Part shown: positions 1-64,000 of the stretch, piece after piece
How positions within the stretch are numbered: position 1 is the stretch's first letter
Layout: the number at the start of each line of letters is the position of its first letter
Assembly: GCF_001403635.1 (NCBI RefSeq)
Contig: NZ_LN879468.1
Span: 1,240,001-1,304,000 of the forward strand
From: Clostridium massiliamazoniense
Lineage (GTDB): Bacteria > Bacillota > Clostridia > Clostridiales > Clostridiaceae
Reading direction: 5' to 3'
DNA: 64,000 nucleotides
Made by a program: the position numbers and the translations under genes
The notes under the pieces: model-generated
Database searches by the model: none
Seen by the model: the letters and a program-made list of their open reading frames with translations, nothing else
Told to the model about the DNA's origin: nothing

Positions 1-82
1 AATATTCAAATAGGATAAAGCTTAGATTTATATAAAAAAATAAAAGTTTACAAACGCTGATTATAAGCTAAAAATCTTAATA

Positions 83-110
83 AAAAAGAGACCATAAATG
101 GTCTCTTTTT
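83..110 (-). terminator. Intrinsic terminator of the PFOR gene
   Basis: A perfect 12-bp stem (83-94 with 99-110) closes a 4-nt loop. The A-rich and T-rich flanks give U-runs on both strands, so it could work in both directions. It lies about 37 nt beyond the PFOR stop codon. The first 82 bases of the window show no gene. Confidence 0.85.
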
Positions 111-146
111 CTCAATGCTTCAATCTAAAATTTCCGTTATGCTAAA

Positions 147-3100
147 TTATTGTTGATTAGCAAGTCTTTTGTATCCTTCTAATCTTTCTTTAGCATCTCT
201 TTCTGTTTTCTCAAATAAAGCTTCTGCAGCTTCTGGGAATGACTTAGCAAGAGCAGCATATCTAACTTCTCCCATTAAGAATTCTCTGAAGTCTTTAGTT
301 GGCTCTTTTGAATCTAAGCTAAATGGATTCTTTCCAGCTTCTTTAAGAGCAGGGTTGAATCTGTATAATGCCCAGTATCCACATTCTACAGCGTTCTTAG
401 ATTCTTCTAATGAGTTCATCATACCAGCTTTGATACCGTGGCTGATACATGGAGCGTATCCGATTATTAATGATGGACCTGGATATGCTTCTGCTTCAGT
501 TATAGCTTTAAGAACTTGGTTCTTATCAGCTCCAAGTGAAACTTGAGCAACATATACGTATCCATAGCTCATAGCCATCATACCTAAATCTTTTTTCTTA
601 GTTCTCTTACCTGAAGCAGCAAATTTAGCTATTGCAGCTGTAGGTGTAGATTTTGAACTTTGTCCTCCAGTATTTGAGTATATTTCTGTATCAAATACGA
701 ATATATTTATATCTTCTCCTGAAGCTAGAACATGGTCAACTCCGCCGTATCCGATGTCGTAAGCCCATCCGTCTCCACCGAAGATCCATTGTGATCTCTT
801 AGCTAAGTAATCTTTCTTTTCTAAGATTTCAGCTACGAATTCATTTCCTGATTCTTTTGATAATGCAGCTATTACAGCGTCAGCTCTATCTCTAGTACCT
901 TCACCATTATTTATATTTTCAATCCAATTTTCTAAAGCAGCTTTTGATTCAGCGCTTACACCAGCTTCTATAGCTTTTTCAGCTACTGAAGCTAAGCTTT
1001 CTCTTACAGCTTTAACACCTAAGTGCATACCTAAACCAAACTCAGCATTATCTTCGAATAATGAGTTAGCCCAAGCTGGTCCTTGACCTTTAGCATTCTT
1101 AGTATATGGAGTTGAAGGAGCTGATCCACCCCAGATTGATGAACATCCAGTAGCGTTAGCTATCATCATTCTATCTCCAAATAATTGAGTTACTAATCTT
1201 GGGTAAGCAGTTTCTCCACAACCAGCACAAGCTCCTGAGAACTCTAATAATGGTTTTTCGAATTGGCTACCTTTAACAGTTTTGTTGTTCATAGGGTTTT
1301 TCTTAACTGAAACTTCATTTACACAGTAATCCCATGGTTCAACTTGATCTTGTTGAGAAGCAAATGGCTTCATAACTAAAGCTTTATCCTTAGCTGGACA
1401 AACTTGAGCACAGTTTCCACAACCAGTACAGTCTAATGGACTTATGCTTATTGTGAAGTTCATTGGCTCTTCAGTTTTTAATCCTTTAGCTACTATAGTC
1501 TTAGTTCCTTCTGGTGCATTTCCTTTTTCTTCATCACTTAATAAGAATGGTCTTATTGTAGCATGTGGACATACATAAGCACATTGGTTACATTGGATAC
1601 AGTTTTCTGAAATCCATTCTGGTACGTTGATAGCAGCACCTCTCTTTTCGAATGCAGCTGTACCAGCTTCGAAAGTACCATCTTCCATTCCATTGAATGC
1701 TGAAACTGGAAGAGAATCTCCTTCTAATCTGTTTATTGGATCAACTATATTCTTAATGAATTCAGTTTTTCCTTTTAATTCTGCTGGAGCTTCTTCATCA
1801 ACAGCATTTTTCCAATCTGCTGGAACTGGAATTTCAACTAAAGCTTCTATTCCTTTATCTATTGCAGCATGGTTCATGTTAACAACTTTTTCACCTTTTT
1901 TACCGTATGAAGTTACAACAGCATCTTTAAGGTATTTAACAGCATCTTCTACTGGGATAATGTTAGCTAATTTGAAGAAAGCAGCTTGCATTATCATGTT
2001 GATTCTTCCACCTAATCCTATTTCTTGTGCTATTTTAACAGCATTTAAAGTATAGAATTTGATGTTATTTTCAGCTAAATATCTCTTATAGCTTGCTGGT
2101 AAGTTTTTAACAACTTCTTCTGGAGTTCTAACTGTGTTTAATAAGAATACTCCATCTTTCTTTAATCCTTCTAATACGTTGTATTTTTTAACGTATGATT
2201 GGTTATGACAAGCAACGAAATCAGCATTATTTATTAAATAAGTTGATTTTATTGGTTCTTTACCAAATCTTAAGTGTGATACTGTTATACCACCTGATTT
2301 TCTTGAGTCATATGAGAAGTAACCTTGAGCATACATGTCAGTGTGATCACCGATGATTTTGATAGCACTCTTATTAGCACCAACTGTTCCATCTGATCCC
2401 ATACCCCAGAATTTACATGCTTTTGTTCCTGCTGGAGTAACATTTAAGTTCTTAACTTCTGCTGGAACTTCTAATGAAGTGTTTGTCATGTCATCAACTA
2501 TTGCTATAGTGAATCCATCTTTTGGTTCTTCTTTAGCTAAGTTTGCATATACAGCAACTAAGTGTTCTGGAAGTGTGTCTTTTGAACCTAATCCATATCT
2601 TCCACCAACTATTACTGGAGCATTTTCTACTCCGTAGAATGCACTCTTAACGTCTAAGTATAATGGTTCTCCGTTTGAACCTGGTTCTTTAGTTCTATCT
2701 AAAACAGCTATTTTTTTAACTGTGCTTGGTATAGCTTTTCTTAATCTTTCATTTGAGAAAGGTCTGAATAATCTTACTTTAACTAAACCAACTTTTTCAC
2801 CTTTACTCATTAAGTAATCGATAGTTTCTTCGATTGCTTCAGTTACTGATCCCATAGCTACGATTACTCTATCTGCATCTTTAGCACCATAGTAATCGAA
2901 ACAGTTGTATTCTCTACCAGTTAACTTTGTTATTTCTTTCATGTATCCTTCAACTATTTCAGGAACAGCGTTATAGAATTTGTTTACAGATTCTCTTTCT
3001 TGGAAGTAGATATCTGGATTTTGTGCTGTACCTCTAGTTACAGGGTTATTTGGATTTAAAGCTCTATCTCTGAAAGCTTTAACAGCATCCATATCTAATA

Positions 3101-3683
3101 ATCCTTTTAACTCATCATATTCTAAAACTTCTATTTTTTGAATTTCATGAGAAGTTCTGAATCCATCAAAGAAGTTAACAAATGGTACTCTTGACTTAAT
3201 TGATGTTAAATGAGCAACAGCAGATAAGTCCATTACTTCTTGTACTGATCCTTCTGCAAGCATTGCGAATCCAGTTTGTCTTGCAGCCATAACATCTTGG
3301 TGATCTCCAAATATACTTAAAGCTGAAGTAGCTAAAGCTCTAGCTGAAACATGGAATACACATGGAAGTAATTCCCCTGCTATTTTGTACATGTTTGGTA
3401 ACATTAATAGTAACCCTTGAGAAGCTGTATAAGTTGTAGTTAAAGCTCCTGCTTGTAATGATCCGTGTACTGCACCAGCAGCTCCACCTTCTGATTGCAT
3501 TTCAACAACCTTTACTGGTTGACCAAATACATTTAATCTACCTTTTGCACTCCATTCATCAACGTACTCAGCCATTGGTGATGAAGGTGTAATTGGGAAT
3601 ATAGCAGCAACATCAGTGAATGCATAAGAAATGTGAGCAGCAGCTGTGTTACCATCCATAGTTTTCATTTTTCTATTTGCCAT
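147..3683 (-). CDS. nifJ: Pyruvate:ferredoxin (flavodoxin) oxidoreductase
   Basis: PFOR oxidatively decarboxylates pyruvate to acetyl-CoA and CO2, passing electrons to ferredoxin in the cytoplasm. It is the central step of clostridial fermentation. The 1178-residue length fits the single-chain homodimeric enzyme. Two ferredoxin-type cluster motifs are visible, CIQCNQCAYVCP near residue 694 and CTGCGNCAQVCP near 751. A further CAGCGE motif near 815 supplies ligands of the third cluster. The thiamine-diphosphate site GDGWAYDIGYGG lies near 967, followed by EIYSNTGGQ. The N-terminal 400 residues are the pyrimidine-binding and transketolase-like part. AGAGGGG lies 9-10 nt upstream of the ATG. The gene is monocistronic and ends at a strong terminator. 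The symbol nifJ is conventional and does not imply nitrogen fixation. Confidence 0.97.
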   Translation of the reverse strand: MANRKMKTMDGNTAAAHISYAFTDVAAIFPITPSSPMAEYVDEWSAKGRLNVFGQPVKVVEMQSEGGAAGAVHGSLQAGALTTTYTASQGLLLMLPNMYKIAGELLPCVFHVSARALATSALSIFGDHQDVMAARQTGFAMLAEGSVQEVMDLSAVAHLTSIKSRVPFVNFFDGFRTSHEIQKIEVLEYDELKGLLDMDAVKAFRDRALNPNNPVTRGTAQNPDIYFQERESVNKFYNAVPEIVEGYMKEITKLTGREYNCFDYYGAKDADRVIVAMGSVTEAIEETIDYLMSKGEKVGLVKVRLFRPFSNERLRKAIPSTVKKIAVLDRTKEPGSNGEPLYLDVKSAFYGVENAPVIVGGRYGLGSKDTLPEHLVAVYANLAKEEPKDGFTIAIVDDMTNTSLEVPAEVKNLNVTPAGTKACKFWGMGSDGTVGANKSAIKIIGDHTDMYAQGYFSYDSRKSGGITVSHLRFGKEPIKSTYLINNADFVACHNQSYVKKYNVLEGLKKDGVFLLNTVRTPEEVVKNLPASYKRYLAENNIKFYTLNAVKIAQEIGLGGRINMIMQAAFFKLANIIPVEDAVKYLKDAVVTSYGKKGEKVVNMNHAAIDKGIEALVEIPVPADWKNAVDEEAPAELKGKTEFIKNIVDPINRLEGDSLPVSAFNGMEDGTFEAGTAAFEKRGAAINVPEWISENCIQCNQCAYVCPHATIRPFLLSDEEKGNAPEGTKTIVAKGLKTEEPMNFTISISPLDCTGCGNCAQVCPAKDKALVMKPFASQQDQVEPWDYCVNEVSVKKNPMNNKTVKGSQFEKPLLEFSGACAGCGETAYPRLVTQLFGDRMMIANATGCSSIWGGSAPSTPYTKNAKGQGPAWANSLFEDNAEFGLGMHLGVKAVRESLASVAEKAIEAGVSAESKAALENWIENINNGEGTRDRADAVIAALSKESGNEFVAEILEKKDYLAKRSQWIFGGDGWAYDIGYGGVDHVLASGEDINIFVFDTEIYSNTGGQSSKSTPTAAIAKFAASGKRTKKKDLGMMAMSYGYVYVAQVSLGADKNQVLKAITEAEAYPGPSLIIGYAPCISHGIKAGMMNSLEESKNAVECGYWALYRFNPALKEAGKNPFSLDSKEPTKDFREFLMGEVRYAALAKSFPEAAEALFEKTERDAKERLEGYKRLANQQ

Positions 3684-3777
3684 TTTAGTGACCCCTCTTT
3701 CTAAAAAATTTTAAACAACACTTTATTATTAATATACTTAATATAAGTATTTAATAGCTTAGTTATTTCTTAGAATG

Positions 3778-3813
3778 TAAATAAATATATTGTTTATAGT
3801 AACAATTTATTTA
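3778..3813. promoter_or_regulatory. AT-rich inverted repeat upstream of PFOR
   Basis: The core TTGTTTATAGTAACAA (3790-3805) has 5-nt inverted arms 6 nt apart. Outer arms resembling TAAATAAAT extend it on both sides, with two extra bases on the left. It sits about 95-130 nt upstream of the PFOR start, where an operator or promoter would be expected. The TTGTT/AACAA arms recall the redox regulator Rex, but canonical Rex sites have 8 nt between these arms and this has 6. Function is unproven. The rest of the 285-nt gap (3684-3968) shows no gene. Confidence 0.3.
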
Positions 3814-3968
3814 AAATTCATTCCTAGTTTAATATATAACTTATTATCCAATATAATCAAGTTTTAAATTTCTTGATATTCCTCTAAAAACCTAGTATTT
3901 TTCATAAAATCTATGTTTTTTTCTTTATTTACATATGCTTTCTCGATTATAAAATTTACAGAATATTT

Positions 3969-5042
3969 CTACATATTATCTAAAATAACCTTTATTATAT
4001 TTTCTATTCCGTTGCCTAAATTACTCTTCTTCATATTATCAATATATAATCTTTTATTTAAATCCAATTCTTTAAGCTCTTCATATAATTTATCAGTTGT
4101 TAATTCTTCTTCTTCTATAACAACTGAATAACCTGATTTCTTAAATGACTTAGCATTTAAAACCTGGTCTCCTCTTGAAGCTTTTGCTGATAAGGGAATT
4201 AAAATATGTGGTTTTTTTAATGCTAATAATTCAAATATTGCATTTGCTCCTGCTCTTGATATAACTAAATCAGCATAAGCCATTAAATCTGGTAATTCCT
4301 CTGATACGTATTCTAGTTGAATATATCCTTCTTTATTTTTTAACTTATCATCTAAATTATTTTTTCCACATAGATGAATAATATTATATTCCTTAAGTAG
4401 TCTTTCTATATCCATTCTGACAGTATCATTTATAACCTTAGCCCCTAGACTTCCACCGATTATAAGTATAGTTTCCTTATCATATTTAAAATTGCAGAAC
4501 CTTTTACCTATTTCTGCTCTTCCATTAAATAACTCTTCTCTTATGGGAGTTCCTGTTAAAATCCCCTTATTTCCTTCTATATATTTCAAACTTTCTGGAA
4601 ATGTAACGCAAAGTTTATCACAGAATCTTCCTGCTATTTTATTAGCTAATCCTGGTGTAAAATCAGATTCATGTGCAACAACAGGTATCTTTTTCATAGA
4701 TGCAGCTATTACAACAGGTACAGTTACAAATCCTCCTTTAGAAAATACTATATCTGGCTTTTCCTTTGATAAAATTCTAAAAGCATCTCCAACTCCTTTA
4801 ATAACCTTAAAAGGATCTGAAAAGTTTTTAAAATCAAAATAACGTCTAAGTTTTCCTGAGCTTATACTATAAAAAGGAATATTAGCCTTTTTTATGATAT
4901 CATTTTCTATTCCTTTTTTACTTCCTATATATTTTATTTCAAAGCCTAAACTTTCTAGCTTTGGCACTAAGGCTAAATTTGGAGTAACATGTCCTGCAGA
5001 TCCTCCACCAGTCATAATTATCTTATACTTACTCAAAATCAA
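3969..5042 (-). CDS. murG: UDP-GlcNAc:lipid I N-acetylglucosaminyltransferase MurG
   Basis: MurG transfers GlcNAc from UDP-GlcNAc to lipid I, giving lipid II on the inner face of the membrane. The 357 residues are the normal length. The N-terminal glycine loop [10 protein letters not shown] lies at about 12-21, the second loop GGSLGAK near 195, and the GT28 nucleotide-sugar motif [12 protein letters not shown] near 260. The start is TTG: AGGAG lies 5 nt upstream of it, while a second TTG two codons later would have 11-nt spacing. The gene stands alone between PFOR and a spore-protein gene, not in a division/cell-wall cluster. Confidence 0.95.
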
Positions 5043-5365
5043 CTCAACTCCTAAATATTTTTTATATCTTAACTAGGTAATTCTATTTTTTTACTGATCT
5101 GTATCTATTTATCTTATTATCTTATATAATATTGAAGTTTGACAGATACTAATGATCAAATAAATTTTTTTCTCTAATTTCTTATTTTATCATAAACTGA
5201 GACTTAATCCACATAGACTTTTAACTTCACTTAAATTTTATTAAAATTCCCAAACCAAAACTTGAAAAGTATATTTTTCCTTTAATCCCTTTCATTCCAT
5301 ATAATATTTATTCCTCTTTAGTGACAATATACTAGTGTAAACTTAAATTAAAGGAGGATTTTAAA
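5043..5365. other. Divergent intergenic region murG / spore protein
   Basis: This AT-rich gap must hold the murG promoter (minus strand) and the spore-protein promoter (plus strand). The only suggestive element is TATACTA at 5328-5334. It resembles the -10 of forespore sigma-G promoters (consensus CATACTA) and lies about 30 nt upstream of the start codon. I could not find a convincing matching -35 element. No gene or riboswitch was seen. Confidence 0.35.
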
Positions 5366-5617
5366 ATGGCACAAAAATTAGTTCCAGAAGCAAAAGAATC
5401 TTTAGCAAAATTCAAAAATGAAGTTGCTAACGAAATGGGAGTACAATTCTCTGATTACAACGGAAACCTATCTTCAAAAGAATGCGGAAGCGTTGGTGGA
5501 GAAATGGTTAAAAGAATGGTAGAATCATATGAACAAAAACATGCTGGAAACACTATGGAAAACAGCGTAAACCCTCATAACTACAACAATCAATCAACAA
5601 AAAACTACAATAAATAA
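5366..5617 (+). CDS. Alpha/beta-type small acid-soluble spore protein
   Basis: SASPs coat forespore DNA, protect it from UV and heat damage, and are degraded at germination by the GPR protease. This 83-residue protein has both family signatures: a GPR-type region FKNEVANEMGV (residues 16-26) and the DNA-binding block CGSVGGEMVKRMVESYE (40-56). The tail after residue 60 is rich in Asn, Gln and Tyr and is longer than in typical short SASPs. The ribosome site is AAAGGAGG, 7 nt from ATG. Codon use is regular, as in a highly expressed gene. The SDYNGNLSSK segment (29-38) resembles the SASP-4 type described in Clostridium perfringens from memory; I have not checked this by alignment. Confidence 0.92.
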   Translation: MAQKLVPEAKESLAKFKNEVANEMGVQFSDYNGNLSSKECGSVGGEMVKRMVESYEQKHAGNTMENSVNPHNYNNQSTKNYNK

Positions 5618-5641
5618 TTTTTAATAATTAAGTAGCTTAAG

Positions 5642-5668
5642 ATAAGGAATGTTTTTAACATTCCTTAT
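5642..5668 (+). terminator. Terminator of the spore-protein gene, overlapping the recJ 3' end
   Basis: A perfect 12-bp stem (5642-5653 with 5657-5668) with a 3-nt loop is followed on the plus strand by TTTTCTTT. The right arm also encodes the last codons of recJ on the other strand, and the loop overlaps the recJ stop codon. The two genes are convergent and share this DNA. Confidence 0.8.
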
Positions 5669-7454
5669 TTTCTTTAAATCTAAAATGTTTGATTTCTAGT
5701 TGTATGTTTTTTTCTCCTCTAAATTCATTTATACTTGGTTTATATATTAAATCTATATTAAAATTACAATATCCCGTTGCTAAGGCATTTTCTAAACTAT
5801 GTTCTCCAAAAATTTCTATATATTCTTCTCTAAATTTCTCCATCATATTAAATCCTATAGCATTTATCTTTTTAAAACTATTAGGAATTTTACATATAAG
5901 TTTTAAATGATTTCTTTCTTTCCCCATCTCATAAATATTGCATACATTTAAAGACTTAACAGCTAAAAGTGGTGTAGCATTTCCTTTTCCAAAAGGCTCT
6001 AAAATAGATATATTATTTATTAAGCCTTCGCTTAAAGTATTAACTGGCTGTGCCACATCTATTCTTACCTTAGGAACAAAATCCTCTTCCTTTAACTCAC
6101 AAAATTCATTTAAGAGCTCCCTTAATTTCACTATATTATCTTCCTCTAAAGATAATCCAGCTGCCATTGGATGTCCTCCAAATTTACTTAATATATTCTT
6201 ACACTTACTAAGTTCTTTAAACATATCATAACCTTCTATAGATCTTGCTGATCCCTTTGGCATATCCTTTCCCTTAGTCAATACTATAGTTGGTAAATTG
6301 TAATATTCTTTAATTCTCCCTGCAACTATCCCTGCTATACTTTCATGTATATTCGGATTATAAACAACAATTACCTTATCATTATATAAACCTTCTTTTC
6401 TTACCTGCTCTAAAACTTCCTCAACATTTTCTTGGGTAAGTTCTTTTCTTCTTTCATTTAATTCATAAAGCTCTTTAGCCAATCTCTCAGCTTCAATTGC
6501 ATCATTAGCCATTAATAATTCTACAGATAGATTTGCTGTCTCCAATCTTCCTGTAGCATTTATACAAGGTCCTATTACAAAACCTAAATGATAAGCTGAC
6601 ACATCATCAGTTATATTACACTGTTTTTTTAAAGCATTTATTCCAAAGTTCCTACTATTGTTTAGTAATTCTAAGCCCTTTTTAACAATAATCCTATTTT
6701 CTTCTTTTAAATCAACTACATCACAAACTGTAGCAATAGCACAAAACTCCATTAATTTCACTGCTTCCTCATAGCTCACTCCAAATTCTTTATATAAAGC
6801 AATTATAAACTTTAATGCTATACCAGCTCCACAAAGTGACTTAAAACTATAATTACAATCTTCTTGTTTTGGATTTATAACAGCATAGGCATTTGGAACC
6901 TTAGGTATTTTATTTCCATTTTCATCATCAACTAATTGAATATCATGATGATCAGTTAATATAACTTCCATCCCTAATTCATTAGCTAAATCTATTTCTT
7001 CAAAAGCTGCAATACCATTATCACAAGTTATTATAAGTTCAGTACCCTCTGACTTTAATATTTCAACTCTTTTAGAATTCATTCCATAACCTTCAGCTTC
7101 CCTATGTGGTATGTGATATCTAACCTTTGCTCCTACTCTCTTTAATCCTTTATTTAAAATCACTGTACTTATGACACCATCACAATCATAATCTCCATAA
7201 ATCATTATGTTCCTTTCAGAAATAATGGCTTCCTTCATTTTTTCTACTGCTTTTCTCATATCCTTCATTTCATAGGGATCTAATAAATCATTAACATCAC
7301 CAAAAAGAAACTGTCTTCCCTCTTCTACATTATTTATGCCCCTATTTAATAACAGTTTACTTATGAATGGATCTACAGAAAGACCTCTACTAAGCTCTTC
7401 TACTGCTTCCTTGTCCGTTCCTTCTCTTCTTAAAAACCAATTTTCTTTATTCAT
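5655..7454 (-). CDS. recJ: Single-stranded-DNA-specific exonuclease RecJ
   Basis: RecJ is the 5'-3' exonuclease that resects single strands in recombination and mismatch or base-excision repair. The 599-residue protein has the DHH-family order: DYDCDG near residue 90 and TDHHD near 166 (manganese ligands), then the DHHA1 motif GGHPMAAG near 425 and a C-terminal OB-fold region. GGAGG lies 6 nt before the ATG. The stop codon of the upstream M16 peptidase gene is 15 nt away, so the two are probably cotranscribed. Clostridia often carry a second, fused RecJ-like protein elsewhere, so this may not be the only copy. Confidence 0.94.
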   Translation of the reverse strand: MNKENWFLRREGTDKEAVEELSRGLSVDPFISKLLLNRGINNVEEGRQFLFGDVNDLLDPYEMKDMRKAVEKMKEAIISERNIMIYGDYDCDGVISTVILNKGLKRVGAKVRYHIPHREAEGYGMNSKRVEILKSEGTELIITCDNGIAAFEEIDLANELGMEVILTDHHDIQLVDDENGNKIPKVPNAYAVINPKQEDCNYSFKSLCGAGIALKFIIALYKEFGVSYEEAVKLMEFCAIATVCDVVDLKEENRIIVKKGLELLNNSRNFGINALKKQCNITDDVSAYHLGFVIGPCINATGRLETANLSVELLMANDAIEAERLAKELYELNERRKELTQENVEEVLEQVRKEGLYNDKVIVVYNPNIHESIAGIVAGRIKEYYNLPTIVLTKGKDMPKGSARSIEGYDMFKELSKCKNILSKFGGHPMAAGLSLEEDNIVKLRELLNEFCELKEEDFVPKVRIDVAQPVNTLSEGLINNISILEPFGKGNATPLLAVKSLNVCNIYEMGKERNHLKLICKIPNSFKKINAIGFNMMEKFREEYIEIFGEHSLENALATGYCNFNIDLIYKPSINEFRGEKNIQLEIKHFRFKENKEC

Positions 7455-7469
7455 TATTCCTCCATATTC

Positions 7470-8678
7470 CTACTTTAAAACTTCAATAGCCTTATTTTTA
7501 AATACCTTTTTAATAATCTCATTTACTTTTTTACTACTTAGCTTAAAATCTTTTTCAGCATCTTCAATAGGTATTTCTCCATTACCATTTAAGATTTCAT
7601 TTATTGCCATTCTGTTTGCTAATACTATACTTCTCTCTATTTCTAAAGAACTTTTCATCTTATATCTTTTTACTAAATTCTTTATTTCTTCTTTAGATAG
7701 CTTAAGTTCCTTAATATTTTCTAGTATGTTTTCAACTGCTGAAATAGCTTCATTTACCGAATCCTTAGTTGTACTCATAGCTATGCTAAACAATCTTATT
7801 CCTTTCTCCCATTTAACTTCACTTGCTACTTCGTAAGCTAAGCCTCTCTTTGTTCTTATTTCATCATAAAATAATGAACTTACACCTTCTCCTAAATACA
7901 TATTTAAGATTCTTAATCCTTTAACCTCTTCTAAAGTTAATTCACTTATATCAAAAATTATTTGTATTTTAGCTCCTTTATATAGTCCTCTATTATCCTC
8001 ATAATAACCAGATTTAAAAACTCTCTTTCTTTCTTCTTTTAGCTTAATAGCCTTTTTAGAAAGCACTCCAAAATTCTCTAAAACTAATTGTTTTACATAA
8101 TCATAATCTAAGGAAGTAACAACTGAAACAACTAAATTCTCACTAACATAAAAATCATTATGAAATTCCTTCATTTTCTCTAAGGTAATTTCTTCAATAT
8201 CATCTTCTGTCCCTATAATCCTTTTTCCTATTCTTTCACCAAAAAGTGAATTATATAACAACTTATCTTCACAAAATTGCTCTAAGTCCCCTTTCCAATC
8301 AGAAAGTTCCTGTTTTATAACTGATATTTCCTCTTTAAATCCTTCTTCTGTAAAGCTTGGTTTTAATATAATATCACTATATAAATTAAAAGCATCTTCA
8401 AAATCATCATTAAATGTTGTTCCATAGTAAATTACATAAGGAAAATTAGTCATAGCATTTGAAAATCCAAATAATCCATCCAACTTTTTATTTATTTCTT
8501 CTTCACCATAATTTTCTGTCCCTTTAAATAAAAAGTGTTCTAAGGCATGTGCTACCCCTATATTTTTTTCATCTTCTGCATTAGCTCCAGCCTCTAAACC
8601 TATGCAAAAAGAACTGTGACTTATATTTCTATATTCATATAAAAATGTAACTCCATTTTCAAAAACTTCTCTTATCAA
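7470..8678 (-). CDS. M16 (insulinase/pitrilysin) family zinc peptidase
   Basis: This 402-residue protein has the inverted zinc motif HALEH (HxxEH) near residues 44-48. About 75 residues later comes a Glu-rich stretch (TEEGFKEEISVIKQE) that supplies the third zinc ligand in this family. It is a half-size M16 protein, comparable to mitochondrial processing peptidase-like and YmxG/PqqL-type enzymes, which often work as dimers. No signal peptide or membrane segment is visible, so it should be cytoplasmic. The start is TTG, chosen because AAGGAGGG lies 8-9 nt upstream. The physiological substrate is unknown. Confidence 0.88.
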   Translation of the reverse strand: MIREVFENGVTFLYEYRNISHSSFCIGLEAGANAEDEKNIGVAHALEHFLFKGTENYGEEEINKKLDGLFGFSNAMTNFPYVIYYGTTFNDDFEDAFNLYSDIILKPSFTEEGFKEEISVIKQELSDWKGDLEQFCEDKLLYNSLFGERIGKRIIGTEDDIEEITLEKMKEFHNDFYVSENLVVSVVTSLDYDYVKQLVLENFGVLSKKAIKLKEERKRVFKSGYYEDNRGLYKGAKIQIIFDISELTLEEVKGLRILNMYLGEGVSSLFYDEIRTKRGLAYEVASEVKWEKGIRLFSIAMSTTKDSVNEAISAVENILENIKELKLSKEEIKNLVKRYKMKSSLEIERSIVLANRMAINEILNGNGEIPIEDAEKDFKLSSKKVNEIIKKVFKNKAIEVLK

Positions 8679-8761
8679 CTAATAACCCTCCTTATTTTTA
8701 AAGTCCTACTTTGTTATACTATCATTCTTTTACTTTATTTAAAATTATTTTTTTAAAGTAA

Positions 8762-8800
8762 AAAACTAGTTTTACAATAATAAATTGTAAAACTAGTTTT
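8762..8800 (-). terminator. Terminator of cfa
   Basis: A perfect 16-bp stem (8762-8777 with 8785-8800) with a 7-nt loop lies just after the cfa stop codon. A run of six Ts follows on the minus strand. It isolates cfa from the M16 peptidase gene downstream. Confidence 0.85.
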
Positions 8801-8807
8801 ATTAATC

Positions 8808-9992
8808 TTAGTGATCTGTCATGTATTCTCTAGTCCAAGGAATATCGTTGTTTACTCCTTTTGAGAATAATATTTGGTGTATATCTAATCCACTATAATG
8901 GAAAGCAGCAGCACATGATGTTAAGTAAAGCTTCCACATTCTTAAGAATCTTTCATCAAACATCTTTTTCTCTTCATCTAAATGCTCTTCAAAGTTTGCT
9001 GCCCAGTGCATTAAAGTTTTCATGTAGTGACGTCTTAAACTTTCAACATCTACTGTTGAGAATCCATGTTCTCCAGCTAAGTATATTTCTTCTCTAAGTG
9101 TTGGAACATATCCGCCTGGGAATATATAAGTTGTTATCCACTTATTTCCTACTAACTCTTTAATGTTTGTTATATTGTGTAGTAAGAATAATCCACCTGG
9201 TTTTAACACAGCATCTATGTTATTGAAGTATACTGGTAAATTTGCACTTCCTACGTGTTCAGCCATTCCTATACTTACTATTTTATCAAATTGTAAACCA
9301 CTCTTTTCTAAATCCATGTAGTCCATTAATTTTATTTCAACTTGGCCTTCTAAACCAGCTTCTTTAATTCTTTCGTTACCTTTTTTGAATTGCTCTTCAC
9401 TTAAAGTAATACCTACAGCTTTAACTCCATATTTTTTAGCAGCTTCGATTACTAAGTAACCCCAACCACATCCGATATCTAATAGGGTTTCACCTTCTTT
9501 AAGGTTTAATTTTGTTAATGTGTGGTATATTTTATTCATTTGAGCATCATAAAGTGAATCATTTTCATTCTTGAAGTATGCACATGAATAACTCATTGTA
9601 GGATCTAACCATAGTGAGTAAAAATCATTTCCTATGTCATAGTGTTTTGCTATGCCTTCTTTATTTTCTTTTTTATTCTTACCTTTGAATTTTCCTAAAG
9701 CTTTCATTAATTTATTTTCACCTAGGAAGCTTCCTTTTCTTCTCATCATACTTTCAACGATTTCTTGATAATCACCTTCAAAATCGATGTCTTTATTCAT
9801 GAAAGCTTCTCCTAATGCTAAACTTGCATCATCTAACAAATCTTTAGCTGAAGGAAACTTATTTATTATAATTGAAAATTTTGGTTCCCCTTCTCCTATA
9901 ACTAATTCTTCACCATCTCCAAATTTTAATGTGAATGGTTGATCGCTTACATTTTTAGCAAATTTCTTTACTAAGATTTTATCTATTGCCAT
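8808..9992 (-). CDS. cfa: Cyclopropane-fatty-acyl-phospholipid synthase
   Basis: Cfa uses S-adenosylmethionine to methylenate cis double bonds of membrane phospholipid acyl chains, stabilising membranes under acid and other stresses. At 394 residues it matches the family. The SAM-binding motif LLDIGCGWGYL lies near residue 169. The preceding KEGIAKHYDIGNDFYSLWL block and the following SCAYFKNENDSL are characteristic Cfa segments. The ATG start has GAGGTG about 5 nt upstream. The gene is monocistronic, with a 409-nt upstream gap and its own terminator. Confidence 0.95.
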   Translation of the reverse strand: MAIDKILVKKFAKNVSDQPFTLKFGDGEELVIGEGEPKFSIIINKFPSAKDLLDDASLALGEAFMNKDIDFEGDYQEIVESMMRRKGSFLGENKLMKALGKFKGKNKKENKEGIAKHYDIGNDFYSLWLDPTMSYSCAYFKNENDSLYDAQMNKIYHTLTKLNLKEGETLLDIGCGWGYLVIEAAKKYGVKAVGITLSEEQFKKGNERIKEAGLEGQVEIKLMDYMDLEKSGLQFDKIVSIGMAEHVGSANLPVYFNNIDAVLKPGGLFLLHNITNIKELVGNKWITTYIFPGGYVPTLREEIYLAGEHGFSTVDVESLRRHYMKTLMHWAANFEEHLDEEKKMFDERFLRMWKLYLTSCAAAFHYSGLDIHQILFSKGVNNDIPWTREYMTDH

Positions 9993-10401
9993 TAGTACAC
10001 CTCTTCATTTACTTTATCATAATTTAGTAATGTATTTTTAATACTTTATTAATACAATTATTATACATCTTTTTATACAATAAATTTAATCCTTGTATTT
10101 TCTTATATTGTTTAATTAAATAAACTTAATGCTATATTAATCAAAATATGTCTATTTTACTCACTTTTCCTTGTCAATATGTCCTAAATAAAGCAGTATT
10201 ACCATAAAGAAGTGAAATATTTATAATTTTAATTTCAATTCTTATAAATAATCTATTTCTCAGCCTTATTTTTATAATTAAACAAAATTTCTTTAGAAAA
10301 ATTATAGAATATATTTCTTTAGATTACATTAATTATGATAATTATTTTTTCTTTTAAGATTATTTTTGCCATTTTAATTACAAATATACATAATAATTTT
10401 T
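9993..10401. other. Intergenic region upstream of cfa
   Basis: About 400 bp of very AT-rich DNA without a credible coding frame. A TATAAT-like -10 for cfa is present on the minus strand (plus coordinates 10060-10065), but the -35 at the right distance is poor. No clear dyad, riboswitch or repeat was seen. Confidence 0.5.
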
Positions 10402-10971
10402 TTATTTTTTACATTTATCTATATAATAATTAACTAGCATTGCTTCTTTAAGTTCTTCATATTCCTTTTCATATCCTAACTCTCTTATTATAGTTAACGC
10501 AAATTCTATAGCAGTGGCTGGCCCCCTACTTGTTATAATATTTCCATCAACCACAACAGGGTCTTCTTTATAGTTAACTTCTCCTATTTTATCTTTAAAT
10601 CCTGGATTAGATGTTGCTATTTTTCCTTTTAATATTCCTGCCTTGTGAAAAACTATAGGTCCTGCACAAATAGCTCCTATTAACTTATCTTCCTCATAAA
10701 ATTTCTTAACATTAGTAATAACAATATTATTATCTCTTAAGTTGTAAGCTCCTGGTAATCCTCCTGGTATTATTAAAGCGTCATAATCACTAAAATCAAC
10801 ATTATTAATTTCAATATCTGCTTCAACTTTTATTCCATGAGCTGTAGTTATACTTTTTCCTGTGACACCACATAAAGTACAGTGAATCCCTGCTCTAGCA
10901 CATACATCTTTAACTGATAATGCTTCTAAAGTCTCACATCCATCAGCTAACATTAATAAAACTTTCTTCAT
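10402..10971 (-). CDS. DJ-1/PfpI (ThiJ) family protein
   Basis: A 189-residue single-domain DJ-1/PfpI protein of the class-I glutamine-amidotransferase fold. The nucleophile elbow GAICAGP holds the expected reactive Cys near residue 104. An early acidic residue in DGCETLEA and a His in AHGIKV fit the family layout. Members act as chaperone/deglycase-like or cysteine-dependent stress proteins; the exact activity cannot be read from sequence. The longest frame begins with GTG at 10980, but that codon overlaps the AAGGAG site. The ATG at 10971, 8 nt downstream of it, is therefore the start. Confidence 0.88.
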   Translation of the reverse strand: MKKVLLMLADGCETLEALSVKDVCARAGIHCTLCGVTGKSITTAHGIKVEADIEINNVDFSDYDALIIPGGLPGAYNLRDNNIVITNVKKFYEEDKLIGAICAGPIVFHKAGILKGKIATSNPGFKDKIGEVNYKEDPVVVDGNIITSRGPATAIEFALTIIRELGYEKEYEELKEAMLVNYYIDKCKK

Positions 10972-11021
10972 AAAAATCACTCCTTAATTAAAATCTTGTT
11001 GAACTAATTATATCAAAACTA

Positions 11022-11061
11022 CAAAAAAAAATCAGAAGAATGAACTAAATCATTCCTCTGA
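11022..11061 (-). terminator. Terminator of the parE-parC operon
   Basis: A 12-bp stem with one G:U pair (11032-11043 with 11050-11061) is followed on the minus strand by nine Ts. It lies 26 nt past the parC stop codon. Confidence 0.88.
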
Positions 11062-11086
11062 AATCATAATAAAAAACTAATAAAAA

Positions 11087-14008
11087 TTATTTAATAGTTA
11101 CTGTTTTTATGAAATCATCCATAAGAACCATCATCATAGAATTTCCTCTTCCAGCTCTATTTTGTAATTTTATTTCTTTTACATCAACTTCTTTTTTCTC
11201 TTTATTTCTAGAAGTTAATATTAGTTTTTTATAGTTAGAATACTCTTCTATTTCTCCATCTCTATTAACTATATTTTCAATAGTTATACATTTTCCAAAA
11301 ATAACTTCATCTTCATCCTTCAAGCTTATAGCTGTTACACCTGAAGAGATTCTTCCCATAGGATTAATGCTCTCTGATTGGAACTTAATAGTCATGGCAT
11401 TTTTACTTACTATTATAATTTGTGAATTATCACCTTCACTTAAATCTACAGCAACAACTTCATCTCCATTGCCTTTAAACTTATATGCTATTAAATTATT
11501 GAACTTCCCTTCAAATTCCTTAAGAACAGACTTTCTAATCAATCCATTCTTAGTATAAGTATAAACATAAACTTTTTCTCTATTATATGAATCATCGCTT
11601 AAAGAAACTACTCTAACTACAACTTCCTCATCACTATAGTTATCAACAATATCTTGAAGCTTTAATTGCTTTTTATTTTGAACCATATTACTTTGGAACT
11701 TATAAACATTACCTTTATTAGTAAATAAAAGAATATGTTCAAGTGAATTTGTACTCACCTTTTCATAACTATCTTGAGATGGACCATCATATATCTTTAT
11801 ATGACCTTTTTTGTTTACACCTAAAATAAACTCAGTAAATTCATAACTTTCTACTTCTTCAATATCCTCTATTTTATTTTCTTTACTTAATAAGCATAAA
11901 TCTGTTCCTAATATATTTCTATCTACAAGTTCTAATTCAGGTTCTTGTACAGTAAATTCTAAATTATTTCTTGTTTTAACTTTAAAGAATCCTTTTTCTT
12001 TATTACTATCTTCATAGAACACTTTAACTAATTCATCATCACCCTTAAGTTTTAATGACATTAATTTAGTATAATTAGTTACAAACTTATCTAAAGTTGT
12101 TTTCTTTATTAATCCATTAGCTGTAATAAATTTAAAACTCTTTGATGGAGTAAAACTATCTACAGATTTAACATCAATTATTGCTTCTTCATTTAAATCA
12201 AGTGCTTTTATTAACTCTTCTAGCTTTTCTCCTTTATCCTTCCATTTTCCTTCTGGAATATCATAGGTCTTATATTTATACATATTACCCTTATTAGTAA
12301 ATAATAATAATAATTCCTTAGTATTAGACTTAACTAGATGTTTAAGATAATCACCTTCTCTGTAGTCTATATCTTTTTCATCAGCATTTGAACGATTATA
12401 AGTCTTTAATGGTAATCTCTTAATGAATCCTTCATTAGACACTGTTACCATAACATCTTCTACTACTATAAGTTCATCTAAATCTATTTTAGCTTCACTT
12501 TCATCTTCAACCATCATAGTTCTTCTTTCATCACCATAGGTATCTGAAACTTCTTTAAGCTCTTTTTTAATAACTTCTAATAAAACTTTCTCATCAGATA
12601 ATATTTTTCTTAACTCTTTTATTTTCTTTTCGAGTTCCTTATATTCCTTTTTAAATACATTTATTTCAAGACCTGTAAGTCTATAAAGCATTAATTCTAA
12701 AATAGCTTCGGCTTGTGGGTCAGTAAATCCATAATTAGATACTAAATTTCCATGAGCATCTTTTTTAGACTTTGATTCCCTAATAGTTTTAATAATTTCA
12801 TCTAAGATATCAATAGCTTTAATAAATCCTTCTACAATGTGGAATCTTTTTTCAGCTATCTCAAGTTCTCTTTGAGTTCTTCTTGTTATAACCTCTTTTT
12901 GATGGTTAACATAATGAGTTATAATTGTTTTTAATCCCATCGTTTCTGGTTTTCCATCTGCTAAGGCAACCATATTAAAACTTATATTTCCTTGAAGGTC
13001 TGTTTTCTTAAATAAATATTTCAAAACTTTATCTGCTACATCTTCATCAACATTTTTCTTAAACTCAATAACTGCTCTTATACCTGTTCTATCAGATTCA
13101 TCTCTAATATCACTTATTGGTTCTAAAGCTTTTGAATGCTTCTTATCAGCTGTCATTTCAGAAATTCCTTGAAGAATTTTAGCCTTATTTTTTCTATAAG
13201 GGAACTCTGTTATAACTATTCCTAATCTCCCATTTTCAAGTTTTTCTATGGAAGCTTTAGCTCTTAAAGTAACCTTTCCTTCTCCTGTTTCATAAGCACT
13301 TCTTAAGGATTTTTTACCTATTAAAACACCACCTGTAGGAAGGTCTGGTCCTTTAACATAATTCATTAATTCTTCAGTTGTAATTTCCTTATTATCTATA
13401 TAAGCTAAGGTTCCATCAATAACTTCTCTTAAGTTATGTGGTGGTATATTAGTAGCTAATCCTACAGCAATACCAAAAGTACCATTAACTAAAAGGTTTG
13501 GATATCTAGCTGGTAATACCTTAGGTTCCATTTCTGAATCAGAATAGTTTGGAACCATATCCACAACATTTTTATCTATATCTCTAAGCATCTCCATAGA
13601 TATACTTGAAAGTCTAGCTTCAGTATATCTCATAGCAGCTGCTCCATCTCCATCAATTGATCCCCAGTTTCCGTGCCCATCAATTAATGGAGCTCTTGTA
13701 CTAAAGTTTTGAGCTAAAATTACCATAGCATCATAAACTGAACTATCTCCATGCGGATGATACTTACCAAGTATATCCCCAACTATTCTAGCTGACTTAT
13801 AATAAGGTTTGTCTGGAAAAGCCTTTAACATATAAGCTCCGTAAAGAATTCTTCTATGAACAGGCTTTAAACCATCTCTTACATCTGGAAGTGCTCTATC
13901 TTTTGCGACTTCAACTGCATAAGGAAGATAGTTATCAGGCATAACTTCTTCAAGTGGCATTCTAATAATATTATTATCCTTAGGTATTTCAACCTTCTTC
14001 TTTGCCAT
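11087..14008 (-). CDS. parC: DNA topoisomerase IV subunit A (type IIA, ParC/GyrA family)
   Basis: The 973-residue protein is the breakage-reunion subunit of a type IIA topoisomerase. The quinolone-determining region [20 protein letters not shown] lies near residues 68-87, and the catalytic Tyr is in [11 protein letters not shown] near 127. A coiled-coil and C-terminal beta-pinwheel region follows. The C-terminal tail has many short repeats of the [12 protein letters not shown] type, one per blade. I saw no canonical gyrase GyrA box (QRRGGKG); near the end there is only QNRAGRG, a degenerate version. Together with the non-oriC location this favours topoisomerase IV, though a second gyrase-like enzyme is possible. 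The gap to parE is 13 nt, with AAAGGAGGGG as ribosome site. Confidence 0.87.
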
Positions 14009-14021
14009 TTAATCCCCTCCT

Positions 14022-15974
14022 TTAGAATTCACCATATTTATACATATATTTTTTTCTAGGCTCAACAACATCACCCATAAGTAACGAAACCATCTTCTCA
14101 GCCTTTGCAGCATCTTCTATGGTAACTTGTACTAAAGTTCTAGTTTCTGGATTTAAAGTTGTTTCCCAAAGTTGATCTGGATTCATTTCCCCAAGACCTT
14201 TAAATCTTTGAATTAATGCTCCTTTTCCAACTTTCTTTTTAGCCTTTTCTAGTTCCTCATCACTATATGCATAAATTGTTTTTTCATTTTTTCCTGTTTT
14301 ATAAACTTTATATAAAGGAGGTTGCGCTAAATATAAATGACCATTAGCTATTAAAGGTCTCATATATCTATAGATGTAAGTCATCCACAAAGTTCTAATG
14401 TGATATCCATCTACATCAGCATCACTCATTATTATTATTTTGTCATACTTTAAGTCCGCTTCCTTATAGTTATCTAAAGTTCCTGTACCTACTGCTGTAT
14501 TAAATATTTTAAGCTCCTCTGAAGCTAAAACATTTTCTAACTTTTGCTTTTCAGTATTCATTATTTTACCCTTTGAAGGCATTATTGTTTGGAATCTTCT
14601 ATCCCTAGCTTGTTTAGCAGAACCACCAGCTGAGTCTCCCTCAACTACGATAAATTCATTTACAGTATTGTCTTTTAAAGTACAAACTGCAACTTTCCCA
14701 GCTAAAGGAGCAGTTCCTTTTCCTATTTTCTTTTTCTCTGCTTCATTTATTTTTTTTATTTTCTCTCTTCTTGCAGCAGCATCTATAGCATTATTTATAA
14801 TCATAGTTGCTACTACCTTATTATCTTCTATCCACTCTGAAAATTTAGTATAAGCTAAGTCATTCATCATAGTGTAAGCTTCATTATTTCCAAGCTTTGT
14901 TTTTGTTTGTCCTTCAAAAACAGGGTTGGTTATTTTGATTCTTACAATAGCAGTCATGCCTTCTCTTATATCGTCACCTTCAAATTCCTTATCTTTTTCT
15001 TTAATAAGATTAAGCTTTTTAGCTCCTTCTTTGAAAGCTCTAGTCATTCCAGTTTTAAAACCTGTTTCATGAGTACCTGCTTCAGTAGTAGGTATATTAT
15101 TAACATAACTTGCTATATTTTCAGTAGTTGAATCTGTAAATTGAAGACAAACCTCTCCATACATTTGAATATTATTTACAGTTCTTTCTCCTTCGAAAGA
15201 AACAGGATCTTGATGAAGAGGTGTTTTACTTTCATTTAAATATGCTATAAAATCAAGTAATCCTCTTTCTGAATAATATTCCTTTTCTACAGATTCTTCT
15301 TTTCTATTATCAATTAATTTAAGCCTCATGCCCTTATTTTGAAAAGCTAATTCTTGAAGTCTTTCATCTATTACATCAAACTTAAAATCACTTGTTGAGA
15401 ATACTTCTTTATCTGGTAAAAAAGTAACTCTTGTTCCAGTTTCATTTTTGTTAACCTTTCCTACAACTTCTAAAGGTGTAATTGCAGTTCCTGGCATTAC
15501 CTTATCTAATTCTTTATCATAAGCATATTCAAATCTTTGTCTATGTAATTTCCCATCTCTTTTTACTTCAACTTCTAACCACTTTGATAAGGCATTAACT
15601 ACAGCAGCACCTACTCCATGAAGTCCTCCAGAAGTTTTGTAGTTACTATTATTAAATTTTCCTCCAGTATGTAATTCAGTAAATACCATCTCTACACCTG
15701 ATTTATTCTTTGTTGGATGCATTCCTGTTGGTATTCCTCTACCATCATCAACTATAGTTACACTTTTATCTTTATTTAAAATAACCTCTGCATATGTACC
15801 ATAACCATTAGATATTTCATCTATAGCATTATCTAAAATTTCCCATATACAATGATGCAACCCTTTAGTTCCTGTTGAACCTATATACATACCTGGTCTT
15901 ACTCTTACCGGTTCTAACTTTTCTAAAGACGTAAGAGAATTCACATCATAATTCTTGTTTATTTCATTAGACAT
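14022..15974 (-). CDS. parE: DNA topoisomerase IV subunit B (ParE/GyrB family)
   Basis: This is the ATPase subunit paired with the adjacent subunit A, used to decatenate daughter chromosomes. The GHKL ATP-binding motifs are in order: DNAIDE near residue 48, DDGRGIPTG near 78, GGLHGVGA near 117. The TOPRIM metal-binding residues are EGDSAGG near 445 and SDADVDG near 516. Length is 650, normal for a Gram-positive ParE. An in-frame stop lies 18 nt before the ATG, which fixes the start. The Shine-Dalgarno there is weak (GGAA only), although a strong GGGAGG sequence lies about 60 nt further upstream. Gyrase and topoisomerase IV cannot be fully separated by eye. Confidence 0.88.
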   Translation of the reverse strand: MSNEINKNYDVNSLTSLEKLEPVRVRPGMYIGSTGTKGLHHCIWEILDNAIDEISNGYGTYAEVILNKDKSVTIVDDGRGIPTGMHPTKNKSGVEMVFTELHTGGKFNNSNYKTSGGLHGVGAAVVNALSKWLEVEVKRDGKLHRQRFEYAYDKELDKVMPGTAITPLEVVGKVNKNETGTRVTFLPDKEVFSTSDFKFDVIDERLQELAFQNKGMRLKLIDNRKEESVEKEYYSERGLLDFIAYLNESKTPLHQDPVSFEGERTVNNIQMYGEVCLQFTDSTTENIASYVNNIPTTEAGTHETGFKTGMTRAFKEGAKKLNLIKEKDKEFEGDDIREGMTAIVRIKITNPVFEGQTKTKLGNNEAYTMMNDLAYTKFSEWIEDNKVVATMIINNAIDAAARREKIKKINEAEKKKIGKGTAPLAGKVAVCTLKDNTVNEFIVVEGDSAGGSAKQARDRRFQTIMPSKGKIMNTEKQKLENVLASEELKIFNTAVGTGTLDNYKEADLKYDKIIIMSDADVDGYHIRTLWMTYIYRYMRPLIANGHLYLAQPPLYKVYKTGKNEKTIYAYSDEELEKAKKKVGKGALIQRFKGLGEMNPDQLWETTLNPETRTLVQVTIEDAAKAEKMVSLLMGDVVEPRKKYMYKYGEF

Positions 15975-16060
15975 TAAATTCCGTTGCCAGAATTATATAA
16001 AATTTTTCACATTTTATATTATTACTGCAACAGTCACCTCCCTCCATAAAGTTCAAAACT

Positions 16061-17101
16061 CTATTTTAAATCATTATATATTTCTATAAGTCTATTCACA
16101 GCATCCTCTATGGACTCTATATGAAAGTTATCTAAAAATTCATTTTTCTTAGTTCCAAAAACATACATAGGGTCATAATACTTTTCCATAAGTTCCATGG
16201 CTACTTTCTTATAGTCTCCCTTTTTCACTAATTCCATGTAATAATTAGCTTTTTCTTCGCTAATATGTTTTCCTAACACATTTATTGCTTGATTTATCTC
16301 ATCCTTTGCTGTATCAAAAGCAGTATATTCTTTAACTAATCTTTCAGCTCTTGTTTCTAAATCAGCTGTAAGATAAATCTTTTTACCTCTATGTAATGAA
16401 TCCCATAAACATTGTGTTATTAATATTTTATAGAGTCTTCTACTTTCACCTTCTGTGAACACTATGTTATTTTTCCTAGTTCTTAGCTGATTATAAACCA
16501 TAGTCTCAAATTTTTTCTGAGAATGACAATCTCCTAAACCAACACCACCAAGTATTGAACCTCTGTGATTTGCAGCCTTTTCAATATCTAGTATGTTATA
16601 ACCTTTTTCTTTTAATCTATATAATATTTCTGTTTTTCCTATTCCAGTATTACCATATAGTACTATAAATTTCACTTTATTGCAATATTCTTCCAGTTTT
16701 TGAACCATAAAAGCTCTATAACTTTTATATCCACCCTTCAATTTTAAAACATGTATTCCTATACTATTTAAAAGAGAATGTATACTTCCACTTCTCATGC
16801 CACCTCTAGCACAATATATAACAATTTTCTTATTTTCATTTGCCTTTATTAACTTTTGAAATTCTTTAAAAATTAATGGAAGTCTAGCTGAAACAAATTC
16901 AATACCTTGCATTTTAGCCTTTTCAACGCTTTCTCTAACATAAGTAGTTCCAACTATTTCCCTTTCTTTATCTTGAAGAATGGGTATATTAACTGAACCT
17001 TCTATTGCATCCTCCAAAAATTCACTTTCACTTCTGACGTCAACAAAAATATACTCCTCTTCATTTCCGTATATCTCTGAATACTCAATGATTCCAAACA
17101 T
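16061..17101 (-). CDS. mnmH: tRNA 2-selenouridine synthase (MnmH/SelU)
   Basis: MnmH replaces sulfur with selenium in wobble 2-thiouridine of tRNAs, via a geranylated intermediate, using selenophosphate. The 346-residue protein has an N-terminal rhodanese domain with active Cys in YCARGGMRSGS (near residue 96). A P-loop domain starts at LYGNTGIGKT (near 147), the arrangement unique to this family. The ATG is preceded by AAGGTGG at 8 nt. Its presence implies that the organism makes selenophosphate, so a selD gene should lie outside the window. It is not obviously cotranscribed with parE upstream, which is 86 nt away. Confidence 0.94.
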   Translation of the reverse strand: MFGIIEYSEIYGNEEEYIFVDVRSESEFLEDAIEGSVNIPILQDKEREIVGTTYVRESVEKAKMQGIEFVSARLPLIFKEFQKLIKANENKKIVIYCARGGMRSGSIHSLLNSIGIHVLKLKGGYKSYRAFMVQKLEEYCNKVKFIVLYGNTGIGKTEILYRLKEKGYNILDIEKAANHRGSILGGVGLGDCHSQKKFETMVYNQLRTRKNNIVFTEGESRRLYKILITQCLWDSLHRGKKIYLTADLETRAERLVKEYTAFDTAKDEINQAINVLGKHISEEKANYYMELVKKGDYKKVAMELMEKYYDPMYVFGTKKNEFLDNFHIESIEDAVNRLIEIYNDLK

Positions 17102-17194
17102 ATATACACCACCTTATTATCACTAAATTTTAGTATAATTTTTTTAATCTTAGTTGTCAAATAGCTGATAACAACTAGTTTTCTAGAAAAAATT

Positions 17195-17218
17195 AAAGAC
17201 ACCATTATTGGTGTCTTT
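17195..17218 (-). terminator. Terminator of the glycosyltransferase gene
   Basis: A 10-bp perfect stem (17195-17204 with 17209-17218) with loop TTAT overlaps the stop codon of the glycosyltransferase gene. AATTTTTTC follows on the minus strand. Confidence 0.85.
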
Positions 17219-18632
17219 ACATTTCATATATTCCAAGTTGTCTAACATGTTTTGTATGTGACCACTCTTTATTATCCTTATTAGCTATTCCTATTATAGT
17301 TATAGGTATCCAACTTACAACATATACCATAGATCCTAAAGCTCTTATTACCTCTGATTTTGTTTCAGTACCTAATATTTGTACAGCTAATCCAAAATAA
17401 ATTGCTCCATATATTAAATTAAACATTGTTAATAATGCTGTTTGACCTAATATAGATAAATTTACAACGAAAAATGGCTGTAAAAATGCTATTATTAAAA
17501 ATAATACTAAGGCTCCTGTTCCACGTTTGATGTTTGTCTTATCTTTTATTAACATGAAGCCAACAAAACCAACTTCTGCAATACATATAAATGCCCACAA
17601 TCCATCAAAGAATATGTAGTTATTGATGAATTCTCTTGATGAATTTATAATCATAAATATAAATATAACAAAAGGTAATGATAAACCAAATATAGCTGTT
17701 ATGAATGGTTGTATTACATACATTGCACAGTCAAAAGCAACCATACTTCTTTCTTTTATAGCTTTTTTAAATAATGGAATAGCATATCTGCTTGCTACAT
17801 CAGCAAAACCTTGCATCCATCTTTTTCTTTGCTTCCAAGAATCATTAAATTCTAAAGGTTTCTCATCGTATATTAAAGCGTCATCTGCAACACCTATTTT
17901 TTTATTGTTAAGAACTAATTTACAAGAAAATTCTAAATCTTCTGTCAAGCAAGTTGCTCCCCAACCTAACTTCTTTAAAATTTCCGTACTTAAAGCAAAT
18001 CCAGTTCCTCCTAATTGAGCTGATAATCCTAATCTATCTCGTCCATACTGTAATCTTCTAGCAGTACTAGCAAGAGATGCTTCACATGATTCTGTTACCC
18101 ATGAATCCTTTGCATTTTTAGTATCAATAAAACATTGAACAACTTCATAGCCTTCACACATTTTATTGTTTATTTTTGTTAAAAAGTCCTTATGAACTAA
18201 ATTATCTGCATCAAATATTGCTATAGCATCATATTTTTTCTTCATTTTGAACAGCTTATCAAACATCCACTCAAGAGCATAACCTTTTCCTCTTTTATCT
18301 TTGTTAAATCTCTCGTAAACATTTGCCCCATGTCTTCTAGCAACTTTTGCTGTTGAATCTGTACAATTATCAGCAATCACATACACATCATAAAGGGCTT
18401 TGGGATAATCTATTTGATTGAAGCTATCTACCAAGTTGCCTATTACTACTTCTTCATTATGCGCCGAAACTATAAGTGCAAAGCTATTCTTAGGTTTATG
18501 TTCTATTTTTTCTTTTCCTATATCTTTCTTAATTGCCCTTGCTCCAATAATTCCAATGAAAAAATGGTATAAAGTAATAGAAAGCATGATTAAAAGAAAC
18601 AGAATAGTAATGGTTAAAAAGAATATCGCCAT
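17217..18632 (-). CDS. Membrane-bound family 2 glycosyltransferase (BcsA/NodC-like)
   Basis: A processive-type GT2 enzyme of 471 residues. There is one N-terminal membrane segment (about 3-28) and a cytoplasmic catalytic domain. The conserved residues are the nucleotide-sugar DxD-like FDADN near 138, the acid TEDLEF near 229 and QRKRW (QxxRW) near 267. Four to five membrane segments follow from about 300 to 450. This D,D,D,QxxRW set is found in cellulose, chitin, hyaluronan and poly-GlcNAc synthases. The sugar and product cannot be deduced. No partner genes (deacetylase, PilZ protein, export channel) lie next to it. AGGAGTG precedes the ATG. Confidence 0.88.
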   Translation of the reverse strand: MAIFFLTITILFLLIMLSITLYHFFIGIIGARAIKKDIGKEKIEHKPKNSFALIVSAHNEEVVIGNLVDSFNQIDYPKALYDVYVIADNCTDSTAKVARRHGANVYERFNKDKRGKGYALEWMFDKLFKMKKKYDAIAIFDADNLVHKDFLTKINNKMCEGYEVVQCFIDTKNAKDSWVTESCEASLASTARRLQYGRDRLGLSAQLGGTGFALSTEILKKLGWGATCLTEDLEFSCKLVLNNKKIGVADDALIYDEKPLEFNDSWKQRKRWMQGFADVASRYAIPLFKKAIKERSMVAFDCAMYVIQPFITAIFGLSLPFVIFIFMIINSSREFINNYIFFDGLWAFICIAEVGFVGFMLIKDKTNIKRGTGALVLFLIIAFLQPFFVVNLSILGQTALLTMFNLIYGAIYFGLAVQILGTETKSEVIRALGSMVYVVSWIPITIIGIANKDNKEWSHTKHVRQLGIYEM

Positions 18633-19059
18633 TTCTTGTCACTCCTAAGCTTTAAATTAACTACTAAATATTAATTTACTTCAATTTAAAAATTCTTAAT
18701 TCATTGCTAATAAATATTATATTATTTATTAAGGTAAAATTCAAACTCTTTATATTTTTTTAATGATTTTTTTTTATTAGCCTTCTTTTATTTACAAATA
18801 TACAACTCATATAAATTCTTTGTTAAAATTACCTAAACTAAGAATAATCTTTTTTTTATTTTTAATATATTTAACTAAAAAAATGTAATATAAAATATTA
18901 TTTATAAAAACAATAAATTTTATTGTTAAGATAATTTTAAAATTCTTAATATAACTATTTTATATTACACTTTTCCAAATTACAATAGTTTATTGGAAAT
19001 ATTTAGAAATCATTTCCAATAAACTATTTCTTTATATATTTATAAACTTCCCTAAAATA
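18633..19059. other. Intergenic region between ilvC and the glycosyltransferase gene
   Basis: About 430 bp, very AT-rich, no credible ORF. It holds the end-of-operon hairpin (18984-19028) and a short palindrome at 18909-18927 (AACAATAAA then TTTATTGTT around one T). It must also contain the glycosyltransferase promoter on the minus strand, for which I see no clear consensus. Confidence 0.5.
18984..19028 (-). terminator. Hairpin at the end of the ilv-leu operon
   Basis: A perfect 17-bp stem (18984-19000 with 19012-19028) and an 11-nt loop lie 31 nt beyond the ilvC stop. The tail on the minus strand is only moderately U-rich. The hairpin is therefore either a terminator or a 3'-end stabiliser of the long operon mRNA. 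Confidence 0.7.
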
Positions 19060-20076
<1,017 letters not shown>

Positions 20077-20166
20077 CTACAAATTATATTTTTGCTTACT
20101 ATTAAATTCCCAATCCACACCACAACACCATTTGCCATTTTATTAAATTCATTTTTAATTTATTAT

Positions 20167-21675
20167 CTAATTAAGTTTTGCTTTATTAATAGCTTTAATT
20201 AATGCATTTAAACTTGCTTCCATAATATCTCCAGATAAAGCACTACCAGTAAAAATTTTATTTCCTTCTTCTATTTTAACTGTAACCTCTCCTAAAGCAT
20301 CTTCTCCATCTGTTACTGATCTTATAGAATAATCTTTAAGATTTATTTTTTTATCAATCGCTCTTTCAACTGCTGTAAAGGCTGATGCTACTGAACCTTC
20401 CCCTACAGCACTTTCCATTATTATTTCATCACCTTTTTTTATTTCCACAGTACTTGTACAAATCATCTTATTTCCACTATATACTTGATAAGAAATTAAC
20501 TTATAATATTCATCTACCGAACTTATATTATCATTCACTATTGCATCTATATCTTTTTCAGTTATAGTTTTTTTCATATCAGTTAACCTTTTAAACTTTT
20601 TAAAAGCTTCATCTAGCTCATCACCAGATAAATCTATTCCATTACCTTGTAAATAACTTTGAAATGCATGTCTTCCTGAATGCTTACCTAAAACAATATT
20701 CTTATTATTTATTTTCCCTACAGATTCAGGAGTTATTATTTCATAAGTACTCTTTTCCTTTAAAACACCATCTTGATGAATTCCTGACTCATGGGAAAAA
20801 GCATTTTCTCCAATAATAGCCTTATTAGGCTGAACCCTTACACCTGTTATAGCTGAAACTAAATTAGATATTTTAGTAAATTTAGTAGTATCTATATTAG
20901 TACTCATCTTTAAGTCTTTTTTTCTTGTTTCAATGACCATTACAATCTCTTCTAAGGCTGCATTTCCAGCTCTTTCACCAAGTCCATTAATAGCACATTC
21001 CACCTGAGTTGCCCCTGCCATTATTCCACTTAAAGAATTTGCTACAGCCATCCCTAGATCATTATGACAATGTACTGAAACATCTACATTTTCTATGCCC
21101 TTAGTATTTTCTACTATATATTTTATAAAATCATAATAATTATTTGGTAATGCATAGCCCACTGTATCTGGAATATTTATAACAGTGGCTCCTGCCCTTA
21201 TTACTCTTTCAAATACTTTAACTAAAAACTCCTTATCACTTCTATAGGCATCTTCAGCAGAAAATTCTATATCCTCACAAAAAGTTTTTCCATAAGCTAC
21301 TGCCTCTTCAGCCTTTTTTAAAACTTCCTCTTCACGCATATTTAATTTATACTTCATATGAATTTTAGAAGTAGCTATAAATATATGAAGTCTAGGTTTT
21401 GCTGCATCTTTTACAGCTTCATAAGCTCTATCTATATCACTTTTAGTTGCCCTACATAAAGCTGCAACATAAGAGTTCTTAACCTTTCTAGCAATTTCTC
21501 TTACACTATTAAAATCACCTTCTGATGCCATAGGAAATCCAGCTTCTATTACATCAACCCCTAATTCTTCAAGTTTTTTTGCTATTATTAATTTCTCTTT
21601 CAGATTTAAATTAACTCCAGGTGTTTGCTCCCCATCTCTTAAGGTGGTATCAAAAATTTTTATTTTTTTATTCAT
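20167..21675 (-). CDS. leuA: 2-Isopropylmalate synthase
   Basis: LeuA condenses acetyl-CoA with 2-oxoisovalerate, the committed step of leucine synthesis. The N-terminus FDTTLRDGEQTPGVN and the SVHCHNDLGMAVAN metal-binding block are the family signatures of the HMG-CoA-lyase-like TIM barrel. The 502-residue length includes the C-terminal regulatory domain (about 370-502), normally the site of leucine feedback inhibition. AAGGGGG precedes the ATG. The gene follows ilvB by 16 nt. It is distinguished from its paralog cimA in the same operon by the TPGVN motif and by length. Confidence 0.95.
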   Translation of the reverse strand: MNKKIKIFDTTLRDGEQTPGVNLNLKEKLIIAKKLEELGVDVIEAGFPMASEGDFNSVREIARKVKNSYVAALCRATKSDIDRAYEAVKDAAKPRLHIFIATSKIHMKYKLNMREEEVLKKAEEAVAYGKTFCEDIEFSAEDAYRSDKEFLVKVFERVIRAGATVINIPDTVGYALPNNYYDFIKYIVENTKGIENVDVSVHCHNDLGMAVANSLSGIMAGATQVECAINGLGERAGNAALEEIVMVIETRKKDLKMSTNIDTTKFTKISNLVSAITGVRVQPNKAIIGENAFSHESGIHQDGVLKEKSTYEIITPESVGKINNKNIVLGKHSGRHAFQSYLQGNGIDLSGDELDEAFKKFKRLTDMKKTITEKDIDAIVNDNISSVDEYYKLISYQVYSGNKMICTSTVEIKKGDEIIMESAVGEGSVASAFTAVERAIDKKINLKDYSIRSVTDGEDALGEVTVKIEEGNKIFTGSALSGDIMEASLNALIKAINKAKLN

Positions 21676-21691
21676 TAATTTTTCCCCCTTA

Positions 21692-23362
21692 TTAATTTAA
21701 ATCTTCTTCTAAAATAATATTTGATATAGGTTCCCCCGGTGCTACCATTGGAAATACCTTTTTATCTTCGTTTATAACATAATCAATTATAACTGGCCCA
21801 TTATATTCTATGGCATCCTTTAAAACCTCTTCCATTTCACTATCTTCTAAAACTCTAACTCCTTTAGCCCCGAAGCTTTCAGCTAACTTAACAAAATCTG
21901 TTTTTCTATCTAAAGTTGTTTCAGAATATCTCTTTTCATAAAATAAAGTCTGCCACTGTCTAACCATTCCTAAAGCATTATTATTTATTAAAATTATAGT
22001 AATAGGCAAATTATTTTTAACTAAAGTAGGAATCTCATTGCAATTCATTGCGAAGCTCCCATCCCCTGTAATTAAAACAACCTTTTTATCCTTATTACCA
22101 ATTTGTGCCCCCATTGCAGCACCAAGTCCAAATCCCATAGTTCCTAAGCCACCAGAGGTAATAAATTTTCTTGGCTTTTTGAACTTATAGTTTAAAGCTG
22201 TCCACATTTGATGTTGTCCTACATCTGTAACAACAATAGCTTCATCATCTAATAAATTATTTAATGAATCAAAAAGTTTCTCTGGTGTATTCTCATTATC
22301 ATAATATTTCTTTTCATTATCTTCTTTAAATATATTAAGCATTTTAATCCACTCTTTTTTTTCTGAAATATCTACAAGTGGTAAAAGCTTAGTCAGTACC
22401 TCTTTAATATCACCAACTATATACTTTTCAACCTTTATATTTTTATTAATTTCTGCTGGATCTACATCTATATGAATAATTTCTGCATTCCTTATATGAT
22501 TTTTACTTCCAATAACCCTATCACTAAACCTTGCTCCAATACATATTATTAAATCACTTTTGGTAATCATTAAATTAGAAGCTTTTGTTCCATGCATTCC
22601 AATCATTCCTGTAAATAACTCATCATATTCATCATAAGCCCCAAGTCCCATAAGTGAAGTAGCTACTGGTGCATTTATTTTTTTAGCAAACTTCCTTAAT
22701 TCCTCTGAAGCTTCTGAACTAATAACTCCACCTCCAGCGTATATAAATGGTCTTTCACTTTGATTAATAAGCTTTGCCACTTCCCCTAAAGTTTTATCAT
22801 TTATATATGATGTACTCCTTTCTATAGCTTTAGGAGATTTATATTCATATATAGTTCTTTGGGCTGTTATATCTTTTGGTATATCTATTAAAACTGGTCC
22901 CGGTCTCCCTGATTTAGCTATAACAAAAGCTTCTCTAATTACCTCTGCTAACTCTTCTATATTTTTAACAATATAGTTATGCTTTGTTATGGGCATTGTT
23001 ATTCCTGCTATATCAACTTCTTGGAAACTATCCTTCCCAAGTAAGCCTTTAGGAACATTCCCTGTAATAGCCACTATTGGGATTGAATCCATATATGCAG
23101 TTGCTATTCCCGTTACTAAATTTGTAGCCCCTGGTCCTGATGTTGCAAGACAAACCCCAACCTTTCCAGTTGACCTTGCATATCCATCTGCTCCATGAGC
23201 TGCCCCTTGCTCATGACAAGTTAAAATATGATTTATCTTATCCTTATATTTATATAAAGCATCATATATATTGAGGACAGAACCACCTGGATAACCAAAA
23301 ATAGTATCTACTCCTTGTTCTAATAAGCATTGAATTAAAATTTCAGAACCATTTAATAACAT
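21692..23362 (-). CDS. ilvB: Acetolactate synthase large (catalytic) subunit
   Basis: This thiamine-diphosphate enzyme makes acetolactate from two pyruvates, or acetohydroxybutyrate from pyruvate and 2-oxobutyrate. The N-terminal substrate/cofactor block GYPGGSVLNIYD and the catalytic Glu in CHEQGAAHGADGYAR are visible. The ThDP motif GDGSFAMNCNEIPT lies near residue 450. The presence of the regulatory subunit gene ilvN in the same operon marks it as the anabolic, FAD-containing enzyme and not catabolic AlsS. Length 556 is normal. GGGGGG lies 8 nt before the ATG, and ilvD ends 15 nt upstream. Confidence 0.95.
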   Translation of the reverse strand: MLLNGSEILIQCLLEQGVDTIFGYPGGSVLNIYDALYKYKDKINHILTCHEQGAAHGADGYARSTGKVGVCLATSGPGATNLVTGIATAYMDSIPIVAITGNVPKGLLGKDSFQEVDIAGITMPITKHNYIVKNIEELAEVIREAFVIAKSGRPGPVLIDIPKDITAQRTIYEYKSPKAIERSTSYINDKTLGEVAKLINQSERPFIYAGGGVISSEASEELRKFAKKINAPVATSLMGLGAYDEYDELFTGMIGMHGTKASNLMITKSDLIICIGARFSDRVIGSKNHIRNAEIIHIDVDPAEINKNIKVEKYIVGDIKEVLTKLLPLVDISEKKEWIKMLNIFKEDNEKKYYDNENTPEKLFDSLNNLLDDEAIVVTDVGQHQMWTALNYKFKKPRKFITSGGLGTMGFGLGAAMGAQIGNKDKKVVLITGDGSFAMNCNEIPTLVKNNLPITIILINNNALGMVRQWQTLFYEKRYSETTLDRKTDFVKLAESFGAKGVRVLEDSEMEEVLKDAIEYNGPVIIDYVINEDKKVFPMVAPGEPISNIILEEDLN

Positions 23363-23377
23363 AACTAAATCCCCCCC

Positions 23378-25036
23378 TTACTTTAATATTGCTCCTTCAC
23401 TAGCTGAGGATACAAGTTTACTATATCTATACAAGTACCCTTCTTTAACCTTAGGCACAAAATCCTTTAATCCTTCTCTTCTTTTATTAATTTCCTCAGG
23501 AGAAACCTCTAATGTTAATTCTCCCTCAGGTATATTTATAGATATAATATCTCCTTCTTTTACCAAAGCTATAAGTCCACCTTCTGCTGCTTCTGGTGCA
23601 ATATGCCCTATAGATGCTCCCCTCGTAGCTCCTGAAAATCTTCCATCTGTTATTAATGCAACATCCCTATCAAGTCCCATTCCTGCAATAGCAGAAGTTG
23701 GAGAAAGCATTTCTCTCATTCCAGGTCCGCCCTTTGGTCCTTCATATCTTATTACAACTACATCACCTTTTTTAATCTTTCCAGATGTTATAGCTTTAAT
23801 AGATTCTTCCTCAGAATCAAAAACTCTAGCTGGACCTTTATGAACAAGCATCTCTGGTAATACTGCTGACCTCTTAACTACAGCTCCATTAAGTGCTAAA
23901 TTACCTTTTAATATGGCTATACCACCTGTTTCACCATAAGGATTTTCTATTGATCTAATTACATCATTGTTTAAAACAAGTTTTCCCTCTATATTTTCTC
24001 CTTGGGTTTTCCCTGTCACTGTAATTGTATCCAAACTTAATAAATTCTTTTTACTAAGCTCATTCATAACTGCAGCAACTCCACCAGCTTCATATAAATC
24101 TTCAATATGATTGCTTCCAGCTGGAGAAAGCTTGCACAAATTAGGAACCTTTGAACTTATTTCATTTATTATATCTAAATTTAATCCAACTTTAGCTTCA
24201 TTGGCTATAGCTGTTAAATGAAGAACACTATTACTTGAACATCCAAGAGCCATATCTACTGTTAATGCATTTCTTATGCTCTTTTCATTTATTATATCTC
24301 TAGGCTTTATATCTTTTTTTACTAAATCCATAATAGCCATTCCAGCCTTTTTGGCAAGTCTAATTCTTTCTGAATAAACAGCTGGTATAGTACCATTTCC
24401 AGGCAATGCAATACCTAAACTTTCACATAAACAATTCATCGAATTTGCAGTAAACATCCCTGAACAAGAACCACAAGTTGGGCAAACCTTATTTTCCATT
24501 TCATCTAATTCCCTTAAGGTTATTTTTCCAGCCTCATAAGCTCCTACTCCTTCAAAAATAGTAGTTAAACTGCATTTCTTATTATTTAAATTTCCTGCAA
24601 GCATTGGACCACCAGAAATAACTATAGTTGGTATATTAACTCTTAATGCCCCCATTAAAGTGCCCGGAACAATTTTATCGCAATTAGGTATTAAAACTAA
24701 TCCATCTAAACCATGAGCCTTAGTCATACACTCAATGGAATCTGCTATAATTTCTCTACTTGCAAGGGAAAATTTCATCCCCTCATGTCCCATGGCGATT
24801 CCATCACAAACTCCTATAACAGGATAGGCTAAAGGTGTTCCTCCAGCCATTAAAATTCCCTTTTTAACCCCTTCAACAATTTTATCTAAATTTACATGTC
24901 CAGGAATAATATCATTTTGAGCTGTAACCACACCAATTAAAGGTCTTTCTATTTCCTCTTCTGTTAGACCTGCTGCCTTAAACAAAGATCTATGTGGTGC
25001 TTTACTAGCCCCCTTCTTAACAAGATCACTTCTCAA
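23378..25036 (-). CDS. ilvD: Dihydroxy-acid dehydratase
   Basis: IlvD dehydrates dihydroxyisovalerate and dihydroxymethylvalerate to the 2-oxo acids. It is an iron-sulfur enzyme, and cluster cysteines are seen in PNCDK near residue 117 and CGSCSGMF near 189. The family ends with a Ser-based motif; here SASEGAILK closes the protein. The longest frame starts at GTG 25045, but that codon overlaps the GGAGG site and the leuB stop. The TTG at 25036, 8 nt further, gives the standard N-terminus MRSDLVKKG, so I use it (552 residues). Confidence 0.95.
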
Positions 25037-25041
25037 AATAA

Positions 25042-26124
25042 TCACTCCTCCCTCATTAACTCTCTAACTACTAAAGAGCCCATTTCTCTAGTTCCTACTA
25101 AAATTTTCCCTTCATTTATGATATCCCCAGTTCTATATCCCTTTTCTAAAACTCTTATAACAGCATTTTCAATATCCTTCGCTTCTTCTTCCAAAGATAA
25201 ACTATATCTAAGCATCATAGCTGCTGATAAAATTGTAGCTAAAGGATTAGCAATACCTTGTCCCGCTATATCAGGAGCACTACCATGAATAGGTTCATAT
25301 ATTCCAAAGGTTCCTTCCCCTAAACTTGCTGATGGCAACATTCCTATAGAACCTGTTATCATAGATGCTTCATCAGATAAAATATCACCAAACATATTAC
25401 TAGTTACAATTACATCAAATTGTCTTGGATCTCTAACAAGTTGCATAGCTGCATTATCAACATATAAGTGATTTAATTCAACTTCTGGATAGTCCTCATG
25501 AACCTCCTCAATAACTCTTCTCCATAATCTAGAACTTTCTAATATATTAGCCTTATCAACACTTGTTACTTTCTTATTTCTTTTCATTGCAGTATCAAAT
25601 GCAATTTTAGTAATTCTCCTTATTTCAGAAACAGAATATTTTTCAGTATCAAAGGCAGCCTCATCTTCTCCTTCTCCAGACTTACCTCTTTCTCCAAAGT
25701 AAATTCCTCCAGTTAATTCTCTAACAACATAAATATCTATACCATCACCAACAAGTTCAGCCTTCAATGGAGATGCATCCTTAAGAGGTTCATATAATAA
25801 AGCTGGTCTCAAATTACAATAAAGATTTAAGCCACCTCTAAGTCCTAAAAGTGCTTGTTCAGGTCTAACCTTTGCAGTTGGATTGTCCCACTTAGGTCCA
25901 CCAACAGCACCTAAAATCACTGCATCCATAGCTTTACAAGCCTCTAAACTTTCTTCAGGTAATGGATTACCTGTTACATCAATAGCACAACCACCAGCTA
26001 ATATTTCAGTATATTCAAAATTATGATTATACTTTTCTCCTATTTCATCTAAAATATTAATAGTTTCAGAAACAACCTCTGGTCCTATTCCATCACCACT
26101 AATAACCCCAATTTTAAAATCCAT
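25042..26124 (-). CDS. leuB: 3-Isopropylmalate dehydrogenase
   Basis: LeuB oxidatively decarboxylates 3-isopropylmalate with NAD, the third leucine-specific step. The 360-residue protein shows the start motif [13 protein letters not shown], substrate-binding arginines in [16 protein letters not shown], the Lys/Asp catalytic block [11 protein letters not shown], and [13 protein letters not shown] near 245. The adenine-binding [14 protein letters not shown] motif near 285 and its following residues suit NAD. GGGGGA precedes the ATG. The end of leuB carries the ribosome site of ilvD, so the two are tightly coupled. Confidence 0.96.
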
Positions 26125-26175
26125 AATAATTCCCCCAATTTTTATTTTAAAACTTCACTTATATAATTAAACTCT

Positions 26176-26676
26176 TTAAATAGTTCTATCTGAATTAACT
26201 CTCAATTTATTTATAAGTCCATTACTATTTATAATGTTTTGCATAAATTCAGGAAAAGGTTCACCTTCATACTCTTCGCCCTTAGTTAAGTTTTTAATTA
26301 TTCCTGTTGAAAAATCTATAGAAACTTTATCTCCAGCTTCAATTCCATCAACAGCTTTTTCACACTCTAGTATAGGGAGCCCTATATTTATTGCATTTCT
26401 ATAAAAAATTCTTGCAAAGGTTTTGGCTATTACACAACTTACTCCACTTTCCTTTATAGCTATTGGTGCATGCTCCCTTGAAGAACCACAACCAAAATTT
26501 TTGTTAGCTACCATTATATCTCCATCACTAACCTTCTTTACAAATTCCTTATCTATATCTTCCATACAATGAGCAGCAAGCTCCTTTGGATTTGATGTAT
26601 TTAAATATCTTGCAGGAATTATTACATCTGTATCAACATTATCTCCATATTTAAAAACTTTTCCACAAACCTCCAT
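26176..26676 (-). CDS. leuD: 3-Isopropylmalate dehydratase small subunit
   Basis: LeuD forms the swivelling domain of isopropylmalate isomerase with LeuC. The protein has the [20 protein letters not shown] start and the substrate-loop motif [12 protein letters not shown] near residues 58-69. A longer frame begins at 26703 and overlaps leuC. The ATG at 26676 lies 8 nt behind a strong AAAAGGGGG and gives the standard N-terminus ([11 protein letters not shown]), so the protein is 166 residues. It is the short bacterial/archaeal type. Confidence 0.95.
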
Positions 26677-26692
26677 TAATATATCCCCCTTT

Positions 26693-27952
26693 TTATAATT
26701 CATCTGGTGATGATATTTTTCCTAATATAGCTGAAGCAGCCGCAACTACTGGATTAGCTAAATATACCTCTGATTCAACATGCCCCATTCTTCCTACAAA
26801 GTTTCTATTAGTAGTGGAAACACATCTCTCTCCCTTTGCAAGTATACCCATATGCCCTCCTAAACATGGCCCACAAGTAGGTGTTGAAACTATAGCTCCT
26901 GACTCTATAAAAGTTCTTAATAAACCTTCTTCCATAGCTTGTAAATAAATTTTTTGTGATCCCGGAATAATTATAGTTCTAACTTGCTTCTTAACTTTTC
27001 TCCCCTTAAAAATTTCAGCTGCCATTCTTAAGTCTTCTATTCTTCCATTAGTACAAGAACCTATAACAACTTGATTTATCTCAACATTTCCTACATTATC
27101 TATAGTTCTTGTGTTTTCAGGTAAGTGTGGAAATGCAACTGTTGGTTTTAATGTACTTAAATCTATTTCATAAACTTTATCATATACAGCATCTTCATCA
27201 GCCTCAAAAACCTTCCATTCCCTTTTTCCATGTTCCTTTAAATATTCTATAGTTAACTCATCCACAGGAAATATTCCATTTTTAGCTCCTGCTTCAATGG
27301 CCATATTACTTACTGTAAATCTTGAATCCATTGATAAGTGCTTTACTCCCTCTCCTGTAAATTCCATAGATTTATATAATGCTCCATCTACTCCTATGGT
27401 TCCTATAATATGAAGTATTAAGTCTTTACCACTTACCCACTTACTTGGTTTATTCTTTAAAACAAATTTTATAGCTGAAGGTACCTTGAACCAACATTTT
27501 CCTGTAGCCATTCCTGCTGCCATATCTGTAGAACCTATACCTGTTGAAAAAGCACCTAAAGCTCCATAAGTACATGTATGAGAATCAGCTCCTATAACAA
27601 TATCACCTGCTACAACTAAACCTTTTTCAGGTAATATTACATGCTCTATTCCCATCTCTCCTATATCAAAGAAATTATTTACTTCCTTATCTCTAGCAAA
27701 TTCTCTTATGCATTTACATTGCTCTGCTGATTTTATATCTTTATTAGGTGTAAAGTGGTCTGGTACTATTGCAACCTTATCACTATTAAAAACTTTTTTA
27801 AGCCCCAACTTCTCAAATTCCTTAACAGCTACTGGTGTAGTTATATCATTTCCTAACACCATATCTAAATTAGCCTCTATTAATTGTCCAGCCTTTACTT
27901 TCTTTAATCCTGCATGTGCTGCAAGAATTTTCTGTGTCATAGTCATCCCCAT
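26693..27952 (-). CDS. leuC: 3-Isopropylmalate dehydratase large subunit
   Basis: LeuC carries the [4Fe-4S] cluster of the isomerase that converts 2-isopropylmalate to 3-isopropylmalate. Cluster ligands are Cys in [11 protein letters not shown] near residue 300 and in [10 protein letters not shown] near 360. The 419-residue length matches the prokaryotic stand-alone type and not the longer E. coli form. In organisms with citramalate synthase this enzyme also isomerises citramalate. The start [15 protein letters not shown] is standard, with GAGGGGG upstream. A 16-nt gap separates it from leuD at the corrected start. Confidence 0.95.
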
Positions 27953-27973
27953 AATTAAACATCCCCCTCTTTT

Positions 27974-29566
27974 TTAAAAATACATTTTTACATTTCTTTC
28001 AATGTCCTTTATTAATTTATATTCAATAGAGTCTACAAGAGCTATCCAACTTGCTTGAATAATATCCCTTGAAACCCCTACTGTACTCCAATTTTCATAT
28101 CCATCTGTTGATTCTATTAAAACCCTTACCTTAGCATTAGTAGCATTTTCTGTATCTAAAACTCTTACCTTATAATCAACAAGTCTCACATCTGCAAGCT
28201 TTGGATAAAAAACTTCTAAGGCCTTTCTTAAAGCCTTATCAAGAGCATTTACTGGTCCATCTCCCTCTGCTGCTGTTATTTGATTTTTTCCTTCCACAGA
28301 TATATTAACAAAAGCTGTTGAGCTATACTCTTTCTCTAATAATGACTGTTGTTCCCCTATAGTCTTAAAATTATTTAATTCAAAGAAAGGTTTATATTTC
28401 CCCATAATCTTTCTCATTACAATTTCAACAGTTCCCTCTGCTCCTTCAAATTGATAACCCTCATATTCTAATTCCTTTAATTTATCTGTTATTTTTCTTA
28501 CATCCTCTGAATCCTTAGATATATTAGGAAATATCTTTTGTATTTCCTTTAAAATTGTACTTTTTCCACTAACTTCTGAAATTAAAAATCTCCTCTTATT
28601 TCCTACTAAACTAGGATTTATATGTTCATAAGCTCTTGGTTCCTTTACAACGGCATCTATATGCATTCCACCCTTATGTGCAAAAGCTGAATTTCCAATA
28701 TAAGATTCTTCATCTCTTAATGTAATATTTGATATTTCAGCTATATATCTTGCTACTGATGTGAGATTTTCTAAGTTTTTCTCTTTAATTGCACTTAAAT
28801 TTAACTTCAAATGTATAGTTGCAATTATGCTACTTAAATTTGCATTGCCACATCTTTCCCCTATACCTAAGAAAGTTCCTTGGACATGATCAACACCATT
28901 TTGAACAGCCCCTATGGAATTAGCCACCGCCATAGAAATATCATTATGACAATGAATTCCCAGTTCACCATCTATAATTTTTCTTATTTCACTTACAATT
29001 TCACAAATTTCATTTACAAGAGTTCCCCCATTAGTATCACAAAGTACCACAGCTTTAGCTCCTGCTTCCTTTGCCCTTTTTAAAGTTTCAACTGCATAAT
29101 CTCTATTTTTTTTATATCCGTCAAAAAAATGTTCGGCATCAAATATAACTTCTTTTCCCTTATTAATTAAATAACTTATGGTATCATCAATCATGGCTAG
29201 GTTTTCTTCTAATGTAGTTTTTAAAATATTTGTAACTTGATAAGACCAAGCCTTCCCAAATATCACCACAGTTTTTGTATTTGCTTCAATTAAACTATTT
29301 AGATTTTTATCTTCCTTCGCTAAAATTCCCGCTCTTCTAGTACTTCCAAAAGCAACAATTTCTGAATTTTTTAACTTTACTTCATTAGCTCTCTTAAAAA
29401 ACTCCATATCTTTTGGATTTGACCCAGGGTTCCCAGCTTCTATATAATCAACTCCTATTCCATCAAGGACTTTACATATTTTCAACTTGTCCTCTACAGA
29501 AAAACTTATTCCTTGCCCCTGAGCTCCATCTCTAAGAGTTGAATCAAAAATTTTTATTTTTCTCAT
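27974..29566 (-). CDS. cimA: (R)-Citramalate synthase
   Basis: CimA condenses pyruvate with acetyl-CoA to citramalate. LeuC/D and LeuB then turn this into 2-oxobutyrate, the isoleucine precursor, without threonine deaminase. The N-terminus FDSTLRDGAQGQGISFSVED and the IEAGNPGSNPKD block (in place of the LeuA IEAGFP motif) are diagnostic of the CimA branch. So is the 530-residue length with a C-terminal regulatory domain. The metal-binding HCHNDISMAVAN motif is intact. GGAGGGG lies 5 nt before the ATG. The gene is second in the operon, directly after ilvN. Confidence 0.93.
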   Translation of the reverse strand: MRKIKIFDSTLRDGAQGQGISFSVEDKLKICKVLDGIGVDYIEAGNPGSNPKDMEFFKRANEVKLKNSEIVAFGSTRRAGILAKEDKNLNSLIEANTKTVVIFGKAWSYQVTNILKTTLEENLAMIDDTISYLINKGKEVIFDAEHFFDGYKKNRDYAVETLKRAKEAGAKAVVLCDTNGGTLVNEICEIVSEIRKIIDGELGIHCHNDISMAVANSIGAVQNGVDHVQGTFLGIGERCGNANLSSIIATIHLKLNLSAIKEKNLENLTSVARYIAEISNITLRDEESYIGNSAFAHKGGMHIDAVVKEPRAYEHINPSLVGNKRRFLISEVSGKSTILKEIQKIFPNISKDSEDVRKITDKLKELEYEGYQFEGAEGTVEIVMRKIMGKYKPFFELNNFKTIGEQQSLLEKEYSSTAFVNISVEGKNQITAAEGDGPVNALDKALRKALEVFYPKLADVRLVDYKVRVLDTENATNAKVRVLIESTDGYENWSTVGVSRDIIQASWIALVDSIEYKLIKDIERNVKMYF

Positions 29567-29584
29567 AAAAACCCCTCCTAATCC

Positions 29585-30106
29585 TTAGTATTCTTTACCA
29601 AGGTAATCTCCATAGGAGCTTATTTCTTTACTACCTCTTTCAATGGCTGCTATTCCTGTTCTGACAATTTCTTTTATTCCATAATCTTTCATTAAATTTA
29701 TTAAAGCAGTAACCTTACTTTCATCTCCTGTAAGTTCTATGGTTAAAGCTTCTTTAGCTATATCTACAATTTTACATCTAAAAATATTTACTATTTCATT
29801 TATAGCTCCTCTTTCCTCTTGAGAAGCTTTTACCTTTATAAGCACTAACTCTCGACAAACAGAATTATCTGAATTTATATTAATAATCTTTTTAACATCC
29901 TGTAATTTGTTTAATTGTTTTATAAACTGATCTAAAATTTCATCATTTCCTGTTAAAGTTATAGTCATTCTAGAAATATTTTCATCCTGAGTTTTTCCAA
30001 CAGTTAAACTTTCTATATTGAACCCTCTTCTAGAAAATAATCCTGAAACCCTACTTAAAACTCCAGAAGAATTACTAACTAAAACTGATAATACATGTCT
30101 TTCCAT
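29585..30106 (-). CDS. ilvN: Acetolactate synthase small (regulatory) subunit
   Basis: The regulatory subunit activates the large subunit and confers feedback inhibition by valine. The N-terminal ACT domain is clear (LSVLVSNSSGVLSRVSGLFS, then RRGFNIESLTVG, residues about 5-45). A second ACT-like C-terminal half follows (RELVLIKVKA). The 173-residue length is normal for the ilvN/ilvH type. AAGGGGG lies 8 nt from the ATG. It is the first gene of the branched-chain operon, behind a roughly 230-nt leader. It is unusual only in being separated from ilvB by six genes. Confidence 0.95.
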   Translation of the reverse strand: MERHVLSVLVSNSSGVLSRVSGLFSRRGFNIESLTVGKTQDENISRMTITLTGNDEILDQFIKQLNKLQDVKKIININSDNSVCRELVLIKVKASQEERGAINEIVNIFRCKIVDIAKEALTIELTGDESKVTALINLMKDYGIKEIVRTGIAAIERGSKEISSYGDYLGKEY

Positions 30107-30336
30107 TTTGATTACCCCCTTATTAAATTATTACCCCAAACTTAATAGTAAGTTTTTAATAAAATAATCGAGACTCCACCTGAATTAAGTCTACGTTTAT
30201 ATTTCCTTCTAAAAAGATTCTATATGATTACTTCAAATTTAATCATACTTAGAAGAAAAAAGCATAAGTAATCTCTTCTGATTAACCTATACTTAAAAAG
30301 CTTACTTTACCCCAAAATATATCTTAAACTCTATTT
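30107..30336 (-). promoter_or_regulatory. Candidate attenuator leader of the ilv-leu operon
   Basis: The transcript from the promoter at 30343-30371 has about 230 untranslated nt before ilvN. A segment at 30223-30233 can pair either with 30266-30273 (8 bp, GATTACTT with AAGTAATC) or with 30241-30247 (7 bp, TATGATT with AATCATA); the two are mutually exclusive. The same segment encodes Val-Ile-Ile of a short ORF. Further hairpins lie at 30171-30192 (5-bp stem) and 30138-30155 (7-bp stem), but neither has a strong U-run. The canonical T-box sequence is absent. Regulation by a leader peptide or by an unknown RNA element is an inference. Confidence 0.5.
30220..30246 (-). CDS. Possible leader peptide of the ilv-leu operon
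   Basis: The eight-codon frame reads MIKFEVII and ends in TAG. Its last three sense codons are Val-Ile-Ile, two of the amino acids made by the operon, and they lie in the switching segment of the leader. There is no good Shine-Dalgarno. An overlapping nine-codon frame just upstream (30239-30265, MLFSSKYD plus stop) has a weak AGAAGAG site and might deliver ribosomes by coupling. Either may be chance. Confidence 0.3.
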   Translation of the reverse strand: MIKFEVII

Positions 30337-30342
30337 GTTAAA

Positions 30343-30371
30343 ATTTTACTCTTATTTTATTTTACTGTCAA
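30343..30371 (-). promoter_or_regulatory. Promoter of the ilv-leu operon
   Basis: On the minus strand a perfect TTGACA (30366-30371) is followed after 17 nt by TAAAAT (30343-30348). This is the best housekeeping-type promoter in the window and points straight at ilvN. Transcription should start near 30336. Confidence 0.75.
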
Positions 30372-30546
30372 CGTATTTATTATTTTATTATACTTTTCAT
30401 ATTAAATTATGTATATTAAATCCACAGATAATTTTATTCCCTAAAAATGGATTATTACCCTAAAAAATTTCTTTAAAACCTTTTGTAATAATTAAAAATA
30501 TAAGCAAACTATGACTATATGATTAAAATAAATATGGAGGTTTTTT

Positions 30547-31788
30547 ATGATAGGTTATGCATGTATTTCTTTAACTAATAAAGCCACAACTAATAGAAAA
30601 ATATTACTTAAAAATTTTTCTTCAGATAAATTTTTAGAAATTTGTACGGAAAATTTAAATGCTCTAGAAGAAATTCTTATTCATAATATAAAAAATAATA
30701 TAAAATTTTTTAGAATCAGCTCTGATATAATCCCTTTAGCAACCCATGAAATTAATGATATTCCCTGGTGGGAAATCTTTAGAGATAAATTAGAACATAT
30801 TGGAGAAATAATAAAAACCAACGATTTAAGAGTATCTATGCATACAACTGCATTTACCGTATTAAATTCTCCAAATAAAAATGTAGTTGAAAATTCTCTA
30901 AAGGATGTAGAATATCACTGCAAATTTTTAGATTCTATGAAATTAGATGATAGTCATAAAATAGTAATTCATGTAGGAGGAATTTATGAAAATAAAGAAC
31001 TTTCTATAGAAAATTTTAAAAATAACTTTTTTAAACTTAGTCAACAAGTAAAAAATAGATTAATTATAGAAAATGATGAGAAAAACTTTTCCTTAGATGA
31101 TGTACTCGCTATAGCTACTTATTTAGATTGTCCAGTTGTTTTCGATAATCTCCATAATAAATGTTATGGTGATAATAATTATGATCTAAACTATATTTTA
31201 GATACAGTTTGTCGAACTTGGTGTCCAAAGGATGGAAAACCTAAAGTTCATTATAGCCAACAAGATAAATCTAAGAAGAAAGGTTCTCATTCTAGGACTA
31301 TTAACACTATAGAATTTCTTGAGTATTATAATGTAGCTAAGAATTTTGATATTGATATTATGCTTGAGGTCAAAGATAAAGATATTTCTGCTATAAAATG
31401 CACTAATATAATTTCCGAAATTAATTTAGGAGTAATTAATCCTGAGAAAATAAGAAAAGAGTGGGAAAATTATGAGTTACTACTTCTTGAACGTGGAGAT
31501 GAATCCTATAATTTATGCTCTAATCTAGCTAATGGACCTAGCATAATTGAACTTTATAAAGCCATTGACTTAGAATTAGAAAAGGAAATTAATCCAATTT
31601 ACTTAAAAAACTCTCTTAACAAAGCCTATAAAGTTGCAGAAGAATTTATGAAAGAATCAGAGAAAAAATACTTTAAAAAACTTATAGATAATAGAGATTT
31701 TACATCAGCTAAAGCTTATCTTAAAAAAGTGGTTATTAGAAATAATATTTCTTCTTTAATAGAAAATTACTATTTTTCACAACCTTAA
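30547..31788 (+). CDS. uvsE: UV DNA damage endonuclease UvsE/UvdE
   Basis: UvsE nicks DNA 5' of cyclobutane dimers, 6-4 photoproducts and some other lesions, starting an alternative excision repair pathway. The 413-residue protein has the family layout of a TIM barrel with metal-binding residues: RISSDIIPLATH near 60-70, MHTTAFTVLNSP near 99-110, IHVGGIY near 141-147, IENDE near 174-178 and VFDNLHNK near 199-206. The 100-residue C-terminal extension is common in clostridial members. TGGAGG lies 6 nt before the ATG. The next gene, ytaF, is 103 nt away on the same strand. Confidence 0.93.
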   Translation: MIGYACISLTNKATTNRKILLKNFSSDKFLEICTENLNALEEILIHNIKNNIKFFRISSDIIPLATHEINDIPWWEIFRDKLEHIGEIIKTNDLRVSMHTTAFTVLNSPNKNVVENSLKDVEYHCKFLDSMKLDDSHKIVIHVGGIYENKELSIENFKNNFFKLSQQVKNRLIIENDEKNFSLDDVLAIATYLDCPVVFDNLHNKCYGDNNYDLNYILDTVCRTWCPKDGKPKVHYSQQDKSKKKGSHSRTINTIEFLEYYNVAKNFDIDIMLEVKDKDISAIKCTNIISEINLGVINPEKIRKEWENYELLLLERGDESYNLCSNLANGPSIIELYKAIDLELEKEINPIYLKNSLNKAYKVAEEFMKESEKKYFKKLIDNRDFTSAKAYLKKVVIRNNISSLIENYYFSQP

Positions 31789-31841
31789 TACAAATTACTA
31801 CATACATATGTCTTATAAAAAATACATATGTAACATATTAG

Positions 31842-31875
31842 TTCTTTCTATAATATATTGACTATATAGAAAGAA
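31842..31875 (+). promoter_or_regulatory. Inverted repeat in front of ytaF
   Basis: Arms TTCTTTCTATA (31842-31852) and TATAGAAAGAA (31865-31875) are perfectly complementary around 12 nt, ending just before the ytaF ribosome site (ATGGAGG). The left arm contains TATAAT at 31849-31854. It could be an operator or a 5' hairpin. Two copies of the palindrome ACATATGT lie just upstream (31804-31811, 31824-31831). Confidence 0.35.
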
Positions 31876-31891
31876 TTAATGGAGGCAACTA

Positions 31892-32509
31892 ATGTTATCC
31901 TTATTTCCAATTATATTATTTGTACTATCTGCTAGTATAGATAATTTTACCATTTCAGTTGCCTATGGCTGTAAAAACATAAAAATAGGTTTCTTTAGTA
32001 ATTTAGTTATTGCTATTATTTCAGCATTAGGAACATTTATAGCTATGTTCTTTGGTAAAGCACTTCTTAATATTCTAACTATAAACATAGCAAATATTAT
32101 AGGCTCCCTAGCTTTACTTTTAATTGGTATTTACTTTTTTATAGATTACCTTAAAACCAAAAAAAAGCCATCATGTCACGAAATAAGTAAAAAAGAAAAT
32201 AAAACTGCTTCAGATATATTAAAATATCCTGAACTAGCTGATGTAGATAAATCTGGATCAATTGATATAAAAGAATCGGTAATATTAGCTATAGCCCTTT
32301 CTTTGAATAACCTTGCTTTAGGCATTGCAGCTAGTGCATCAGGCTTAAATTTAGAACTAACAGTATTATTCACTTTCATATTTTCATTAGTGTTAATTCC
32401 TCTTGGTTCCATCTTATCTAAAAAAATATTAGGTCGATTTATAGGAGAAAAAGGTTCCCTTATATCTTCTCTTATAATAATTTTTATTTCTATTTTAAAT
32501 TTATTGTAA
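31892..32509 (+). CDS. ytaF: Sporulation membrane protein YtaF
   Basis: A 205-residue integral membrane protein of the MntP/YtaF superfamily, with three membrane segments on each side of a central soluble loop. YtaF is known as a sporulation-associated membrane protein of unknown mechanism. Evidence is the inverted two-half layout with SIDNFTISVAYG in the first half and LSLNNLALGIAAS in the second. The connecting loop carries the family block YPELADVDKSGSIDIKES. Residues about 117-128 of that loop (DVDKSGSIDIKE) match the 12-residue EF-hand calcium loop at every canonical position. The ribosome site is GGAGG, 7 nt from ATG. Confidence 0.88.
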   Translation: MLSLFPIILFVLSASIDNFTISVAYGCKNIKIGFFSNLVIAIISALGTFIAMFFGKALLNILTINIANIIGSLALLLIGIYFFIDYLKTKKKPSCHEISKKENKTASDILKYPELADVDKSGSIDIKESVILAIALSLNNLALGIAASASGLNLELTVLFTFIFSLVLIPLGSILSKKILGRFIGEKGSLISSLIIIFISILNLL

Positions 32510-32515
32510 TAAAAA

Positions 32516-32556
32516 AAGTATCTCAAAGTTGATTTTATTCCTCTTTAGAGATACTT
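32516..32556. terminator. Bidirectional terminator between ytaF and the SDR gene
   Basis: A perfect 9-bp stem (32516-32524 with 32548-32556) encloses a 23-nt loop. It is flanked by CTTTTATTTT on the plus strand and by seven Ts on the minus strand. It serves the two convergent genes. Confidence 0.75.
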
Positions 32557-32589
32557 CTTTTATTTTAAATATAATTATACTATTTTTTC

Positions 32590-33351
32590 TTATCTAGTAG
32601 TGAAACCACCATTTGCTAATATTGTTTGACCATTTATATACCAACCATCTGTAGCTAAGAATTCTACTATTGGTGCTATATCTTCGATTTTAGTTAATTC
32701 TCCATTGAAGCTTGCACTCTTAAGGTATTCTACAGATTCCTTTGTTTCTTGTTCATAGAAGAATGGTGTATCCATAGGACCTGGTGCTACGTTGTTTATA
32801 GAAATACCTTTACTTGCATATTCCTTTGCTGCTGCACGTGTGAAATGCTCAATAGGTGCTTTTGCCCCTGCATATAGTGAATAATATCCTGTAAAGGCTG
32901 CAAGTAATGAAGTTAATATGTTTATTATTTTTCCACCCTCATTCATATGTCTTGCTGCTTCTTGTATAAAGAAGAATCCAACCTTTGTATTAACATCAAA
33001 TAAATCATCGTACTCTTCTTCTGTTATTGAATCTATATCTTTTTTCACTATTTTTCCAACTGTATTTACTGCAACATCAACTTTTCCAAATTTTTTTTCA
33101 GTTTCTTCAAATAAAAGTTTTACATTTGAAACCTTTGTTAAATCTAATTGAATTGAAAAAGCATCTCCGCCATTATCTTTTATAAATTGAACTGTTTCAT
33201 CAGCACTTTCTTTTGTTGCTGCGCTATTATAATGAACTGCTACCTTTGCACCCTTTTGTCCAAAGTTTCTTGATATTAATCCTCCAAGGTTTTTAGCTCC
33301 ACCTGCTACAACAACAACTTTATCTTTTAAATTCTCTATTCTGTAATTCAT
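32590..33351 (-). CDS. Short-chain dehydrogenase/reductase (SDR)
   Basis: A classical 253-residue SDR. The nucleotide-binding motif is AGGAKNLG near residue 16-23 and the NAG-type motif appears as VNTVG near 94. Ser in ILTSLLAAF and YAGAK (YxxxK, near 159) complete the catalytic set, with APGPMDTPFF after it. The HYNSAATKES segment after strand 2 suggests NADP preference. The substrate is unknown; it resembles 3-oxoacyl-ACP or sugar dehydrogenases. AGAGAGG precedes the ATG. An HxlR-type regulator is transcribed divergently, with a strong dyad between the genes, so it is probably induced by a reactive or small-molecule signal. Confidence 0.88.
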   Translation of the reverse strand: MNYRIENLKDKVVVVAGGAKNLGGLISRNFGQKGAKVAVHYNSAATKESADETVQFIKDNGGDAFSIQLDLTKVSNVKLLFEETEKKFGKVDVAVNTVGKIVKKDIDSITEEEYDDLFDVNTKVGFFFIQEAARHMNEGGKIINILTSLLAAFTGYYSLYAGAKAPIEHFTRAAAKEYASKGISINNVAPGPMDTPFFYEQETKESVEYLKSASFNGELTKIEDIAPIVEFLATDGWYINGQTILANGGFTTR

Positions 33352-33446
33352 AATATACCTCTCTTCTTCATTTGTTTTATAATATTTCCTAAAAATTATT
33401 ATACTCTCAAATTATTTTTAAAAAAGTAGGTACTTTATTATCATAT

Positions 33447-33464
33447 AGTAACCTTTAGGTTACT
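33447..33464. promoter_or_regulatory. Probable HxlR operator
   Basis: The perfect dyad AGTAACCTTTAGGTTACT has 8-nt arms 2 nt apart. It lies in the 220-bp gap between the divergent SDR and HxlR genes. HxlR-family winged-helix regulators typically bind short dyads of this AGTAAC/GTTACT type and control a neighbouring gene. Confidence 0.6.
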
Positions 33465-33571
33465 TTTAAGTTATTATCACATTTACATAAAAAAATAATT
33501 TTAAAAATATTGTCTAACAAAATAAACTGCTGTAAAATTAACTTATTAAACAAAAGAAAAAAGGTGTATTT

Positions 33572-33937
33572 ATGGATTGTGAAATAACTAATGAAAATGT
33601 CGAATTATATGACAATTGTTATTTAAATGTTGCAGAAACAGTTAATGTTATCGGTGGAAAATGGAAAGTCTTAATTTTATGGCATATTACCATAAAGTCT
33701 AGGAGATTTAACGAATTAAAACGATTAATCCCTGATATTTCACAAAAAGTGTTAACTCAGCAACTAAAAGAATTAGAAAAAGATTCTTTAATATCTAGAA
33801 CTGTTTACCCAGAAAGTCCACCTAGAGTAGAATACTCACTTACTCAATATGGTTCTACCCTTGAACCTATTTTTGATGTACTTTACGACTGGGGTGAAAA
33901 TCATAGAACTCATAAAAGTTCAGATAAATCTGAATAA
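33572..33937 (+). CDS. HxlR-family transcriptional regulator
   Basis: A 121-residue winged-helix regulator. The HxlR signature is visible: VIGGKWKVLILWHI (residues 27-40) leading into RRFNELKRLIPDISQKVLTQ and LKELEKDSLI, then the wing RVEYSLTQYG. Two cysteines lie in the N-terminal segment (Cys3 and Cys16), one of them in the position used for thiol redox sensing in YodB/HypR-type members. Whether this one senses redox or aldehydes is not known. It is divergent from the SDR gene that it most likely controls. The Shine-Dalgarno AAAAAGGTG is moderate. Confidence 0.9.
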   Translation: MDCEITNENVELYDNCYLNVAETVNVIGGKWKVLILWHITIKSRRFNELKRLIPDISQKVLTQQLKELEKDSLISRTVYPESPPRVEYSLTQYGSTLEPIFDVLYDWGENHRTHKSSDKSE

Positions 33938-33940
33938 AAC

Positions 33941-33981
33941 AATTGCTATACTAAAAATCTATAGATTTTAGTATAGCAATT
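33941..33981. terminator. Bidirectional terminator between the HxlR and helicase genes
   Basis: A 15-bp perfect stem (33941-33955 with 33967-33981) that can extend further with one bulged base. It starts 3 nt after the HxlR stop and ends 4 nt before the stop codon of the convergent helicase gene. Confidence 0.75.
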
Positions 33982-33985
33982 TATA

Positions 33986-35434
33986 TTAAGCTCTAGCTTT
34001 ACTTATCTTTATTTTCTTTCCTTTTATAGTTACTTCTTTAAATTCCCTAAGAATTTTATTTCCTTTTCCATTTAAAATATCAACATAAGAAAATCCATCT
34101 TGAACATCTATTATTCCTATATCTTCTCCTGTTAGACCTTTTAAATTACTAAATGCACCGACAATATCAAGAGCTCTTATTTTCTTTTTCTTTCCACCAT
34201 TTATGTGTATTTTTACTATATCTTCATGAACTACTTTATTTCTAGTTTTATTTTTATTTTCCTTTAATTTCTTTTGGCTTTCTTTAAATAAAATTCTACC
34301 TTCCTTTACTACCTCATTGCTCACTTCTTTACCTTTTTTTATTTTATGTCCTATATACTCTTCTATAGCAGTAAAGAACTTTTCTTCATACTCAGAACAG
34401 AAAGTTATAGCTATTCCACTTTTCCCTGCTCTTCCTGTTCTTCCTATTCTATGAACATAAGCATCTTGCTCCATTGGCACTTCATAATTTATTACTAAAT
34501 CAATATGGTCAATGTGTATCCCTCTTGCTGCTAAATCAGTAGCTACTAGAACCTTAAACTCTTTATTTTTAAGACTTTCCATTACAGCTAAACGACTTTT
34601 TTGATCTAAATCTCCATGGATTTCATCAACCATTATACCTTCTCTTTTTAAACTCTTTGCTACTTCCTTAACCTTATTTTTTGTATTACAAAAAACTATA
34701 GCTCCTTCAGGATTATAAGCAAAAATTGTTTTCCATAAAAGAGTTTCCTTAGCTTTTGGTATAACTTCTAAAAAACTATCATCTATTTTACCTAACTTTT
34801 CATCATTGCGAGATTCTATAGTAATAGTTTTAGGATTATTCATATACTTATTACATATTTTTTCAATTTGCTCTGGTATAGTTGCTGAAAATAATGCATT
34901 AATCTTATTTTTAGGTAATTTACTTAATATATCTTCTATTTGGTCTATAAATCCCATGTTAAGCATCTTATCACATTCATCTATAACTAAATACTTTAAA
35001 CTTTGAACTTTTAAAGTTCCCTTTTCTAAATGATCAAGAACTCTTCCTGGAGTTCCAACAACAATATGTACCCTTTGCTTAAGTTCTCTTATTTGTTCAT
35101 TATAAGGTTGTTTTCCAAATATAGCTGCCACTCTAATCTTTTTAAGTCTTCCTATATTAGATAATTCCTCTTTCACTTGAATAGCTAGTTCTCTAGTTGG
35201 AACAATGACAAGACCTTGCACTGAACTTTCCTCAATTACTGAAAGTTCACAAAGAGGAATTCCAAAAGCAGCTGTCTTTCCTGACCCAGTCTTAGCCTTC
35301 CCTATAACATCATTACCTTTTAGTAACTCTGGTATAATACTTTCTTGTATTTTAGAAGGTTTCTTATATCCTAAATTATTTAAAGCCTTAATAATCTTAT
35401 TATCTAGCCCTAAATCATTAAAATCCTTTGCCAT
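33986..35434 (-). CDS. dbpA: DEAD-box RNA helicase with C-terminal DbpA RNA-binding domain
   Basis: An ATP-dependent RNA helicase of the DbpA/YxiN group, which acts on 23S rRNA during large-subunit assembly. Motifs in order: Q-motif region PSKIQESIIP, motif I AKTGSGKT near residue 46, PTRELA, TPGRVLDH, motif II DECD near 151, SAT, ARGIHIDHIDLVI, and HRIGRTGRAG near 345. The last 75 residues (from about 405: VHEDIVKIHINGGKKKKIRA to SKARA) form the RRM-like DbpA domain that recognises rRNA hairpin 92. Motif II reads DECD in place of DEAD, which is uncommon in this group. ATG preceded by AGGGAG. Confidence 0.9.
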   Translation of the reverse strand: MAKDFNDLGLDNKIIKALNNLGYKKPSKIQESIIPELLKGNDVIGKAKTGSGKTAAFGIPLCELSVIEESSVQGLVIVPTRELAIQVKEELSNIGRLKKIRVAAIFGKQPYNEQIRELKQRVHIVVGTPGRVLDHLEKGTLKVQSLKYLVIDECDKMLNMGFIDQIEDILSKLPKNKINALFSATIPEQIEKICNKYMNNPKTITIESRNDEKLGKIDDSFLEVIPKAKETLLWKTIFAYNPEGAIVFCNTKNKVKEVAKSLKREGIMVDEIHGDLDQKSRLAVMESLKNKEFKVLVATDLAARGIHIDHIDLVINYEVPMEQDAYVHRIGRTGRAGKSGIAITFCSEYEEKFFTAIEEYIGHKIKKGKEVSNEVVKEGRILFKESQKKLKENKNKTRNKVVHEDIVKIHINGGKKKKIRALDIVGAFSNLKGLTGEDIGIIDVQDGFSYVDILNGKGNKILREFKEVTIKGKKIKISKARA

Positions 35435-35702
35435 AAATTATTTTCTCCCTTCATATTTCACTTCATAAAATGAAATATTGTTCCTTGATTTTATTATATT
35501 TTTTAAGCTAAAAACTTACTAAATATAATTAAGTACATTTAATTATACCCTAAAAACCATTTCATTAATATGAATAAAGACTTTGGTTCAAAATTATAGT
35601 GCCTGTTTATCCTTAGCTTATAAAAGATAGAATATTACAGACACTAATTTATCAAATAAAAAAATATATTTATTTAAAGACTAACTTCATAGATTATTTT
35701 TC

Positions 35703-37076
35703 CTAATTTTCAATTGTTGCAATTACGTTTTTAATCCACTTTCCACTTCGTAACCTTAAAACAGAAGCCAAAAACTTAACTATTTCTTCTATGGATACAA
35801 GAATCATTACCTGTGAAACAGTAAGTCCTAAAAATATTGACCCTATAAATGCCAGTGGAACCCCTATTAACCACATTGATAAACCTTCTACCTTTAATGC
35901 ATAAGCTGCATCTCCACCTCCTCTAAAGGCTCCAACTATCAATACTAAATTAATCATTCTTATAGGAGCTAAAAATGCATATATCCTTAGTATACTAATG
36001 GAATTAGATTTAACAAGCACTGATACATTAAATAAACTTAATATGGCTGGTGCACTTAAAATCATAATTACACCACTAATAACCCCTATTATTAGTGAAA
36101 GTACTGTTATTTTATCGCCATATTTCCTTGCCTTCTCTTCTTCTCCAGCCCCTATTTTATTTCCTATTATAACCAATGATGCACTTGCCATACTCATACT
36201 TAAAACCATAAATATATTTTGAACATTTGTACAAATCTGAACTGATGCCATTGCCTCTGTTCCAATTTGTCCATAAGCAACTGAATATAAAAAGTTCCCT
36301 ACACCCCAACAAGCTTCATTTAAAAGTACTGGTACCACTGATTTATATACTTCTTTTACAAAAGCTTTATCAAATTCTAAATAATGCTTTATTTTTCCTC
36401 TAAGAACTTCATTTTTACTTGCAATTATAATTAATAACAAACACTCTATTACTCTTGCAATTAATGTAGCTAAGGCTGCTCCTTGTACTCCCATTGCTAC
36501 AATTCCAAATTTCCCAAATATAAATATATAATTGAAAACTATATTAGTAGCAACTGCTATAGCACTTATTATCATTGGGCTTTTCGCATCTTCCATGCTT
36601 CTTAAAGAATAAGCTAATCCCAAAGTTATTGCTGTTGTGAAATAAGTAGGCATAACTATTTTTAAATAAGCTCCTGCTAAATAAATAACCTCATTATCAT
36701 GGCTAAATATTCTACCTATATCCTTTGAAAATAACATAATTATAGCCATAGCTACAATTGATACAACTATAGAACTTATTATACCTATACCTACTACTTT
36801 TTTTATATTTTCTTTATCTTTATTCCCCCAAAATTGTGCTACAAATATACTACATCCTGCAGTAATTCCTATCATAAATAATTGAATTAAAAAAGTAACT
36901 TGATTTCCTATACCAACTGCTGCTACAGCCTTATCTCCAAGTGCTCCTGTCATAATGGTATCTGCCATATTTAATGATGTCATAAGTAAATTTTGTATTA
37001 TTATAGGCAACGCTAAAACAAATAAAGTCTTATAAAATTTTCTATCATCAAAAAGCCCCTTAAATAAAAATTTCAT
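35703..37076 (-). CDS. MATE family efflux transporter
   Basis: A 457-residue membrane protein with twelve predicted membrane segments in two six-helix halves, each opening with a MATE block (LFVLALPIIIQNLLMTSLNMADTI in the first). Members export cationic drugs or metabolites by Na+ or H+ antiport. The motif FIGKFGIVAMGVQGAALAT-like region near the middle and FRGGGDAAYALKVE near 390 are family features. The longest frame starts at 37130, but the ATG at 37076 lies directly behind AAGGGGG with correct spacing and gives a normal N-terminus, so I use it. Substrate unknown. Confidence 0.88.
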   Translation of the reverse strand: MKFLFKGLFDDRKFYKTLFVLALPIIIQNLLMTSLNMADTIMTGALGDKAVAAVGIGNQVTFLIQLFMIGITAGCSIFVAQFWGNKDKENIKKVVGIGIISSIVVSIVAMAIIMLFSKDIGRIFSHDNEVIYLAGAYLKIVMPTYFTTAITLGLAYSLRSMEDAKSPMIISAIAVATNIVFNYIFIFGKFGIVAMGVQGAALATLIARVIECLLLIIIASKNEVLRGKIKHYLEFDKAFVKEVYKSVVPVLLNEACWGVGNFLYSVAYGQIGTEAMASVQICTNVQNIFMVLSMSMASASLVIIGNKIGAGEEEKARKYGDKITVLSLIIGVISGVIMILSAPAILSLFNVSVLVKSNSISILRIYAFLAPIRMINLVLIVGAFRGGGDAAYALKVEGLSMWLIGVPLAFIGSIFLGLTVSQVMILVSIEEIVKFLASVLRLRSGKWIKNVIATIEN

Positions 37077-37123
37077 AATTTCCCCCTTATTAACTGAAAT
37101 TAAATTGCGTGAAGACAGAAATA

Positions 37124-37151
37124 CAACCACCTGAAGAGTTTCAAGTGGTTG
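37124..37151 (-). terminator. Hairpin between fabV and the MATE gene
   Basis: Arms CAACCAC (37124-37130) and GTGGTTG (37145-37151) plus an inner TGAA/TTCA pair form an interrupted 11-bp stem. It lies about 50 nt upstream of the MATE start and 110 nt beyond the fabV stop. There is no proper U-run, so it could be a weak fabV terminator or a structure in the MATE leader. Confidence 0.45.
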
Positions 37152-37261
37152 CTTCTACACATTTATTATATTAATTTAAAACAATGTACTATAACATATA
37201 TATTATTAAATTTTTATATTATTTACTATAAAATAGTAATTATTTTACAATGTATTAACAA

Positions 37262-38437
37262 TTATTTTACTGTTGTTATATCTACATCAGCTTCATAATC
37301 TATTCCTTCAACATTAAAGCCAAATAATCTAAAGAATTCATTTCTCATTTCTGCAAGGTCTGTTAATTCATATACATTAGATGTTTCTATACCAGGCCAA
37401 ATTTCTTTAACTGTACTTTGAAGTGGCTCTGCCATTTCCCAGTCATCCATTCTTATTCTACCTTCTTCATCTAAGTTTAATTCTCTATCTCCATAAACTT
37501 CTTCGAACAATCTGTAAATCTGCTCTATACAACCTTCATGAGTTCCTTGTTCTTTCATTAATTTATATAATAACGCTGAATAAAGAGGTACTATAGGAAT
37601 AGCTGCACTTGCTTGAGTTACTAAAGCCTTATTTATTGAAATATATGATTTTCCATTTACTGAAGCTAATATTTCATCTATTTTTGCAACTGATTTCTCT
37701 AAATCCTTTTTAGCTCCACCAATAGTTCCTTCTCTGTAAATTGGGTCAGTTACTCTTGGACCTATGTAACTATAGGCTATAGTTTTAGCATTTTCATTTA
37801 AAACTCCTGCTTTACTTAAAGCTTCCATCCACATTATCCAGTCTTCTCCACCCATAACTTTTCTTGTTCCTTCAATTTCCTCTTCTGTGGCTACCGGCAT
37901 TGTTACATCCATAATTTCTCCAGTGTGGAAATCAACAGTCTTACAAGTAAATGGTTCACCTATAGTTTTTAAACATGAACTATATAATTCACCTGTATTT
38001 GGGTCTTTTCTTTTTGGTGCTGCTAAAGAATATATTATTAAATCAACTTTTCCCATATGTTCTTTTATTAAATTAATAACTTCTTCTTTAACTTCATTTG
38101 AAAAAGCATCTCCATTAACTTTTATATATTCTAATCCTTTTTCATTGAAAAATTGTCCTAAAGCTTCTGTATTATACCATCCAGGTGAAGCTGTTCTTTT
38201 TTCAGTAGGTTCTTTCTCATAACTTACACCTATAACCTTCGCATTACAAGCTACTCCTGAAACTATAGATGATGCTAATCCATATCCTGTTGATGATCCT
38301 AAAACTAAAACATTTTTTACATCGTTAATTGTACCTTTATCTTCAACATAATTTACTTGCTTTCTAACATTTTCTTTACAACCTTGGGGATGTGCTGTTG
38401 TACATATAAATCCCCTAAATTTAGGTTTTATTATCAT
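37262..38437 (-). CDS. fabV: trans-2-Enoyl-CoA/ACP reductase (FabV/Ter family)
   Basis: FabV reduces trans-2-enoyl thioesters with NADH, the last step of each fatty-acid elongation round; the related Ter enzymes reduce crotonyl-CoA. The 391-residue protein shows the Rossmann motif GSSTGYGLASSI. The catalytic YX8K appears as YREGTIGGAK, with Tyr near 235. The family block SLAAPKRKDPNTG is also present. The longest frame starts at 38473, but the ATG at 38437 follows AGGAGAGG and gives the standard MIIKPKFRGFICTTAHPQG. A perfect FabT-type palindrome lies 25 nt upstream, linking it to fatty-acid control. Confidence 0.93.
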   Translation of the reverse strand: MIIKPKFRGFICTTAHPQGCKENVRKQVNYVEDKGTINDVKNVLVLGSSTGYGLASSIVSGVACNAKVIGVSYEKEPTEKRTASPGWYNTEALGQFFNEKGLEYIKVNGDAFSNEVKEEVINLIKEHMGKVDLIIYSLAAPKRKDPNTGELYSSCLKTIGEPFTCKTVDFHTGEIMDVTMPVATEEEIEGTRKVMGGEDWIMWMEALSKAGVLNENAKTIAYSYIGPRVTDPIYREGTIGGAKKDLEKSVAKIDEILASVNGKSYISINKALVTQASAAIPIVPLYSALLYKLMKEQGTHEGCIEQIYRLFEEVYGDRELNLDEEGRIRMDDWEMAEPLQSTVKEIWPGIETSNVYELTDLAEMRNEFFRLFGFNVEGIDYEADVDITTVK

Positions 38438-38461
38438 TATTTCCTCTCCTTCCAAAAATAC

Positions 38462-38474
38462 TTTGATAATCAAA
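38462..38474. promoter_or_regulatory. FabT-type operator in front of fabV
   Basis: On the minus strand the site reads TTTGATTATCAAA, a perfect palindrome around a central base. It matches the FabT (MarR-family) binding consensus known from streptococci. A TATAGT -10 (38474-38479) ends at its edge, so a bound repressor would cover the start of transcription. Confidence 0.65.
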
Positions 38475-38578
38475 CTATATTTATTAATATATCATATTTT
38501 CTATTTTATTGTAATATCTTTTAATTATTTTATCTAATAACTGGTGTTTAATTAACAAACTTACTCCTCTTAGTCAAA

Positions 38579-38611
38579 AATTCAGAGACCAAGTGTAAGG
38601 ATCTCTGAATT
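38579..38611 (-). terminator. Terminator of the FabK-like gene
   Basis: A perfect 10-bp stem (38579-38588 with 38602-38611) with a 13-nt loop is followed by TTTTTGAC on the minus strand. It lies 35 nt after the stop codon and separates the gene from fabV. Confidence 0.8.
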
Positions 38612-38646
38612 AATTCTTTTTCTATCTACAATCTCTCTAGCTAAAC

Positions 38647-39720
38647 TTATTCTGGTATTGATAATAATTCTTGTTCTAATTCATCCATAAGTTCTTTAAC
38701 TGGTACTATTTTTTCTACTCTTCCAGCATTAGCACCACAGAATACAAGACCTGTTTCAACATCTCCTTCAACAGCTCTTATTAAAGCATCACTTATACAA
38801 TAAGGAGTTGTTGCTGGATTACATGGTAGTATACATCTATAACATTTATCTACCTTAACATTACCTTCTTCTGTTCTTTTAACAAAGTCATTTCTTAAAG
38901 CTCTTCCAGGCATTCCTACTGGACTCTTAACTAATGTTATATCATCTCCATTAGTTTTTAAGTAAGCTTTCTTGAAGTTTTCGTGAGCATCACACTCTTC
39001 TGTTGCAACAAATCTAGTTGCCATTTGAACTCCACTCGCTCCCATTTTTAAATACTTTGCTATATCCTCACCAGTGAATACTCCACCTGCAACAACTAGT
39101 GGTATCTTTTTGTTGTATTTCTCTTCGTATATTTTAATTTCTTCAAGTATTTTTGGAATTTCATCATCAAAAGTTTCAAAGGAACTAAATACTTCATCTT
39201 TTTTAAAACCTAAGTGACCACCAGCCTTTGGTCCTTCAACAACTACTAAATCAGCAGTTTTATTGTAGTTTCTATCCCAAAGTTTTAATATTACTCTAAC
39301 TCCTTTAGCTGATGATATGATTGGAGCTATTTTAGTATTGCTTCCTTCTACTAATTCAGGAAGGTTTCTTGGAAGTCCTGCTCCTGAAACAACTAAATCT
39401 ATACCTTCTTCAACAGCAGCCTTAACGTAGTCTTCGTAATTACTAATTGCAACCATTGCATTTATACCTATTACTCCACCATTTGCATTTTCTCTTGCTT
39501 TTTTTATGTGTTTCTTTAAGGCTCTTATATTTGATTCTAATAAGTTAGTTCTGAAATCTGGTTCGTCATACCCTGGAAAGGCTGTTGATATAAGGCCTAT
39601 TCCGCCAGCTCTTGCTACTGCTGATGCTAATCCTGATAAGGATACTCCAACACCCATGCCCCCTTGAATTATTGGTAATCTTGCAACTAAGTCCCCAATT
39701 CTTAACGGTTCTATCTTCAT
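38647..39720 (-). CDS. NPD-family flavoprotein (FabK / nitronate monooxygenase-like)
   Basis: A 357-residue FMN-dependent TIM-barrel protein of the 2-nitropropane dioxygenase family, which includes enoyl-ACP reductase II (FabK) and nitronate monooxygenases. Visible features are PIIQGGMGVGVS at the start, VVSGAGLP near 123, VEGPKAGGHLGF near 180, VVAGGVFTGEDIAKYLKMGASGVQMATRF near 230-258 (in two overlapping FMN-phosphate motifs), and a Cys cluster CYRCILPCN near 315. The last is seen in a clostridial subgroup. The start was moved from 39786 to the ATG at 39720, 7 nt after GGAAG. The FabT-like site upstream favours a fatty-acid role, but nitronate oxidation cannot be excluded. Confidence 0.85.
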   Translation of the reverse strand: MKIEPLRIGDLVARLPIIQGGMGVGVSLSGLASAVARAGGIGLISTAFPGYDEPDFRTNLLESNIRALKKHIKKARENANGGVIGINAMVAISNYEDYVKAAVEEGIDLVVSGAGLPRNLPELVEGSNTKIAPIISSAKGVRVILKLWDRNYNKTADLVVVEGPKAGGHLGFKKDEVFSSFETFDDEIPKILEEIKIYEEKYNKKIPLVVAGGVFTGEDIAKYLKMGASGVQMATRFVATEECDAHENFKKAYLKTNGDDITLVKSPVGMPGRALRNDFVKRTEEGNVKVDKCYRCILPCNPATTPYCISDALIRAVEGDVETGLVFCGANAGRVEKIVPVKELMDELEQELLSIPE

Positions 39721-39778
39721 AAATGTACTTCCTTTCCTATTCAAAAGCATTTGACCATAAAACTTTATCACCAAATAC

Positions 39779-39791
39779 TTTGTCAATCAAA
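39779..39791. promoter_or_regulatory. FabT-like operator in front of the FabK-like gene
   Basis: On the minus strand it reads TTTGATTGACAAA, two mismatches from the fabV site. A TATAAT -10 (39799-39804) lies 7 nt away in the same relative arrangement as at fabV, which argues that the match is not chance. Confidence 0.5.
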
Positions 39792-39922
39792 ATATTTTAT
39801 TATAATTATAATACGCTTTTCAAAACTTAACAACCTTTTATTTAATAAAGCTTTAAATTTTAAAATAATTATCTAAAATTATTGCCAGCATACTCAAAGT
39901 ATATTCAATTAAACAAAAAATC

Positions 39923-39975
39923 ACCCCACTAAGTAGATTTTAAACTGCCTTTTAAGGCTATCTACTTAGTAGGGT
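39923..39975 (-). terminator. Terminator of the response regulator/kinase operon
   Basis: A 15-bp stem with one mismatch (39923-39937 with 39961-39975) has a smaller hairpin GCC/GGC in its loop. GATTTTTTG follows on the minus strand. It lies about 80 nt beyond the stop codon of the kinase gene. Confidence 0.82.
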
Positions 39976-40055
39976 GTACCTACTTAATAACATCTAAATA
40001 AGTAATATAATACACTTATAAATACATTCTAACTTTATGCATCCTCACATAGATA

Positions 40056-42539
40056 TTAAAATATTATTTGTACTTTAAATAAATCTCCATCTATATCTAT
40101 AGATAAATTTCCACCTTGTAATTCCACTAAACTATTAGCTATAGAAAGCCCTAAACCAGAACCTTCCGTATGCCTTGACGCATCCCCTCTTTTAAACCTT
40201 TCTCTTAATTCATTTGGATCACAATTAAGTTCATAGGCTGATATATTTTTTATTTCAAATATAACCTTATCCTCCACCTTTTTTAAATCTATATATACCC
40301 TTGAATTTTTCATTGAATATTTTAATGCATTTCCTATTAAGTTATCAAAAACTCTCCATGTCCTTGCTCCATCAAGCTTTAATATTATCTTTTCCTTAGG
40401 TATATTTATTTTGAATTCTAATTCACTACTTTCTATTTTTTCTTTGAATTCACCAATGGTTTGTCTTAAAATTGCTACTACATCCACTTCTTCAATATTT
40501 AAAGATACATTTCCTGAAGATGCCTTTGTTGCTTCAAATAAATCTTCTATTAACACTTTAAGTCTTTTTGACTTATTTTCTAAAATAGCTAAATATTCTT
40601 CTTTTTGCTCTTCTGTTATATTTTCTTTTTGAAGCAAATCAACATAATTTATTATTGATGTTAAAGGTGTTTTTAAATCATGAGATACATTAGTTATAAG
40701 CTCTGTTTTCATTCTTTCACTTTTAAGTTCCCCTTGAATTGCTGCCTTAAATCCAGTATTTATATTGCTTAAATTTTCACTTATAACATTTAACTCTTTA
40801 CTATTTCTTTTCTTCAAGTCAATGTTGAACTCACCTTTTACAATACTTTTACTAGCTTCTTCTATTTCTGATAATTGTACAAAAAATTTTCTTGATAAAA
40901 CCCAAAATACAACTGGCACTGAAAGAACCATCATACTTCCAATGAAAAACCAAAAGAATGAATACTGTGACTTTGATATAACAATAAAGTATAAACCTAT
41001 TACTAAATATAGTGACACTGCCATAGTATATACAATTATGTCTTTAGGTATATTTCTATTATCCATGTTATTTAAAATTAAGTCTTTAAATCGACTTGTT
41101 GACTTTGCTAAATTAATTGTTTTTTCTTCTACTCTACCCTTATTTACATTTTTAATATTTTTCTCTTTTTTTCCTTCTCTTCCAAACAACCTAAAAACCA
41201 AATTTTTAAATCCAATTAATATATTTACAATGCATAGATTTTTTAAAAACCCATTTATAAAACCTTTTTGAAAAATATATCTAATATACCTACCTGTTAA
41301 AATAGCCATAATTGATGCAACCATAAAAATCGGCAAGAATATAACCCTTTGTGTTCCTACACTTATTATTAACATGTATACACCAATAAATAATAAAGTT
41401 ATAAAAGCTATTTTAAATTCTAACCATAATTTACAATAGGCTCTTGTAATAAGACTTTGCCCCTTATATGGTACTATAGTAGCTCCAAGAAATAATACAA
41501 ATAATACTCCTAGAATAACAAGCATATAATCTAAATTCTCTGATAAACTATAAATTAATTTACGGTATTCTAAATAACTTCCTGGTTGAAAATTTCTTTT
41601 TGTTATAGCAAACTTTAAAGTTGTATCTTTTATATCTTCTCCTATTTCTGATTTTATTTTATAAATTAATTTATCATAAACTTCTGCTGAAACACTATTA
41701 TTTTCAACTGTCTTAAATACTTTAAAATCATCAATGTTTTTTCCAAAGTGAACTTCAAAATAAACAGTTCCATTCTTTAAATTTTCTATTTCTTTATTAT
41801 TATAAAGAACAACCTTTCCATCATCACTTATTAATTTATAGTCAAAACCTATATTACTATCTTCATAAGGTCTTATACTACTCATTGTACTATACTTTAT
41901 TTTTCCTTTAAGGTCTTTTGACTCATTCTTAATTTCATTTTCTCTTTGTTCCTTTAAATTTTTTAATTCTTCTACCCTATTGTTATATTTACCTAATACC
42001 CAATCTATATTATTAACTATATCAGACTTTGTACTATAGGCATTTTCATCTCCACTTCCCCAACTTTCTAATTCCTTAGAATACTTATTTTTTAGTTCTT
42101 CTAAATTAACATCTTTCTCTAAATGATAGTGTTGTCTAATTTCCTCTAATTCTTTCTTTTTTTCTTCCTCTGCTAATTTTAATTGTCCATTATACTCCTC
42201 ATCATTTTTAGCTAAATCATTATTCATATTTTCATCAATAACCTTAGGTGCATTTTCCTTGTCTATAAGTAATTGACTAAACTTATACTCATCTATTATT
42301 GACGTATCTCTATAATAGTCCCCATGCCAATAATTAAAACTTTTAAATCCACTTATGTCATTTATAAAGCTTCCACTTCTGAAATAATCAATTTCTCTTT
42401 TATTTAAAACATTATTTAGAAATAAATTTAATCCTATACCAGTTATTATTATGGCTAATATAGATATTATGAAGCCTTTACTTATTTTATTTTTTACTTC
42501 TTCACTATTAACTTCATTGGTCTTCAATTTTGTAACCAA
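40056..42539 (-). CDS. Multi-membrane sensor histidine kinase (catalytically complete)
   Basis: An 827-residue sensor kinase. There is a membrane segment at about 22-45 and a large extracytoplasmic region (about 46-330) with a charged coiled coil at 120-210. About five more membrane segments follow (335-560), then a HAMP-like linker. The kinase core holds SHDLKTPLTS with phosphoacceptor His620, N-box WRVFDNLIGNALKYS, ATP-lid RFKRGDASR and G-box GSGLGLSIAN. The start is TTG inside the 3' end of the response regulator gene (26-nt overlap), supported by AAGGTGG 9 nt upstream. It shares its entire architecture with the kinase at 43373-45793. The signal is unknown. Confidence 0.9.
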   Translation of the reverse strand: MVTKLKTNEVNSEEVKNKISKGFIISILAIIITGIGLNLFLNNVLNKREIDYFRSGSFINDISGFKSFNYWHGDYYRDTSIIDEYKFSQLLIDKENAPKVIDENMNNDLAKNDEEYNGQLKLAEEEKKKELEEIRQHYHLEKDVNLEELKNKYSKELESWGSGDENAYSTKSDIVNNIDWVLGKYNNRVEELKNLKEQRENEIKNESKDLKGKIKYSTMSSIRPYEDSNIGFDYKLISDDGKVVLYNNKEIENLKNGTVYFEVHFGKNIDDFKVFKTVENNSVSAEVYDKLIYKIKSEIGEDIKDTTLKFAITKRNFQPGSYLEYRKLIYSLSENLDYMLVILGVLFVLFLGATIVPYKGQSLITRAYCKLWLEFKIAFITLLFIGVYMLIISVGTQRVIFLPIFMVASIMAILTGRYIRYIFQKGFINGFLKNLCIVNILIGFKNLVFRLFGREGKKEKNIKNVNKGRVEEKTINLAKSTSRFKDLILNNMDNRNIPKDIIVYTMAVSLYLVIGLYFIVISKSQYSFFWFFIGSMMVLSVPVVFWVLSRKFFVQLSEIEEASKSIVKGEFNIDLKKRNSKELNVISENLSNINTGFKAAIQGELKSERMKTELITNVSHDLKTPLTSIINYVDLLQKENITEEQKEEYLAILENKSKRLKVLIEDLFEATKASSGNVSLNIEEVDVVAILRQTIGEFKEKIESSELEFKINIPKEKIILKLDGARTWRVFDNLIGNALKYSMKNSRVYIDLKKVEDKVIFEIKNISAYELNCDPNELRERFKRGDASRHTEGSGLGLSIANSLVELQGGNLSIDIDGDLFKVQIIF

Positions 42540-43212
42540 TACCCCACACCACCTTTAAATATCTAGGTTCCTTAGGGTTAATCTCAATTTTTTCTCTTAT
42601 TCTTCTTACATGAACTGTAACTGTATCTGTATTATAAGCTGGCTCATTCCACACTCTTTCATAAATTTCTTCTATGGAAAATACTCGTCCCTTATTCTCC
42701 ATAAGTAGCTTTAATATCTTAAACTCAATTGGAGTTACTTTTAATACTTCTCCATCTAAAGTAAATTCCTTTTTATCTAAATTGAGTTCAAGTCCACCAG
42801 TTCTTAATATTACATCCTTTTTTTCTTCCACCCTTGAAGAATATTTTAAATATCTACGTAGCTGAGATTTAACCCTTGCTATAAGTTCTAAAGGATTAAA
42901 TGGTTTTGTTAAATAATCATCTGCTCCCATATTTAATCCTATTATTTTATCTGTATCCTCAGATTTTGCAGAAAGCATAATAACAGGTATTTCCATAGTT
43001 TCTCTTAGCTTCTTAATAGTTCTAACACCATCAAGTTTAGGCATCATCACATCTAAAATCACTAAATCTACCTTATTATTTTTTAAAACATTTAAAGCTT
43101 CAATACCATCATAAGCCTTTAATATGTTATACCCTTCTGAGCTTAAATAAATTTCTATTGCATTAGTTATTTCAACCTCATCATCAACCACTAAAATAGT
43201 ATACTGTTCCAT
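42514..43212 (-). CDS. OmpR/PhoB-family response regulator
   Basis: A 232-residue regulator with receiver domain (acidic pocket Asp10/Asp11, phosphoacceptor Asp54 in VILDVMMPKLDG, Lys in LTKPFNP). The C-terminal winged-helix domain is of the VanR/PhoB type (TPIEFKILKLLMENKGRVFS, then VTVHVRRIREKIE). AAGGGGG lies 8 nt from the ATG. It sits between two paralogous kinases and overlaps the downstream one, so it is probably their shared output. The targets are unknown; the ABC transporter gene pair at 46-48 kb is the nearest candidate. Confidence 0.93.
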   Translation of the reverse strand: MEQYTILVVDDEVEITNAIEIYLSSEGYNILKAYDGIEALNVLKNNKVDLVILDVMMPKLDGVRTIKKLRETMEIPVIMLSAKSEDTDKIIGLNMGADDYLTKPFNPLELIARVKSQLRRYLKYSSRVEEKKDVILRTGGLELNLDKKEFTLDGEVLKVTPIEFKILKLLMENKGRVFSIEEIYERVWNEPAYNTDTVTVHVRRIREKIEINPKEPRYLKVVWGIGYKIEDQ

Positions 43213-43372
43213 TTAAAATTCCCCCTTAATTAAATCTACATAAACTTCGATTAAAATTATAGCATAGCTACTTCCTACTTTTTCCACAGTTTACTATTTA
43301 TTTTTAAATATATAATAACTTTTTAAATATAAAGCAAATATTTATTAATGATTAAAAGGCTTACTTTAACTT

Positions 43373-45793
43373 TTATTTTTTAAATCTTATAGTTACTTTA
43401 AACAAATCTCCATCTATATCTATAGCCATTGTTCCTCCCTGCAATTCAACTAAACTATTAGCAATTGATAACCCAAGACCTGATCCTTCAACCACTTCTT
43501 CTAATTTAGAATTTTTAATTTTGCTCCTTAATTGGTTAGGACTACAATTCAATTCATAACCTGATACATTTTTTATATCAAAAATAACATAGTCTTCTTC
43601 TTCATATAAGTTTAAATAAACTCTTGAATAGTCTAAGGAATACTTAATAGCATTACTGATTAAATTTTCAAATACCCTCCATGTTCTAGCTCCATCTAGT
43701 TTTAATATAATTTTATCCTTAGGCATTTTAACCTTAAAAACAACCTTGCTATTATTTATATCCTCTTCAAATTCTCCTAAAGTTTGTCTTAAAACAGCTA
43801 CTATATCGACATCATCAATATTTAATTTTATGTTACCTGTAGATGCTTTTGTTGCTTCAAAAAGATTTTCAATTAGAACTTTTATATGCTTTGATTTAGC
43901 TTCTAATGTTTTTAAACATTCCATTCTTTCTTCTTGTGAAAGATTTTTATCTTTTAACAAATCTACATAATCAATTATTGAACTAAGAGGTGTTTTTAAA
44001 TCATCTGAAACACTAGTTATAAGTTCAGACTTTAACATTTCTCCTTTCATTTCTTTATCTATAGCATCTCTAAAGCCAATATTAATATTACTTAAATTTT
44101 TGCTTATAGGATTTAAAATTATATTATGTCTTTCTTTTAATTCAATATTAAAATCACCAGTTACTATTTTTTCTGTGCTTTTCTTAATATCATTTATTTG
44201 GATAAAGAAACTTCTTACCATAAAAAAAATTAAAATAGGAACTATAAATATAAATAAAAATAACATCAAAAATGTATAAGAATAGCCGTCATAAGGTCTA
44301 TAAAAAATAGAAATTACAAATCCTATTAAAATTAAGATTATAGAAAATCCTCCGGTGATTACTTGAACTCTCTTATCTAAAGTCATATTTTCCAACTTAT
44401 TCTTAGCTTTATATATAACTTCCTTTCCTTCATTAGAGCTATTTTCTTTAACTTGTTTAATACCTTTTAATGTTCTGTTGCTAAATTTAACAGCTAATGA
44501 TTTCTCCTTTAAAAGCTTTAAACCATTATTATTTATATCTCTTATATCTTTACCTATTAATATACTTAGAACCAAAGGAATAATTAAACATATCACAATA
44601 AGCATTATGGTATTTACAATAATAAAAGGACTTACAATAATGTCATAAGTCATTTTCTTAATCCCCCATATATTGGTTATTCCTAAAATATAAATTAAGA
44701 CTATTAAAATTCTTACTTCCGTATATATATTTCCATAGAATCTTGAAAGTTTCCCTCTTTTCCTTGAATCTATAAAATAAGATAAAAGGAATACTACAGT
44801 ACATAACACTAAATTCAAAATATTATAAGTAAAATCAAAAAGAAAGGTATTCACAAGCTTCTCTCCGTAAATTACATTTCCGAAAGATAATGTTTCTGGA
44901 GTTATAGCTATGGTTATAGTAGCATTTCTAACCTCTCCACTTACTGCGGCCACAAAATTTATTAATCTTCCTCTTTCATCACTGTCTTCTTTTTTAACAT
45001 TGCTAGAAATATTAATAAGTTCAATATCCTCATTATTTTTTCCTATATGGTATTCATAATAAAATAAAGGATTTTTATTTAGTAAAGCTCCAATATTAGT
45101 GGTATTATTTACTATCCTTTCACCATTATCTGATTTTATTTCATAAAAAAACCCTAGTTTTTTACTACTAAAATTTTCATTATTTAAATTTAATGGCTTA
45201 TTGATAAACTTATCCTTCCATCTCTGAGCCTCCTGTTCCATATTAAACTTAAATTCCTCATTATTTGAAGTAATCCCCCTTACCTTAGTGTCATATTGAT
45301 TCTTTGCATTATTTATTTCTTCATTAATTTTCTTTAATAATTCTTTATCACTTTTATTATTTGGATCCTCAATAGCATTAGAATTATCCTTATATAACTT
45401 ATCTATATCTTCATCGGCATCAATATTATAATTCTCTTTTATTTCTTTAAACCTTTTCTCAAGTTCTTCCTTTGCTCCCTTAAGTTCAGCTTGGTAATAA
45501 GCTTCCCTTGAAGAAAGTTCCTTGTTTAGCTCCTCATCCATATCTTTCTTCATTTCATCTATGGACTTTCCACTAGAATAAAAATACTGTTCACCTATTC
45601 TTCCTAAACCCGAAAATATGACACCAGCATGAAAATTTTTAAAATATTCTCCCCTATCATCATTACTCACAACCAAGCTATGAGCATAACTTAAAGAAAT
45701 AGCTATAGCAAATAAGAAGGTTAAAATTATAATAATAGAATCTCTATAATATTTTATTCCCCTCACCTGCTTTTTTCTTTCCTTAACCTTCAA
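43373..45793 (-). CDS. Degenerate sensor kinase (pseudokinase paralog)
   Basis: This 806-residue protein has the same layout as the 827-residue kinase downstream: first membrane segment near 17-40, a coiled-coil-rich extracytoplasmic region, several membrane segments, HAMP-like linker and kinase core. However, the H-box reads SDDLKTPLSS, with Asp597 (codon GAT) in place of the phosphoacceptor His. The ATP-lid is NSKLEEVV where the paralog has RGDASRHT. The N-box WRVFENLISNAIKYS and G-box GSGLGLSIAN are intact, and there is no frameshift. The frame opens at GTG 45814, but TTG at 45793 lies 8 nt behind AGGGGGG and is the start. It is probably a non-phosphorylating sensor or heterodimer partner. 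Confidence 0.85.
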   Translation of the reverse strand: MKVKERKKQVRGIKYYRDSIIIILTFLFAIAISLSYAHSLVVSNDDRGEYFKNFHAGVIFSGLGRIGEQYFYSSGKSIDEMKKDMDEELNKELSSREAYYQAELKGAKEELEKRFKEIKENYNIDADEDIDKLYKDNSNAIEDPNNKSDKELLKKINEEINNAKNQYDTKVRGITSNNEEFKFNMEQEAQRWKDKFINKPLNLNNENFSSKKLGFFYEIKSDNGERIVNNTTNIGALLNKNPLFYYEYHIGKNNEDIELINISSNVKKEDSDERGRLINFVAAVSGEVRNATITIAITPETLSFGNVIYGEKLVNTFLFDFTYNILNLVLCTVVFLLSYFIDSRKRGKLSRFYGNIYTEVRILIVLIYILGITNIWGIKKMTYDIIVSPFIIVNTIMLIVICLIIPLVLSILIGKDIRDINNNGLKLLKEKSLAVKFSNRTLKGIKQVKENSSNEGKEVIYKAKNKLENMTLDKRVQVITGGFSIILILIGFVISIFYRPYDGYSYTFLMLFLFIFIVPILIFFMVRSFFIQINDIKKSTEKIVTGDFNIELKERHNIILNPISKNLSNINIGFRDAIDKEMKGEMLKSELITSVSDDLKTPLSSIIDYVDLLKDKNLSQEERMECLKTLEAKSKHIKVLIENLFEATKASTGNIKLNIDDVDIVAVLRQTLGEFEEDINNSKVVFKVKMPKDKIILKLDGARTWRVFENLISNAIKYSLDYSRVYLNLYEEEDYVIFDIKNVSGYELNCSPNQLRSKIKNSKLEEVVEGSGLGLSIANSLVELQGGTMAIDIDGDLFKVTIRFKK

Positions 45794-45970
45794 GTACCTA
45801 TCCCCCCTAAACACTTTTAATTAATTAGATAACTAAAAAAATCTCTAACTTAAACTTCAACTTATTAAGCTTTACCCTTATAATAACTACCTAAAATTAC
45901 AAAGTAATAATTTAATTTCTTACAAAAAGCTTAAAATTTCCTTTAAAGAACAAAATAATCATATCAAAAA

Positions 45971-46005
45971 AAGAGAATGTATCAAATTACAGATACATCC
46001 TCTCT
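45971..46005 (-). terminator. Terminator of the ABC transporter operon
   Basis: A stem of about 12 bp (45971-45983 with 45992-46005, imperfect) is followed by eight Ts on the minus strand. It lies 78 nt after the ATPase stop codon and separates the transporter genes from the kinase genes, although read-through is possible. Confidence 0.78.
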
Positions 46006-46082
46006 GACTTTTATCTATCTATATAGGTTTATCATTTGTGACCACTCACTTACGTAAAGAAGCTCTAATATTTTTTATTTCT

Positions 46083-46775
46083 TTAACAAAATTCTTTCCT
46101 TAATTTACTTTCCTCTATTTCTCCATCTGCTATTTTAATCATTCTATCACACTGTTCTCCTATATTTTTTTCATGGGTTATAATTATAACAGTTTTTCCT
46201 TCCCTATTTATTTCCTTTAGCATATCCATTACTTCCATTCCTGTTTTTCTATCTAATGCTCCAGTAGGTTCATCTGCTAAAATTATTTTAGGACTGTTTA
46301 TTAAAGCTCTCCCAATTGCAACTCTTTGTTTTTGTCCACCTGATAATTGATCTGGAGTTTTTAGTTTATGTGCTCCAAGACCTAGTTTATCTAACATATC
46401 CATTGCAGTCTTTACTTTAGGTAACTTTTTCTTTGAATATGATAATGGTAAGGAAACATTATCTATTAAGTTATAATCATATAGTAAATTAAAATTTTGA
46501 AATATAAATCCAATTTCTTCATTTCTTATCCTTGCAAGTTCTTTTCCTTTCAATAAACTAACTTCTTTATTATTTAAATAATATTTTCCTTCTGTTGGAT
46601 TATCTACACAACCTAAAATATTTAATAATGTTGATTTTCCAGAACCTGATGGTCCCATTATAGAAATAAATTCCCCTTCATTTATAGTTAAATTAATATT
46701 TTTTAAAGCAACAGTTTCGGCTTCAGTACCTTTCCCATAAGTTTTCCCTATATCAATAAGCTTTATAATTTCCAT
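46083..46775 (-). CDS. ABC transporter ATP-binding protein (MacB/LolD type)
   Basis: A 230-residue ATPase with Walker A GPSGSGKST near 41-49, Q-loop QNFNLLYDY, signature LSGGQKQRVAIGRAL near 143, Walker B ILADEPTGALD and H-loop ITHEKN. The TGALDRKTG segment is typical of the MacB/LolD/FtsE-like class that pairs with FtsX-type permeases. These systems usually export or mechanically release peptides and antibiotics. GGGGGAG lies 5 nt before the ATG, and the permease stop is 14 nt upstream. Confidence 0.94.
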   Translation of the reverse strand: MEIIKLIDIGKTYGKGTEAETVALKNINLTINEGEFISIMGPSGSGKSTLLNILGCVDNPTEGKYYLNNKEVSLLKGKELARIRNEEIGFIFQNFNLLYDYNLIDNVSLPLSYSKKKLPKVKTAMDMLDKLGLGAHKLKTPDQLSGGQKQRVAIGRALINSPKIILADEPTGALDRKTGMEVMDMLKEINREGKTVIIITHEKNIGEQCDRMIKIADGEIEESKLRKEFC

Positions 46776-46789
46776 AAAAACTCCCCCTA

Positions 46790-48070
46790 TTAATTTCCTT
46801 TCACAAGTTCCACAATATTCATTTTCTTTATCTCTCTAACTGGAATTATAGCTATTAAGAATGATATAATAACTACTAAAATTAAGTTAATTCCTATTAA
46901 AGTTAATCCTACACCTACCTTAATATTTAATATTAAAGATATTATAGAAGCTATAATAACCATAACTAATACTTCTAAGAATATTTCCTTTGCTATTTCA
47001 TTTAAAGTTGCTCCCATAGCTATTTTAATTCCAAATTCTCTTTTTCTTTTATTTAATTGTCCTAACATTATACAACTTGTCCCTATAATAGATATAACAA
47101 GTAATAAAAATCCTAAAGCCAAAGAAGATTTAACATCTCTCTCATAACTTTCTATAACCGTGGTAGTATTTGATAAACTAAATAAATTAGCATATAAATT
47201 ATGTTTTTTTAACTTTTCATTTAAAATTTTTACAAGTTCATCTTCCTTAACTCCTATTCCTCTTTCAAGGAAAATAGCTGCATTTACACTTTCTCCAATC
47301 GCATTATAGCCTATAAAATTTTCTACAGATGGAATTACCTTTATTCCATCACTATATAAAAGATTTTGAGCAAATAATTCTATTGGCCCATTTGATATTG
47401 GTATAGCATTTCTTTCTAAAAATCCAACCACTTCAAAGGTTAAAAAATCTTGCTTTTTATCTACTTCAAAAGGCCCTGTCCTTACAGCCTCAGAAATATA
47501 TTTAATTTTAAAAGTATCCCCTAGTTTTTGAGTTTTTTCAAATTCATTTCCTAAAAGTATTGGTATATTTTCTTTTTTATAATCCTTTTTAAAATCCTCA
47601 GCCTTTAAATTTCTACCACTACTTATTTTAAAATTATAATGATTTAAAAAATTTTCATTTATAAGTACCTCTCCTATATATGCTCCTTTATCCACCTCTA
47701 ATACATTTTCATACTTCTTAGGAATATTATCCCAAAATACTCCGTGTATATTAACATTTGAACCATATAAATAATAATCTTTTATTATTCCTGCTCTTTT
47801 TAATTCCTCATATATGTCTTTTCCATCTAAAGCATTTAATATGACACTCCATATATCTTCTTCATTTTTTTCATATCCACCTATTGGACCAATTCTAACC
47901 ATAGTAGTATTATTTATATCAAACAAACTTTCAATGCCCTTTTTTCGATTTTGTGAATCTTCAAAAAGCCTTCCACTTGTATTTACCATTGTTAAACCTA
48001 TACTAAGCTGTATTATAATTAGAAATCCTATAGCTCCTATTTTTTTAATTCTTTTAATTGCCTTAAACAT
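46790..48070 (-). CDS. FtsX/MacB-type ABC transporter permease
   Basis: A 426-residue permease with one N-terminal membrane segment (about 12-30) and a large extracytoplasmic domain (about 35-300). Three C-terminal membrane segments make up the FtsX domain (LALGFLLLVISIIGTSCIML and following). The protein ends in REIKKMNIVELVKGN. This is the MacB-like topology. The longest frame begins at 48094. The ATG at 48070 follows GGGAGG by about 7 nt and is used instead. The start lies 2 nt beyond the stop of the fragment at 48072, and its ribosome site is within that fragment. Confidence 0.88.
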   Translation of the reverse strand: MFKAIKRIKKIGAIGFLIIIQLSIGLTMVNTSGRLFEDSQNRKKGIESLFDINNTTMVRIGPIGGYEKNEEDIWSVILNALDGKDIYEELKRAGIIKDYYLYGSNVNIHGVFWDNIPKKYENVLEVDKGAYIGEVLINENFLNHYNFKISSGRNLKAEDFKKDYKKENIPILLGNEFEKTQKLGDTFKIKYISEAVRTGPFEVDKKQDFLTFEVVGFLERNAIPISNGPIELFAQNLLYSDGIKVIPSVENFIGYNAIGESVNAAIFLERGIGVKEDELVKILNEKLKKHNLYANLFSLSNTTTVIESYERDVKSSLALGFLLLVISIIGTSCIMLGQLNKRKREFGIKIAMGATLNEIAKEIFLEVLVMVIIASIISLILNIKVGVGLTLIGINLILVVIISFLIAIIPVREIKKMNIVELVKGN

Positions 48071-48071
48071 A

Positions 48072-48332
48072 CTATTCCTCCCTAAGCATTTCAATAGGTT
48101 GAATTTTTGTATTATTATTCTTTATATAAGAATTTAAGCTATTTATAGCTTTATCTAAATCTTCCTTTTCTCCATTTATAATTAAAGTTAATGTAGGATC
48201 ATTAAAATCTATTCCACTTTTAAATTTTTTAAAAATATCAAGTGGTATTGTAATCTTAGGTTCCTTTTCATATGATATACTACAATTTTCAAATCTAATT
48301 GTTTTTATATTACCTCCATCATTTATTTCCAA
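48072..48332 (-). pseudogene. Remnant of a second FtsX-type permease gene
   Basis: The 86-codon frame begins only at a TTG with no usable ribosome site and contains no membrane segment. It ends IQPIEMLREE, the classic C-terminal ending of FtsX/MacB-type permeases (P-I-E-x-L-R-x-E). The preceding LTLIINGEKEDLDKAIN and YIKNNN resemble extracytoplasmic parts of such permeases. The simplest reading is an internally deleted, 5'-truncated permease whose end survives because it carries the ribosome site of the next gene. A real small protein is less likely. The adjacent DNA upstream carries a transposon-like relic that may mark the deletion. Confidence 0.5.
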
Positions 48333-48412
48333 ATACTTTTACCTAATTCTACCACTAATTAGATAAAAATTACATATTTTAGTGCTAAAATAATAATTAA
48401 TTATTAAAAAAA

Positions 48413-48532
48413 GGACTGTCTCGTAATGCTATAATTGGATATTATGAAGCAGTTCCTTTTATTTAAATCGACTTTTAAGCATGATAAATAAAGGTGTTAG
48501 AAATACTATCTTGGATAAATGTATAAAAAATT
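48413..48532 (-). mobile_element. Relic of an insertion element, copy 1
   Basis: About 120 bp is closely similar to 50946-51068, in the same orientation. On the minus strand a frame ends LSKIVFLTPLFIMLKSRFK then TAA (48459-48527). It is followed at once by an imperfect inverted repeat (48413-48456, GGACTGTCTCGTAAT with ATTATGAAGCAGTTCC). This is the layout of a transposase C-terminus next to the element's end. The hairpin is followed by seven Ts on the minus strand and may act as a terminator. The IS family is not identified. Confidence 0.5.
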
Positions 48533-48635
48533 AGGATACTTTTTTATTTATGGCTAAATTTATATCATAGGTTTTGTTTGTTTTTTTATAATTATATTTT
48601 TAAACAAAATCTATAAAAAGTCGTTTAAATACAAA

Positions 48636-48690
48636 AAGAGGATTGTTTCAAATGTGGAATCTAATTCCACTTTAAAACAGTCCCTTTTCA
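48636..48690 (-). terminator. Terminator of the MFS gene
   Basis: A long stem with several G:U pairs (about 24 bp: arms 48636-48660 and 48666-48690) is followed on the minus strand by CTCTTTTTGTATTT. It lies 55 nt after the MFS stop codon. Confidence 0.75.
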
Positions 48691-48744
48691 ATGCCTTTTA
48701 TTTTTTTTAAGAAATAATATGTTTTTAAATATTAGAATATAAGC

Positions 48745-49905
48745 TTATATATTCAACTGATATTTCTTTTGAAATTTAGGAATTATAATAAGAATTATTC
48801 CAATAACAGTTATAATTATTCCAAATATTATTAAAGCAGACATAAGACCTAAAATAGTTGAAAGAAGTCCAATTCCTATCGTTGGTATTGCCATACCAGT
48901 ATAACCAGCAACATAATAAGTTGAAATAACAGCTGCACTTTCATCTCTAGAAGCAAGGCTTCCAGCAAGTTGAATAGTTCCTTGGAATGTAAGTCCATTA
49001 CCAATAGCAAGAATTATCATACCTATAAATAAAAGTGTCATACTGATTAAAAAACCAGCAAGAACCATAAGCCATGTTCCTATAAGGAGCAATAAAAGAC
49101 CTAACTGTACTCTAGTAGTTCGTGCTTTAGGTGACTTTATTATTTGAGATACTGCCCCTCCACCTAAAAAAATAAATAGTAAAATTCCTGAGTATGATAA
49201 GTTAGTAGATTTTAATATGGAGTGTACATATGTTGGAACTAGAGATATTACAACACCATTAAGAGCTAACATAACAAAAACTGCTGGACATACAAATGAT
49301 AAAAATATAGTTTTTGAGTTTTTAGGAATACCTAAATGAAAAGTTATAGGTGCTTTTTTATCTTTACTTTCATTTATATTTGGTATTTTAAATAACAATA
49401 TTAAAGCTAATAATAATAATAAAAATAGAACAATATAAGGTAAAGTATAAGGTTTAAATTTTGAATATTCTCCTATTAAGCCACAAGACATTGGTCCAAA
49501 TCCAAATCCTAATAATGTAGCCATACTAGATAGTGCTAAGGCTTTATGTGAATTTGAGCTATGTTTTAATAATAAACCATTACTTGTTCCCATAAATAGA
49601 CCAAGTGCTGCACCTTCAACAGCTCTAGCTAAGTAAAGCATCCAAGGACTTACTGTAAAAATAAATATAAGAGAAGATATAAGCGCTAAGATTATTCCTC
49701 CTCTAACTACGTTTTTTGTTCCATTTCTTTTAACAAAAGAAGTAGAAATTAATAATGCTGGTAGCATACAAGCTGTATATATAGCAAATAAAGCTGTTAT
49801 ATCGAAATTATTAAAATTAAAATGACTTTGATAAATTGGGAATAATGGCGCAGGTAAGTTAGCACTAAAGGCCATTATAGCTATAATTAATAATATAATC
49901 TTCAT
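48745..49905 (-). CDS. Major facilitator superfamily transporter
   Basis: A 386-residue MFS protein with twelve predicted membrane segments. The A-motif region is replaced by SFVKRNGTKNVVRGG between helices 2 and 3, and the antiporter-type stretch LGFGFGPMSCGLIGEY lies in helix 5. This is the layout of small drug or sugar efflux carriers. AAAGGAG lies 7 nt before the ATG. A LysR regulator is divergent with a strong operator between the genes, so expression is probably controlled by a small-molecule co-inducer. Substrate unknown. Confidence 0.9.
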   Translation of the reverse strand: MKIILLIIAIMAFSANLPAPLFPIYQSHFNFNNFDITALFAIYTACMLPALLISTSFVKRNGTKNVVRGGIILALISSLIFIFTVSPWMLYLARAVEGAALGLFMGTSNGLLLKHSSNSHKALALSSMATLLGFGFGPMSCGLIGEYSKFKPYTLPYIVLFLLLLLALILLFKIPNINESKDKKAPITFHLGIPKNSKTIFLSFVCPAVFVMLALNGVVISLVPTYVHSILKSTNLSYSGILLFIFLGGGAVSQIIKSPKARTTRVQLGLLLLLIGTWLMVLAGFLISMTLLFIGMIILAIGNGLTFQGTIQLAGSLASRDESAAVISTYYVAGYTGMAIPTIGIGLLSTILGLMSALIIFGIIITVIGIILIIIPKFQKKYQLNI

Positions 49906-49964
49906 AAGTTTTCTCCTTTGTTTTTCTTATGTGCTTATTATATAATTAATTATTCATTAATTCT

Positions 49965-49994
49965 AATACATAATTTGATATAATATTATGTATT
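49965..49994. promoter_or_regulatory. LysR-type operator in the divergent promoter region
   Basis: A perfect 10-bp inverted repeat, AATACATAAT (49965-49974) and ATTATGTATT (49985-49994), is separated by 10 nt. It has the interrupted-dyad form (T-N11-A) expected for LysR regulators. The spacer contains TATAAT (49979-49984), a likely -10 for the regulator gene, consistent with autoregulation. Confidence 0.65.
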
Positions 49995-50022
49995 TAAAGT
50001 TATTAATTATGAGGTGATAATT

Positions 50023-50904
50023 ATGGAGTTATTACAATTAAAATATTTTGAAAAAGTCGCAAAGCTTCAACATATGACAAAAGCTGCTGATGAATTACAT
50101 ATTTCACAGTCATCTTTAAGTAGAACTATAAGTAGGCTTGAAGAAGATATAGGAGCTAAGTTATTTGAAAGAGAAGGAAGGCAAATAAAACTTAATAATT
50201 ATGGAGAGATGTTTTTAAAAAGAGTAGAAAATACTTTTAGGGAATTAGAAGAAGGAAAAAGAGAAATAGAAGAACTTAAAGATATAGAAAAGAAAACTGT
50301 AATAGTAGGTGCTACTATTACAAGACTTTTACCAAAGGTCTTTCGAGAGTTTCTTAATATTTATCCAGATGTTAAGTTTCAATTATATCAACTAACATCA
50401 AAGGAAGTTGAAAGTCAATTAGAAGAAGGGGAAGTAGATTTTTCTATTACTACTCCAATGATTCAAAAGAAAGGTATAATATCAGTTCCCTTAAAAAAAG
50501 AAAAATTTTTTCTAGCAGTAGGTCCTAGGCATAGATTAGCAAGTAAAAAAATTATTAATTTAAATGAACTCTTAGAGGAACCATTTATATCTTTATCTAC
50601 AGATTATAGTTTTCAGCAAAGTATAAATAGTTTATGTGAGGAAAATGGATTTACTCCTAATGTAATGTTTGAAAGTAATGATACTGAAGTTATTTTTAAA
50701 CTTGTTTTAGAAGGATTTGGGGTAGCTTTTATGCCAGCACATTGGTGGGATGAAGATAGAAAGACACTTCCTGCTAAATTAGAAATAGAAAATTCTTTCT
50801 CTCAAAGGATTATAGGTTTATCTTGGAAGGATGGTCATTATTTATCTAAAACAGCTAAAGATTTTAGAGAATTTGCTATTAATTATTTTAAGGAAGAAAA
50901 ATAA
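50023..50904 (+). CDS. LysR-family transcriptional regulator
   Basis: A 293-residue LTTR. The N-terminal helix-turn-helix is typical (LLQLKYFEKVAKLQHMTKAA, then LHISQSSLSRTISRLEEDIG, residues 2-46), leading to LFEREGRQIKLNNYGE. The periplasmic-binding-like effector domain occupies about 90-290. The longest frame opens at GTG 50014, which overlaps the GAGGTG ribosome site. The ATG at 50023 is used. It is divergent from the MFS gene, its probable target, and resembles CynR/GltC-type regulators in general only. Confidence 0.92.
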   Translation: MELLQLKYFEKVAKLQHMTKAADELHISQSSLSRTISRLEEDIGAKLFEREGRQIKLNNYGEMFLKRVENTFRELEEGKREIEELKDIEKKTVIVGATITRLLPKVFREFLNIYPDVKFQLYQLTSKEVESQLEEGEVDFSITTPMIQKKGIISVPLKKEKFFLAVGPRHRLASKKIINLNELLEEPFISLSTDYSFQQSINSLCEENGFTPNVMFESNDTEVIFKLVLEGFGVAFMPAHWWDEDRKTLPAKLEIENSFSQRIIGLSWKDGHYLSKTAKDFREFAINYFKEEK

Positions 50905-51237
50905 ATTTTATAGTTTAGTGTAAAAAGCATATAACAATAAATGTGGTGCTGTCTCATAATGCTATAACCTGGTATTATGAAGCAGTTCCTTTTATTTAAA
51001 TCGATTTTTGAATATGACAAATAAAGATATTAGAAATCCACCTTTGGATAAATATATAGAAATATTAATTATTTCTCTTTTACAAGATGAGTTTAATACA
51101 CCTTCTATTATAATTATTGATTAATTTTCCTTTCTTTAATATTTCTATATTATAAATTTCAATCTATGATTCCCAAATCATACCTACATCTACTGAAAAT
51201 TCAACTCTTAAAATATCTTTTGAAATATTATCTTCTA
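50905..51237. other. Intergenic region with a repeat relic
   Basis: This 333-bp stretch holds relic copy 2 (50946-51068). The remainder (about 51075-51237) contains, on the minus strand, two consecutive open stretches of about 27 codons in one frame broken by one TAG (for example SKDILRVEFSVDVGMIWES). They may be a decayed gene or chance. No start codon with a ribosome site was found. Confidence 0.45.
50946..51068 (-). mobile_element. Relic of an insertion element, copy 2
   Basis: Similar to copy 1 over about 120 bp and in the same orientation. The minus-strand frame ends LSKGGFLISLFVIFKNRFK then TAA, matching copy 1 at the conserved LSK, FL, LF, K and RFK positions. It is followed by the same inverted-repeat end (GGTGCTGTCTCATAAT with ATTATGAAGCAGTTCC). 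The shared coding-like pattern supports two decayed copies of one element. Confidence 0.5.
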
Positions 51238-51720
51238 CTATAACATTTCAATATAACTACTATTCATCATAACTTTACAAATTTCATCACCATTAGGAGT
51301 ACTTACTAATATTTCTCCTTTTTCATAAAACCCAAACTTACTATATACTTTTATAGCCCTTTTATTAAAATTTCTTACTACTAATCTTATACACTTATTT
51401 TTATAATTTTGTTTTATAAATTTTAATATCATAGGAAATACTATATTACTATATCCACATCCACAATACTTAGGACGTAGCCCTACTCCTAAATTTAAAT
51501 ATTCCTTATTTTCGCTTACTCTAAAATACCCCATTAGAATACCTTCATCATATAATGACCTAAATTCTTTCTCTCTCAATATAGGTTTTGTAATTCCTAA
51601 ATTTCTTTCTTGACATACATCCCATTCTGGTAAATTGTAAATTGAATATGGAAACTCATACTTCCATGAACAAACTTCCATTGCATTTTCTTCTGAAAAC
51701 TTTTCTATTTTTATATTCAT
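51238..51720 (-). CDS. GNAT-family N-acetyltransferase
   Basis: A 160-residue protein with a GNAT fold. It has an N-terminal MNIKIEKFSEENAMEVCSW block (strand 1 and helix 1), the central sheet LNLGVGLRPKYCGCGYSNIV carrying the acetyl-CoA-binding loop (here RPKYCGCGYS in the Q/RxxGxG/A position), and VVRNFNKRAIKVYSKFGFYE near 115-134, the classic motif B. The acceptor substrate is unknown; such proteins modify amino acids, peptides, drugs or ribosomal proteins. A GGGAGAG ribosome site precedes the ATG. It is not close enough to its neighbours to form an obvious operon. Confidence 0.85.
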   Translation of the reverse strand: MNIKIEKFSEENAMEVCSWKYEFPYSIYNLPEWDVCQERNLGITKPILREKEFRSLYDEGILMGYFRVSENKEYLNLGVGLRPKYCGCGYSNIVFPMILKFIKQNYKNKCIRLVVRNFNKRAIKVYSKFGFYEKGEILVSTPNGDEICKVMMNSSYIEML

Positions 51721-51883
51721 GAAAATCTCTCCCTATATAAAAATTATCTAGATATCTATGCCACCTACCTCTAAAACATTATAGTATTATATAAATTAAT
51801 TATCTTACAAACCTCTATATCTACTATATATTTTAATTAACAATATTTAAAAAATAGAATTTTAATATGCTTAAATGTTAGTT

Positions 51884-52429
51884 TTAAAATTCTGTATTTA
51901 ATATAGAAAATACGTAGTCATCATACCATATTCCATTAATCTCATGATGATTTCTTAAAGTTCCATCCTTTTTAAAGTTTAAGTTTTTTAACATATTTAT
52001 TGATTGTTTATTAAAACTACCTGTCTGTGCATATATCTTATTTATTTGCACTCTAGTAAATAAAATTTCACATATGCCTTTAATTGCTTCCTTCATATAA
52101 CCATAATTTCGAAAATTTGAAATCAAATAATATCCAATCTCAACACTTTTATTTCGTGAATTATAATCACTAAATGATACCTTTCCTAATAAAACATTAT
52201 CTGATTTTCTTATTATAGAAAAAATAAATATATTACTATTCTTTAAAATACCATTATAAAACTCTTCTAATTCAATTTTTAATTTTCTTATAATAGGTCG
52301 ACAAGTCATCTTGTATTCTTCTTCATAGGTTGTCTTATTTCTTATTTTAATTAATTCATCTATTTCTATTTTTCTTATATAAAGTCTTTCTGTTTCTATT
52401 GGAAATTCTCTATAAACAACATCCTTCAT
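51884..52429 (-). CDS. GNAT-family N-acetyltransferase (RimJ/RimL-like)
   Basis: A 181-residue acetyltransferase of the RimJ/RimL (Acetyltransf_3) branch: ETERLYIRKIEIDEL at the N-terminus, VLLGKVSFSDYN, VEIGYYLISNFRNYGYMKEA with the acetyl-CoA loop, and NKQSINMLKNLNFKKDGTLR near 142-161. Members acetylate ribosomal protein N-termini or confer drug tolerance; the substrate here is unknown. The longest frame begins with GTG at 52438, adjacent to the AAGGGAA site. ATG at 52429 with proper spacing is preferred. Confidence 0.85.
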   Translation of the reverse strand: MKDVVYREFPIETERLYIRKIEIDELIKIRNKTTYEEEYKMTCRPIIRKLKIELEEFYNGILKNSNIFIFSIIRKSDNVLLGKVSFSDYNSRNKSVEIGYYLISNFRNYGYMKEAIKGICEILFTRVQINKIYAQTGSFNKQSINMLKNLNFKKDGTLRNHHEINGIWYDDYVFSILNTEF

Positions 52430-52478
52430 ACAATTCACTTCCCTTTATAAAATTTATTATTTCCTCTTAAATGCATTT

Positions 52479-52534
52479 TAAGGGGATTATCCTAAAGCTG
52501 AATTACATTCTGACTTTAAAGACAATCCCCTTTT
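52479..52534 (-). terminator. Terminator downstream of the FakA-like gene
   Basis: Arms around AAGGGGATTATCCTAAAG (52479-52497) and CTTTAAAGACAATCCCC (52514-52530) form a long imperfect stem. The tail on the minus strand is moderately T-rich. It lies about 45 nt beyond the stop codon at 52578. Confidence 0.65.
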
Positions 52535-52577
52535 AACTATTAAATATAATAAATCTTAGTTTATTAAGCTACTTTAC

Positions 52578-52829
52578 TTATCCTCTAAGCCCATTAGCTT
52601 GACGCTCCATATTCTCAACTACTACATCAAAAATCTCTCCTAAAGAAGAACAATAATCTAATAAAATCCCTGGTGTATTAGTGTGAAAATGAATTTTAAT
52701 CATTTCTTCATCCCCAACTGCAAGTAAACAGTCACCTTTGATATTATTTGTAATATAATCATTAATTGCATCTTCAGAAAGATTTTCTCCTTCTATTAAT
52801 AATTGAACATCAAATTTATACTCAAGCAT
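52578..52829 (-). CDS. Small free-standing FakA/DAK-type C-terminal domain protein
   Basis: The 83-residue protein resembles the middle/C-terminal domain of FakA (fatty-acid kinase, DhaL-related). Shared features are YKFDVQLLIEGENLSEDAI, GDCLLAVGDEEMIKIHFHTN near 32-51, PGILLDYCSSLGEI and VENMERQ. In FakA this domain follows the kinase domain. Here no kinase domain or FakB gene is adjacent and no deletion is evident: it has its own AGGAG at 9 nt and a good ATG. It could be a regulatory or adaptor domain of the fatty-acid kinase system. This assignment is from motif memory and should be treated as a family call only. Confidence 0.7.
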   Translation of the reverse strand: MLEYKFDVQLLIEGENLSEDAINDYITNNIKGDCLLAVGDEEMIKIHFHTNTPGILLDYCSSLGEIFDVVVENMERQANGLRG

Positions 52830-53026
52830 TTAATACTTCTCCTCTTTTTCTTTTGGTTTTCTATATTTCTAATTTCTCATAAATTTATCTTTACCACTAT
52901 TTAATTAAACATTATAACTCAAATTTGGTAGGCTGTATATAAAAAAAGAAAAAGTATCTATTTTAACAATATTCATTCATTTTTTTATTGATTACATGAA
53001 AATAGATTAATTTAAACTATTCCCCT

Positions 53027-53692
53027 CTAAAATTTACTTAAACTTTCTTCCAATGAATTAACTATAAAATCTGGAGTACTATCAAGTTTCTCTACAGGCA
53101 TTTTCCCTCTATTTATCCATATAGTATTAAATCCATAATTACTAGCACCAGCAATATCCCAACCATTAGATGAGAAAAATAATACTTCCTTTTTAGAAAC
53201 CTTATATTTTGAAATTATTATTTCATATACATTCTTATTAGGTTTAAACTTTCTAACTTCTTCAACTGAAATAGCTTCATCAATTTTTTCATTTATTCCA
53301 GATGACTCTACTGCAGCTTTTAACATTTCTTTTGATCCATTAGATAAAATGACTTTTTTTATATCTTTCTCTTCTAGTAAATCTAAGAAATTTTTAACTT
53401 CTTCATATGTGTCTAATCTTAAATATGCATTCATTAATTTATCTTTTAAAGCTGGATTTTTTATATTAAAAGCTTCCATAGCATATTCTAATGCATCTTT
53501 TGTAACCTCAAAAAACTCCTTATAAGTTCCCATTATCTCTCTTAAAAAACTATATTCTAATTGTTTACTTCTCCAAAGTTTTGAAAAATCATCATAACTA
53601 TCTCCAAATTCATCTTTAAATTTTTCAACTGCTGAATTAAAATTAAATAATGTTCCATATGCATCAAATACACATACTTTAATATTTTCCAT
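53027..53692 (-). CDS. HAD-superfamily hydrolase, haloacid dehalogenase type II-like
   Basis: A 221-residue HAD protein: motif I FDAYGTLF with nucleophile Asp9, motif II LSNGS near 116, Lys in KFKPNKNVYE near 150, and motif IV SSNGWDIAGASNYGF near 174. The AYGT and SSNxWD motifs are those of L-2-haloacid dehalogenases. In gut and soil clostridia the true substrate may be a phosphate ester or 2-halo acid and cannot be fixed. It is preceded by a weak GGAAGT site and appears monocistronic. Confidence 0.88.
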   Translation of the reverse strand: MENIKVCVFDAYGTLFNFNSAVEKFKDEFGDSYDDFSKLWRSKQLEYSFLREIMGTYKEFFEVTKDALEYAMEAFNIKNPALKDKLMNAYLRLDTYEEVKNFLDLLEEKDIKKVILSNGSKEMLKAAVESSGINEKIDEAISVEEVRKFKPNKNVYEIIISKYKVSKKEVLFFSSNGWDIAGASNYGFNTIWINRGKMPVEKLDSTPDFIVNSLEESLSKF

Positions 53693-53807
53693 ACTTCCAC
53701 ATCCTTAGTATTTTATTTAAGATAATAATCATATTTATTATTTGCTTTTTAATAATTTCCTAAATAGAAGAAATTAAATTTACAGTTCTTCGTTACATTT
53801 CAAATAA

Positions 53808-53845
53808 ATCCAGTAAAGAACCCCTTAAATTGCTCACTACTGGAT
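53808..53845 (-). terminator. Weak terminator-like hairpin after the M42 peptidase gene
   Basis: Arms ATCCAGTA (53808-53815) and TACTGGAT (53838-53845) pair perfectly around a 22-nt loop, 18 nt beyond the stop codon. The following sequence is only partly T-rich, so termination is uncertain. Confidence 0.45.
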
Positions 53846-53862
53846 ACTTTAAAATTAAATGT

Positions 53863-54900
53863 TTAATTTGCTAAATATAAAGTTAGTAATTTAACTGTAT
53901 TTTCTATACCTTTATAATGAGTTCTTTCCATACCATGAGAAGCATGAACTCCCGGTCCTATTAAAGCTGTTCTTATATCATTTCCACCTCTAAGTGCAGC
54001 CCCTGCATCTGAACCATAGAAAGGATATATATCAACAGCATAGTCTAACTTATTACTTTCACTTAAATTCACAAGTTCTGTTACTATATTATAGTCATAA
54101 GGTCCACCTGAATCTTTAGCGCAAATACTTACATCATACTCTGTACAACTTAAATCTTCTCCTATACATCCCATATCTACAGCTATTAATTCTGTAATAT
54201 CTTTTGGAATATATGCTGAACCATGTCCAACCTCTTCATAAGTTGAAATAATTATTTTCGTTTTATACTTTGGAACTATTTTTTCTCTATTAAATAATTC
54301 TAAAAGTCCCATTAAAGCAGCTACACTACCTTTATCATCAATAAATCTTGATTTGATGAATCCACTTTCTGTAATAGTAGTTTTAGGGTCTAAGAATATA
54401 AAATCTCCTGGTCTAATTCCTAAAGCTTCAACATCTTCTTTATTCTTAACAACTTCATCAATTCTTACTTCCATATTGTCTGGATCTCTTTTTTTCTCTC
54501 TTGCATCACTATATACATGGACAGCTGGACTTGTACTTAAGAATGTTCCAGTGTATTTTCTTCCATCTCTTGTTCTAATGATACAATATTCACTATCCAT
54601 AGTAGCTGGAATAGGCCCTCCAAGTAATGTGAATTTTAAAGTTCCATCACTTGTTATTGATCTAACCATAGCCCCTAAAGTATCAACATGGGCAGCTAGA
54701 CCAATAACTCTTTCATCACTTTTTCCTTCTATAGTGATAATTCCATTTCCTTTATTAGTTCTTTCAAAGCTATAACCAAAGTCCTTAGCATAGCCTTCAA
54801 TTAGTTCCATAATTTCAAAACAAAAACCTGTTGGACTATGAAATTCTAATAATTCCTTAGCTTTATCTAAAATAAATTCTTTATTAACTGTAAAATTCAT
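53863..54900 (-). CDS. M42 family (tetrahedral) aminopeptidase
   Basis: A 345-residue cobalt/zinc aminopeptidase of family M42 (glutamyl aminopeptidase/PepA and TET type), a cytoplasmic peptide-scavenging enzyme that forms a dodecamer. Metal ligands are visible in order: AAHVDTLGAM near 68, FIDDKGSV near 185, catalytic EE in STYEEVGHG near 217, AVDMG near 240 and the C-terminal HASHGMERTH near 320. CGGAGG lies 5 nt before the ATG. It is probably cotranscribed with the thioesterase gene 33 nt upstream. Confidence 0.93.
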   Translation of the reverse strand: MNFTVNKEFILDKAKELLEFHSPTGFCFEIMELIEGYAKDFGYSFERTNKGNGIITIEGKSDERVIGLAAHVDTLGAMVRSITSDGTLKFTLLGGPIPATMDSEYCIIRTRDGRKYTGTFLSTSPAVHVYSDAREKKRDPDNMEVRIDEVVKNKEDVEALGIRPGDFIFLDPKTTITESGFIKSRFIDDKGSVAALMGLLELFNREKIVPKYKTKIIISTYEEVGHGSAYIPKDITELIAVDMGCIGEDLSCTEYDVSICAKDSGGPYDYNIVTELVNLSESNKLDYAVDIYPFYGSDAGAALRGGNDIRTALIGPGVHASHGMERTHYKGIENTVKLLTLYLAN

Positions 54901-54933
54901 AAAAACCTCCGTTTATTAACTAGAAAAATAGAA

Positions 54934-55437
54934 TTATAATTCTATTTCTTCTGGATCATCATCTCTGTAGTTTGTAATCCACTCATCATCTTCTAAAATA
55001 CCCTCTGATATTTTTTCTACTGGCATCTTCATATATCTTCCAAAAGCTGTTACTGCAACATCACCATTTTCTAATATTATTTCTCCTGTTCCTTCAAAGG
55101 CTCTTCTAGTGTTTTTAGTTATTCTTCCTACTATTTTAAATTTTTCACCAAGTGGTACTGGTTTTCTATATTTTGTTTGAAGCTCTATAGTAACACCCCA
55201 CATTTCTGGTTCTAAAGTTCCTATGGCTCTACCAATAGTTTCATCTAAAAGAGCTGCTGAAATTCCTCCATGTGCTCTACCTGGATAACTTTGATGCTCT
55301 TCTAAAGCTCTAGCAAAAGCAACAACTTCACCATTTTCTAACTCATAAAAATCAGTTTTTAAACCAAAGTCATTTTCTACTCCACATACTATGCATTTTT
55401 TCCCTACATTTTGCTTCTTAGTTACCTTATATTTCAT
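54934..55437 (-). CDS. Hotdog-fold thioesterase (PaaI/4HBT family)
   Basis: A 167-residue hotdog protein. The N-terminal CIVCGVENDFGL (two Cys) is a conserved motif of a PaaI-like subgroup. GRAHGGISAALLDETIGRAI is the 4HBT/PaaI core, with Asp in the helix. EKFKIVGRITKNTRRAFEGTG is the strand region. It presumably hydrolyses an acyl-CoA; which one is not known. The longest frame starts with GTG at 55449 inside the GAGGTGGAG site, so ATG 55437 is used. It lies 33 nt upstream of the M42 peptidase gene. Confidence 0.85.
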   Translation of the reverse strand: MKYKVTKKQNVGKKCIVCGVENDFGLKTDFYELENGEVVAFARALEEHQSYPGRAHGGISAALLDETIGRAIGTLEPEMWGVTIELQTKYRKPVPLGEKFKIVGRITKNTRRAFEGTGEIILENGDVAVTAFGRYMKMPVEKISEGILEDDEWITNYRDDDPEEIEL

Positions 55438-55560
55438 AAAAAACTCCACCTCTACACAATTAATTAAAACTTAATTAACATATTTAACATCTAATAATTA
55501 TTATATCACGAACCTAAGCCTAATATTATATATTTCACCAAGGCTAGTAAACTGAAACTT

Positions 55561-55592
55561 AATTGAGGCAGAGTCTTAACTCTACCTCAATT
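55561..55592 (-). terminator. Terminator of the kdp gene cluster
   Basis: A 14-bp stem with one interruption (55561-55574 with 55579-55592) lies 10 nt after the kdpD stop codon. The U-run on the minus strand is weak, but the stem is strong and the site separates the cluster from the thioesterase gene. Confidence 0.7.
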
Positions 55593-55601
55593 TTATATAT
55601 T

Positions 55602-56756
55602 TTAAATATATGGAATTACTCTTATTTCAATATTATCTGCCTCTTCTAAAACCTTATTTATAGTTGAACCTCTTACCATAGTTTGAAGCTTAGTTCTTCT
55701 ACTATGTCCTAAAATTATTTGTGTTATATTTGCTTCCTTAGAAAAATCCACTATAGCTTTTGATACTGAACGACTTTTTATCTCTACGATTTCAGCCCCT
55801 AAACTTAAAGCTAATTTTTTATTATCTTCAAGACTTAATATATCAGTTTCTTTTTTAGCTAATGGATTTGTACAATCAACTATTAAAACATAAAGTTTAC
55901 ATTTATATCTTCTTGCAGTTCTTGCTCCATGTCTTATTAACTTTGCACTTTTAGGATTTGAACTTATGCAAACTAACACCTTTTCATTTATTTTAACATT
56001 ATCATTAACTTCAGCTTTTTCCTTATGGTCCATAAGATTTATATCTACTTCATTAGCTGTTTCTCTTAAAGATAATTCTCTTAAAGCTGTAAGATTTCCT
56101 TTTGTAAAAAAGTTTGCAAGGGAGCGTTCTATATTCTCATTTTTATATACTTTTCCACTTTTTAATCTATTTATAAGCCCTTCTGGTGGTAAATCTATTA
56201 CCATAAGCTCATCTGCTTCTTGAAACACCTTATCTGGTACTGTTTCCCTAACCTTAACCCCTGTTATTTCTTCTATAATATTATTTAAGCTTTCTATATG
56301 TTGGATATTAACTGTCGTTAATACATTAATTCCACTATCTATTAGTTCTTTAACATCTTCCCATCTCTTTTTATTTTTAGAACCCGGTACATTAGTATGT
56401 GCTAATTCATCAACAATAACTGTTTTAGGCTTTAATCTTAATATTTCTTCTACGTCCATTTCCTCTAAAATAATATTTTTATAATTTATTTTCTTTCTAG
56501 GCACTATTTTTAAATTTTTTATTTGTTTTTGAGTTTCTTTTCTGCCATGGTCTTCAACATAACCAATAATTATATTTTCTCCATTTTTAAGCCTATCATT
56601 TCCTTCATTTAACATACTATAAGTTTTTCCAACTCCAGGGGAATATCCAACAAAAATTTTTAAATCTCCCTTGCCAATCTTTCTTTTAATTTTTTCTTCC
56701 TCTTCTTCTTCCTTTTTGCATCTTTTTAATGCTTCTTCTGGTGTTATTCTTTCCAT
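55602..56756 (-). CDS. kdpD: Short KdpD: sensor domain without histidine kinase
   Basis: The 384-residue protein corresponds to the N-terminal part of KdpD. It holds the KdpD domain with Walker A GYSPGVGKT near 37-45, Walker B VIVDELAHTN near 113 and IQHIESLNN, then a universal-stress-protein domain (about 255-384, with ILGHSRRTKLQTM and RGST). The membrane segments, GAF and histidine kinase of full-length KdpD (about 900 residues) are absent. It ends with a normal stop before a terminator, so this is a naturally short form, not a truncation. USP domains of KdpD bind c-di-AMP in other Firmicutes. GGAGGG precedes the ATG, and no kdpE is present. Confidence 0.85.
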   Translation of the reverse strand: MERITPEEALKRCKKEEEEEEKIKRKIGKGDLKIFVGYSPGVGKTYSMLNEGNDRLKNGENIIIGYVEDHGRKETQKQIKNLKIVPRKKINYKNIILEEMDVEEILRLKPKTVIVDELAHTNVPGSKNKKRWEDVKELIDSGINVLTTVNIQHIESLNNIIEEITGVKVRETVPDKVFQEADELMVIDLPPEGLINRLKSGKVYKNENIERSLANFFTKGNLTALRELSLRETANEVDINLMDHKEKAEVNDNVKINEKVLVCISSNPKSAKLIRHGARTARRYKCKLYVLIVDCTNPLAKKETDILSLEDNKKLALSLGAEIVEIKSRSVSKAIVDFSKEANITQIILGHSRRTKLQTMVRGSTINKVLEEADNIEIRVIPYI

Positions 56757-56778
56757 ATTTATCCCTCCTAAAAAATAA

Positions 56779-56802
56779 AGAGACTGTATTTAATCAATCT
56801 CT
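56779..56802 (-). terminator. Intrinsic terminator just upstream of kdpD
   Basis: An 8-bp stem with one G:U pair (56779-56786 with 56795-56802) is followed by TTATTTTTT on the minus strand and then directly by the kdpD ribosome site. It should lower kdpD expression relative to kdpFABC unless it is overcome. Confidence 0.6.
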
Positions 56803-56873
56803 AAACTTACATTATCCCTATAAATATATTCTTTAGTATTTACCTTACTACATAGTTTGCTAAAAAGCCAAAG

Positions 56874-56905
56874 AGGGATATATCTATTATTTATGATACA
56901 TCCCT
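56874..56905 (-). terminator. Second hairpin between kdpC and kdpD
   Basis: AGGGATATATC (56874-56884) pairs with GATACATCCCT (56895-56905) over 11 bp with one mismatch. A moderately T-rich tail follows on the minus strand, 9 nt past the kdpC stop codon. It probably ends most kdpFABC transcripts. Confidence 0.55.
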
Positions 56906-56913
56906 ATCTAGTA

Positions 56914-57504
56914 CTATATTAATTTTAAAGCTTTGGCTACATTTAAGTTAAGGTCTAATACATTTATTAAGACAGTTCCATTTGGTGATAAATTTTCTTT
57001 ACTATCCATTATAAATTTATTAAGTTCTTCCTTACTTATACCTGTATTTTCTGCAACTCTATCTACTTGTATTTGAGCTGCTTTTAATGAAATATCTGGA
57101 TCTAATCCTGAAGCTGATTCTGTAAATAAATCTGCTGGTAAGTCTTCTCTCTTAACAGTTGGATTTTCCTTAAGGAACTTATTAACAGCTTTATTTACAC
57201 TTGTTTTTAAAGCTTGTGAATTAGGACCATAAGTAACATCTCCTGTTGAAGGTACTTCTCCATTTTCATTATGACTACAATCATAATTTATAGTTGATGG
57301 TCTTCCTGTAAAGAATTTAGGATTATTAAATTCTTGACCCACTAAAGCTGATCCAACGACTTTATCATTTACATATATTAAACTACCATTAGCTTTATTG
57401 TGCATAGCTGCTTGTCCTACTCCTGTTAGGCAAAGAGGATATATAAGACCACAAACTATAACAAAAAATATTGCTAGCTTTATGCTTATTTTTAAATGTT
57501 TCAT
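56914..57504 (-). CDS. kdpC: Potassium-transporting ATPase subunit KdpC
   Basis: KdpC is the single-pass membrane subunit that assists K+ and ATP affinity of the KdpFABC pump. The 196-residue protein has one N-terminal membrane segment (about 8-28). The family motifs are FTGRPSTINYD, SGLDPDISLKAAQIQVDRVA and a C-terminal VLDLNLNVAKALKLI. GGAGG lies 8 nt before the ATG, and the start is 13 nt after the kdpB stop codon. Confidence 0.95.
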   Translation of the reverse strand: MKHLKISIKLAIFFVIVCGLIYPLCLTGVGQAAMHNKANGSLIYVNDKVVGSALVGQEFNNPKFFTGRPSTINYDCSHNENGEVPSTGDVTYGPNSQALKTSVNKAVNKFLKENPTVKREDLPADLFTESASGLDPDISLKAAQIQVDRVAENTGISKEELNKFIMDSKENLSPNGTVLINVLDLNLNVAKALKLI

Positions 57505-57517
57505 TTATTTTTCCTCC

Positions 57518-59578
57518 TTACATTCCTAACATCCTACATAATGGTGTTATAAGCATATCTATTATTTTTATTCCTATAAATGGTGTTATAACTCCACCAA
57601 ATCCAAATATAACAACATTTCTAAGAAGAAGCATTTCTGCTTTCATAGGTCTGTATTTTACACCTTTCATTGCTACTGGAACTAAAATAGGAATTATTAT
57701 TGCATTAAATATTAATGCTGATAATATAGCTGATTCAGGTGAATGTAAATGCATTATATTAAGAACTTTCATTTGAGGCATAGCTAAAATAAAGATTGCA
57801 GGTATTACAGCAAAGTATTTTGCTATATCATTTGCTATACTAAAAGTTGTTAAGGCTCCTCTTGTAATTAATAGTTGTTTACCTATTTCAACAACTTCTA
57901 ATATCTTAGTTGGGTCTGAATCTAAGTCAACCATATTAGCTGCTTCTTTAGCTGAAGTTGTACCAGTATTCATTGCTATTCCTACATCAGCTTGAGCTAA
58001 GGCTGGAGCATCATTAGTACCGTCTCCTGTCATAGCAACAATTTTACCTTCTGCTTGCTCTCTTTTTATAACAGCAATTTTATCCTCTGGCTTACATTCA
58101 GCTACGAAATCATCAACACCAGCTTCTTTTGCTATAGTTTCTGCTGTTAAAGGGTTATCCCCTGTACACATTATAGTTTTAATACCCATTTCTCTAAGTC
58201 TTTGGAATCTTTCTACAAGACCTGGTTTTACAGTATCTTTTAAATAGATTACTCCATAAATTTTATTTTCAACACATACTGTTAATGGAGTACCTCCAAG
58301 TTTTGAAATCTCACTTACTTTATCATCAATATCTGGTGGAATTACTCCTCCTAAACTTTCAACAAAAGCTTTTACTGCTCCACTAGCTCCTTTTCTTACT
58401 CTAGTACCATCTTTTAAGTTCATTCCACTCATTTTTGTTTGAGCTTGGAATTCCTCGAACTCACTATCTGGATAATTTTCTATACTATCTGTAATTCCTA
58501 ATTCTTCTGCTAAAGTAACTACTGATTTTCCCTCTGGAGTTGTATCTAAAAGTGAAGTTAGTAATGCACTTTTTATTAACTCTTCCTTTGTAACTCCTTC
58601 TACAGGAACAAAATCTGCTGCAAGTCTATTCCCAAAAGTTATAGTACCTGTTTTATCTAAAATCATTGTATCTACATCACCACAAGATTCAACAGCCTTA
58701 CCAGACATGGCAATCATATTAAATCTTGTAACTCTATCCATACCAGCTATACCTATAGCTGATAATAAACCACCTATAGTAGTTGGTATTAAACATACAA
58801 GTAAAGCTATTAATGAAGATAATGGTATTTTTACATTCATGTAATTACTTAAAGGATATAAGGTAACTATTACTACTAGGAATATTATTGTTAAAGATAG
58901 AAGTAAAGTTCCAAGGGCAACTTCATTTGGAGTTTTCTTTCTTTCTGCACCTTCAACAAGGTTAATCATCTTATCTAAGAAAGATTCCCCAGGAGCAACT
59001 GTTATTTCAACTTTAACCCAGTCTGAAACAACCTTTGTACCACCAGTTACAGAAGCAAAGTCTCCTCCTGACTCTTTAACTACAGGAGCTGATTCACCAG
59101 TTATAGCACTTTCATCTATGGATGCTATACCTTCTATAACTTCACCATCTGTTGGTATTAAGTCTCCAGCTTCTACTAAAATTATGTCACCTTTATTAAG
59201 CTCATCAGCATTTACTATTTTTACTTCTCCATTAGCATCTAGTAATTTTGCTTTTGTATTTTGCTTAGTTTGTTTTAAAGTACTTGCTTGAGCTTTCCCT
59301 CTTCCTTCTGCTATTGCTTCTGCAAAGTTAGCAAAAAGAATTGTTATAAATAATATAAAAGCAACTATAAAATTATAAATTCTAGCATCAGTAGTTGTAC
59401 TATTATCTCCTCCAAATAAGTTTGGGAAAAATCCCAATAATAAAACCATAACAAACCCTATTTCAACAATAAACATTATTGGATTTTTAACCATATTTCT
59501 AGGGTCTAATTTTTTAAATGAATCCTTAAAAGCATTTTTTAAAATATCGTTACTTAAAAATTTATTTTTATCGCTCAT
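57518..59578 (-). CDS. kdpB: Potassium-transporting P-type ATPase subunit KdpB
   Basis: KdpB is the ATP-hydrolysing subunit of the high-affinity potassium pump (P1A-type ATPase). The 686-residue protein has the phosphorylation motif [11 protein letters not shown] near 308, the actuator motif TGES near 155, and nucleotide-domain motifs. The hinge is [16 protein letters not shown] near 515. The membrane segments (about 36-85, 215-275 and several after 560) match KdpB. The ribosome site GAGAGGTGG precedes the ATG. The gap to kdpA is 18 nt. Confidence 0.97.
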
Positions 59579-59596
59579 ATTAATCAGCCCACCTCT

Positions 59597-61279
59597 CTAT
59601 GGTAAAAATTTCAGAAACTCACTTACTGGTCCGATAGCTAATGCTGGTACGAAAGTTAATGCACCAATAATCATAATTATGCATAAGAACATAAAACCAA
59701 ATATTAAGTTATCTGTTCTAAATGTTCCAACTGTTTGAGGTACTGCTTTTTTCTTAGCTAAAGATACACCTACAGCTAATAATAATATTATAGGTACATA
59801 TCTTCCTATTAGCATTATTATTGCAGTTAGTATGTTCCAATAAGCTGAACCATTAAGGTATCCACCCATTAATGAACCATTATTTGCACTTGCACTAGTA
59901 AATTCATAAAGAACTTGACTATATCCGTGGAATCCATGAAGAACTAAACTATGCTCTGCAATTCCACTAAGTAAAGTAAATACTGTGCTAAATAAAATTA
60001 ATATTGGATGTATAAGTATTGTTAAGGCAATTAATTTTATTTCTTTTGCTTCTACTTTCTTTCCTAAGAATTCTGGTGTTCTACCAACCATAAGTCCACA
60101 TATGAATACAGTTAATAAAACATACATTATTATACTTAAGAACCCTGTTCCAGTTCCTCCAAATAATGTGTTTAACATCATATTTCCTAAACAAGAAAAT
60201 AAAGCCATCGGATTCATTGCATTTAAAGCTGAGTTCACGCTTCCTGTGGTAAAACTTGTTGTAATGGTTGAGAATAATGAGGTTCCAAATACACCAAATC
60301 TTAACTCTTGTCCTTCTGAACCACTATAAGCACTTGATAATCCTAATTTTTGTAACATTGGATTTCCTTTTGCTTCTGATAGATATATAACTGTAAAAGA
60401 TATTACTATTAAAATAAGTAATGCTCCTATTATTATTGCTGATTGTTTTTTATTCTTTATAGTTCTTCCAAAGGCTACTACAAAAGAACCTGGAAGAATC
60501 ATCATAGAAAACATTTCTATATAGTTTGAAATTAAACTTGGATTGGCAAAAGGAGTTGCTGAGTTAGCCGCGTAGAATCCTCCACCATTTGTTCCAAAAT
60601 GTTTAATTGCTTCTAAAGCTGCTACTGGTCCTAATGCTAAAGTTTGAACTGAACCAGTTATGGTCTTAAAGTGTACTAAACTTTTAAGAGTTTCAGGAAC
60701 TCCACAAGCAATTAATATAATTCCTATGATAAATGCACCCGGAAGTAATACTCTTGTTAAAAATCTTGTGAAATCAACATAGAAATTTCCTAGACTTTTT
60801 TTCTTTCCAGCTACAGTTCTAATAAAACCTGCTGCTATGGCACAGCCTGATGCTGCTGAAGTAAACATAAGGGTTATTATTACAAACATTTGACTAAAAT
60901 TAGATATTTGCGTAACACCGCTATAATGTTGTAAATCTGTATTAGTTATAAATGAAACAGCTGTATTAAAAGCCAAACTAACGGACATTCCTTTCGCTGC
61001 TGTTCCATTCCATATAGGAATAAGCCCTTGAATTAGTAATATTATAAATCCTATGATAAATAAAATTAAATTTGTCATTAGAAGAGCTATTACATAACTT
61101 TTAAAGGACATCTCTTCTCTATCTATGCTACAAATTTTATATATAAAATTATCTATTTTATCAAAGAATTTACTAGTTTTATAATCTCTATAGTTTATGA
61201 TACCTTCTATATACATTCCCATAATAGCTATTAAGATTATAAATATAATAAAAAATATGATAATGCTTAACACAGTCAA
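59597..61279 (-). CDS. kdpA: Potassium-transporting ATPase subunit KdpA
   Basis: KdpA is the channel-like subunit holding the K+ selectivity filter. The 560-residue protein has about ten membrane segments and the four filter-type loops: NTDLQHYSG near 110, NGGGFYAANSATPFANP near 231, TGSVNSALNAMNP near 345, and ASANNGSLMGG near 468. The start is TTG at 61279, 8 nt behind AGGGAGGG. It lies 21 nt after kdpF. Confidence 0.96.
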   Translation of the reverse strand: MTVLSIIIFFIIFIILIAIMGMYIEGIINYRDYKTSKFFDKIDNFIYKICSIDREEMSFKSYVIALLMTNLILFIIGFIILLIQGLIPIWNGTAAKGMSVSLAFNTAVSFITNTDLQHYSGVTQISNFSQMFVIITLMFTSAASGCAIAAGFIRTVAGKKKSLGNFYVDFTRFLTRVLLPGAFIIGIILIACGVPETLKSLVHFKTITGSVQTLALGPVAALEAIKHFGTNGGGFYAANSATPFANPSLISNYIEMFSMMILPGSFVVAFGRTIKNKKQSAIIIGALLILIVISFTVIYLSEAKGNPMLQKLGLSSAYSGSEGQELRFGVFGTSLFSTITTSFTTGSVNSALNAMNPMALFSCLGNMMLNTLFGGTGTGFLSIIMYVLLTVFICGLMVGRTPEFLGKKVEAKEIKLIALTILIHPILILFSTVFTLLSGIAEHSLVLHGFHGYSQVLYEFTSASANNGSLMGGYLNGSAYWNILTAIIMLIGRYVPIILLLAVGVSLAKKKAVPQTVGTFRTDNLIFGFMFLCIIMIIGALTFVPALAIGPVSEFLKFLP

Positions 61280-61300
61280 TTTTTGTCCCTCCCTTTCAGT

Positions 61301-61378
61301 CTAAAATTTCTCCGGATTGAATAATGCATAAAACAAATATCCAAATATTAATAGAACAATAATACCTAAAAGAATCAT
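61301..61378 (-). CDS. kdpF: Small membrane subunit KdpF
   Basis: A 25-codon gene directly upstream of kdpA. It encodes one hydrophobic helix (MILLGIIVLLIFGYLFYALF) ending NPEKF, the pattern of KdpF, which stabilises the KdpFABC complex. ATG at 61378 is preceded by TTGGAGG with 6-nt spacing, and the stop TAG is at 61301-61303. It is far below usual gene-finding cut-offs but its position and motif are exact. Confidence 0.93.
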   Translation of the reverse strand: MILLGIIVLLIFGYLFYALFNPEKF

Positions 61379-61406
61379 CTGTCATTCCTCCAAGAATTTT
61401 CTCTTA

Positions 61407-61448
61407 ATTGAAATAAATGTAAAGTTCCAACTTTATTTTATTTTCAAT
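61407..61448 (-). promoter_or_regulatory. Large inverted repeat at the start of the kdp transcript
   Basis: Two 20-nt arms (61407-61426 and 61429-61448) are separated by 2 nt, with 16 of 20 positions paired. It begins within a few bases of the predicted transcript start. It could be a 5' RNA hairpin or a protein operator. It lies between the promoter and the kdpF ribosome site. Confidence 0.5.
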
Positions 61449-61457
61449 CTGTCACTT

Positions 61458-61485
61458 ATTATACTCTCTGAAAAATTAATAGCAA
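61458..61485 (-). promoter_or_regulatory. Likely kdp promoter
   Basis: On the minus strand TTGCTA (61480-61485), 16 nt, then TATAAT (61458-61463). Expected start of transcription is near 61451, about 73 nt before kdpF. Confidence 0.55.
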
Positions 61486-61949
61486 ATTTAACTAATTTCA
61501 TTTTTTGATACTATCCACTTTTTTTTATAGCTTCAATTGAATAGTTTGAAATAATTTCAATATATTTGAGACATTTATTATTTTTTTAATCCATTTATTT
61601 GATATTTATATAAATTTACATAAAATTTTAATTCATAACTATTTTTCTTACTTCTCTCTCTTCTCTACAAGCGATAGATTGCCAATATCTCTAAATAATA
61701 ATTTTTATTAAAATTAATCTTGTTTTTCTTTTTCTATTTTATTTCTTATATAAAGTGACTATAATATACTAATAAGTTTAAAAATAATTTTTGTGCATAA
61801 CCTAATGTTTTTTCCGTTATATTACTATTGTTTCATAGCTATATATTGCCCTTGAATATAGTGGTATTTCATATTAAAATATAGTTATGCTTTTAACAGG
61901 GTAGGTATTTTTAAGTATAATTACTTGCCAAATTAAGGAGGAAAGTACT

Positions 61950-63287
61950 TTGTATAAATTTAAAGAAATAAATGCCTCTGAAGTTGATAAGTTTAATATG
62001 TCTATAGAAAAAGGACATATTCTTCAAACTTCTTATTGGGCTAAACTTAAAAAGGATTGGAATGCCATATTTTTAGCTGGCTTTGATAAAAATGACAACA
62101 TTGTTTTAACAGCAACTGTTCACCTTAGAAAATTACCTTATATCGGAATAAAAATGGGTTACATACCTAGAGGATTCGTGTGTGATTTTGAAAACAAAGA
62201 ATTACTTAGAGAATTTACTGACTATTTAAAAGGATTTGCTAAGAAGAATAAGATAGGTTTTATTACTCTTGACCCAGATGTACACTTAAGAGAAAACGAA
62301 GAACTTATTCCTAAAGCTCAAGAAATTAAAGATTACTTAAAAAGCTTAGGTTATAAAAACTCAGATAGTAAAAACTTTGAAGGAATACAACCTAACTTTG
62401 TATTTAGAATGGATTTACCTACTGAGGGCGATAAGGCAACAATAAAAAAAGAAGTATTCAAATCATTCAGTAGCAAAACTAGATATAATATAAAAGTTGC
62501 TGAAGAAAGAGGTCTAGTTGTTGAAGCTTATGATAAGGATAATATAACAGATGAAGTTCTTTCAAGATTCCATGAAATAATGGTTACAACTGGAAAAAGA
62601 GACAACTTTATAGTTAGACATAAAGAATACTTCGCTGACATGATTGAATATCTTTATCCTTACTGTAGATTATATATGGTTAAATATAGTTATAAAAATG
62701 ATTTCGAAAGACTTAGTGAAAAACTAAAGAAACAAGAAGATGAAAAAGCTAGAGCTTTAGCTAAAATAGAAACTCAAAAAGCTAAATTAGCTGAAGAAGA
62801 AGATGCTGATAAGAAATCAAGAATAGAAAAGAAAATTGCAGACCAAGAAAAAAGAGTTTCTGAAAATGATAGACAAATTGAAGGATTTAGAAAGAAAATA
62901 GATTCTATTCAAGAATTTAAAGATCAAGAAATCTATCTTTCAGGATCAATTTACCTTTACTATGGAAATAAAGCTTGGTACCTATATGGAGCTTCTGAAA
63001 ATATCCTAAGAGATGCAATGCCTAACTTTGCTATGCAATGGGCTATGATAGAAGATTCTGTAGATTTAGGATCAAGTGTTTATGACTTTAGAGGTGTTTC
63101 AGGAGACTTAAATCCAGAAAACCCACTTTATGGTTTATATAAATTCAAAAAAGGATTTAATGGTGACTTCGTTGAGTTTGTAGGTTCATTTGACCTTGTA
63201 AATAGTTCAATGAGCTACAGCTTATACAAAAAAGCATTCCCTAAATTCAAGGAAATGAGAAATTCTTTAATGAATAAGAAACAATAA
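61950..63287 (+). CDS. FemAB-family peptidoglycan bridge aminoacyltransferase
   Basis: A 445-residue FemX/FemA/MurM-type enzyme, which adds an amino acid from aminoacyl-tRNA to the peptidoglycan stem peptide on lipid II at the inner membrane face. Visible features are the start HILQTSYWAKLKKDW, YIGIKMGYIPRG near 68, SKTRYNIKVAEERGL near 178 and LYLYYGNKAWYLYGASEN near 332. A highly charged coiled-coil arm (about 245-315) of the seryl-tRNA-synthetase-like type is inserted between the two GNAT domains. The start is TTG at 61950, 8 nt behind AAGGAGG. Which amino acid is added is not deducible. The symbols femX/murM are avoided for that reason. Confidence 0.9.
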   Translation: MYKFKEINASEVDKFNMSIEKGHILQTSYWAKLKKDWNAIFLAGFDKNDNIVLTATVHLRKLPYIGIKMGYIPRGFVCDFENKELLREFTDYLKGFAKKNKIGFITLDPDVHLRENEELIPKAQEIKDYLKSLGYKNSDSKNFEGIQPNFVFRMDLPTEGDKATIKKEVFKSFSSKTRYNIKVAEERGLVVEAYDKDNITDEVLSRFHEIMVTTGKRDNFIVRHKEYFADMIEYLYPYCRLYMVKYSYKNDFERLSEKLKKQEDEKARALAKIETQKAKLAEEEDADKKSRIEKKIADQEKRVSENDRQIEGFRKKIDSIQEFKDQEIYLSGSIYLYYGNKAWYLYGASENILRDAMPNFAMQWAMIEDSVDLGSSVYDFRGVSGDLNPENPLYGLYKFKKGFNGDFVEFVGSFDLVNSSMSYSLYKKAFPKFKEMRNSLMNKKQ

Positions 63288-63312
63288 AAAAAAGAGCCTA
63301 GGCTCTTTTTTT
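63286..63312. terminator. Bidirectional terminator between the FemAB-type gene and cheV
   Basis: A near-perfect palindrome AAAAAAAGAGCC / GGCTCTTTTTTT with a TA centre. It lies directly after the transferase stop codon and 5 nt before the cheV stop codon. It is U-rich on both strands. Confidence 0.88.
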
Positions 63313-63317
63313 ATTTT

Positions 63318-64000
63318 CTACATATATAATTTATCAATCCATCCTATAAGATTTTCAACCTCTGGTTTACTAAATTGTGCATCAGCTCCAACATCCTCAC
63401 CTTTATGTAATAAATCATTAGTTATAAGAGAAGAAAATATAGTTACTGGTAATCTCTTTAATATTCTATGTTCTTTTATTTTTCTTGTTAATGTATGACC
63501 ATCCATTTGTGGCATCTCTATGTCCGTTATTAATAGTTGTATATCCTCTATAAACCTTTCACCTTTTTTATGTGCTAAATTTTCTAAATAATTTAATGCT
63601 TCTTTTCCATTATTAAATGATATTAAATTTTTAAAACCAGCCTTTGTTAAGGTTTCCTTTAATAATTCTCTTATTAATAAAGAATCATCAACTATAGCTA
63701 CCTTTATATCTCCTCTTTCTCTATAATCAATGTTGTATATTCTCTTTTCACTAATTCCAACCTCTGGATTTATATCAGTTACTATTTTTTCAAAATCTAG
63801 TAATAGTATTATTTTATCCTTTTTTACTATATTACCAACTACTAATGTATCAGTTGACAACTCACTTGGCTTTATGATTTCATCCCATCTAATTCTACTA
63901 ACCCCTACTACATCATCAATATTAAAGGCAATTTTTAATTTATTAAATTCACAAATTATAGTTTTAAATATATTTCTACATTCTTCTTTTCCTTCTAAAA
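63318..64000 (-). CDS. cheV: Chemotaxis protein CheV (5' end outside the window)
   Basis: The frame remains open to the window edge: upstream of the apparent start codon near 63860 it reads FNIDDVVGVSRIRWDEIIKP and further back LEGKEECRNIFK. The gene is therefore partial, with at least 227 codons present. The visible part is the end of a CheW-like coupling domain (VVGNIVKKDKIILLLDFEKI) followed by a receiver domain. The receiver has Asp pair IVDDS, phosphoacceptor Asp in LLITDIEMPQMDG and Lys in FSKPEV. CheV couples chemoreceptors to CheA with phosphorylation-dependent adaptation. The rest of the chemotaxis genes are not in view. Confidence 0.85.
   Translation of the reverse strand, partial: LEGKEECRNIFKTIICEFNKLKIAFNIDDVVGVSRIRWDEIIKPSELSTDTLVVGNIVKKDKIILLLDFEKIVTDINPEVGISEKRIYNIDYRERGDIKVAIVDDSLLIRELLKETLTKAGFKNLISFNNGKEALNYLENLAHKKGERFIEDIQLLITDIEMPQMDGHTLTRKIKEHRILKRLPVTIFSSLITNDLLHKGEDVGADAQFSKPEVENLIGWIDKLYM

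What the first reader, a model, noticed from the sequence alone, without database searches (positions are those of the whole stretch)
40056..45793. Two paralogous multi-membrane sensor kinases flank one response regulator, and one is a pseudokinase
The upstream kinase (43373-45793) lacks the phosphoacceptor His: its H-box reads SDDLKTPL (Asp597, codon GAT) where the paralog has SHDLKTPL (His620, CAT). Its ATP-lid is NSKLEEVV where the paralog has RGDASRHT. N-box, G-box and reading frame are intact over 806 codons, so it is a maintained protein, not debris. Two independent losses of catalytic motifs suggest it evolved into a ligand-sensing or inhibitory partner that forms heterodimers with the active kinase, or competes with it for the single response regulator. 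I know of no described system with this exact layout.
Basis: partly seen in the sequence, partly recalled or inferred. Interest (0 to 1): 0.8.

Follow-up and report, generated by a model that had tools for sequence, protein, structure and literature searches.

The report
Disarmed sensor kinase beside working twin
A low-GC bacterium carries a second copy of a membrane sensor kinase that has lost its phosphate-carrying histidine and ATP lid but kept the rest of its shape, so it probably acts as a regulator of its working twin and their shared gene switch; such inactive partner kinases are known elsewhere, and this looks like a home-made example.

Summary
The 806-residue protein at 43373-45793 has Asp (GAT) where its neighbour has the phospho-acceptor His (CAT), and its ATP lid is gone. 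Of 53 distinct family kinases read, 52 have His; this one has Asp. All 6 well-conserved lid positions are lost, against 2 of 29 in the rest of the catalytic domain; N-box and G2 are kept. The two kinases are sister paralogs (100/99), and the odd one's branch is about six times longer. In 40 of 40 related loci one regulator precedes one kinase of this family, so regulator plus second kinase looks ancestral and the first kinase a later, disarmed duplicate.

Outside the lid it stays constrained, aligns with its twin without gaps over 292 columns, and keeps the Asp and Thr of the dephosphorylation motif. Best reading: a kinase-dead second sensor tuning the shared regulator through mixed dimers with its twin, or as a phosphatase. 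This is inferred, not shown.

It has precedents (FasBCA, RocA-CovS, ChrS-HrrS, DivL). Function and organism remain unproven.

The parts
43373..45793 (-). P0001: pseudo-histidine kinase, 806 aa, TTG start; six hydropathy-predicted TM helices with a ~280-residue stretch after TM1 (taken to be extracytoplasmic), linker, DHp, CA
44003..44005 (-). codon GAT, Asp597, at the phospho-acceptor position (His in 52 of 53 distinct family kinases)
   Evidence: position computed from the 45793 start
43490..43525 (-). degenerate ATP lid, residues 757-768; all 6 conserved columns changed (E757S, R758K, F759I, G762S, D763K, R766E)
   Evidence: coordinates computed from the 45793 start
42514..43212 (-). P0003: response regulator, receiver plus Trans_reg_C (OmpR/VanR type), 232 aa
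40056..42539 (-). P0002: paralogous sensor histidine kinase, 827 aa, His620, no loss among 45 columns conserved at 95%; overlaps the regulator gene by 26 bases
43213..43372 (-). 160-base gap between pseudokinase and regulator genes with an extended -10-like TGCTATAAT (TATAAT at 43261-43256, 44 bases ahead of the regulator start); possible own promoter of the regulator-kinase pair
   Evidence: consensus resemblance only
45970..46005 (-). terminator-like hairpin with T run after the ABC ATPase gene
   Evidence: 1 found, 1.1 expected in shuffles, so weak on its own
45958..45985 (-). promoter-like TTGATA-16-TATGAT ahead of the pseudokinase gene
   Evidence: 69 such sites found in the region against 62.1 expected, so not evidence alone
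46083..48094 (-). ABC ATPase (46083-46775) and FtsX-like permease (46790-48094) upstream on the same strand; link to the signalling genes not shown
   Evidence: no consistent linkage in 40 related loci

Best explanation
A cognate pair (regulator P0003 plus kinase P0002) gained a second kinase by local duplication. That copy, P0001, kept its own six-helix membrane sensor, its linker, dimerisation helices and the core of its ATP domain, but lost the phospho-acceptor His and the ATP lid. Shown: sequence losses, sister paralogy, faster evolution, continued constraint outside the lid. Inferred: P0001 cannot autophosphorylate; it works as a kinase-dead second sensor acting through its DHp domain. 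Most likely mode: mixed dimers with P0002 that shift the balance from kinase to phosphatase, so that the signal read by P0001 gates (probably lowers) phosphorylation of P0003. Acting alone as an RR~P phosphatase is the close rival.
For: Asp597 and lid loss: 11 of 45 columns conserved at 95% lost, against 0 in P0002; 14 of 56 at 90%, against 1. Losses in CA centre on the lid: 6 of 6 against 2 of 29. Sister paralogs at 100/99, end branches 0.57 (P0001) and 0.10 (P0002). Constraint kept: CA without lid dN 0.19, dS 1.40; DHp dN 0.26, dS 1.11. Gapless alignment over 292 columns from the last TM through linker, DHp and CA, as a mixed dimer would need. Sensors 25% identical against 64-66% in DHp and CA, so a different input with a similar output module. 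Usual layout is regulator plus one kinase: 40 of 40 related loci, none with a second kinase of this family in the stretch fetched. Precedents for inactive partners acting through dimers or contact: PMC12675982 (passages), PMC9491836 (abstract), PMC7028121 (passages).
Against: No interaction, phosphorylation or expression data. No ortholog of P0001 was found, so fixation over time is unshown; one genome only. Six conserved DHp positions changed (H597D and N594S, T604S, Y626C, L637I, D643N), which could weaken regulator or partner contact. The pseudokinase gene is set off by 160 bases and may be transcribed apart. Codon use barely separates its frame from frame +2 (0.924 against 0.907). The 40 related loci come from distant relatives, not from the same genus.
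Confidence: 0.45

Rival explanations
1. P0001 works on its own as a sensor-gated phosphatase or sink: a homodimer that binds phosphorylated P0003 and removes its phosphate, without touching P0002.
For: Asp598 and Thr601, the motif positions after the lost His, are kept; in CrdS the residue at His+4 (N375) is the one needed for phosphatase but not kinase activity, and H371A leaves an RR~P half-life of 2.6 min against 0.7 (wild type) and 53.5 (no kinase) (PMC3510030, passages). N-box and G2 kept.
Against: That D and T are invariant in the 46 aligned members anyway. In CrdS N375T was only partly active, and PleC H610A lost both activities (same paper). Lid loss may remove the nucleotide-dependent help to phosphatase activity (recalled).
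Confidence: 0.25
2. P0001 is a DivL-like reader: its disarmed output domain senses phosphorylated P0003 and reports to P0002 or to another partner.
For: DivL, also with a substituted phospho-acceptor, lacks kinase and phosphatase activity and detects DivK~P (PMC4211667, passages). DivL is among the solved relatives of P0001.
Against: DivL keeps its F box whereas P0001 lost its lid; no third partner is visible in the neighbourhood.
Confidence: 0.1
3. P0001 is a failing duplicate on the way to becoming a pseudogene.
For: Long branch, relative-rate excess with 5 of 6 outgroups at p below 0.02, changes in catalytic residues.
Against: No stop or frameshift in 806 codons; dN well below dS outside the lid although dS is high (1.1-1.6); 14 of 14 conserved columns kept after the lid.
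Confidence: 0.15
4. The Asp is a sequencing or assembly error in an active kinase.
For: One base separates GAT from CAT.
Against: Six conserved lid residues are changed as well, in frame.
Confidence: 0.02

Closest known systems
FasBCA of group A Streptococcus (PMC12675982; passages read)
   Same: Two sensor-kinase-like proteins and one regulator from one locus; heterodimer by two-hybrid; the authors propose that one kinase (FasC) is a pseudokinase.
   Different: In the authors' model FasC supplies the phospho-accepting His and FasB the kinase domain; here one protein has lost both His and lid. Gene order is kinase-kinase-regulator, and the regulator is ComE-like rather than OmpR-like.
RocA with CovS (PMC7028121, passages; PMC7380576, abstract)
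   Same: Multi-membrane pseudokinase that contacts a working kinase and changes regulator phosphorylation.
   Different: RocA keeps a candidate His (dispensable) and raises CovR phosphorylation by repressing CovS phosphatase; not encoded in the covRS locus (recalled).
ChrS pseudokinase with HrrS, Corynebacterium (PMC9491836; abstract)
   Same: Paralogous kinases form heterodimers, one of them catalytically dead in the CA domain.
   Different: Arose by a frameshift in laboratory evolution; two two-component systems, each with its regulator.
DivL of Caulobacter (PMC4211667; passages)
   Same: Phospho-acceptor His replaced, fold and RR docking retained.
   Different: Tyr, not Asp; other boxes kept; works in the CckA-CtrA pathway (partly recalled).
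RetS-GacS of Pseudomonas (mentioned in PMC12675982; RetS structures listed)
   Same: Kinase-like protein that inhibits another kinase, heterodimers reported.
   Different: Hybrid kinases, unlinked genes (recalled).

Membership tests
Catalytically active HisKA histidine kinase (P0001) | Phospho-acceptor His in the H-box | tested here: not met
   Asp597; His in 45 of 46 aligned members and 52 of 53 distinct kinases
Catalytically active HisKA histidine kinase (P0001) | Conserved ATP lid (ERFxRGDxSR in this family) | tested here: not met
   6 of 6 conserved columns lost
Catalytically active HisKA histidine kinase (P0001) | N-box and G2 box | tested here: met
Pseudo-histidine kinase (broad kind) | HisKA and HATPase_c folds recognisable | tested here: met
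   Pfam scores 42.5 and 33 bits, both above cut-off
Pseudo-histidine kinase (broad kind) | No autophosphorylation | not testable with these tools
   needs biochemistry
Pseudo-histidine kinase (broad kind) | Maintained by selection outside the catalytic residues | tested here: met
   dN 0.19, dS 1.40 in CA without lid; rests on one pair of paralogs
FasBCA-type three-component system | Two kinase-like proteins and one regulator encoded together | tested here: met
FasBCA-type three-component system | Complementary parts: one protein gives the His, the other the kinase domain | tested here: not met
   P0001 lost both, P0002 keeps both
FasBCA-type three-component system | Heterodimer without homodimers | not testable with these tools
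   needs two-hybrid or pull-down
VanS/VanR (NCBIfam) | Score above the curated cut-off | tested here: not met
   VanS model 124.4 (P0001) and 187.1 (P0002) bits against 400; VanR-ACDEGLN 288.2 against 350

The most novel reading that the evidence does not exclude
A cell made its own negative co-receptor by duplicating a cognate sensor kinase inside the locus, disarming it at both the phospho-acceptor and the lid, and letting its sensor diverge, so that one regulator is driven by one signal and quenched by another through mixed dimers or a sensor-gated phosphatase.
Probability: 0.35. Interest if true: 0.6.

Novelty: new variant of a known kind. Interest (0 to 1): 0.4.

Why it matters
Pseudo-histidine kinases are usually met far from their active parent (recalled, not surveyed). 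Here parent, disarmed copy and shared regulator sit side by side, and in the CA domain the losses are nearly confined to the lid, so the step from working kinase to regulator could be studied in one small locus. If it is a sensor-gated phosphatase or mixed-dimer partner, it shows a simple way to add a second input to a two-component system without a second regulator.

Tried and rejected
Orthologs of P0001 were sought and not found. The one genome-contig scan returned 8 loci, none titled as a clostridium, best 32% identity. The viral-contig scans gave nothing or 8 loci all reading His in the H-box (7 seen, L022). Plasmids (one search capped at 5000 records) and phages gave no record with one place covering 80% of the query, and the sensor half alone found nothing in plasmids at E up to 1. 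The window's own genome is not held. Other kin came from the phylum, kin and order of G001/G066 and from one 2.6 Mb Acetoanaerobium record filed as a plasmid.

A tandem regulator-kinase duplication followed by loss of the first regulator would explain the order kinase-regulator-kinase; no regulator remnant was found in the gap upstream of P0001, so this stays open.

Shared binding sites between the intergenic gaps: only AT-rich matches of low score. Link to the ABC transporter: not consistent in related loci. Rfam and tRNA scans of the window: none. Codon use as proof of the frame: too weak. Script error of mine: I kept the first instead of the best domain per protein, which dropped P0001 and 9 others from that table; found, corrected. 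Residue numbers in the printout run on another count; those (806 numbering) are used here.

Rows dropped: 13 of 59 unique domain sequences scored under 200 bits (other kinase families or fragments) and were left out of the 46-row alignment. Eight of the 42 places had no locus then and are not in that alignment; seven of these were read later and have His, one (G415) was not read. Neighbourhoods were fetched for 38 of the 42 places plus W01 and G155, from 33 genomes or records; G353, G430, G362, G415 and both G151 places were not fetched. Six of the 40 stretches are cut short by contig ends.

Full report
What is there. Three genes lie on the minus strand: P0001 (43373-45793, 806 aa), the OmpR/VanR-type regulator P0003 (42514-43212) and P0002 (40056-42539, 827 aa), the last two overlapping by 26 bases. 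Both kinases have one N-terminal membrane helix, about 280-296 residues that are taken to be extracytoplasmic, several further helices (six in all by hydropathy in P0001, seven in P0002, one of them marginal), a linker, a DHp and a CA domain. The sensors match no Pfam family at E up to 0.1. P0001 has Asp597 (GAT) where P0002 has His620 (CAT), and RSKIKNSKLEEVVEGSGLGL where P0002 has RERFKRGDASRHTEGSGLGL. N-box and G2 are kept. The G1 region of this family mostly reads [KRS]NxS rather than DxGxG, so that feature is not a loss specific to P0001.

More than chance. Of 59 unique domain sequences, 46 scored at least 200 bits and were aligned: 45 have His and one, P0001, Asp. Over all loci held at the end, 53 distinct kinases of this family were read; 52 have His and P0001 has Asp. 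Of 45 columns conserved in at least 95% of the 44 other aligned members, P0001 lost 11 and P0002 none; among the others, left out in turn, the most was 4, apart from 9 in the distant row L021. At the 90% threshold P0001 lost 14 of 56 and P0002 1: for P0001 6 of 6 lid columns, 2 of 15 before and 0 of 14 after the lid in CA, and 6 of 21 in DHp; lid against the rest of CA p = 1.7e-5.

History. In a maximum-likelihood tree of the 46 rows the two window kinases are sisters (100/99), with end branches of 0.57 for P0001 and 0.10 for P0002. Relative-rate counts agree in direction but are milder: P0001 is the odd one at 37 sites and P0002 at 13 against L024 (p = 0.00094); over six outgroups the ratio runs from 1.7 to 2.8, five give p below 0.02 and the sixth (L011) 0.092. 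In 40 neighbourhoods from 33 other genomes or records (up to 8 kb each side, six cut by contig ends) a regulator like P0003 lies upstream of the family kinase on the same strand in 40 of 40, and a second kinase of this family lies in the stretch in 0 of 40; kinases of other families do occur near in six. In L074 a separate 388-aa frame lies between regulator and kinase, and in L072 the regulator is in two frames. The kinase of L106 missed my motif filter because it reads SHDLKTPV; it has His. So regulator plus one kinase is the usual state, and the extra kinase upstream is peculiar to the window among what could be seen.

Still under constraint. Between the paralogs, by a Nei-Gojobori count, dN/dS is 0.19/1.40 in CA without the lid and 0.26/1.11 in DHp; in the lid dN is 1.01 with dS saturated (17 codons only); in the sensors dN is 0.81 with dS 1.16, amino-acid identity 25%. 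Since most amino-acid change lies on the P0001 branch, P0001 itself must have been under purifying selection outside the lid; dividing dS evenly between the branches is my assumption. The alignment has no gap over 292 columns up to the C-terminus.

How it may work. Without His and lid, autophosphorylation is very unlikely (established knowledge of HisKA kinases; not tested). What is kept is what dimerisation, docking and dephosphorylation need: register and helices, the Asp at position +1 and the Thr at +4. In CrdS the residue at +4 is needed for phosphatase but not kinase activity, the acidic residue at +1 for kinase but not phosphatase, and loss of His reduces phosphatase activity only modestly; N375T in CrdS was partly active, and in PleC loss of His costs both activities (PMC3510030, passages). 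In Streptococcus agalactiae 11 of 12 HisKA kinases carry the E/DxxT/N motif (PMC11502775, passages). Both a mixed dimer biased to phosphatase and a stand-alone phosphatase fit; I put the mixed dimer first because the precedents I saw for inactive partners mostly act on a working kinase. Residues at positions recalled as regulator-specificity sites in DHp helix 1 are mostly the same in the two proteins, but that list is from memory.

Expression. A terminator-like hairpin separates the ABC transporter genes from P0001, a promoter-like site overlaps and follows it, and an extended -10-like sequence lies 44 bases ahead of the regulator. The first two kinds of site occur about as often in shuffles and the third was found by eye; they leave open that P0001 is transcribed apart from the regulator-kinase pair.

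Comparison. Closest by layout is FasBCA: two kinase-like proteins heterodimerise, one regulator, one partner proposed to be a pseudokinase (PMC12675982, passages). The division of labour differs. Others are RocA-CovS, ChrS-HrrS and DivL. My nine paper searches (open-licence PubMed Central only, some lists capped, such as 15 of 5,632) showed no listing that described a clostridial case of this layout. I saw passages or the abstract of eight papers (PMC12675982, PMC9491836, PMC7380576, PMC7028121, PMC11481889, PMC3510030, PMC11502775, PMC4211667), none in full, and no supplement. PMC11481889 mentions another kinase without a catalytic His in Caulobacter that might heterodimerise.

Limits. 

Verdict. 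Observation confirmed; interpretation partly supported; a new variant of a known kind, the pseudo-histidine kinase. Interest 0.4.

Noticed in passing
55602-61279 (-): Potassium-pump genes that look like kdpA, kdpB and kdpC (by eye) followed by a short KdpD of 384 aa with only the KdpD and Usp domains and no kinase domain; no kdpE-like frame of 120 aa or more in the neighbourhood.
   Followed up: partly
37262-39786 (-): A trans-2-enoyl-CoA reductase and an NMO-family (FabK-like, recalled) enzyme sit directly downstream of the kinase locus.
   Followed up: no
48072-48332 (-): Small 86-aa frame overlapping the start of the FtsX-like permease frame, no Pfam match above cut-off.
   Followed up: no
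19060-30106 (-): Long run of branched-chain amino-acid genes (named by eye), but no Rfam element such as a T-box reaches its cut-off anywhere in the window.
   Followed up: no
61950-63287 (+): FemAB-family protein carrying a long charged stretch that looks coiled-coil by eye.
   Followed up: no
L074 5994-8900; L072 5782-6532: In one related genome the sensor and kinase halves seem to lie in two frames; in another the regulator is in two frames. Either split genes or sequence errors.
   Followed up: no
L096, L097, L101 about 9440-11465: A second regulator-kinase pair of another kinase family follows the family pair in three related genomes.
   Followed up: no
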